DNA from: Chloroflexota bacterium
GTDB taxonomy: Bacteria; Chloroflexota; FW602-bin22; JACPRP01
Length of the DNA stretch: 30,974 nt
Direction: 5' to 3'
NCBI GenBank assembly: GCA_016210495.1
Contig: JACQUC010000260.1
Span: 1 to 30,974, forward strand
Shown: piece after piece, positions 1-30,974 of the stretch
Layout: each line of letters starts with the position of its first letter
How positions within the stretch are numbered: the first letter of the stretch is position 1
Made by a program: the position numbers and the translations under genes
The notes under the pieces: model-generated
Told to the model about the DNA's origin: nothing
The model's input: only the letters and a program-made list of their open reading frames with translations
Databases searched by the model: none

Positions 1-1059
1 GACGACCTTGAGGAGTCCCATGCGGTCCACACGGGCGATGCTACCGCCTCCGGCTCCGATCTCGAGCATGTCGATCACCGGCACCTTGATGGGGAGCCCG
101 CTGCCCTTCTTGAAGCGCTGCACTCGTGCGACCTCGAACTCCGTCGTGGTCATAGGGTGGCCTGCCTCGACGAAGCATATCTTGGCGGTCGTGCCCCCCA
201 TGTCGTAGGTCACGACTCGCTCCAGCCCCAGGAGGCTCCCGTACAGAGCCCCGGCGATGGCGCCGGCAGCCGGCCCCGACTCGACCACCCGGATCGGGAA
301 CTCCCTCGATACGTCGCTGGTGGTGATGCCGCCGCTGGAAAGCATGATGTACAGTTGCTCTGCCAGACCCATCTGATGCAGCCTGTCGTGCAGTCCGGAC
401 AGGTACCGGTCCATCAGGGGTTGGACGTAGGCGTTGGCCACGGTGGTCGAGAAGCGCTGGTACTCGCGGATCTGGGGAACGACCTCGGCGGACAAAGAGA
501 CGTGCATGCCTGGCAGCCGCCGGCGGATGATGGAGCGCATTTCCCTCTCGTGAGCCGGGTTCTTGTAGGAGTGCAGGAAGCCGATGGCCACAGCCTGGAC
601 GGCCTCGGCCTCGACCTGCTCGACTGCCAATGCGGCAGACTCCTCGTCCAATGGAAGCACCACCTGGCCGGATTCGTCCATACGCTCGGCGACCTCAATA
701 CGGAGGTCGCGGGGAACGAGGGGCTCAGGCAGCTCAGCATTGAGGTCGTACAGTTCGTAGCGCTTCTCGGTGCGGGCCTCCAGGATATCGCGGAAGCCTC
801 TGGTAGTCAGCAGGGCGGTCCTGGCCCCTTTTCTCTCGATGAGCGTGTTTGCCACCAACGTGGTGCCGTGCACGATGTTGCGAACTTGCTGGGGCTGAGC
901 ATCGAGCTGCTCTAGCAAGTCCAGCAGACCCTCGATAGCGCCGACCGAGGGATCGCCTGGAGTAGTCAGCACCTTACCGACGTGCATCTCACCGGATTGC
1001 TCGTCCAGGAAGACCGTATCGGTGAACGTGCCGCCGATATCGTTGCCGGCGCGGAGCAT
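1..1059 (-). CDS. hyuA: Hydantoinase/oxoprolinase subunit A-like protein, N-terminal 353 residues (partial, cut by the window edge)
   Basis: The reading frame runs leftward from an ATG at 1059 and is still open at base 1, so only the N-terminal half of a roughly 680-residue family is visible. The start DIGGTFTDTVFLD is the ATP-binding phosphate loop of the ASKHA-fold hydantoinase A/5-oxoprolinase family. HGTTLVANTLIERKG, SSGGI, VESGPAAGA and YDMGGTTAK follow in the usual order. Family members, usually paired with a HyuB subunit, hydrolyse hydantoins, 5-oxoproline or related cyclic amides with ATP, or carboxylate acetone or acetophenone. The sequence does not say which, and the partner gene would lie left of the window. 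A strong AAGGAGGAA ribosome site sits 6 bases before the ATG. Family assignment is firm; the substrate is unknown. Confidence 0.9.
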   Translation of the reverse strand, partial: MLRAGNDIGGTFTDTVFLDEQSGEMHVGKVLTTPGDPSVGAIEGLLDLLEQLDAQPQQVRNIVHGTTLVANTLIERKGARTALLTTRGFRDILEARTEKRYELYDLNAELPEPLVPRDLRIEVAERMDESGQVVLPLDEESAALAVEQVEAEAVQAVAIGFLHSYKNPAHEREMRSIIRRRLPGMHVSLSAEVVPQIREYQRFSTTVANAYVQPLMDRYLSGLHDRLHQMGLAEQLYIMLSSGGITTSDVSREFPIRVVESGPAAGAIAGALYGSLLGLERVVTYDMGGTTAKICFVEAGHPMTTTEFEVARVQRFKKGSGLPIKVPVIDMLEIGAGGGSIARVDRMGLLKVV

Positions 1060-1099
1060 AATATTCCTCCTTGATAGCGAATGCCTGGGGGTTGTCGGT

Positions 1100-1129
1100 A
1101 CTATACTGCGTTTGAATTGGGGATGTCAA
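1100..1129 (-). promoter_or_regulatory. Promoter for the hydantoinase gene
   Basis: On the minus strand a perfect TTGACA (1124-1129) is followed after 18 bases by TATAGT (1100-1105). The ribosome site and ATG of the hydantoinase gene lie about 30 bases further on. The -35 box overlaps the TGA stop of the upstream restriction-modification gene (1126-1128), so the two genes are probably separate transcription units despite being only 66 bases apart. Confidence 0.7.
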
Positions 1130-4100
1130 TGAGCTTCTTCCACCAGCCGCCGCTCCTCATTCGTCAAGCCGTAAAGGTCATACACCAGGTCATCGATCTC
1201 GCGGTCGGTCTGGGTGAGTAGGCGCTCGATCTCCGATAGCTCGCTGGCTGCCAGCGATGATTCGGCCTTGCGCTTGGCCAGATCGAGCATCCGCTCGACG
1301 AGACCGATAATGCGGTCATATGCCTCCCTTTCCTCCCGCTTAGTGAAGTCGATCGTGTGGATCGGTAGGCGTTCCAGGAATTGGCGGTTAGCAGAGCGGA
1401 AGCCGCCCCGAAAAGGAGCGCTGACCAGGCTGTGGCAGTAATCCATAAGGCGACTGTTCATTAGGCCCGTAATGTAGCAGCATGCCTTATGATCCTGCTC
1501 CTTCAAAAGCAGGCCTCCAACGTCAACGTTATCGAGATAGAACTGGCCTTCGGCGTCGTAGAAGGCGCAGAGGTGTTGAACGAGCCTCGGCACGGCCAGC
1601 TTGCGTCGACCGTGCAAGGTAAGGTTCTTGGGATACACATAGGCGTACCACCGGTCGTGGTGCATCTTGCCTTTTTCCCGGCCCTCCAGAATAGCCCTGT
1701 TCTCGCACAGATACGTCCAGGTCTTAGGGTAGAGATGCTGGAACTCCTGCGGCTCGATCAAGAAAGCTCGGTCGCCTTCGATTCGGTATGGGAAGAGGAG
1801 ACGGCGATTCGTTTGGGACGAGGAGTAGCGTTGAATGTTCGGACCGCTCAGCAGGGGTTTGAGTAGATTCCGTTCAAGCTCGTGCTGACTTCCCGTTTGA
1901 CGAGACGCGACGATAACGCTAGCAGCTTCGTGGGTGACTTCGTCCACCGTGTAGACTTTATCGGCGCTGGTTACCAGGCCCTGAAATATCCTTTCGGCAA
2001 CCTCCTTGAGCGGAAGTTTGTCAGTGAAGAGTTTATCGACGAGCGGCTGTCTCTCCCCTGGAGGCGGCCATATGCCTTTGAGAATGACGTCCTGAGAGGC
2101 GAGACGCTCCAGGCGGTCTGTGGGATCGCCGAGGCCGCCATTTCTTGCCCGCGGCTCTTGGCGCAGGAGGGCATAGTGAAACATTTTCTCTTCGTGCTTC
2201 TTATCGAAAATGAGCAGGATAGGATAGGTGGTGGCCCCGCCGAAGACCTGGAGCGCAGACAGATCGATGACCTCTTCCACCGTGCATCGCTCGAAGATTA
2301 GCTGGCAGACCTTCTGGCCGTACGTGGACTTGAGGAACTTGCCCGAGGTAATGAAGCCAAAGTGGCCGCCGCCCTTCAGGAGCCCGACGGCCTGTTCGAT
2401 AAACAGGACGTAGAGGTCGAAAGAACCGAAGGAAGTCTCGAAGTGGTCGCGGAAGTAATCCCGCTCTTCCTCCGGTAGGCTCTGAATACGAACGTAAGGC
2501 GGGTTACCTATCACAACGTCAAAACCGCCTTGCGCCATTATTTCGGGAAATTCGTTAGCCCAGTTGAAGGGGCGCTTATCTCGCCACGCATCGCCGAAGC
2601 ATGGCTTGAGGTCTGCCTCGCCACCGGAGATGAGCGAGTTGCCCACCTTGATGTTCTCGTTCAGAATCAGGGGAAGCCTCTTCTGGCGGGAGTCGGCGAA
2701 AGCCTGCATGGTCAAGTTGACGGCGGCAATCTCGGCCGCTTCAGGGTCCAGATCCACGCCAAAGAGATGCTCCTGGAGAATGACGTCGGGATAGTCTATG
2801 ACGGGCTGCGGCAGGTGCTTGATGTCATCCAGGGTTTCAAAGAGGCGAAACTGAGCAGCGTCCGCTAGCAATCGTGCCTGCTGCTGAGCGATGTCTTCGT
2901 TCAGGCGTCGATAGAAGTCTGCCAGCACCTGGTAAGCGTAGATCAGGAAAGAGCCGGAGCCGCAGGCTGGGTCTAGAATGGCCAGGCCACGGACCTTCTC
3001 TATGGCGTGGAGGCCGTGTTCCTCCTTCAGTTCCTTAAGTCGACGACCCAAAGTGTTGTCCACGATATACGTCACGACCCAGCGCGGGGTGTAGTATATG
3101 CCCTTACCTTTGCGGATATCCCGGTGCTCTTCGTCCTGGATCTGGCCGTCACGCAACGTCAGCTTGGTGCCGAGATAGCTCTCATAGGTGTTCCCCAGAA
3201 TATCCGAGCTGAACTTGCGAAAAGAGATGCCGTTGATTTCCTCGATCACGCTAGCGAGTGTCTCGTTGGCAACGGTGACGTTCTCAGAGACGTGTCCTGG
3301 CGCGAAAAGTGTCGTGTTGTAGTGCTGGTCCATCATTTGGGACAGGTCCAAGAAGGCGCGCATCAAGTGGTCGGGGCGTGCGTAGGCGCCCCGGCCACGG
3401 TAATCGCTCAGCACCGTATCCAGGAGGTCGTGTGCCAGGAGCACCTCCTTGTCATCGCCATAGCGAATGAGTATGAGCCGGTCCAGGATGCGCTGCACCG
3501 CCTGCATCAGTTGATCGAAGTCAAAGCTGCCATCCTGTTGGAAGAGGCCGGGGTTGGCAGCGTTGTGTTCATAGATGTTGTTGGCCAATTGCAGGCGCCA
3601 CCGGCGAAGCGCGGCGAGGAATTGGAGATCTACGTCCCCTTTCTCTAGCTGGCCCTCCCACCACGGCAAGCTGCCGCGTTCCATCTCCCCTGGGGATAGG
3701 CGCCAGAGCGATTCAAAGTTCTTGAGATATTCACGTGGGTGGTCGAAGGCGTAGATCAGGCGCTCGTGGTCGGCGTTGAAAATATGTAGGCGTTCAAAGT
3801 TGGTCAGGATCGCATAGGTGATCTTCTTGCCGCGAGCGTAGCGAAAAGCCTGTTTTTCTTCAACCGTGCGGTCGCCTGTACGCTCTGAAGAAGTGGGGAT
3901 CCTCCCGAAACGCTTTGCTTCTAGAAAGAGCACGGGCTGCCCTCGAACCTCAAGCCCCACGTCTACGTAGCCAGCGCCGCGGACGTAACCCTCCCGCCGG
4001 TAGTTGGTTATCCCGCCAGGGTCGTTGTAGACGTTCCACCCCAGCGCGTGAAAGAGAAGGTCGACATAGCCCGCCCGGACGTCGGCTTCAGACTGTGCTA

Positions 4101-4200
4101 GGTTAGGCTCTGCGTCGAATTTGTCTACGAGCTTGGCGATTTTAGCGCGGGCTGCGTTCGCAGCCGCTGTTAGCGTATCAGCTATGGAGCCCTCCTTCAC
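1126..4200 (-). CDS. Single-chain restriction endonuclease-methyltransferase (Type IIG / Eco57I-like)
   Basis: A 1024-residue protein joins nuclease, adenine methyltransferase and target-recognition parts. Near the N-terminus GYVD(80) and E94-A-K96 form a PD-(D/E)XK nuclease core. A long helical linker follows. The N6-adenine methyltransferase has the SAM-binding motif DPACGSGSF from residue 410 and the catalytic NPPY at 566-569. The last third, with PRLVQHLC and DNVDVGGLLL, resembles the TaqI-like specificity domain. This order is typical of Type IIG enzymes that cut and methylate with one chain, so no separate methylase or S subunit is needed, and none is nearby. The start is a GTG at 4200; an AAGGAGG lies just inside the frame, directly after the GTG, so the true start is uncertain. 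The recognition site cannot be read from sequence. BREX PglX is an alternative relative but lacks the N-terminal nuclease. Confidence 0.88.
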   Translation of the reverse strand: MKEGSIADTLTAAANAARAKIAKLVDKFDAEPNLAQSEADVRAGYVDLLFHALGWNVYNDPGGITNYRREGYVRGAGYVDVGLEVRGQPVLFLEAKRFGRIPTSSERTGDRTVEEKQAFRYARGKKITYAILTNFERLHIFNADHERLIYAFDHPREYLKNFESLWRLSPGEMERGSLPWWEGQLEKGDVDLQFLAALRRWRLQLANNIYEHNAANPGLFQQDGSFDFDQLMQAVQRILDRLILIRYGDDKEVLLAHDLLDTVLSDYRGRGAYARPDHLMRAFLDLSQMMDQHYNTTLFAPGHVSENVTVANETLASVIEEINGISFRKFSSDILGNTYESYLGTKLTLRDGQIQDEEHRDIRKGKGIYYTPRWVVTYIVDNTLGRRLKELKEEHGLHAIEKVRGLAILDPACGSGSFLIYAYQVLADFYRRLNEDIAQQQARLLADAAQFRLFETLDDIKHLPQPVIDYPDVILQEHLFGVDLDPEAAEIAAVNLTMQAFADSRQKRLPLILNENIKVGNSLISGGEADLKPCFGDAWRDKRPFNWANEFPEIMAQGGFDVVIGNPPYVRIQSLPEEERDYFRDHFETSFGSFDLYVLFIEQAVGLLKGGGHFGFITSGKFLKSTYGQKVCQLIFERCTVEEVIDLSALQVFGGATTYPILLIFDKKHEEKMFHYALLRQEPRARNGGLGDPTDRLERLASQDVILKGIWPPPGERQPLVDKLFTDKLPLKEVAERIFQGLVTSADKVYTVDEVTHEAASVIVASRQTGSQHELERNLLKPLLSGPNIQRYSSSQTNRRLLFPYRIEGDRAFLIEPQEFQHLYPKTWTYLCENRAILEGREKGKMHHDRWYAYVYPKNLTLHGRRKLAVPRLVQHLCAFYDAEGQFYLDNVDVGGLLLKEQDHKACCYITGLMNSRLMDYCHSLVSAPFRGGFRSANRQFLERLPIHTIDFTKREEREAYDRIIGLVERMLDLAKRKAESSLAASELSEIERLLTQTDREIDDLVYDLYGLTNEERRLVEEAH

Positions 4201-4290
4201 GCAGGACTTGCTTGGCCGGTCCAGAGGCCAGTTCGCGATGTCTGACTACCCGCAGCCTGCTTGTTGATCGTAGCTCTGCCCGCTGACGCT

Positions 4291-4319
4291 AGTTTAATTG
4301 CGAGGTGCTCTAGTGTCAA
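4291..4319 (-). promoter_or_regulatory. Promoter for the restriction-modification gene
   Basis: TTGACA (4314-4319), a 17-base spacer and TAAACT (4291-4296) on the minus strand predict a transcript starting near 4284. That leaves an untranslated leader of about 80 bases before the GTG at 4200. The promoter lies between the Nudix stop and the restriction gene, so the latter need not depend on read-through. Confidence 0.55.
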
Positions 4320-4366
4320 CGGCCCTTTCTCATATCGTTTAGGACCACTTCGCGCCCTGCCTCCTC

Positions 4367-5131
4367 CTACTGATGCAGCTCAAGGCACGCCCTCCCCGCC
4401 GGCGCCAGGTCGTCCTGATGCTCATCGAGGAACTGTGCTATCTCTTCCCGTCTGTTGGGAAGAAGGATCTGGCGGGTGTGTTCGGCGTCGAGCGGGGCAG
4501 CGATCACGTCTCGTGATGGCAGGCTGGTTTCCAGGGTGAAGATCAGGTCGGGTTTATAGGTCTCGCGGCTTCTCACCAGGCCTCGGCAGGTCACGCGCGT
4601 GACCCGGCCTGGCGGGATGCCGGTCTCTTCCTGCAGCTCCCGCAAGACCGTCGCAAAGGGATCTGGTATGCCTTCGCGCAAGTCCAGCGCAGGGTCGATG
4701 TGGCCGCCGCAAACGTCGTAGTGTCCGGCATGTTCGCCTACCAGCCGGCTTCGCTGAAAGACGAGCAGGTAGCCGTCAACCGTGGCGATGGTGGCGTGTA
4801 CGGCCAGCGCGTTCGAGAAGAACCTCGGCCCCAGCGATGGCCATAGCTCCGGATGGCAGAGGTTGGTGCCGACGAGGTCGCGGTAGTTGGTCGGTCCCAG
4901 CGTGAGATGCAGCATGGCGTCCTCGACGGCGTGGGAGACGAGGCGGCAGAGAGGGCCCGCGAACAAAGAGCCTCCCTCGGCGCGCACCTGACGGCTCTTG
5001 ATACGCCAGGCCCGGGCGATCAGGCGCTCTAGCGCCGTCGTGGTATCTCTTTGTTCATTAGTCCACTGGACGCGCAGCGAGCCGCGGTCGAACGTGCCCA
5101 GGGCCAGGGGCTCGAAGAAGTCGTCATGCAC
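4367..5131 (-). CDS. Nudix hydrolase resembling the NUDT22/plant NUDT9-like family
   Basis: The 254-residue protein carries a Nudix signature: GGH at 142-144 and RELQEETGI at 164-172, preceded by a longer than usual loop so that the first glutamate spacing is non-standard. The upstream segments LGPTNYRDLVGTN (about 78-90) and VFQRSRLVGEHAGHYDV (about 124-140) recall human NUDT22, which has LGLTSYRDFLGTN and FLRRSRQVAE at the same places. NUDT22 cleaves UDP-glucose to UMP and glucose-1-phosphate, so a nucleotide-sugar diphosphatase is a reasonable guess; this comparison is from memory. Here the RE.QEE box is complete, as expected for metal-dependent hydrolysis. The start is a GTG at 5131 with only a weak AGGA upstream. 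It is transcribed toward the restriction-modification gene. Confidence 0.8.
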   Translation of the reverse strand: MHDDFFEPLALGTFDRGSLRVQWTNEQRDTTTALERLIARAWRIKSRQVRAEGGSLFAGPLCRLVSHAVEDAMLHLTLGPTNYRDLVGTNLCHPELWPSLGPRFFSNALAVHATIATVDGYLLVFQRSRLVGEHAGHYDVCGGHIDPALDLREGIPDPFATVLRELQEETGIPPGRVTRVTCRGLVRSRETYKPDLIFTLETSLPSRDVIAAPLDAEHTRQILLPNRREEIAQFLDEHQDDLAPAGRACLELHQ

Positions 5132-5209
5132 GAGGGAATCCTAACATCAACAATACCGTTCGGTCAACACGCCGTATCGATGGCTGTGGCAAGTGCCAGG
5201 GGAATCCTC

Positions 5210-5235
5210 TCCGAAGGAGTCCGGAGTCCTTCGGA
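5210..5235. repeat. Hairpin upstream of the Nudix gene
   Basis: A 9-base arm TCCGAAGGA pairs with TCCTTCGGA across an 8-base GC-rich centre that contains TCCGGA. It lies next to another hairpin (5244-5269) between the Nudix start and the insertion sequence. No T-tract follows, so a terminator role is not evident. Confidence 0.5.
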
Positions 5236-5243
5236 CACCCTCA

Positions 5244-5269
5244 CCCTCTCCCTTTGCGAAGGGAGAGGG
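5244..5269. repeat. CCCTCTCCC-type hairpin repeat, copy 1
   Basis: CCCTCTCCCTT, a 4-base loop TGCG, and AAGGGAGAGGG form an 11-bp perfect stem, preceded by CACCCTCA. Related copies occur at 6716-6759, 6946-6991 and 17557-17590. This is a dispersed intergenic repeat family of the CCCTCACCCTAACCC-CCCTCTCCC type seen in many environmental genomes. Confidence 0.7.
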
Positions 5270-5272
5270 GAT

Positions 5273-5287
5273 TTACTTGACTTTATG
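5273..5287. repeat. Left copy of the 15-bp target-site duplication of the insertion sequence
   Basis: TTACTTGACTTTATG here is repeated exactly at 7655-7669. The two copies bracket the element 5288-7654 directly at its inverted terminal repeats, as expected for a target duplication made on insertion. Confidence 0.9.
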
Positions 5288-5323
5288 TGTTGGGAACGAC
5301 TGAAAAGTGAACTGGCTAACGAT

Positions 5324-6577
5324 TCAAAAGTGAACTCGAGGAAACTCGCTCAAAGGGTAGTTGGCTGAGTGCTTCATTTGGCGCTCCCACCATATTCTGA
5401 TTGCCATGGTTCCTCTTGCTGGGTCAGGGATCATATGAATTTCAACTTGCTCTCGAAGGGGGACACCGGGCACCGGTATCTTGTGATTGAACAAGGATAT
5501 CTTGCCATAGCCGTCTGTCGTTCGGTGCTCCCGTATGCAGAAGATATCCTTGGTCGACGTGTAAGGCTTGGGCAATGCAAAGGGGCTGAATAAGGTGTCC
5601 CCTCGTTTCTTCGCCTCCTCGAAGCGGATACTTGGAATTTGCCCAGTGGTTGAATGCACCTGCCGGTTGTTGTAACGGTCCACCTCATCTCGTAGGACAG
5701 GGCGGACCTCATCGATTGTCGTTAGCTTCTCAATGGCACACGTACGCACGATTCGATCTTGCAGCCATCGATAGGGCCTTTCGACCTTCCCCTTCGCTTG
5801 GGGCGAAAGCGCGAACGTGACGTCTATTCCGAGCAGACGCATTACCTGTCTCCATTGTGGGTCCGCTTGATCAGTCTGCAGGGTATGTTTCCTCCAAAGG
5901 CTGTCTCGGCTTTGTACGAAGCGGAACACCCGCAATGAGTCGACGTAGTATCGTAAGGGCGTTCCGTACTTATGGATCACGGTCTCGGCGGCCTTGATGT
6001 GAGCCCAGCTCGTTTCCTCCTCGACGAAATCAGCATACAGAAGCTTCCTGCTGAAATCATCCAGGGAAGTAATCAAAGCCCAGTCGTCGCTGGCGTAAGG
6101 AGACCAGCGGTGGTGCGAAGCGTCGTGCTGGATTAGAGCGCCGATCGCCGTGGTGATGACCTCACGATTATGAGCCTTCTTTCGCGGATGAGGCTGGTAG
6201 CAGCCCATCCCCTTGGCGCGGTCAATGATAGTCGACAGAGATACCCGAATCTCACGCTTGCCAAGGCGATCCTTGACAGCGGAATAGTTGTAGCTGGTGA
6301 TGGGCAAGCTAGGATCATTGATTAGCCCCTTCTCTATCGCTAATTCATCGCGGATTTGCTCTTCAATCGAAGCCGGCAATCTGGATGGGCTCATTCTCTG
6401 GTATGCAAGAGAGAACTGAGCCGGATCCTGGCCGTGTTCCTTTAGGAGAGCAAAGAATCTTGTCTTGCCGATGCCTAACATCTCTTCGACCACGATTCTT
6501 TCGAGTTTGCCCTGGCGGTATCCTTGTAGCAATACCCTCACCTGATCATCAGTGAACCGCTTGTGTATCTGTGTCAT
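5324..6577 (-). CDS. DDE-type transposase (integrase core) of the insertion sequence
   Basis: A protein of about 417 residues. An N-terminal helix-turn-helix region (DDQVRVLLQGYRQGKLERIVVEE, residues about 9-31, then GIGKTRFFALLKEHG) precedes an integrase-like catalytic core. The likely catalytic acidic residues are the D in LIQHDASHHRW, the D in YYVDSLRVF and the E in GKVERPYRWLQ. Downstream, EVDRYNNRQVHSTTGQIPSIRFEEA is the typical tail of retroviral-integrase-like transposases. The start is placed at the ATG at 6577 because GAGGAGGG lies 5 bases upstream; an in-frame ATG at 6607 has no such site. The stop codon lies inside the second internal AAAAGTGAAC repeat at the left end, so coding and transposase-binding sequence overlap. 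The frame is intact, so the element may be active, although the nested MITE sits only about 80 bases upstream of the start. Confidence 0.9.
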   Translation of the reverse strand: MTQIHKRFTDDQVRVLLQGYRQGKLERIVVEEMLGIGKTRFFALLKEHGQDPAQFSLAYQRMSPSRLPASIEEQIRDELAIEKGLINDPSLPITSYNYSAVKDRLGKREIRVSLSTIIDRAKGMGCYQPHPRKKAHNREVITTAIGALIQHDASHHRWSPYASDDWALITSLDDFSRKLLYADFVEEETSWAHIKAAETVIHKYGTPLRYYVDSLRVFRFVQSRDSLWRKHTLQTDQADPQWRQVMRLLGIDVTFALSPQAKGKVERPYRWLQDRIVRTCAIEKLTTIDEVRPVLRDEVDRYNNRQVHSTTGQIPSIRFEEAKKRGDTLFSPFALPKPYTSTKDIFCIREHRTTDGYGKISLFNHKIPVPGVPLREQVEIHMIPDPARGTMAIRIWWERQMKHSANYPLSEFPRVHF

Positions 6578-6715
6578 ACATCCCTCCTCGTCGGAGGAAC
6601 TTACCATACCAGCTCACGAGTGTACGAGGTGGAGTCATGCGGGGAACGCTGATAGCGGGCTCAGGGGAGGACAGTCTTAATAATAACCAGCAAACCTATG
6701 CCAGGCAACCAGCGA

Positions 6716-6759
6716 GTCCCCTCTCCCTCGCGGCTAGAGGGAGGGGTTAGGGTGAGGGT
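6716..6759. repeat. CCCTCTCCC-type hairpin repeat, copy 2 (inside the MITE)
   Basis: CCCCTCTCCCTC, GCGGCTA, then GAGGGAGGGG form the hairpin, followed by TTAGGGTGAGGG, the tail shared by this repeat family. Confidence 0.65.
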
Positions 6760-6945
6760 AACCTCTCTGCCTGTCTATTGGTAGGCTTTGGGAGCCCAGT
6801 TCGGTCGCTCAAATAACGCACCCTCACAGTTGTCGCACGCTCATTGGCGCTAGACATAGCCTGCTGGTGCGCCACTGTGGCGGGAACGGGAGCTGGCCAG
6901 CCTCGTTTTCCATCGCCAGTAACAAGTATGGCGAAGAGGAAGGAG

Positions 6946-6991
6946 ACCCTCACCCTGTCCCCTCTCCCTCTAGCCGCGAGGGAGAGGGGAC
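6946..6991. repeat. CCCTCTCCC-type hairpin repeat, copy 3 (inside the MITE, inverted)
   Basis: ACCCTCACCCTG, then CCCCTCTCCCTC, TAGCCGC and GAGGGAGAGGGG. It is the inverted partner of copy 2 and forms the inner arms of the MITE. Confidence 0.65.
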
Positions 6992-7654
6992 AGGACGCCG
7001 GCACCTCCGGGTGTGTCCGGTGTCGATCGTGTGCATTCATTAAAACTGTCCTCCCCTGAGCTGATAGCGGGGGAGCGTGACAATAAACACGGTCATTCGC
7101 GCGTCGCAGCGGAACTCCTGGTTGGCACGCACAGTGTTCACTCCAGGCCCTTCTCCTTTCTGGTGAGGTGGCCCTCATGCTAACACCCGTTGCCTGTTGA
7201 GTTCCGGTGGACAATCAACGACTCACAACTCACGTCATCAGACCACCCCACAACATTCAGGCACGTTCCGCTCATCATAACACTCAAACGTAACGGTAAG
7301 CACCTTACAAGCACGATGGCATACGGCATGCCTGTGGCTGTTCCCGTGCCCTCCCCAAAACAATTATGCCAAAATCGGCCTCTCAATCCGGACGTAATTC
7401 CACCGGCTACAGGGGGGGCAAATGTGGACAACTCTGCGCTCCGCCCCGAGCTGCCCACATTTCCACACCCCCTACTGCTACGGCGACCTTCTCACCCGGA
7501 GGCTTGCCAGACCACGCAACTACATAAGATCGTCCTAAGAGGCGAGGAATGGCAGCAAACGGCTGATCCAGCGGCGCAAAGTGGAGTTCACTTTTGAAGC
7601 AGTAACGGTTCACTTTTCAAGCATTAAGAGTTCACTTTTCAGTCGTTCCTGACA

Positions 7655-7669
7655 TTACTTGACTTTATG
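7655..7669. repeat. Right copy of the 15-bp target-site duplication
   Basis: TTACTTGACTTTATG, identical to 5273-5287. It ends one base before the -35 box of the next gene, so the insertion left that promoter intact but cut it from any sequence further upstream. Confidence 0.9.
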
Positions 7670-7697
7670 TTGACACGGGTTGCGCAACCTGTATAAT
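7670..7697 (+). promoter_or_regulatory. Consensus promoter with a palindrome in its spacer, for the DUF151 gene
   Basis: TTGACA (7670-7675) and TATAAT (7692-7697) are both perfect, with a 16-base spacer. The spacer contains the perfect 12-bp palindrome GGTTGCGCAACC (7678-7689), well placed for a repressor to block polymerase. The palindrome's function is inferred from position alone. Confidence 0.75.
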
Positions 7698-7747
7698 GAG
7701 GGCGCTGGGGCCTGCACCGTCGACGAAGTGGAGGAAGGCGTGGCAAC

Positions 7748-8347
7748 ATGAGGGCACTGAGGTCTCCACGTCGGGGTTTGCGACGGTCCATCAGGCAGGT
7801 CATAATCCATCCGTGGGGCACACTCGCGGTGGTAGCTCTGCTGGCTGCGCTGGGGTACACCAACTACTGGCGGCTGAGCCCAACTCAGTATACAGCACAG
7901 GTCGGGCTCGAGCCCAAGGCCGCCGACATCTCTGGCTTGCGCGAGATGTCTGTGGTCGGCCTCGGAGCGGATCGCGACACGGGTAGAAATGTCCTGATGC
8001 TGAAGGACAAGTCCTCGGACCGCTACCTGGCGCTTTGGATTGGACAGACGGAGGCCCTGGCGATCGCCACGCAACTGGAGAGGGTTGCCACGCCCCGTCC
8101 CCTCGCCCACGATCTTCTAGCTTCAGCCGTCAACGTCCTGGGGGGCAAGGTCGTGAGGGCGATGGTTACCGATTTTGCAGGCGATACGTTCTACGCCCGG
8201 GTCGTGTTGGCGCTGGACGAATACAAGCAGGTGGAGCTCGACGCACGCCCGAGCGACGCGGTTGCGCTGGCGCTGCGGGCAGGCGCGCCGGTATACGTCG
8301 ACACGGCTCTTCTCGAGAAGATGGGTATTAAGTACGCGCAGGACTAA
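7748..8347 (+). CDS. Membrane-anchored bifunctional nuclease (DUF151) domain protein
   Basis: A 199-residue protein. Residues about 60-195 are a BFN/DUF151 domain, with the block GRNVLMLKD..RYLALWIGQTEA, ERVATPRPLAHDLL, and the C-terminal LDARPSDAVALALRAGAPVYVD. DUF151 proteins have been reported as dual DNase/RNase enzymes in plants and as conserved bacterial proteins of unclear role. Here an N-terminal basic stretch (RRGLRRSIRQ) precedes one hydrophobic helix (WGTLAVVALLAALGY, residues about 24-38), so the domain should be held at the membrane. Most bacterial members I know of are soluble and shorter. The basic residues before the helix predict the domain lies outside the cytoplasm, unless it is not a signal anchor. 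GGAGGAAGG lies 9 bases before the ATG. The stop is 2 bases from the convergent CCA gene's stop. Confidence 0.85.
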   Translation: MRALRSPRRGLRRSIRQVIIHPWGTLAVVALLAALGYTNYWRLSPTQYTAQVGLEPKAADISGLREMSVVGLGADRDTGRNVLMLKDKSSDRYLALWIGQTEALAIATQLERVATPRPLAHDLLASAVNVLGGKVVRAMVTDFAGDTFYARVVLALDEYKQVELDARPSDAVALALRAGAPVYVDTALLEKMGIKYAQD

Positions 8348-8349
8348 CT

Positions 8350-9708
8350 TCACGCGGCCTTTGACTGCAGGAACTCGTCGGCCATCTGCGTGGCTTTAAG
8401 CTTGTCGTCCTGGTTCAGCTCTCCGTCGAGGACCTTTTCCAGCAGGTAGTCCTTGACCTCGCGGATCCACGGGCCAGGTGGGCGCTGGAAGATGGCCATT
8501 AGCTCGTTGCCGTCCAGCGGGCTGGCGATCTTGCGGGCCTGCTGCTCCTCGAGCATTTGTCGACATCTCTCCTCGAGGTCGGCCAGTTGGGCTAGAGCGT
8601 ACTCTACTTTCCTCACCCGGTGGCTGGTGATGTCCGCGCGCGAGAGGGCGAGGAGATCCCAGAGATTATCGCCCGCGTCGCGCATCAAGCGGCGCACGGC
8701 GCCGTCGGTCCAGGACGGCTCGTAGAGGTTGGCCCTTTGGTGCAGGTACACCAACTTGCTAACCGTTTCGATAGTCTGCCGGTCGAGGCGCATGCGATGG
8801 AGGATGCGCCTGGCCATATCCGCGCCCACGATGTCATGGCCGTAGAAGTGAACTTCCCCGTCCTCGATCACCTTCGTAGGGGGCTTGGCGATGTCGTGGA
8901 GCAGCCCGGCCCAGCGGACGGGCAACTCGGGCGGCGTCTTGTCTACCACCGCGAGGGTGTGCTCGTAGACGTCCTTGTGTCGCGGTTCCTCCAGGGGCGT
9001 ACCCCGTAGCTCGAGAAACTCGGGAACGATGAACTCCATCAAGTCGAGCTCGGTTAGACGTCGCAGACCCTGGCCGGCGTTGGGAGAGAGGAGTATCCTG
9101 TTCATCTCCGCGGTGATGCGCTCCTGGCTAACGGTGCGCAGCCTGGCGCTGTTTCTGGCGATGGCTCGTTCGGTGTCTTCATCGATGCTAAGCCCGAGTT
9201 GAGCGGCAAAGCGCACGGCGCGCATAAGCCGCAACGGGTCCTCGGAAAACCGCTCCTCGGGTCGTCCGACCGCCCGTATGATGCCGGCCTTGAGATCCTC
9301 GCTGCCGCCGCAGGGATCGACCATCTCACCCGTCAGCGCGTCCTGAGCCATGGCGTTGATGGTGAAGTCGCGGCGGGACAGGTCTCCCAGCAGCGACGTG
9401 CCGAACGTCACCTCCGGCTTGCGCGAATATGGCTTGTAGTGCTCAGACCGGAATGTGGTGATCTCCACCACGCGCCCGTCGAGCACCAGGCCGATGGTCC
9501 CAAACCGTTCGCCGACGGTGTAGACGGCTTCCGGCTGGACCTCTGCCGCCAGGGACTTGATCTCCTGGGGTAGCGCATCCGTTGCGCCGTCGACATCCGT
9601 GTGCTCACGCCCGAGAAGCCGATCCCGCACCGAGCCGCCGACGAGATACAGCCGCTTGCCGTGCTCGACGAAAACTTCTGCCAGTCTTTTCAGCTTGCCT
9701 TCGATCAT
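8350..9708 (-). CDS. cca: CCA-adding tRNA nucleotidyltransferase / poly(A) polymerase family, with HD domain
   Basis: A 452-residue protein that would add or repair the 3' CCA of tRNAs. The nucleotidyltransferase head has LVGGSVRDRLLG (residues 22-33), the metal-binding D38-V-D40, RRDFTINAMAQDALTG and the ERFSEDPLRLMRAVRFAAQL ATP/CTP-selection helix region. A central tRNA-binding region (RITAEMNRIL) follows. An HD phosphohydrolase-like domain has H271-D272 (GLLHDIAKP) and GHDIVGADMARRIL. That domain appears in many bacterial CCA or A-adding enzymes and may act on cyclic 2',3' ends. The motif order is complete and no active-site residue appears lost. Whether it adds CCA alone or shares the job with a second enzyme cannot be told. 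Its ATG has a weak ribosome site. Confidence 0.92.
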   Translation of the reverse strand: MIEGKLKRLAEVFVEHGKRLYLVGGSVRDRLLGREHTDVDGATDALPQEIKSLAAEVQPEAVYTVGERFGTIGLVLDGRVVEITTFRSEHYKPYSRKPEVTFGTSLLGDLSRRDFTINAMAQDALTGEMVDPCGGSEDLKAGIIRAVGRPEERFSEDPLRLMRAVRFAAQLGLSIDEDTERAIARNSARLRTVSQERITAEMNRILLSPNAGQGLRRLTELDLMEFIVPEFLELRGTPLEEPRHKDVYEHTLAVVDKTPPELPVRWAGLLHDIAKPPTKVIEDGEVHFYGHDIVGADMARRILHRMRLDRQTIETVSKLVYLHQRANLYEPSWTDGAVRRLMRDAGDNLWDLLALSRADITSHRVRKVEYALAQLADLEERCRQMLEEQQARKIASPLDGNELMAIFQRPPGPWIREVKDYLLEKVLDGELNQDDKLKATQMADEFLQSKAA

Positions 9709-9746
9709 TTCAATCCACTAGCCGGCTGCAAGTTGCATGCCTAGAA

Positions 9747-9775
9747 ACTATACAGCCTGGCAGCAGAAAAAACAA
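9747..9775 (-). promoter_or_regulatory. Promoter for the CCA gene
   Basis: On the minus strand TTGTTT (9770-9775), 17 bases and TATAGT (9747-9752) lie about 40 bases before the ATG. The -35 box matches consensus at only three positions. The remaining 9776-9894 shows no gene. Confidence 0.45.
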
Positions 9776-9894
9776 GGTCGTTCACAGTGTGAAGCACGGC
9801 GTCTTGCCTGCACGGTACTGACAACCCAAACTGCGGAATATCGCTCAATCGTAGAGCGCTAGGCCGGCCAACGCAACGGCACTTCGACGGCTGC

Positions 9895-10317
9895 CTACAA
9901 CGACGACATTGTGTCGGCCAGACTCTCCACCCGGAGAGCGCTTTTCTGAGCTACCAAGTCGAAATCTCGGTCAGCGTGAAGCAGCACTGCATCGTATCGG
10001 AGGGCAAGGGCGGAAAGAAGCACGTCGGTGAACGGCACCGTCACCCCAGTGCGCCGTAGTGAAAACGCCAGGCGCGCCGCGCCTTCCCAGTCCGTTTCCT
10101 CGATTGGCAGACGGTGTAGGCCCGTGAGGCGCGACCGCAAGCGACTGTATTCCTTCTCGCTCGCGGCTCCGCCAAGAAGCTCAAGCTCCACCAGACCGCA
10201 CGTCGCTGCCACATCCATTTCCAATAGCGTGTCAATCCGGCGGAGAATAGCTTCAACCGGAACCTGACGCAGGGCGAATATCCACGCCGAAGTATCTACC
10301 AGGAATAGGGATGGCAT
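9895..10317 (-). CDS. vapC: VapC-type PIN-domain toxin
   Basis: A 140-residue PIN-domain ribonuclease. The four expected acidic residues are visible: D8 in FLVDTSAW, E44 in GLVELELL, D98 in VPFTDVL and D116 in HADRDF. VapC toxins cleave tRNA or rRNA when freed from their antitoxin; the target here is unknown. The ATG at 10317 lies 3 bases after the stop of the antitoxin gene, typical of a vapBC operon with coupled translation. All catalytic positions are intact, so the toxin should be functional. Confidence 0.92.
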   Translation of the reverse strand: MPSLFLVDTSAWIFALRQVPVEAILRRIDTLLEMDVAATCGLVELELLGGAASEKEYSRLRSRLTGLHRLPIEETDWEGAARLAFSLRRTGVTVPFTDVLLSALALRYDAVLLHADRDFDLVAQKSALRVESLADTMSSL

Positions 10318-10320
10318 CAG

Positions 10321-10527
10321 CTAGCCTGCACGCCGCATTCGCCGCAGCTCAGCCGCGTCCAAATCCAAATCAAAGGTGCCAAGGTCGCGGCGCAGCAACT
10401 CGCGCTCTCGGTGCCGAACGAACTCACGTAGAGCGAGCTTAATCGCCTCGGTCCTGGTCTTAGCGCCACTTAGACGCATTGCCGCTTTGAGCAGTTCGTC
10501 ATCGACCTCCAGTGTTGTTCTGCCCAT
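10321..10527 (-). CDS. vapB: VapB-type antitoxin (ribbon-helix-helix, DUF2191-like)
   Basis: A 68-residue protein. The N-terminal strand GRTTLEVDDELL and the helices AAMRLSGAKTRTEAIKLALR form a ribbon-helix-helix DNA-binding fold. The C-terminal tail (LLRRDLGTFDLDLDAAELRR) would wrap the toxin. The start is set at the ATG at 10527 because GAGGAGG lies 8 bases upstream; an in-frame upstream start at 10551 lies within the promoter. It should dimerise, bind its own operator and neutralise VapC. Confidence 0.9.
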   Translation of the reverse strand: MGRTTLEVDDELLKAAMRLSGAKTRTEAIKLALREFVRHRERELLRRDLGTFDLDLDAAELRRMRRAG

Positions 10528-10542
10528 GGAATCTGCCTCCTC

Positions 10543-10582
10543 TATGCACAATAATTATATGCATAACCGCTGGGGAGTTCAA
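10543..10582 (-). promoter_or_regulatory. vapBC promoter and operator
   Basis: On the minus strand TTGAAC (10577-10582), 17 bases and TATAAT (10554-10559). An inverted repeat TATGCA (10543-10548) ... TGCATA (10560-10565), with the perfect ATAATTAT (10551-10558) at its centre, overlays the -10 box. This is where a VapB(C) complex would repress its own transcription. Confidence 0.7.
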
Positions 10583-10741
10583 CATCTCGGAGCCTACGTG
10601 CCGAAGATGCCTCTTCTGTAAACAAGGCTACGAGCACTGCTGTGGACTTCGAGCATGTCGCTGATCTGCTAATTGTTCTCTCATGCTCTGCCGGTTGCGG
10701 TGATTGTCGCCTCCATTCCACGCACGAGATGCGTTGAATAC

Positions 10742-10771
10742 TTGATTCCTGCGTAGATTATGGCCTATAAT
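10742..10771 (+). promoter_or_regulatory. Promoter for the Fic gene
   Basis: TTGATT (10742-10747), 18 bases and TATAAT (10766-10771). The -10 box lies only 20 bases before the ATG, so the leader would be about 12 bases. The TGCGTA at 10750-10755 in the spacer is repeated downstream as an inverted pair. Confidence 0.6.
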
Positions 10772-10772
10772 G

Positions 10773-10789
10773 TACGCAGGAGGTGCGTA
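10773..10789 (+). promoter_or_regulatory. Inverted repeat holding the Fic ribosome site in its loop
   Basis: TACGCA (10773-10778) and TGCGTA (10784-10789) flank GGAGG (10779-10783), the ribosome site of the Fic gene. A third TGCGTA is at 10750-10755 inside the promoter. As DNA it could be an operator; as RNA it is a 6-bp stem with the ribosome site as its loop. Confidence 0.6.
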
Positions 10790-10791
10790 TA

Positions 10792-11895
10792 ATGTACATC
10801 CACGAGCTTCCGGACTGGCCCCAATTTGACTGGGACCGTGCGCGTCTTGCCCAGCCGCTTGCCGACGTCCGGCACCGGCAGGGCCGGCTGATCGGACGAA
10901 TGGAAGCCCTCGGCTTCAACCTTCGTCAGGAGGCCGTGCTTCAAACCCTGACCGCCGACGTGCTGAAGAGCAGCGAGATAGAGGGAGAGAAGCTCGACGC
11001 GGAACAGGTCCGTTCCTCGCTGGCCCGCCGCCTCGGCATAGATATTGGCGGGCTTAGCCCCGCAGAGCGCCGTGTCGAGGGCGTGGTCGAAATGATGCTC
11101 GACGCCACGCGCCATTATGACCAACCATTGACCGCCGAAAGGCTCTTTTCTTGGCACGCGGCTCTGTTTCCCACTGGGTACAGCGGCATGAGCAGAATCA
11201 GGGTCGCGTCCTGGCGCGACGACAGTGCTGGGCCGATGGAGGTGATTTCCGGAGCGTTCGGTAAGGAACGTGTTCATTTCCAGGCACCCAAGGCGTCACG
11301 GCTTGAGCGCGAAATGGCAGCCTTTCTCGATTGGTTCAACTCAAGCAGTGAAATCGATCCGGTCTTGAAGGCGGGACTGGCCCATCTCTGGTTCGTGACC
11401 GTCCACCCGTTCGACGACGGCAACGGTCGCATCGCGCGCGCCATCGCCGATATGGCTCTGGCACGCTCCGAAAACAGCCCGCAGCGCTTCTACAGCATGT
11501 CGACGCAGATTCGGCAGGAGCGCGCGGCCTACTACAGCATCCTCGAGCGAACGCAGAAAGGAAGCATGAACGTCACGCCCTGGATGGACTGGTTTCTCGG
11601 CTGTCTGGGCCGTGCCATCGACGGGGCGGAAACCACGCTGGGCGGCGTCCTCGCCAAAGCACGCTTTTGGGAACGTCTCGCGGGCGTCGCGCTCAACGAG
11701 CGCCAGCGTCTCGTGCTGAATCGTCTCCTCGATGGATTCGAGGGTAAGCTCACGACATCAAAATATGCCAGGCTCGCCAAGTGCTCCCACGACACCGCCC
11801 TGCGCGACATACTGTCTCTGGTGGAGCGAGGCATCCTCGTCCGCAACCCGGCAGGGGGGCGCAGCACGAGCTACGGGTTGGCGGAGGTTGACTGA
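10792..11895 (+). CDS. Fic family protein with N-terminal DUF4172 and C-terminal winged helix
   Basis: About 367 residues. The start MYIHELPDWPQFDWD is characteristic of DUF4172, which precedes many bacterial Fic domains. The catalytic motif HPFDDGNGR (205-213) is complete, so the protein should transfer AMP (or another nucleotide monophosphate) to a protein hydroxyl. S60-x3-E64-G65 matches the N-terminal inhibitory helix motif (S/T)xxxE(G/N), whose glutamate blocks the ATP site, so activity is probably self-restrained. The C-terminus (LTTSKYARLAKCSHDTALRDILSLVERGILVRN) looks like a winged helix-turn-helix, which may bind the repeats at its own promoter. The ATG at 10792 has AGGAGG 8 bases upstream; an in-frame GTG at 10783 falls inside that site and is unlikely. 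The target protein is unknown. Confidence 0.9.
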   Translation: MYIHELPDWPQFDWDRARLAQPLADVRHRQGRLIGRMEALGFNLRQEAVLQTLTADVLKSSEIEGEKLDAEQVRSSLARRLGIDIGGLSPAERRVEGVVEMMLDATRHYDQPLTAERLFSWHAALFPTGYSGMSRIRVASWRDDSAGPMEVISGAFGKERVHFQAPKASRLEREMAAFLDWFNSSSEIDPVLKAGLAHLWFVTVHPFDDGNGRIARAIADMALARSENSPQRFYSMSTQIRQERAAYYSILERTQKGSMNVTPWMDWFLGCLGRAIDGAETTLGGVLAKARFWERLAGVALNERQRLVLNRLLDGFEGKLTTSKYARLAKCSHDTALRDILSLVERGILVRNPAGGRSTSYGLAEVD

Positions 11896-12081
11896 TGGCT
11901 GTTGCGGATGAATGCGTCCGGGATTGCTGTGGGGTTGGAGTTTCTCGGCAACACCAGCGTCGCGGCGCTGAAGCAACCGCTTCAAGCCGCGTAACAAACA
12001 GTCCGCCTAGGAGCGCCGCATTGCCTACTCCAAGTCACCCCCGTCCTTATTAGTCTGGCTGTATCGAAGTATCGCTAAGCT

Positions 12082-12651
12082 TTAATTAACCGGCTCTGTC
12101 CTAGCAAATCCATTCGCGACGTCAGATGTCAATTGCTCGAAGAACGACTTACCCCACAGATAGCGGTCCTTGTCCCGAAGATTCAGGCATCCAGGCACTG
12201 ATTTCTCGACCGTCTGCCTGAAGTCGAGGTACCGATGCCACAGTCTGTCGAAAGTCGTAATGTTATACAGATCATGGAAACAGCCAAGCTGATTGCACAC
12301 CCTGGAATCGTATACGGTAAACTCCTCCGGGTACAGCACAGTGAGAATCGCTGAGGCCATCGGCAGATAGAAACCCCACTCTTCCAACATGTAGCGGAGA
12401 CGCTCTTTCGCGCTGCCCTTTCGAGCGATACCGCTTGTAAGCGCCTGAACTGCCGAATCGAGGCTCACGTGTCCTTTTGATTTCAGCCTTCTGGCCATCT
12501 TTGTCTTGGCCCGGTTGGCCTTCCAAATCACGATACAGAAGAAATCGAAGGCAGACAGATACCCCTGCTCCCGGAACCGAATTCGCACGGTGTCGAACAA
12601 GTAGTCCTCAAGGTGATAGAACGCACGGTAATCCAACCTGGTATCGCTCAA
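12082..12651 (-). CDS. Unrecognised conserved-looking protein, 189 residues (TTG start)
   Basis: I do not recognise a named family. The segment YLSAFDFFCIVIWKANRAKTKMARRL (residues about 31-56) and the block MASAILTVLYPEEFTVYDSRVC followed by LNLRDKDRYLWGKSFFEQL look like a folded helical enzyme-like protein. They faintly recall helix-hairpin-helix glycosylase-like hypothetical proteins, but I cannot support that. The start is placed at TTG 12651 because AAGGAGG (12660-12666) lies exactly 8 bases upstream. The in-frame ATG at 12777 would add 42 residues of low-complexity-looking sequence without a ribosome site. It stands alone between the Fic gene and the TetR operon, in an accessory region. 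Confidence 0.65.
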   Translation of the reverse strand: MSDTRLDYRAFYHLEDYLFDTVRIRFREQGYLSAFDFFCIVIWKANRAKTKMARRLKSKGHVSLDSAVQALTSGIARKGSAKERLRYMLEEWGFYLPMASAILTVLYPEEFTVYDSRVCNQLGCFHDLYNITTFDRLWHRYLDFRQTVEKSVPGCLNLRDKDRYLWGKSFFEQLTSDVANGFARTEPVN

Positions 12652-12777
12652 TTCCCTGGCCTCCTTGTCTCCCAACGCACATAAACCGAAGCTGCTCCTA
12701 CGCGATACTGGGTAAACACTGGTTGTGTCGCGCGGCTCGTGGGTTCGACGGAAGTAAAGTGCCCCGCTTTGGGTCAT

Positions 12778-12916
12778 TATACATGAGGCAGACGAAAAGT
12801 AAAGCGGCGGTTAGGCAAGTATTTGCGTTTGTGCCCCGGTCTCGCCTCAGCGTGTCTCTGTGTCTCCGTGGTGTCGTTCTCTCCTCTCCTGATGCAAAAA
12901 ATTACAAAATTACCCA
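12778..12916. other. Intergenic stretch with a TGTCTCTGTG-type repeat
   Basis: It carries CGTGTCTCTGTGTCTCCGTG (about 12851-12870), a CT/GT-rich motif common as an intergenic repeat in many environmental genomes, and an A/T-rich run near 12895-12912 just before the TetR promoter. No gene is seen. Confidence 0.45.
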
Positions 12917-12945
12917 TTGACACACCGCAGACAACCCGTTACAAT
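12917..12945 (+). promoter_or_regulatory. Promoter of the efflux operon
   Basis: TTGACA (12917-12922), a 17-base spacer and TACAAT (12940-12945). Transcription should start near 12952, just before the palindromic operator. Confidence 0.75.
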
Positions 12946-12957
12946 GCCCGTAACTCT

Positions 12958-12973
12958 GAGTGAGCGCTCACTC
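12958..12973 (+). promoter_or_regulatory. Palindromic operator, likely bound by the TetR regulator
   Basis: GAGTGAGCGCTCACTC is a perfect 16-bp palindrome centred about 14 bases after the predicted transcription start and before the regulator's start codon. Its place and symmetry fit autorepression by the adjacent TetR protein. Confidence 0.7.
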
Positions 12974-13004
12974 GGTCATTCAGGCGGCGTGCCGGGAGGC
13001 CAGC

Positions 13005-13670
13005 GTGGTCAGGAACAGGCAGCCCCGCGATACTCGGGAGGTCGAGGAGAGAACGCGGCAGATCCTCGAGGCCGCCGCCAGGGTCTTTGCCCGCAAGGGC
13101 TTTCACAAGGCCACCACCCGCGAGATCGCTGCCGAAGCGAGCGTGGCCGAGGGCACTATCTACAACTACTACACAAGCAAGCGCGACCTCCTGCTGGCGA
13201 TGATCTCCAGGACAGCCATCGAGCCTCTGGCAAAGATTCTGACCCAGGCGGATACTCTCGACAACCGGGCTTTCTTCGCCGCCATCCTGCGGGACCGCCT
13301 GGAGGTCTTCGATCGCAATCGGGGCATCGCCCACGTGATGCTGCACGAGCTCCTCGTGGACGATGACCTGCGTCAGCGGTACTTCTCCGATGTCATCGCG
13401 CCCGTCGTCGTGCAGCTTCAGGCGGTAGTGCAGAAGCGAATGGTCGCCGGACAGTTCCGTCCCTTCAATCCGCGCGTGGTCTTTCCGGCCTTCGTGGGCG
13501 CGACAATGCTGGCGGCCATCGCCAACACGCCTGAGATCGCCCCCGTGCCCTTCCCGGGCATGCCGCAGCCCACGCGGGAGCAGCTCATCGCGGAGTTGGT
13601 CGAGCTATTCTTGCACGGCATCGAGGGCACGCCACCTGGCGAAAAGGATAACGGAGGTGGACGACTGTGA
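13005..13670 (+). CDS. TetR-family transcriptional regulator of the efflux operon
   Basis: A 221-residue regulator. RQILEAAARVFARKGFHKATTREIAAEASVAEGTIYNYYTSKRDLLLAMI (about residues 18-67) is a textbook TetR helix-turn-helix. The remainder is a ligand-binding and dimerisation domain whose inducer cannot be read. The GTG at 13005 is chosen because GGGAGG lies 5 bases upstream; the first in-frame GTG (12960) lies inside the operator palindrome. Its stop overlaps the next gene's GTG start (GTGA), so regulator and transporter are co-translated. The layout parallels E. coli cecR, a TetR regulator that controls ybhGFSR. Confidence 0.92.
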   Translation: MVRNRQPRDTREVEERTRQILEAAARVFARKGFHKATTREIAAEASVAEGTIYNYYTSKRDLLLAMISRTAIEPLAKILTQADTLDNRAFFAAILRDRLEVFDRNRGIAHVMLHELLVDDDLRQRYFSDVIAPVVVQLQAVVQKRMVAGQFRPFNPRVVFPAFVGATMLAAIANTPEIAPVPFPGMPQPTREQLIAELVELFLHGIEGTPPGEKDNGGGRL

Positions 13671-15346
13671 GGACAAAGCTGGCTCATTCAAAGCCTCTTC
13701 GCCTGGCTCTGGCCGGCGTGGCGCTGGCCGGCGTGGTCCTGGCCTGGATATACCTGACCGGCCAGCAAGGCTCCGATGCCGCCATCACCGCCTCGGGCAC
13801 CATCGAGGCCGAAGAGGTGAGCGTCGTCTCCGAGGTCGCGGCCAGGATCGAGCGGCTGAACTTGGACGAGGGCGACCCGGTGAAGGCCGGTGACGAGCTG
13901 GTGGTCCTCGACACATCTTTGCTGGATGCCCAAGTGCGCCAGGCGCAGGCGGCGGTCGAGGTGGCCAGGGCGAGTCTGGCGCTGGTGGAACGCGGCCCGC
14001 GCGCCGAGGATTTAAGGCAGGCCGAGGCCGCTTTGGCCCAGGTCACGGCGCAGCGCGACACGGCCAGGACCGCCTGGGAGTACGCGAAAGCAACGCGCGA
14101 CGACCCGCAGGATATCAATGCCAGGATCAACGTTGCCCGCCCCCAACTTGCGGCCGCCGAGGCGCGCCTGGCGCAAATCCGTGGCGGCGCCCGAGAGGCG
14201 GACCTGGAAGCCGCACGGGCCTCGGTCGAGGTGGCCCAGCAAAAGCTGGCCGAGGCCGAAGCCGGGGCGAAGGCCCAGGAGATCGTCGCCGCGGAGGCGC
14301 TGGTGGTGGCGCAGGCGCGCCTGGACGTGCTGCGCAACGGCCCCACCCGAGACCAGATCGCCGAAGCGGAGGCGGGCGTGCGCTCGGCGAGGAATCAGCT
14401 CTACGCCACCCAGGCCGCGGCGGACGCGCAGTTGGCCAGCGGCAGAACCCCTTTCACCAAAGAAATGAAGGAGGCCCAGTCGGGCGCGGCCTTCGAGCAG
14501 GTGGCCGCCGCCGAGGCACGGTTGAGCCAGTTGACGGCGCCGCCAAGGCCCGAAAGCCTCAAGCAGGCCGAAGCGGCGGTGGAGCAGGCCAGGGCCGACC
14601 TGGGGGCGAAGCGAGCCGTGTCGGAGCCCCTGGTCCAGGCTGCCCGGGCCGGCGTGGACAGCGCGATGGCCCGGCTGCGCCAAACGCAGGAAGGCGCAAC
14701 TCAGGAGGAGTTGGCCATCGCCGAGGCCGCCGTGGAGCAGGCCCGGCGCAATCTCGACGATCTGCTGGCGCTGCGCAGTAACCCGATCGCCCTCAATGCC
14801 CAAATCGACACCGCTCAGGGCCAGCACGAGGCGGCCGAAGCGGCTGTTCGGGTGGCACAGGCTCGACTGGAAGGCATCAGAAACGGTGCCACGCCCCAGG
14901 AGATGGCCATCGCTCGGGCGCAGCTTCGCCAGGCGGAAGCGGCCATCGGCGTGCTGGAGGCGCAGCTTCAGAAGACGAAGCTCAAGGCTCCCATCACGGG
15001 CCTGGTGGCCAGGCGAATGGTCCGCGCGGGCGAGACGGCGTCGCCGGGCATGCGTCTGCTAACCCTCGCCAACCTGGATACGGTGAAGCTGACCATTTAC
15101 GTGTCCGAGGGCCGGATCGGCCGCGTACAACTGAGGCAGCAGGTGGAGGTATCCGTCGACTCTTTCCCCGGCCAGACCTTCGCCGGCGAGGTGGTCTACA
15201 TCTCGCCCAGGGCGGAGTTCACGCCGCGCAATGTCCAGAGCCAGAAGGAAAGAGCGAGCACGGTCTTTGCCGTCAGGGTCAGCATCCCGAACCCGAACCA
15301 CGCGCTCAAGGCCGGCATGCCGGCGGACGCGCGGATAAAGATGTAA
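13667..15346 (+). CDS. HlyD/YbhG-type membrane fusion protein with an extended repeated coiled coil
   Basis: A 559-residue adaptor, against about 330 for E. coli YbhG. An N-terminal anchor or signal helix (LRLALAGVALAGVVLAWIYL, 11-30) is followed by the first half of the lipoyl domain (GTIEAEEVSVVSEVAARIERL...GDPVKAGDELVVLD). A very long alanine/glutamate-rich helical region (about 85-435) comes next. The second lipoyl half is APITGLVARRMVRAGETASPG, and beta-barrel sequence with GMPADARIKM ends it. The helical region contains about seven copies of a unit like GAxxxELxxAEAAVxxA, starting near residue 110 and ending near 425. It should link the ABC-2 permease to the cell exterior. The start GTG overlaps the TetR stop, with GGAGG 9 bases upstream. 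Confidence 0.9.
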   Translation: MRTKLAHSKPLRLALAGVALAGVVLAWIYLTGQQGSDAAITASGTIEAEEVSVVSEVAARIERLNLDEGDPVKAGDELVVLDTSLLDAQVRQAQAAVEVARASLALVERGPRAEDLRQAEAALAQVTAQRDTARTAWEYAKATRDDPQDINARINVARPQLAAAEARLAQIRGGAREADLEAARASVEVAQQKLAEAEAGAKAQEIVAAEALVVAQARLDVLRNGPTRDQIAEAEAGVRSARNQLYATQAAADAQLASGRTPFTKEMKEAQSGAAFEQVAAAEARLSQLTAPPRPESLKQAEAAVEQARADLGAKRAVSEPLVQAARAGVDSAMARLRQTQEGATQEELAIAEAAVEQARRNLDDLLALRSNPIALNAQIDTAQGQHEAAEAAVRVAQARLEGIRNGATPQEMAIARAQLRQAEAAIGVLEAQLQKTKLKAPITGLVARRMVRAGETASPGMRLLTLANLDTVKLTIYVSEGRIGRVQLRQQVEVSVDSFPGQTFAGEVVYISPRAEFTPRNVQSQKERASTVFAVRVSIPNPNHALKAGMPADARIKM

Positions 15347-15348
15347 CC

Positions 15349-16479
15349 ATGTTTCACAGAATCTGGCCGGTGATCAAAAAAGAATTCATCCAAACCGTGC
15401 GCGATATGCGGACGCTGATCATCGTGCTGCTGCTGCCGCCGGTGCAGATCATTCTGATGGGCTACGCGGTGAACAGCGATATCAAGCACATCAGCACCGT
15501 CGTGGTCGACCAGAGCCGCGACGAGCGCAGCCGCGCCCTGATCGCCGCTTTCACGACCACGGAGTATTTCGACGTGGTCGGCTATGTGGATAGCCTGTCC
15601 AGGGTCCGCGAGATGATCGACCGCGGCCAGGTGAAGGTGGGCTTCATCATTCCACCGGACTACTCGGCCGATCTGCTGGCGGGACGGCAGGCGTCGGTGC
15701 AGGTGGTCATCGATGGCTCCGATCCCAACGTCGCGCAGACGGCGCTCTTCGCCGCCGACGCGGTGGCCCAGGCCAAAGGGGCGCAGATTCTGGGCGAGGC
15801 CGTCGATCGGCTGGGCCTTGGCTCCAGCCTGATGATGCCGGTGGAGCTGCGTCCCAACGTGCTTTACAACCCCGACATGCGCAGCGTGAACTTCATGATC
15901 CCCGGGCTGATCGGCATGATCCTTCAGTTCCAGGGCGTCGTCCTGACTTCGTTTGCTATTGTTCGAGAGCGGGAGCGCGGCACGCTGGCGCAACTGATCA
16001 TGACGCCCTTGAAACCCTGGGAGCTGATGCTCGGCAAGCTGGCGCCCTTCGTGCTGATCGCCTTCTGGAATGCCACGCTGACGGCCGTCGTCGGTCTGCT
16101 CTGGTTCAAGGTGGAGTTCGCTGGCAGCTTCCTCCTGCTGATGGCTCTCTCGATCCTTTTCCTAACCGGCTCTCTCGGACTGGGCCTGCTGATCTCCACG
16201 GTGTCAAAGACGCAGGGCCAGGCGATGCAGACGGCGCTGATGACTATGTTGCCGGCCTTCCTGCTGACGGGCCTGATCTTCCCGCTGGAGAACCTGCCCA
16301 ACGTGCTCTATTATCTGAGCTACCTGTTTCCGCTATCATACTTCCTACGCATCGTGAGAGGCATCGCGTTGAAAGGAGTGGGCATCGAGTATCTGTGGGG
16401 CGAGGTCTTGCTCCTCGGCATCTTCAGCATCGCGGTCTTTCTGGTCAGCGCCCGCCGCTTCCAGAAACGGCTGGCTTAG
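15349..16479 (+). CDS. ABC-2 type permease (YbhS/YbhR-like)
   Basis: A 376-residue integral membrane protein. It has one N-terminal membrane helix (LIIVLLLPPVQIILMGYAV), a large external domain (about 45-175; NSDIKHISTVVVDQSRDE ... VVIDGSDPN) and five C-terminal helices, with the intracellular coupling motif RERERGTLAQLIMTPLKPWELMLGK (about 206-230). This is the standard shape of ABC-2 exporters such as YbhS, YbhR and YhiI-type drug exporters. E. coli has two permease genes in the matching operon and only one is present here, so it may work as a homodimer. It begins 2 bases after the adaptor stop without a clear ribosome site, so translation is probably coupled. Confidence 0.92.
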   Translation: MFHRIWPVIKKEFIQTVRDMRTLIIVLLLPPVQIILMGYAVNSDIKHISTVVVDQSRDERSRALIAAFTTTEYFDVVGYVDSLSRVREMIDRGQVKVGFIIPPDYSADLLAGRQASVQVVIDGSDPNVAQTALFAADAVAQAKGAQILGEAVDRLGLGSSLMMPVELRPNVLYNPDMRSVNFMIPGLIGMILQFQGVVLTSFAIVRERERGTLAQLIMTPLKPWELMLGKLAPFVLIAFWNATLTAVVGLLWFKVEFAGSFLLLMALSILFLTGSLGLGLLISTVSKTQGQAMQTALMTMLPAFLLTGLIFPLENLPNVLYYLSYLFPLSYFLRIVRGIALKGVGIEYLWGEVLLLGIFSIAVFLVSARRFQKRLA

Positions 16480-16494
16480 AGAACACCTCAAATC

Positions 16495-16517
16495 GTAGGG
16501 GCGAGGTCTCCTCGCCC
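16495..16517. repeat. GTAGGGGCG hairpin repeat, copy 1
   Basis: GTAGGGGCGAGG, TCT, CCTCGCCC forms a short strong hairpin between the permease and the first ATPase. Copies with the same core lie at 22164-22187 (inverted) and 29071-29093. Confidence 0.7.
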
Positions 16518-16585
16518 TGGACTGGATTGTTCGCTTTGAGCCAGGTACCGCTCTTGAGACAACTTCTCAACTCGGGAGACGAGAT

Positions 16586-17539
16586 TTGGAGTTCGCGGTC
16601 GAAACAACTGGCTTGGGCCGCCGCTATGGCAAAAATTGGGCCGTCAGAGAGCTGAATCTACAAATCAAAAAAGGCGAGGTCTTCGGGCTGGTCGGCCCCG
16701 ATGGCGCCGGCAAGACGACGACAATTCGCATGCTGGGTGGCATCGTCCCGCCCTCCACGGGCTCGATTCGTGTTGCGGGCGTCGACGTGGTGGCCAACCC
16801 GGAGCGGGTGAAGGAACTGATTGGTTATGTGCCCCAGCGCTTCGCCCTCTACGAGGACCTCACCGTCCAGGAGAACATGGACTTCTTCGCCGACGTGTAC
16901 GGGGTTCCCCGGGACATTAGGAAGGCCCGCCAGCTACGCCTGCTCGAGTTCAGCCGGCTCGAGGCTTTTCGCGATCACCTGGCTCAGAAGCTATCCGGCG
17001 GGATGAAGCGGAAACTGTCGCTGGCCTGCACCCTCATCCACCAGCCCGAGGTGTTGCTCCTGGACGAGCCGACGACCGGCGTCGACCCTATCTCGCGCCG
17101 CGAGCTCTGGGAGATACTCCAGCGGCTGTTGCAGGAAGGGACGACGGTGCTGTACTGCACGCCGTATATGGACGAGGCCGAGCGGTGCAACAGGGTGGCC
17201 TTTCTGGCGGGCGGCAGGATTCTGGCGTGCGACGAGCCGCGACGATTGAAGGGTCAAATCGCCGTGACCGTCCTGGAGCTTGATGCTTCGCCGTCTCGCC
17301 TGGCCCTCGAAATTGCCCGAGGCACCCCAGACGTGGAAGACGTGCAGAGCTTCGGCAAAAAGATTCACCTTGCCGCCGGGAACGCAGACGAAGTGAAATC
17401 CCGCCTCCTCGTGCGCCTGGCGGCACGCGGCGTCGACGTCGCCGACCTGCGCGTAGTCGCGCCATCGCTCGAAGACGTCTTCGTGCGCCTCAGCAGGCTA
17501 CAACCGGTTGCCGAACGCCGTGGTGATCAGTACATATGA
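16586..17539 (+). CDS. ABC transporter ATPase, equivalent to the N-terminal half of YbhF (no H-loop histidine)
   Basis: A 317-residue ATPase. Walker A GPDGAGKTTT (about 38-47), Q-loop VPQRFALYEDLTV, signature LSGGMKRKLSLACTL and Walker B VLLLDEPTTGVDP are intact. The switch position, usually T-H-Y, reads TPYMDEAERC, so the H-loop histidine is proline. GLVGPDGAGKTT with D rather than N, and LLEF..L.....LAQKLSGGMK, match the first half of E. coli YbhF, which (from memory) also lacks the histidine. It is therefore probably the degenerate partner in an ATPase heterodimer with the next gene. The start is TTG 16586 with GGGAG 7 bases upstream. Confidence 0.9.
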   Translation: MEFAVETTGLGRRYGKNWAVRELNLQIKKGEVFGLVGPDGAGKTTTIRMLGGIVPPSTGSIRVAGVDVVANPERVKELIGYVPQRFALYEDLTVQENMDFFADVYGVPRDIRKARQLRLLEFSRLEAFRDHLAQKLSGGMKRKLSLACTLIHQPEVLLLDEPTTGVDPISRRELWEILQRLLQEGTTVLYCTPYMDEAERCNRVAFLAGGRILACDEPRRLKGQIAVTVLELDASPSRLALEIARGTPDVEDVQSFGKKIHLAAGNADEVKSRLLVRLAARGVDVADLRVVAPSLEDVFVRLSRLQPVAERRGDQYI

Positions 17540-17556
17540 TCTGTTAGACGTCCAAT

Positions 17557-17590
17557 CCCCTTTCCCTCTGGGAGAGGGTTAGGGTGTGGG
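17557..17590. repeat. CCCTCTCCC-type hairpin repeat, copy 4
   Basis: CCCCTTTCCCTCT, GG, then GAGAGGGTTAGGGTGTGGG lie in the gap between the two ATPase genes; a further TTTGGGTGAGGG ends at 17607. The repeat has inserted inside the operon without breaking a gene. Confidence 0.65.
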
Positions 17591-17615
17591 AAGGGTTTGG
17601 GTGAGGGAAACAAAC

Positions 17616-18569
17616 GTGGATTTTGCCGTACAAGCCACAGACCTTACCAAACGCTTCGGCGATTTCCTCGCCGTCGACGCCGTGAGCTTTCGGGTGAAAC
17701 CCGGCGAGATATTCGGCTTCCTCGGGCCCAACGGCTCCGGCAAGACGACGACGATCAGGATGCTGTGCGGCATCGTGCCGCCCTCCTCGGGGAGCGGGCG
17801 TGTCCTGGGCTGGGACGTAGCCCGGGAAGCCGAGCGCATCAAGTCCCAGATCGGCTACATGTCGCAGAAGTTCTCGCTGTACGAGGACCTGACCGTGTGG
17901 GAAAATCTGGATTTCTTTGCCAGCGTCTACGGCGTGCCGAACGGTCGCAAGCGAGAGCGGATCAAGGAACTGGTCGCGATGGCGGACCTGGCGGGTCGCG
18001 AGACCGAGATAGCTGCCAATCTATCTGGTGGCTGGAAGCAGCGGATGGCTCTCGGCTGCGCCATCGTGCACCAGCCACCCGTCCTCTTCCTGGACGAGCC
18101 GACGTCGGGCGTCGATCCCGTCTCGCGGCGGAACTTCTGGGAGATGATCTACGCCCTGGCCGAGCGCGGCGTGGCCGTGTTCGTCACGACGCACTATATG
18201 GACGAGGCGGAGCACTGCGACACCGTTGCCCTGATGCACGCCGGCAAGCTCATCGCCTGCGACACGCCAGAGGCCCTGAAGGCGGGCAGTCTCAAGGGCG
18301 ATCTGCTGGAGATCGACTGCGAGCCGGCGACCGATGCCATCGAGCTGCTGCGACGTCACGCCGGCGTACTCGAGGCCGCTCCCTACGGCGTGCTGGTTCA
18401 CGTCGAGGTCGACGCGGCCTCCCTGGCGTCACAGCTTAGACGCGCGCTCGAAGAGAACGGCATCAGGGTGAACGGCGTGCTTCCCGTTCAACCGTCCCTG
18501 GAGGACGTGTTCGTGTCGCTTATCGGGCAGCAACTGGCTCAGAAATCGATCAGCGCACCACCTCGGTGA
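17616..18569 (+). CDS. ABC transporter ATPase, equivalent to the C-terminal half of YbhF (catalytically complete)
   Basis: A 317-residue ATPase with GPNGSGKTTT (Walker A), MSQKFSLYEDLTV (Q-loop), LSGGWKQRMALGCA (signature), VLFLDEPTSGVDP (Walker B) and a proper H-loop VTTHYMDEAEHCD. The C-terminal tail (about 230-317) ends with QPSLEDVFVSLIGQQL, like its partner. The start is placed at GTG 17616: GAGG lies 9 bases upstream, MDFAVQATDLTKRFG then lines up with MEFAVETTGLGRRYG of the first ATPase, and both proteins become 317 residues. An in-frame start at 17586 would lie in the repeat. Its 3' end overlaps the convergent DUF2723 gene by 20 bases. Confidence 0.92.
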   Translation: MDFAVQATDLTKRFGDFLAVDAVSFRVKPGEIFGFLGPNGSGKTTTIRMLCGIVPPSSGSGRVLGWDVAREAERIKSQIGYMSQKFSLYEDLTVWENLDFFASVYGVPNGRKRERIKELVAMADLAGRETEIAANLSGGWKQRMALGCAIVHQPPVLFLDEPTSGVDPVSRRNFWEMIYALAERGVAVFVTTHYMDEAEHCDTVALMHAGKLIACDTPEALKAGSLKGDLLEIDCEPATDAIELLRRHAGVLEAAPYGVLVHVEVDAASLASQLRRALEENGIRVNGVLPVQPSLEDVFVSLIGQQLAQKSISAPPR

Positions 18570-20490
18570 CCGCCGCCCTTTCGCCTAGGGCACGCCCCGA
18601 CGCATCGACTACCTCCAGGTTGCGCCAGCCCTGGGCCGATGAGGTGTAGAGGAGCACCTCCAGGCGATAGTTGCCCGGCGACAGGCCGGCAAGAGGCAAC
18701 TCGTAGTAATCGCCCACCACCTCGTCCGGTTCCCATAGCCTCGTGGGAGACATAGACAGCACCGGGTGCCTGTTATCCAACTGGGCCACCAGGTTGCCCG
18801 CGCTATCCATCAGGCGCGTGGAAACCGAGTAATCCTCACGTGGCCGCTCAAGGGCCTGCCAGTACAATGTGAAGGGCAGCACGCTCGCCTGGGGCGCCGC
18901 GTCTTCCACTATTCGACCGCGGTCGTCGTACTGGACGTAACCCAGGAGCTTGATCTGCGCACCAAAAACGAGGTCGAGTGGCCTCATTCCAGCCGGCGCA
19001 CGGCTGAGCTCCCGTCGCGAGCCGCGCATCAGCTTTGCCAGCGGTCCCACAGCCGTGAACCGCCTTTGGCCCGTATCGGCAATGGCCCGGGCGACGTAGA
19101 TGGGCCGCTCTCCCACCCTCTTCTCCATCTCGTCGACGGAGCCCACCCCATAGAGAACCTCCACCCCGGTCTTGAGGCCCTCTACGTGTTGCACGTACCA
19201 GAACGGTGTGGCCTGCTCCCAATCGGCAAAGATGGCGGCATTGTCCTCGACGTAGGGCAGGCTGGCCATCACCAAGCGGCGAGCCACATAGCCCGCGTCG
19301 ATGTGCTGGCGGAACTTGTCCAGCGGACGCTCGGCATACCGCTGCATCTCATCCCAATTGGCCACACCCGACTGCACGAATGGTACCAGGAGCATCACCA
19401 CGACCGCCGTCAGCACCGCCTTTGCCAAAGGCGCAAAGCGCAGCGCACGCAACAGCGTGCCGCCCAGAGAGCCGACGCCAGCACCTATCCACAACGCCAC
19501 CACGACGTATGCCGGGATCAGGTACACCACGTTGAGATGGTCCTGGCCCACGTTCCAGTTCAGCGTTTGCGCTGCGACCGCGAGGGCAAAAAGCGCGGTG
19601 AGCGCCAGCACCGGAGGCTTTCGCCAGAGGAGCCATCCCACGCCAAGCATCGCCAGGCCAGCGCCGACCCCACCGAACTCGCGCCAGAACTCCACGCCAA
19701 GCATCGTCGCCCGCGCCGGCATCGCCTCCATCGGCACCGAGAGAAACGACTGGCTGAGCCGCGTCGCCAGAACGAGGTCGAGAAACCGGGGTAGCGTGTC
19801 GGGGTGAAACTGATCGAACGGCGTGCCCATCGCCGATCTAATCGGCAGGTACAGATAGGTGAGCAGAGGAAAAGCAATGAGGAGTGCACTCCGCGCCATC
19901 ACACCGGCTGAAAACACAATCCTTGCGTTCACAACCAGTATGAATAACAGTAGCGGCGGGGCGAGGAGAACCGCCGACCGGTGATGAGCCAGCGCCGCGC
20001 CGTAAGTGAGCGACAGCAGGGCGAACGTCCTGGCCGTCGCTCCGAATCGCTTGACACGTGTCTCGCTGCTCCACCGCACCGCCAGGTATATCACCAGGGC
20101 AACCATCAAGGCCGTCGAGGAGCGCACGCCCGCGATGGTGGCCCACTGCCAGAACAGGCCCGAGACCGCCAGCGATGCCGCGGCCACCACGGCAGCCGAA
20201 AGACGCCCCGTCATTTCCCACGCAGCCAGGTAGACGGCAGCTACCGCTGCCGCCGCGAACACGGCGGAAAGCAGGTTCATTCGCCAGGCCACGGAGCCGA
20301 TGGGTACGAGTGACCAGGCTTTCCCCAGCAGCGTGTAGAGCGGATAGCCCGTGTGATGGGGAATACCCAGGACGTAGGGCACGAACTGAAACTCGCCCGC
20401 GTCGCCGCCCACCACGTCCGGAGCGAGCGTGGCAACGTAAAGGATGAGCGACGCCACACCGGCGGCGCCCGCCAGCAAGAGCGGGCGCAT
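18550..20490 (-). CDS. DUF2723 multi-pass membrane protein (probable glycosyltransferase of the protein O-mannosyltransferase-like kind)
   Basis: About 646 residues. The N-terminal motif TLAPDVVGGDAGEFQFVPYVLGIPHHTGYPLYTLLG, quoted here only in part as GGDAGEFQF and HHTGYPLYTLLG, marks DUF2723, a GT-C fold family. Its acidic residues in the first external loop (here D-x-x-GGD-x-GE) are the expected catalytic positions. About ten membrane helices fill the first 430 residues. A soluble C-terminal part with beta-rich sequence (LLGYVQYDDRGRIVEDAAP ... LPLAGLSPGNYRLEVLLYT) lies outside. It probably transfers a sugar from a lipid carrier; donor and acceptor are unknown. The start is placed at ATG 20490 because a good promoter (20540-20568) lies inside the longer open frame that begins at 20607. 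Confidence 0.8.
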   Translation of the reverse strand: MRPLLLAGAAGVASLILYVATLAPDVVGGDAGEFQFVPYVLGIPHHTGYPLYTLLGKAWSLVPIGSVAWRMNLLSAVFAAAAVAAVYLAAWEMTGRLSAAVVAAASLAVSGLFWQWATIAGVRSSTALMVALVIYLAVRWSSETRVKRFGATARTFALLSLTYGAALAHHRSAVLLAPPLLLFILVVNARIVFSAGVMARSALLIAFPLLTYLYLPIRSAMGTPFDQFHPDTLPRFLDLVLATRLSQSFLSVPMEAMPARATMLGVEFWREFGGVGAGLAMLGVGWLLWRKPPVLALTALFALAVAAQTLNWNVGQDHLNVVYLIPAYVVVALWIGAGVGSLGGTLLRALRFAPLAKAVLTAVVVMLLVPFVQSGVANWDEMQRYAERPLDKFRQHIDAGYVARRLVMASLPYVEDNAAIFADWEQATPFWYVQHVEGLKTGVEVLYGVGSVDEMEKRVGERPIYVARAIADTGQRRFTAVGPLAKLMRGSRRELSRAPAGMRPLDLVFGAQIKLLGYVQYDDRGRIVEDAAPQASVLPFTLYWQALERPREDYSVSTRLMDSAGNLVAQLDNRHPVLSMSPTRLWEPDEVVGDYYELPLAGLSPGNYRLEVLLYTSSAQGWRNLEVVDASGRALGERAAVTEVVR

Positions 20491-20539
20491 TCGATTGCAA
20501 CTGTACTCGACGTCTTTGACGACTGCTAGCACGCGGTCG

Positions 20540-20568
20540 ACTATAGCGCGTGGACCGGACGGTGTCAA
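20540..20568 (-). promoter_or_regulatory. Promoter for the DUF2723 gene
   Basis: TTGACA (20563-20568), 17 bases and TATAGT (20540-20545) on the minus strand, with a start predicted near 20533. It lies back to back with the plus-strand promoter at 20590-20618; the two -35 boxes are 21 bases apart. Confidence 0.7.
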
Positions 20569-20589
20569 CTCGCTTTGAGCAATCGAGCA

Positions 20590-20618
20590 TTGACAATCCT
20601 CAATCACTCTGGTAAGGT
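20590..20618 (+). promoter_or_regulatory. Promoter for the first DUF1989 gene
   Basis: TTGACA (20590-20595), 17 bases and TAAGGT (20613-20618); the -10 box is weak. Transcription would start near 20625, leaving a leader of about 53 bases before the ATG at 20678. Confidence 0.5.
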
Positions 20619-20677
20619 AAAAGCCTACGATTCCCTGGCCACACCCTTAGTATCTTGATCGACGGGAGGGTTGCTCG

Positions 20678-21349
20678 ATGAGCAAAGGACCGCTGGAGCG
20701 CGAGCAGTATTACCTGGGACAGAAATTCGAGGTGCCGGGCGAGGTTGTCGAAGAGATTCTGGTGCCCGCGCGGGGCTACCTGCCGGCGCGCGTGCTGAAG
20801 CAGGGCCAGGTCGCGCGCATCATCGACGTCGAGGGGCAGCAGGTCGCCGACATTATCCTCTGGGACAAGGAGAACCTCCAGAACTTCTCCTCGTGCGTCA
20901 ATACCCTGGTCGTCTATCGCACCTGGAAGATCCGCAAGGGCCACAGCCTCTACTCCAGGTATTGCACCAAGCTGGCCACCATCGTCGACGATACCTGCGG
21001 CGTCCACCATTTTGGCGGCGGCTTCTGCAACGCGGAGCTTAACGCGGTACGTTACGGCGTGGAGGCCACGCCCAACTGCCGCGACAACCTCACGGCGGCC
21101 ATGGGCGGCTACGGGCTCACGCGCGACGACATCGAAATCGATGCCTGCTTCTGCCTGTTTATGAACTTCCCTTATAGATCCGACGGGACGCTGGCGATCG
21201 AGGAGCCGGTTAGCAAACCGGGCGACTACGTCGATCTGCTGGCCGAGAGGGACCTGATCATGGCCTTGTCCAACTGCCCTCAAGAAAGAAACCCGTGTAA
21301 CTCGTACAACCCTAGTTTGCTAAAGGTGATCATTTACAACCCCGTCTGA
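20678..21349 (+). CDS. DUF1989 (urea carboxylase-associated) protein, copy 1
   Basis: A 223-residue protein of the DUF1989 family. VEGQQVADIILWD, SSCVNT, GVEATPNCRDNL, and the tail DLIMALSNCPQERNPCNSYNP are diagnostic. Some members found beside 'urea carboxylase' genes form carboxyguanidine deiminase (CgdAB) in guanidine breakdown; others have no assigned role. C73, H89, C96, H110, C117, C134, C200 and C207 are shared with copy 2 and are candidates for metal ligands or catalysis. No carboxylase or allophanate hydrolase gene is in this window, so the guanidine role is not supported by context. GGGAGG lies 8 bases before the ATG. The hairpin repeat at 21348-21441 begins within its stop codon. 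Confidence 0.9.
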   Translation: MSKGPLEREQYYLGQKFEVPGEVVEEILVPARGYLPARVLKQGQVARIIDVEGQQVADIILWDKENLQNFSSCVNTLVVYRTWKIRKGHSLYSRYCTKLATIVDDTCGVHHFGGGFCNAELNAVRYGVEATPNCRDNLTAAMGGYGLTRDDIEIDACFCLFMNFPYRSDGTLAIEEPVSKPGDYVDLLAERDLIMALSNCPQERNPCNSYNPSLLKVIIYNPV

Positions 21350-21441
21350 ACCGCAGATTAAGCAGATTAATGGATTTCGCAGATGAGCCTCGCTGATCCG
21401 GAAATCTGCGTAATCCCATAATCTGCGTCAATCTGTGGTTC
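21348..21441. repeat. Long imperfect palindrome of the CGCAGATT type, copy 1
   Basis: GAACCGCAGATTAAGCAGAT at the left pairs with the right arm, whose reverse complement reads GAACCACAGATTGACGCAGA. The 94-base element fills most of the gap between the two DUF1989 genes. A related element lies at 30742-30820. It is a dispersed intergenic repeat and as RNA would form a long hairpin between the two coding regions. Confidence 0.75.
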
Positions 21442-21463
21442 AGACAGCAGGGAGGGATTCTGA

Positions 21464-22135
21464 ATGAGCAAAGGCCCTTTGGAACGTGAGCAATTCTACC
21501 TGGCGCAGAAGGCCCAGGTGCCCGGGCAGGTGGTCGAGGAGATTCTGGTCCCTGCCAGAGGCTACCTGCCCGCACGGGTGCTGAAAAAAGGCCAGGTCGC
21601 ACGCATTATCGACGTCGAGGGCCAACAGGTGGCGGACGTTGTGCTGTGGGACGCGCACAACCTCAAGGATTTCTCCTCGTGCGTCAACACCCAGGTCATC
21701 TACCGCACCTGGAAAATCCGCCAGGGCCACAGCATTCACTCCAAGTACTGCACCAAGCTGGCCACCATCGTCGACGATACGGTTGGCATCCACTACTTCG
21801 GCGGCTTTTTCTGCAACGCTCAGGTCAACTTCCTCCGCTTCGGCGTCGAGGCTACGCCAAACTGCCGCGACAACCTCGTCGCCTCGATGGGTAACTACGG
21901 CTTCACGCGCGACAACATACAGGTCGATTCCTGCTTCGCCCTGTTTATGAATTTCCCCTACGACGACGAGGGCGGGTTTATGGTCGTGGAACCGACCAGC
22001 AAACCGGGCGACTATGTAGATCTGTTGGCGGAGAGGGACATCGTAATAGCGCTATCCAACTGTCCCTCCGAGCGAAACCCGTGTAACGCGTACAACCCTA
22101 CGCTTTTGAAGGTGGTTATCTATAACCCTGTGTGA
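21464..22135 (+). CDS. DUF1989 (urea carboxylase-associated) protein, copy 2
   Basis: A 223-residue tandem paralogue of the preceding gene, equal in length and identical at roughly three quarters of positions by eye. Both start MSKGPLEREQ and end YNPV. The same motifs are present: VEGQQVADVVLWD, SSCVNT, GVEATPNCRDNL and ALSNCPSERNPCNAYNP. The cysteine/histidine set is kept (C73, H89, C96, H110, C117, C134, C200, C207), while C107 and H111 of copy 1 are V and Y here. In guanidine degraders CgdA and CgdB are a heteromeric pair of this family, so a hetero-oligomer is plausible; those pairs are usually far more divergent than this one. GGGAGGG lies about 7 bases before the ATG. Confidence 0.9.
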   Translation: MSKGPLEREQFYLAQKAQVPGQVVEEILVPARGYLPARVLKKGQVARIIDVEGQQVADVVLWDAHNLKDFSSCVNTQVIYRTWKIRQGHSIHSKYCTKLATIVDDTVGIHYFGGFFCNAQVNFLRFGVEATPNCRDNLVASMGNYGFTRDNIQVDSCFALFMNFPYDDEGGFMVVEPTSKPGDYVDLLAERDIVIALSNCPSERNPCNAYNPTLLKVVIYNPV

Positions 22136-22163
22136 GTGCTGATGCAGATCGGAGAGCCCAAGA

Positions 22164-22187
22164 GGGCGCGGAGACCGCGCCCCTACG
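22164..22187. repeat. GTAGGGGCG hairpin repeat, copy 2 (inverted)
   Basis: GGGCGCGG, AGA, CCGCGCCC then CTACG, the reverse complement of the type at 29071-29093. It lies between the second DUF1989 gene and the first molybdopterin subunit and could act as a weak attenuator. Confidence 0.7.
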
Positions 22188-22271
22188 TTCAATGGGCAGG
22201 TTGCCTTTCCGTATCGTACGTAATCATAACAATCAGTTCGTCAGGTCATCGAACGGAATGGAGGGGTCTAG

Positions 22272-24824
22272 TTGACGGCACAGGTCAAGCAAGACGAATG
22301 GATTCAAACCGTCTGTTGCATGTGCCAGAACGCGTGTGGGCTTACGGTCCACGTCGTCGATGGCACGGTGGTAAAGGTCGAGGGAGACACGACCAATCCC
22401 CATAATCTGGGCAGGATTTGCGCCAAGGGAAACGCCTCGATTATGGGGCTCTACGATCCCAATCGGATCGCCAAGCCGCTGAAGAGGACCAATCCTCAGA
22501 AGGGTATCGGCGTCGATCCCCAGTGGCGGGAGATCGAATGGGAAGAGGCCCTGAGTATCGTCGCGGCGAAGCTGAAGGAGATCTACGACGAAGACCCTCG
22601 CCAGCTCCTGTTCAACAGCTTCGACGTCCAGGCCTTTATGCCCATCGGCCTCTGTTTCAACTCGGCCTTCGGCACGCCCAACTTCACCACCGGGTCGGCG
22701 CGCTACTACTGCGGCAATGGCTTCCACCCGATAACCTACACCACTCAAGGCGTGTTTTTCGCCGAGCCCGACCTGGATTACTGCAACTACCTGCTCTTGA
22801 TTGGCAGCCAGAACGGCTTCGTGGCCAATACAAACCCGATGGGGCTCACACAGAAAATGTCCGACGCGCGCATCCGCGGCATGCGCGTTGTGGTGGTCGA
22901 CCCGGTGTGCTGCAACGCTGCAGCTAAGGCGGACGAGTGGATACCTATCAAGACGGGGACTGACACCGCCCTTGCGCTGGGGATGCTCGACGTCATCCTC
23001 AACGAGCTGAATATCTACGACGCCGAATTCCTCCGGAAATACACCAATGCGGCGTACCTCATCGGGTCGGACGGTCTGTACATCAGGGATCAGGCCACCG
23101 GCAAGCCTCTGCTCTGGCATTCCCTGCGCGGCCAGGCGATCCCTTACGACGAAATCGACCCCACCGCCGCTGTGCTGGAGGGAGCGTTCACGGTGGAGGG
23201 GCAGCAAGCCAAGCCTGCCTTTCAGCTCCTCAAGGAGCACGTCCGTAACTATTCATTGGAGAAGGTCGCCAAAATCACGACCATCCCGGCCGAGACCATC
23301 CACAGGATCGCCAAAGAGTTCGCCACGGCTGCCAGAGTGGGCAGCAAGATCGTCGTTCACGGGCAGGAGCTTCCTTACCGTCCGGCCTGCGCCAATTGGA
23401 ACCGCGGTCCTATTGCCCACAAGCACGCCATGCACGTGGGCTATGCCATCCAGTTGCTCAACGTGGTTATGGGAGCCATCGACGTTCCCGGTGGGCACCT
23501 GGGCATAGCCGTCAAAGGCCCGAGCTGGGAGCCCAGCGAGGGGCCTGATGGTATACTGGTCGCCGCGCCCATCGTGGCCATGATCTACGGCGTCTACCCG
23601 CCACGCAAGGTCAAAAGACCGCAGACCCTGGAGCTAATGGAGCTGCTCCCGGTGGCGGTCTACGGCGGGCCAATCGTCCCGGCGACGCTGATGGAGCCGG
23701 AGAAGTTTGGCCTCGACTACAAGTGCAAGATGATGATCGTCTGTCGCAGCAACACGCTGATGAGCGGAGCCGAGCCTGAGCGGATGGCCGAAGCTTATGC
23801 CAGCGTTCCGTTTACGGTTTCGTTTTCCACCTTCGTCGACGAAACGGCAGAGCTGGCGGACATCGTCTTGCCCGACACACACTGGCTGGAGAGACTCGAT
23901 CCTTTCCCGAACATGCTTATCGAGTGGCTGCTCGCGGGCGAAGGCTCCTGGTACTATATGGTGCGCCAGCCGGTCGTCAATCCGTACGGCGAATCCAGGC
24001 ACTGGGTCGAGGTTATTCTGGAGCTTGCCGACCGCATCGGCATCCGCGCCAACTTCAGCCAGGTGGCCAACACGCTCTTGCAGCTCAAAGACGATTGCAG
24101 GCTGGACCCCGCGGTGAAATACTCCTACCCAGAAATCATAGATCGCATCCTCAAGTCGCGCTTCGGCAGCGAGCACAGCCTAGAATGGTTCAAAGCCCAC
24201 GGCTTTGTCACACAGCCCCGCTCCATCGAGGAAGCGTATCCGCGACCCTTCATCAAGGGCAGGATTCCGCTCTACCTGGAGCACTATATCCGGGCAGGAC
24301 GCGAGGTCGAAAAGGTGACCAGGGAGCTAAACATCCCCTGGGAGGTCGACGACTACCAGCCTATGCCGGAGTGGAAGCCCTGCGAGGCCCACGAGAGTCG
24401 AGATCCCGCGTTCCCCTTCATTGTGACGAATTTCAAGGTGCCGTTTCACACGCATTCATGGTCCAGCCAGAACCCCTGGCTGGAGGATGTCTCGTTCCAG
24501 TCGCTCTGGGAGCCCGACTCCATCTTGATCAACAGTCGCGCGGCGGCGGCGCAGAACATCGTCGATGGCGAGCTGGTGTGGCTGGAAAGTGAACGCGGTA
24601 AGCGTGTCCGGGGCAGGGCCAGGGTGACCGAGTGTGTGCACCCCGATGTGGTCGCAACCATTGGTCTGTCCGGCAACTGGGCTAGGGGCACACCCATCGC
24701 CCGGGGCAACGGCATTCACCTCAACAAGCTGATACCCTACGATCTGAAAAGGATGGACTACGTTTCCGCCGGCCTGGACGCCTGCGTGCGGGTCAAAGTT
24801 GTGAAAGCGGGTGAAGTGAGATGA
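22272..24824 (+). CDS. Molybdopterin oxidoreductase catalytic subunit A1 (DMSO reductase superfamily, Cys-ligated, no Tat signal)
   Basis: 850 residues. C15-x2-C18-x3-C22 and C50 (GRICAKG) bind one [4Fe-4S] cluster. Domain sequence typical of the Mo/W-bis-MGD superfamily follows, including LLIGSQNGFVANTNP, VVVVDPVCCNAAAKADEWIPIKTGTDTALALGML, ADIVLPDTHWLERLDPFP and a C-terminal dinucleotide-binding domain (SILINSRAAAAQNI ... ATIGLSGNWARGTPIARGNG). C147 in RYYCGNGFHP lies where the metal-binding residue is expected, predicting cysteine ligation as in PsrA, ArrA or acetylene hydratase. No twin-arginine signal is present: the first cluster begins at residue 15. The start is TTG 22272 with GGAGGGG 5 bases upstream. 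The substrate is unknown. It overlaps the FeS subunit gene by 4 bases (ATGA). Confidence 0.9.
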   Translation: MTAQVKQDEWIQTVCCMCQNACGLTVHVVDGTVVKVEGDTTNPHNLGRICAKGNASIMGLYDPNRIAKPLKRTNPQKGIGVDPQWREIEWEEALSIVAAKLKEIYDEDPRQLLFNSFDVQAFMPIGLCFNSAFGTPNFTTGSARYYCGNGFHPITYTTQGVFFAEPDLDYCNYLLLIGSQNGFVANTNPMGLTQKMSDARIRGMRVVVVDPVCCNAAAKADEWIPIKTGTDTALALGMLDVILNELNIYDAEFLRKYTNAAYLIGSDGLYIRDQATGKPLLWHSLRGQAIPYDEIDPTAAVLEGAFTVEGQQAKPAFQLLKEHVRNYSLEKVAKITTIPAETIHRIAKEFATAARVGSKIVVHGQELPYRPACANWNRGPIAHKHAMHVGYAIQLLNVVMGAIDVPGGHLGIAVKGPSWEPSEGPDGILVAAPIVAMIYGVYPPRKVKRPQTLELMELLPVAVYGGPIVPATLMEPEKFGLDYKCKMMIVCRSNTLMSGAEPERMAEAYASVPFTVSFSTFVDETAELADIVLPDTHWLERLDPFPNMLIEWLLAGEGSWYYMVRQPVVNPYGESRHWVEVILELADRIGIRANFSQVANTLLQLKDDCRLDPAVKYSYPEIIDRILKSRFGSEHSLEWFKAHGFVTQPRSIEEAYPRPFIKGRIPLYLEHYIRAGREVEKVTRELNIPWEVDDYQPMPEWKPCEAHESRDPAFPFIVTNFKVPFHTHSWSSQNPWLEDVSFQSLWEPDSILINSRAAAAQNIVDGELVWLESERGKRVRGRARVTECVHPDVVATIGLSGNWARGTPIARGNGIHLNKLIPYDLKRMDYVSAGLDACVRVKVVKAGEVR

Positions 24825-25438
24825 GCAATAAGTACGGAATGGTCATCGATCTGAAGCGGTGCGTGGGATGCCAGAGCTGTACAGTCGCGTGCAAGGCTGA
24901 GAACGGCACACCGCAAGGGGTGTATCTGGGCAGGGTCCTCGAGCAGGAGGTGGGCACCTACCCCAACGCAAAACGGGAGTTTTTGCCCGTGCTGTGCAAC
25001 CAGTGCGAGGATGCTCCCTGCTTGAGGGCCTGTCCGACGGGTGCGACGTACCAGTTGGAGAATGGCATTATCGACGTCGACAACAAGAAGTGCATTGGCT
25101 GTCGAACCTGCTACGTCTCCTGTCCGTACCACAATCGCTTCTATGTCACTTCGGAGGTGCTAAAGCGTGGCGCGTACGGCAATGGGCACCTTACGCCTTA
25201 CGAAAAGGCAAAACTGGGACGTTACGAGGCGGGCACGGTAACCAAATGCGACTTCTGCGCCCACCGTGTGGCCGAGGGTTTGGATCCCGCGTGCGTGATT
25301 ACCTGCCCAGCCAAAGCGCGCACCTTCGGCGATCTCAACGATCCCGGCAGCGAAGTGAACCGGCTGATCCACCAGCGGCGGGGATACCAGCTTCACCCGG
25401 AGTATCAGACGAAGCCCTCTGTGTACTACATAGAATGA
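24821..25438 (+). CDS. Four-cluster [4Fe-4S] ferredoxin subunit B (DmsB/NrfC/PsrB type)
   Basis: 205 residues with four cysteine groups: CVGCQSCTVAC (14-24), CNQCEDAPCLRACP (59-72), CIGCRTCYVSCP, and CDFC ... DPACVITCP. All sixteen expected cysteines are visible, so it should carry four [4Fe-4S] clusters and pass electrons between a molybdopterin subunit and the NrfD anchor. The ATG overlaps the A1 stop (ATGA), which couples their synthesis. It is the only B subunit in the cluster and must serve both A1 and A2, unless another is encoded elsewhere. Confidence 0.95.
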   Translation: MSNKYGMVIDLKRCVGCQSCTVACKAENGTPQGVYLGRVLEQEVGTYPNAKREFLPVLCNQCEDAPCLRACPTGATYQLENGIIDVDNKKCIGCRTCYVSCPYHNRFYVTSEVLKRGAYGNGHLTPYEKAKLGRYEAGTVTKCDFCAHRVAEGLDPACVITCPAKARTFGDLNDPGSEVNRLIHQRRGYQLHPEYQTKPSVYYIE

Positions 25439-25471
25439 GAATACAGCGAGAAATGAGGAGGGAAGCGATTC

Positions 25472-26368
25472 ATGGGCACGGCTAGAGTCATAGTAAAGAG
25501 ACGCAAATTCATCATCGGGTACCACGAGCAGGATCAATGGACCTGGCTGATCGCGTCCGCGTTCTTCTTTGGCAAGATCGGCGCGGGGTTGTTTTTCGTT
25601 TCTCTTCTACTCGGAGAGGGTAACCGAATGGGCATCCTCGTGGGCACGCTGATCGTGCTCATCGGCAAAGGCGGCGCCCACCTGCTCTACCTTGGCCGTC
25701 CCGAGCGTTTCTGGCGAGCGATGCTCAGGCCGGCGACCTCCTGGGTATCGCGGGGCCTGATCGCCATGGGCGTCCTGATTGGCTTCGGCATCATCTTCTA
25801 TTTCGTGGCTCCACCATACAGTCAGCCCATTCAAGCATTGCGGGCCATCGCCCTTCTGGTGGCGCTGTTCGTAATGATCTACGATGGCTTTCTGATGAAC
25901 TCCTCGCCGGCCATACAGTTTTGGAACAACGCGCTGCTGCCCGTGCTGTGCTTCTTCTACGCGCTGCTGGGAGGCAGCACCCTGACTTTCCTGCTGGCGA
26001 GCCTGTCGACATCTGGCGTCGTGCGAATGGAGCAGATCGAGTCTTTAGAAACGAGCATCCTCTTGTTCAATCTGGCGCTCCTTATCATCTACCTCGTGAG
26101 CGCCTCGGGAGCCAGCTCGGGGGCCAGGGTTTCTGTCGAAGAATTGCTCAGCGGCAGGTTCAGAATGCCGTTCCTCCTTGGCGTCGTCGTCGTGGGCATC
26201 GGCGTGGCGATTGGCGCCGACCTGCTGTTCGCGGCCGACAGGAACGTCGCCTACCTGTGGCTGCTGCTTGCCGGCGACCTGGTGGGACACTTTCTCGTGT
26301 TCTACCTCTTCTTGAGGGCAGGGGTGTTCTCGCCGCAGCGGCTGCGGGGCCCGGAGCGCTACGCGTAG
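25472..26368 (+). CDS. NrfD/PsrC-type quinone-interacting membrane anchor subunit C
   Basis: 298 residues with about eight membrane helices, for example WLIASAFFFGKIGAGLFFVSL, GILVGTLIVLIGKGGAHLLYL and FLLGVVVVGIGVAIGADLLF. The conserved GRPERFWRAMLRP..SWVSRG stretch after helix 2 is characteristic of NrfD proteins (compare LGRP.RAW....F..SW.S.E). NrfD anchors exchange electrons with membrane quinones for DmsAB-, PsrAB- and NrfC-type subunits. It lies 33 bases after subunit B, with GGAGGGAAG upstream of the ATG. It carries no cytochrome motifs. Confidence 0.92.
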   Translation: MGTARVIVKRRKFIIGYHEQDQWTWLIASAFFFGKIGAGLFFVSLLLGEGNRMGILVGTLIVLIGKGGAHLLYLGRPERFWRAMLRPATSWVSRGLIAMGVLIGFGIIFYFVAPPYSQPIQALRAIALLVALFVMIYDGFLMNSSPAIQFWNNALLPVLCFFYALLGGSTLTFLLASLSTSGVVRMEQIESLETSILLFNLALLIIYLVSASGASSGARVSVEELLSGRFRMPFLLGVVVVGIGVAIGADLLFAADRNVAYLWLLLAGDLVGHFLVFYLFLRAGVFSPQRLRGPERYA

Positions 26369-26380
26369 AGGCGATACGTC

Positions 26381-26406
26381 TGATCCGCCTGAGCTACGTC
26401 GGATCA
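26381..26406 (+). promoter_or_regulatory. Hairpin before the second molybdopterin gene
   Basis: TGATCCG (26381-26387) pairs with CGGATCA (26400-26406) around a 12-base loop. It ends two bases before the GAGGAGG ribosome site (26408-26414) of the next gene. No T-tract follows. It could protect or tune the downstream message; this is inference. Confidence 0.5.
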
Positions 26407-26419
26407 CGAGGAGGCTGTA

Positions 26420-28990
26420 GTGCCCATTTCGCTTCAGCAAGACGAATGGGTCCCCACCGTGTGCCATATGTGCCAGAACGCGTGCGGTGTCAAGGCGCAC
26501 GTCGTCGATGGCACGGTGGTGAGGATCGAGGGCGACGCTGACAACCCCCACAACTTCGGGCGGATCTGCGCCAAGGGCAACGCCGCGCTCATGGGCCTGT
26601 ACGACCCGCATCGCATCGGCAGGCCTCTGAAGAGGACGAACCCCAAAAAAGGCCTGGGAGTCGATCCCCAGTGGCAGGAGATCGAGTGGGAAGAGGCCCT
26701 CAGCACCATCGCCGAGAAGCTCAAGGATATTTACGAGGAAGACTCGCGCCAGCTCCTCATCCACAGCTTCGATCCACAGGCCTATATTCCGATAGGGCTC
26801 TGTTTCACCTCGGCTTTTGGCACGCCCAATTTTACCGCCGGCGCAGCGCGCTACTACTGCGGCAACGGCTTTCACCCGATAACCTACACCACCCAGGGCG
26901 TCTTCTTCTCCGAGCCCGATGTTGACGTCTGCAACTACATGCTATTGATCGGCAGCCAGAACGGCTTCGTCGCCAACACGAACCCGATGGGTCTGACCCA
27001 GAAGACCGCCGACGCTCGCCTGCGCGGAATGAAGGTCGTCGTGGTCGATCCTGTCTGCTGCAACGCCGCGGCCAAGGCGGACGAATGGATACCCATCAAG
27101 CCGGGCACCGATGCGGCCTTCGCTCTGGGAATGCTGAACGTCATCGTCAACGAGCTGAATGTCTACGACGGCGAATTCCTGCGCAAGTACACGAACGCCG
27201 CCTATCTAATTGGCACCGATGGCCTTTACGTGAGGGATGAGGCAGGCGACAAGCCTCTGCTTTGGGACATGGATCTGAGCGCGCCGGTGCCTTATGACCA
27301 GATCGACGCCAACAGGGCCGCCCTGGAGGGGGAGTTCGAGGTCCAGGGTCAGAAGGCGAAGCCCGCCTTCCAACTGCTCAAAGAGCACCTGCAAAAGTAC
27401 CCGCTCGAGAGAGTGGCTGAGATCACGACCATCCCCGCGGAGACCATTCGCAGAATCGCCCGGGAGTTCGCCACCGCCGCGCGGGTCGGCAGCACGGTCG
27501 TCATTCACGGGCAGGAGCTACCTTATCGCCCAGTTAGCGCCAACTGGAATCGCGGGCCCATTGCCCACAAGCACGCGATGCACGTGGGCTACGCCATTCA
27601 GATGCTCAACATCGTCGTAGGCGCCATCGACGTTCCCGGCGGGCACATGGGAGTGGCCGTCAAGGGGCCGGACTGGGAGCCCAGCGAGGGACCGGATGGG
27701 CTGCTCGTGGCCGCGCCGGTGGTGACCCTGACCTACGGCGTCTATCCGCCGCGCAAGGCCAGAAGGCCGCAAACGCTGGAGCTGATGGAGCTGATGCCCG
27801 TGTCGGTTTACGGCGGACCTTTCGTTCCGGCGACGCTGCTGGAGCCGGAGAAGTTCGGGCTGGACTACCGGTGCAAGATGATGATTCAGGTTCGCTCCAA
27901 CACCGTGCTGAGCGGATTCGAGCCGCGGCGTATTGCCGAAGCCTACGCCAACATTCCCTTCGTCGTGTCGTTTGCGACAGTGGTCGACGAGACGGCAGAG
28001 CTGGCGGACATCGTCCTACCCGACACGCACAGTCTGGAAAGGCTCGATCCCTTTCCCAACAGATTGACGGAGTTTATTCTGGCCGGGGAAAGCTCCTGGT
28101 ACTACATGCTGCGCCAACCGGTGGTGAAGCCGTACGGGCAGGCGCGGCACTGGATCGAAGTATTGCTCGATCTCGCCGACCGCATCGGCATCCAAGCCAA
28201 CCTGTACCAGGTCGCCAACACTTTGCTGCGGCTCAAGGATGGGGAAAAGCTGGACCCGCGGGTCAAGTACGCGTACGCAGAGATCGTGGACCGGGCGCTC
28301 AGGTCGCGTTTTGGCGACGAACACGGGCTCGAATGGTTCAAGGCCAACGGATTCATTACGCTGCCGCGCTCGATACAGGAGGCCTACCCGCGGCCGTTCG
28401 TCAAGGGCAGGATTCCGCTGTACCTGGAATACTACATCCGGGCCGGGCAAGACGTGGAGAAAATAACCAAGGAAATGGGCATCTACTGGGAGACCGACGA
28501 CTACATCCCACTTCCCGAGTGGAAGCCCTGCGAGTCGCACGAGAGCAACCCGAGCTACCCCTTGATCGCCACCAACTTCAAGGTCCCGTTCCACACCCAT
28601 TCTTACACGGCGGAAAACCCCTGGCTGGAGGACGTGTCTTTTCAGTCGCTCTGGGAGCCCGACTCGATCCTCATCAACAGCAAGACGGCGGCGGCGCAAA
28701 ACATTGCCAACGATGACGCGGTGTGGCTGGAGACGGAGCGAGGCCACCGTGTCCAGGGCCGGGCCAAGGTCACGGAGTGCATCCATCCCGAGGTGGTGGC
28801 GACGATTGGGCTGAGTGGCCACTGGGCCAAAGGGATGCCAATAGCTCGTGGAAACGGCATCCACTTCAATAGCTTGATACCGTACGACCTGAAACGCATG
28901 GATTTCGTCTCGTCGGCGCTGGATGCGTGCGTGCGTGTTAGAGTTCTCAAGGCTAGCCAAGTCGTAGCAGAAGCAAAGGGCGGGCCCTGA
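26420..28990 (+). CDS. Molybdopterin oxidoreductase catalytic subunit A2, paralogue of A1
   Basis: 856 residues, strongly similar to A1 along the whole length. It keeps CHMCQNAC with GRICAKG for the [4Fe-4S] cluster and the same predicted metal ligand, C147 in RYYCGNGFHP. Differences from A1 cluster in stretches such as HSLRGQAIPYDEIDPTAA versus DMDLSAPVPYDQIDANRA and in the C-terminal tail (SQVVAEAKGGP), so the two probably differ in substrate or regulation instead of one being decayed. There is again no Tat signal. The GTG start at 26420 has GAGGAGG 5 bases upstream. Placed after A1-B-C, it most likely shares the same electron-transfer subunits. Confidence 0.9.
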   Translation: MPISLQQDEWVPTVCHMCQNACGVKAHVVDGTVVRIEGDADNPHNFGRICAKGNAALMGLYDPHRIGRPLKRTNPKKGLGVDPQWQEIEWEEALSTIAEKLKDIYEEDSRQLLIHSFDPQAYIPIGLCFTSAFGTPNFTAGAARYYCGNGFHPITYTTQGVFFSEPDVDVCNYMLLIGSQNGFVANTNPMGLTQKTADARLRGMKVVVVDPVCCNAAAKADEWIPIKPGTDAAFALGMLNVIVNELNVYDGEFLRKYTNAAYLIGTDGLYVRDEAGDKPLLWDMDLSAPVPYDQIDANRAALEGEFEVQGQKAKPAFQLLKEHLQKYPLERVAEITTIPAETIRRIAREFATAARVGSTVVIHGQELPYRPVSANWNRGPIAHKHAMHVGYAIQMLNIVVGAIDVPGGHMGVAVKGPDWEPSEGPDGLLVAAPVVTLTYGVYPPRKARRPQTLELMELMPVSVYGGPFVPATLLEPEKFGLDYRCKMMIQVRSNTVLSGFEPRRIAEAYANIPFVVSFATVVDETAELADIVLPDTHSLERLDPFPNRLTEFILAGESSWYYMLRQPVVKPYGQARHWIEVLLDLADRIGIQANLYQVANTLLRLKDGEKLDPRVKYAYAEIVDRALRSRFGDEHGLEWFKANGFITLPRSIQEAYPRPFVKGRIPLYLEYYIRAGQDVEKITKEMGIYWETDDYIPLPEWKPCESHESNPSYPLIATNFKVPFHTHSYTAENPWLEDVSFQSLWEPDSILINSKTAAAQNIANDDAVWLETERGHRVQGRAKVTECIHPEVVATIGLSGHWAKGMPIARGNGIHFNSLIPYDLKRMDFVSSALDACVRVRVLKASQVVAEAKGGP

Positions 28991-29013
28991 CCCTAACATT
29001 CTCGCAAAGGTAG

Positions 29014-29035
29014 ATCGGAGCTTGCGCTCGCCGAT
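29014..29035 (+). terminator. Possible hairpin after the molybdopterin operon
   Basis: ATCGGAGC, loop TTGC, GCTC then CGAT (with a two-base bulge) form a hairpin 24 bases after the A2 stop. No T-run follows, so factor-independent termination is doubtful. Confidence 0.3.
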
Positions 29036-29070
29036 ATGTAAATGTCTGCAGTGCCGACGGCATCACCAGC

Positions 29071-29093
29071 GTAGGGGCGCGGTCTCCGCGCCC
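29071..29093. repeat. GTAGGGGCG hairpin repeat, copy 3
   Basis: GTAGGGGCGCGG, TCT, CCGCGCCC. Same family as 16495-16517 and 22164-22187. It lies between the molybdopterin operon and the histidine kinase. Confidence 0.7.
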
Positions 29094-29160
29094 TGGGCGG
29101 GGGGCGGACCTCTCCGTACCTGTGCACTTGCTGGCACGGCGCTTGCTGAGGGAATCAGGC

Positions 29161-30735
29161 GTGAGACCATACTTGCGCAAGCACCATAAATGGTTCAACC
29201 AGCCAAGGGAAAGCCTTATCCTCGCGCTCGCGTTACTTCTCGTCGTGGGCGCGTTCATAATGGACGTGTTCTTTTTTCCCGAAGCCATCCTGCCGGGTCC
29301 CCCTTTCTTCCTCTCGATACTCGTCGCCGCGTACTTTCTCTCACCGCGCACCACAGCCGGGGTCGCCGTATTCGCGACGGTGCTGAAGCTGGCTGACGAC
29401 CTGATTCAGGGCACACCAGTATGGCTATTGACTCTGTATTTCATCGCCCTTGTGCTCGTCGGCTTTGCAGGCACGGCGCTGGCCAGTAAGATCAGACGTG
29501 AGGCTATGTTGGCAGACGAGCGCGAGCGGTACCTGGCGCGGCAGGATGAGTTGCTGCGCGTATCCACCAAGATACTGGGGCAAACAACGCTTGAAGGCCT
29601 GCTGCAGGCAACGGCCGACGGTGCGCGCGTGCTCACAGGTGCCCGAATCGCCATCACGGGGCACGGTTACGTAAGTGGCTCCTTTCGTGTTGGGGCATCC
29701 TCGCGGGCTCCTGGCGCCATAACATGCCCTCCCGGCGACCAGTTCAAGGTCGAGCGCGGTGGAGTGTACCTCGAGCTCATCGAGAAACTGGAGTCCATCC
29801 GTCTCACCGACGAGGAGATGCGCAGCCATCCCGCTTGGCGGGGCTTGCCCCCCGACCATGGGCCGCTGCGCGGACTGCTTGGTGCCCGCCTGGTCGGACG
29901 AGATGGCCGAGCCAACGGTCTGCTTATGGTCACCGACAAAGAACAGGGCGAATTCACGCCCGAAGACGAGACCCTGTTGCGACAACTGGCCGCGCTGGCT
30001 TCGTTGGGGTTGCAGCACATCGAAGCCAGATGGGATGCTGAGCACCATGCCGCGGAGCTGGACGTGTCCAACAAGGAGTTGCAAGGTTTCGCGTATTCGG
30101 TGGCTCACGACCTTAGGGCTCCCTTGCGACACGTCAACAGCTTCGCCCAGATCGTCCAGGAAGAGTACGGTGATAGGCTTGACGAGCGTGGGAAGGAATA
30201 CCTTGGGTTCCTCAGCAGCGCCAGCCAGAAGATGGGGCAATTGATCGACGACTTGTTGCAACTGTCGCGCGTGACGCGGGCGGAGATGCTCCGCCAGCCT
30301 GTCAACCTGAGCGAGATTGCCCAGTCGGTCGCGGTGGAGCTCCGCAAGAAGGAGCCGGACCGCAAGGTGGAGTTCGCTATTATCCCAGGCGCGGTCGCCA
30401 ACGGTGATCTGCAGCTCCTGCGTGCTGTGCTCGAGAACCTCATCGAGAACGCTTGGAAATTCACATCGACGCGCGCTCTGGCAAGTATAGAGTTTGGTGT
30501 TACCCAGCAGAACGGTACTCCGGTCTTCTTCGTGAAGGATAACGGCGTAGGTTTCGACATGGCCTACGTCGAGAAGCTATTCGGGGCCTTCCAGCGGTTA
30601 CACCGAGCCGAGGAGTTCCCCGGCACCGGCATCGGTCTTGCAATAGTACAAAGGATCATCCAGCGCCACGGAGGGAGTGTCTGGGCCGAAGGGGCGGTGG
30701 ACGAGGGGGCGACGTTCTACTTTGCGCTGGAGTAG
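29161..30735 (+). CDS. Membrane-bound sensor histidine kinase with GAF domain
   Basis: About 524 residues. Three or four membrane helices (about 20-110; LILALALLLVVGAFIMDVFF, FFLSILVAAYFL, VWLLTLYFIALVLVGFAGTALA) lead through a helical linker to a GAF domain (about 140-285; ATADGARVLTGARIAI ... EFTPEDETLLRQLAALASLGL). A HisKA domain follows with phospho-acceptor H316 in FAYSVAHDLRAPL, then an HATPase domain with NLIENAWKFT, DNGVGFDMAYVEKLFGAFQRLH and GTGIGLAIVQRI. This matches phytochrome-like/bacteriophytochrome-type kinases, but the GAF has no evident chromophore motif. The start is set at GTG 29161 with GAGG 9 bases upstream; a GTG at 29122 is in frame but lacks a ribosome site. No response regulator is in the window. 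Confidence 0.9.
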   Translation: MRPYLRKHHKWFNQPRESLILALALLLVVGAFIMDVFFFPEAILPGPPFFLSILVAAYFLSPRTTAGVAVFATVLKLADDLIQGTPVWLLTLYFIALVLVGFAGTALASKIRREAMLADERERYLARQDELLRVSTKILGQTTLEGLLQATADGARVLTGARIAITGHGYVSGSFRVGASSRAPGAITCPPGDQFKVERGGVYLELIEKLESIRLTDEEMRSHPAWRGLPPDHGPLRGLLGARLVGRDGRANGLLMVTDKEQGEFTPEDETLLRQLAALASLGLQHIEARWDAEHHAAELDVSNKELQGFAYSVAHDLRAPLRHVNSFAQIVQEEYGDRLDERGKEYLGFLSSASQKMGQLIDDLLQLSRVTRAEMLRQPVNLSEIAQSVAVELRKKEPDRKVEFAIIPGAVANGDLQLLRAVLENLIENAWKFTSTRALASIEFGVTQQNGTPVFFVKDNGVGFDMAYVEKLFGAFQRLHRAEEFPGTGIGLAIVQRIIQRHGGSVWAEGAVDEGATFYFALE

Positions 30736-30741
30736 CGGTCC

Positions 30742-30820
30742 GAACCGCAGATTGACGCAGGTTACGGGATTGCACAGATTATCAGATTCGTCATCTGCGA
30801 AATCTCTTAATCTGCTTATA
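30742..30820. repeat. CGCAGATT-type palindrome, copy 2 (right end truncated)
   Basis: GAACCGCAGATTGACGCAGG matches the start of the element at 21348-21441, and AATCTCTTAATCTGC its right half. The expected final GTGGTTC is missing; the next element begins instead, so copy 2 was probably cut by that insertion. Confidence 0.6.
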
Positions 30821-30821
30821 A

Positions 30822-30967
30822 CGAGGCATGGTCATAAATCCAACACGGCGCTCAAAAGCGGACTGGGAACGTTGAGCCGGCAGCGCCCCGCAAGGCGGGG
30901 CCCGCCCCCTCGCGGGCGAGACGCCCGCACCCCCAGATTCCTCCCAGCCAATTATGACCACGCCTCG
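30822..30967. mobile_element. Small MITE-like element with 16-bp inverted ends
   Basis: CGAGGCATGGTCATAA (30822-30837) is inverted as TTATGACCACGCCTCG (30952-30967), with one mismatch. The 146-base element holds two further GC hairpins: GCCCCGC AAG GCGGGGC around 30884-30900, and GCGGGC GAGA CGCCCGC around 30912-30928. It has no coding capacity. A target duplication could not be confirmed because the sequence ends at 30974. Confidence 0.6.
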
Positions 30968-30974
30968 CTTAAAC

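Follow-up and report, generated by a model that had tools for sequence, protein, structure and literature searches.

Does a pair of DUF1989 proteins encoded beside a molybdopterin oxidoreductase with two catalytic subunits act in the same pathway as that enzyme, and on what kind of substrate? The question is raised by a 30,974-nucleotide stretch of DNA from a Chloroflexota bacterium, hereafter the window, in which the + strand carries six intact open reading frames in the order D1-D2-A1-B-C-A2 between positions 20678 and 28990. The two catalytic subunits, A1 and A2, represent a molybdopterin enzyme subfamily, probably facing the cytoplasm, which reaches no curated NCBIfam equivalog, and the twinning of both heads and DUF1989 genes makes the locus a compact place to probe what this subfamily does. 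The locus also bears on whether DUF1989 chemistry extends past carboxyguanidine and TMAO.

Architecture of the locus

The first two genes, D1 (20678-21349) and D2 (21464-22135), are separated by 114 bases and each encode a DUF1989 protein of 223 residues. Following a gap of 136 bases are A1 (22272-24824), an 850-residue molybdopterin catalytic subunit with a TTG start; B (24821-25438), a 205-residue ferredoxin subunit whose gene overlaps that of A1 by 4 bases; C (25472-26368), a 298-residue NrfD/PsrC-type membrane subunit lying 33 bases beyond B; and, after a further 51 bases, A2 (26420-28990), a second catalytic subunit of 856 residues with a GTG start. This is the six-gene, single-strand layout that an earlier interpretation made from the DNA alone (the sequence-only reading) had described, and it is confirmed here frame by frame. 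Each component is of a known kind, while the combination of the D pair with A1-B-C-A2 has no assigned job. A GGAGG-type ribosome-binding site lies upstream of five of the six genes, the exception being B, and promoter calling gave no sigma-70-like candidate on the + strand upstream of D1 or A1. A 19-base, hairpin-forming repeat occurs within the D2-A1 gap (22164-22182, + strand) and, as an exact inverted copy, downstream of A2 (29075-29093, - strand), thereby flanking A1-B-C-A2 on both sides, a feature that the sequence-only reading did not record.

By codon comparison, both gene pairs appear constrained. A1 and A2 are identical at 650 of 845 positions (77%; dN 0.151, dS 1.163), and D1 and D2 at 171 of 223 (77%; dN 0.153, dS 1.011). 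These dN/dS ratios, well under 1, fit purifying selection acting on each pair and, given the identity and the equal divergence within each pair (dN 0.15, dS 1.0-1.2), all four copies look maintained. Chance or a sequence artefact as the origin of the arrangement was rejected in view of the intact frames and the low dN/dS. The equal divergence of the two pairs, D and A, is likewise absent from the sequence-only reading.

The catalytic subunits and their electron-transfer module

A1 and A2 each contain the Molybdop_Fe4S4, Molybdopterin and Molydop_binding domains, all above the Pfam cut-off. The four cysteines of the N-terminal 4Fe-4S motif, complete in both proteins, are conserved in 111, 117, 117 and 118 of the 118 listed relatives (the remainder being gaps), and Cys147, the predicted metal ligand, is present together with His152 in all 118 as well as in A1 and A2. 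All six residues are likewise retained in the five archaeal homologues that were aligned, out of seven found. Cys147 of A1 aligns with a cysteine in PsrA, acetylene hydratase and ArrA that we take to be the metal ligand of these enzymes. A pattern search for the metal-ligand motif in its C-G-N form was positive for 96 of the 120 family members and for two of the five archaeal proteins; by alignment, the motif cysteine itself is present in every family and archaeal member, with or without C-G-N. The loop bearing this residue (145-151) has a pLDDT below 50 in the model of A1, and the metal site of the A subunits was therefore assessed from sequence alone. Among 102 positions conserved in 95% of the listed relatives, A1 departs at four and A2 at one. 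A pattern search of the N-terminal 45 residues detected no Tat-like motif in any of the 120 family members, A1 and A2 included, and the two heads are probably cytoplasmic.

The remaining subunits conform to a familiar module. B displays Fer4 dicluster domains (Pfam) with 16 cysteines that, read from the sequence, fall into four groups, corresponding to four clusters; its N terminus starts immediately ahead of the first cluster motif, and the protein resembles the PsrB and ArrB chains. C matches NrfD in Pfam (57 bits against a cut-off of 25.8) and returned no PDB sequence match. The A subunits, with a 4Fe-4S motif, molybdopterin domains and a predicted protein metal ligand, are thus encoded beside a four-cluster B and an NrfD/PsrC-type anchor, the composition of a PsrABC-like, quinone-linked iron-sulfur molybdoenzyme.

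Comparison with known systems

Neither A1 nor A2 reaches an NCBIfam equivalog cut-off. The best model for both is PhsA (252 and 253 bits), PsrA is the best PDB sequence match (134 bits), and B lies near the PsrB chain. The PhsA scores are, however, far below the equivalog threshold of 694; the catalytic subunit of PhsABC and PsrABC is exported by the Tat system, whereas no Tat-like motif occurs in A1, A2 or the 118 listed relatives, and two A genes are present here. Neither the scores nor the lack of the motif agree with a thiosulfate or polysulfide reductase as a named equivalog. The predicted fold of A1 is most similar to that of ArrA (Foldseek rank 1), with acetylene hydratase at rank 13 and the ligand cysteine aligned, although identity over the fold is about 20%. 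Acetylene hydratase was rejected, as its Asp13, presumably the catalytic aspartate that follows the second cluster cysteine, aligns with Gln19 of A1 and A2, a position occupied by Tyr, Phe or Trp in 110 of the 118 listed relatives. SoeABC, a cytoplasmic sulfite:quinone oxidoreductase, provides an example of an A-B unit that faces the cytoplasm on an NrfD-type anchor; the likeness is drawn from its general description, and SoeABC names were attached to two of the matches in the search with C.

For the twin heads there is a precedent in ynfEFGH of E. coli K-12, in which two A paralogues (YnfE and YnfF, 70.8% identical) precede a single B and a single C on the same strand. YnfG, like B, carries four clusters. 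The two loci differ in gene order (A-A-B-C in ynf, with the dmsD chaperone gene next in line, versus A-B-C-A here), and no DUF1989 gene is present among the 19 features shown for the ynf region. The YnfE and YnfF models score 85-100 bits on A1 and A2 against cut-offs of 1650-1675, and in the tree YnfE and YnfF group with DmsA (100/99), with A1 and A2 apart. Furthermore, YnfE and YnfF bear Tat signals, according to a study that describes ynfEFGH for the selenate reductase of Salmonella (PMC5203670), whereas A1 and A2 display no Tat-like motif; the Cys-type metal ligand predicted for A1 and A2 is another point of difference. The view of the sequence-only reading that no system of this composition has been described does not hold for the twin heads, given ynfEFGH, but stands when the DUF1989 pair is included, for which a literature search found no description. 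The equivalog scores of A1 and A2 are in line with that reading, and no close characterized relative of either protein was found.

That two catalytic heads share one B-C module, as previously proposed, is a reasonable reading of the content and order of the operon. As close paralogues that would dock in turn on the single B-C, A1 and A2 may, in the manner of ynfEFGH, give the cell a pair of interchangeable heads that differ slightly in specificity or in regulation. It could be argued that the two subunits instead operate together in one two-headed complex, either as a heterodimer or in series, the product of A1 then serving as the substrate of A2. The long retention of both proteins (dS about 1.2) accords with such a complex, as does the existence of a second probable twin pair among the relatives, P0030 and P0032, which are 74% identical, reside on contigs of equal size (16,998) and have a separate origin in the tree. 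It should be emphasized, however, that there is only one B and one C, neither of unusual size, and that, to our knowledge, B-type subunits bind one A. In addition, YnfF adds little beside YnfE to selenate reduction, as reported in PMC5203670, which fits alternative heads. We consider a joint complex decidedly unlikely.

The DUF1989 proteins

D1 and D2 are members of DUF1989 (PF09347; 152 and 131 bits, respectively, against a cut-off of 27), with TM scores of 0.80-0.83 to 3siy, 3oru and 3di4. Both retain the Zn-type residues Cys117, Cys134 and Cys200, the three cysteines being invariant in the 118 listed relatives, together with Asp58. The sequence-only reading had linked the pair to carboxyguanidine, which would make D1 and D2 a CgdA/CgdB-type deiminase in a guanidine nitrogen pathway. 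Membership of DUF1989 and the scores obtained with the UAAP2 model (162 bits for D1 and 142 for D2) lend some credence to this proposal. These scores are, however, far under the UAAP2 cut-off of 285, as are those for UAAP1 (108 and 92 bits) against 206. CgdAB contains one subunit of each type and the deiminase is heteromeric, as stated in PMC11410670, whereas UAAP2 is the best-scoring model for D1 as well as for D2, with UAAP1 lower in each case, and the two thus do not resemble such a heteromeric pair. The window yielded no Rfam match at gathering scores, indicating no guanidine riboswitch, and a Pfam scan of 18 window proteins (a set without the small ORFs and two larger ones, P0014 and P0016) detected no carboxylase, allophanate hydrolase or urease. 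On the model scores, the riboswitch search and the part of the window scanned, the guanidine pathway was rejected, and we view it as very improbable.

A Tdm-like TMAO demethylase was likewise rejected as the family of D1 and D2. The DUF1989 fold is common to these proteins, and the three Zn cysteines and the Asp of Tdm are also found in D1 and D2. The two proteins, however, lack a GCV_T domain and score 85 and 87 bits with the Tdm model, compared with a cut-off of 1100, and they present Thr131 opposite Tdm His276, which has been proposed as an iron ligand (residue numbers from PMC12560246).

A proposed function and a possible link between the two gene sets

The interpretation that we favour, tentatively and with rather less than even confidence, is that A1-B-C-A2 encodes a Mo/W oxidoreductase that faces the cytoplasm, is linked to quinone and uses two heads as alternatives, and that the DUF1989 pair possibly serves the same pathway. 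The enzyme would belong to the PsrABC/PhsABC type, with a Mo- or W-bis-pyranopterin centre and its heads on the cytoplasmic side, and electrons would flow from the metal centre through the 4Fe-4S cluster of the docked head and the four clusters of B to NrfD and the quinone pool. Oxidation or hydroxylation of an organic substrate seems more likely than reduction of a respiratory acceptor. In two of the four loci of the archaeal genomes G001 and G135, UbiD decarboxylases are encoded no more than about 2 kb away from A, a sign that the substrates are organic and perhaps aromatic. D1 and D2, as putative Zn-Cys3 enzymes, are in our view marginally more likely than not to serve the pathway of the oxidoreductase, in which they would cleave a C-N bond either ahead of the redox step or following it. 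If this link is true the substrate is narrowed to nitrogen compounds; if it is false the locus still offers a cytoplasmic version of the twin heads of ynfEFGH.

A quite plausible alternative, if short of probable, is that D1-D2 and A1-B-C-A2 are unrelated neighbours, transcribed separately and with unconnected jobs. The 136-base gap between D2 and A1 contains a strong GC hairpin that recurs exactly after A2, so that the repeat brackets A1-B-C-A2. No terminator-like site was called within this gap, however, and its folding is not unusually strong (z -1.65); the shared strand, the short gaps and the equal divergence of both pairs also argue against unconnected neighbours. The distribution of relatives, judged from the contig sizes of those listed and from archaeal genomes, is more favourable to the alternative. 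The three annotated nearest D relatives listed (69-77% identity) derive from Chloroflexi MAG contigs of 49,759, 32,636 and 26,702 bases, sizes with no counterpart among the listed A or C relatives, and no equal-size contig is common to the 115 DUF1989 and 118 A relatives listed, although each cluster is represented by its longest contig only, and the neighbours of a D gene close to the end of its contig would be missed. Among the matches listed, the nearest A from elsewhere than the window is just 55% identical. DUF1989 was found in one of five archaeal genomes with A homologues, and in that genome, G001, the sole DUF1989 gene and an A homologue share a strand and are 2.5 kb apart, with LeuC/LeuD-type genes between them. 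Within this coverage, the regular absence of DUF1989 from homologous loci, which the sequence-only reading had named as contrary to its proposal, is largely observed, the G001 locus being the counterexample. The linkage between DUF1989 and A, as seen in the window and this archaeal locus, is weak.

The near-equal dN and dS of the D and A pairs, together with the DUF1989 gene that a distant archaeon keeps beside an A homologue, suggest a variant of the pathway link in which the duplicated functional unit comprised one DUF1989 enzyme and one Mo/W head. Each head would then have its own DUF1989 partner, giving two channels for nitrogenous substrates that share one B-C. This would amount to an undescribed pathway, with substrate passed between head and partner, but we regard it as unlikely. 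Weighing against the favoured pathway link more generally, A1 and A2 are sisters in the tree (100/100), whereas D1 and D2 do not clearly form a clade, being grouped in 0% of bootstraps with 25 rows and in 17% with 16 rows (p-AU 0.35), and the D tree does not place the D1/D2 split before or after P0141/P0142; the D and A trees thus display no shared history.

Distribution of relatives

The best 120 matches to A1 share at least 46% identity over nearly the whole length, and their source labels include Chloroflexi, Firmicutes, Deltaproteobacteria, Thermodesulfobacteriota and Binatia; homologues are also present in a few archaea. Next to A1 and A2 in the tree is P0023 (97/98), whose contig is equal in size (7,731) to that of an NrfD relative, indicating that the association of A with C probably recurs. 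In G001, by eye, neither A homologue adjoins a ferredoxin or NrfD gene, the NrfD search having matched another contig, and the family is thus not always reliant on B-C. In the full A tree the partner of P0027 is P0033 and that of P0043 is P0055, P0027 and P0043 appearing on one side of a branch in the group table only because ungrouped rows were not counted. Azospirillum_H2 falls inside the family (90/76) on a very long branch, a placement that the program flags as unsafe. Alignment scans with A and D confirmed no relative on viral contigs, the plasmid search returned A relatives of only 24-32% identity, and a scan of genome contigs with one protein as query returned one locus. Between the lists of C and D relatives two contig sizes coincide (5,167 and 2,368), which we take as coincidence; one of these pairs has different sources, and the other could be real.

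Organization of the locus

Six intact genes in the order D1-D2-A1-B-C-A2 occupy the + strand between 20678 and 28990, and each product exceeds the Pfam cut-offs. D1 (20678-21349) and D2 (21464-22135) are DUF1989 proteins, A1 (22272-24824) and A2 (26420-28990) are molybdopterin catalytic subunits, B (24821-25438) is a four-cluster ferredoxin and C (25472-26368) is an NrfD-type membrane protein; the coordinates and domains assigned in the sequence-only reading were correct. By Pfam, a TMEM260-like protein is encoded upstream of the block on the opposite strand, and a GAF-histidine kinase downstream. Of the mechanisms considered, the likeliest is that A1 and A2 serve as alternative heads on one quinone-linked B-C module; a role for D1 and D2 in that pathway is possible but unproven.

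The twin-head part of the composition has a described precedent: in the ynfE-ynfF-ynfG-ynfH genes of Escherichia coli K-12 two A paralogues (YnfE and YnfF, 70.8% identity) accompany one B and one C. For the corresponding Salmonella operon, 71% identity and a small contribution of YnfF to selenate reduction are reported (PMC5203670). Twin heads probably also recur within the A1/A2 subfamily, since among the A relatives listed P0030 and P0032 (74% identical) both come from contigs of 16,998 bases, and P0027 and P0043 (60% identical) from contigs of 192,475 bases, the equal sizes suggesting two further contigs with two A genes each. In the A tree P0030 and P0032 are sisters (100/100); P0027 and P0043 are not neighbours. 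As a pattern search of the first 45 residues revealed a Tat-like motif in none of the 120 family members among the matches listed, the A head is most likely cytoplasmic, in contrast to YnfE. The twin-head composition is thus known; for a cytoplasmic version with a DUF1989 pair, a literature search mostly of papers outside subscription found neither description nor precedent.

Duplication of the A and D genes

A1 and A2 display 77% identity across their length, as do D1 and D2 (77%), and codon comparison returned dN 0.15 and dS 1.0 to 1.2 for both pairs. Neither duplication is therefore recent, and each of the four genes appears to have been maintained. At positions 95% conserved in the 118 relatives listed for each family, A1 deviates at 4 of 102 and A2 at 1, D1 at 0 of 29 and D2 at 2; at 85% conservation the deviations are 19 (A1) and 12 (A2) of 217, and 2 (D1) and 6 (D2) of 58. 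Neither copy of either pair looks decayed. The A tree joins A1 and A2 as sisters (100/100), with the A relative P0023 as the next branch (97/98). The equal divergence of both pairs suggests, but does not show, that a D-A unit was duplicated jointly, because the D tree neither supports nor rejects the pairing of D1 with D2 against their relatives P0141 and P0142.

Features of the catalytic subunits

Cys147, the predicted metal ligand, and His152 are present in A1, A2 and all 118 relatives listed, of which 111 to 118 retain the N-terminal cluster cysteines; all of these residues are kept in the five archaeal A homologues aligned. In A1, Cys147 aligns with one Cys in PsrA, ArrA and acetylene hydratase, the metal ligand of these enzymes. 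The predicted A1 model (mean pLDDT 85, falling below 50 at residues 145-151, the stretch holding Cys147) has ArrA, PcrA and PsrA as its best PDB matches, at about 18-23% identity. Both A1 and A2 score below every NCBIfam equivalog cut-off (252 and 253 against 694 for the PhsA model). Gln19, which follows the second cluster Cys (window 22326-22328 in A1), is common to A1, A2 and the relatives P0023 and P0024; this position is Tyr, Phe or Trp in 110 of the 118 relatives listed, whereas acetylene hydratase has Asp. It is possible that Gln19 marks a sub-clade with a different reaction.

Features of the DUF1989 proteins

The predicted D1 model (mean pLDDT 92.8) matches the DUF1989 entries 3siy, 3oru and 3di4 with TM 0.80-0.83. 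TMAO demethylase has three Zn cysteines, Asp198 and His276, a proposed iron ligand (PMC12560246). Matched by offset, Cys117, Cys134 and Cys200 of D1 would correspond to the Zn cysteines and Asp58 to Asp198, and all four residues occur in D1, D2 and each of the 118 D relatives listed; His276 aligns with Thr131. Carboxyguanidine deiminase, comprising CgdA and CgdB, is described as heteromeric (PMC11410670). D1 and D2 do not resemble a pairing of CgdA with CgdB, as both score higher with the urea-carboxylase-associated protein model UAAP2 than with UAAP1, and below both cut-offs.

Possible linkage of DUF1989 to the oxidoreductase

Several observations favour linkage. The genes from D1 to A2 share one strand with short gaps, and ribosome-binding sites precede five of the six. 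G001, a groundwater 'Thaumarchaeota' MAG, has a single DUF1989 gene, 2.5 kb away from and on the same strand as an A homologue with 47% identity to A1; LeuC- and LeuD-type genes (assigned by Pfam aconitase and by eye, respectively) stand between the two. Among 398 genomes of this phylum, A homologues (E<=1e-120) occur in five, DUF1989 in two and both in one, the last being the centre of the draw; the chance of at least one overlap is about 0.025, provided that both draws are the same 398 genomes, as the handles suggest. Against linkage, DUF1989 is absent around six of seven archaeal A matches, and four of five archaeal genomes with A homologues carry none. No contig size recurs between the A (118) and D (115) relatives listed, each represented by the longest contig of its cluster, even though the closest annotated D relatives listed sit on 27-50 kb contigs. 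The contig comparison is evidence of weak, not absent, linkage. The other archaeal DUF1989 gene (L021 909-1523, genome G236) lies near genes resembling an ABC transporter, an LLM-type oxidoreductase and a xanthine-dehydrogenase-type Mo enzyme, these neighbours, though not the DUF1989 itself, being judged by eye.

A 19-base GC-rich repeat brackets A1-B-C-A2 as exact inverted copies, at 22164-22182 in the D2-A1 gap and 29075-29093 after A2. A weaker copy at 16499-16517 brings the total to three sites, or five matches over both strands, against 0.06 expected by chance. The repeat may belong to a dispersed family of this genome; it could also mark a transferred block. Folding of the D2-A1 gap is not unusually good (z -1.65), no terminator-like site was called within it, and an Rfam search of the window matched no family.

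Genomic context of archaeal A homologues

Four loci with A homologues come from G001 and a second archaeal genome, G135. In two of them UbiD decarboxylases are encoded no more than about 2 kb from A, and in three ThiS/MoaD-like small proteins adjoin A (L022 5409-5756, L013 7108-7431 and L014 7805-8128; two exceed the Pfam cut-off and one falls just below), hinting at dedicated Mo/W cofactor supply. By eye, both G135 loci have a B-like and a membrane protein beside A; the one membrane protein scanned with Pfam had no matches. These neighbourhoods fit Mo/W enzymes that would act on organic, possibly aromatic, compounds, a reading by guilt by association from distant relatives.

Other genes in the window

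Elsewhere, the window encodes a Type IIG restriction enzyme-methyltransferase with an Eco57I domain (1126-4200, -), a SoFic-like Fic protein with a DUF4172 domain (10783-11895, +) and a 231-aa ORF (12082-12777, -) with no hit at E<=0.001 in either Pfam or PADLOC. A TetR regulator, an HlyD-type adaptor, a permease-like protein and two ABC ATPase-like proteins (12960-18569, +; the permease and second ATPase recognised by eye) look like a drug-type exporter operon.
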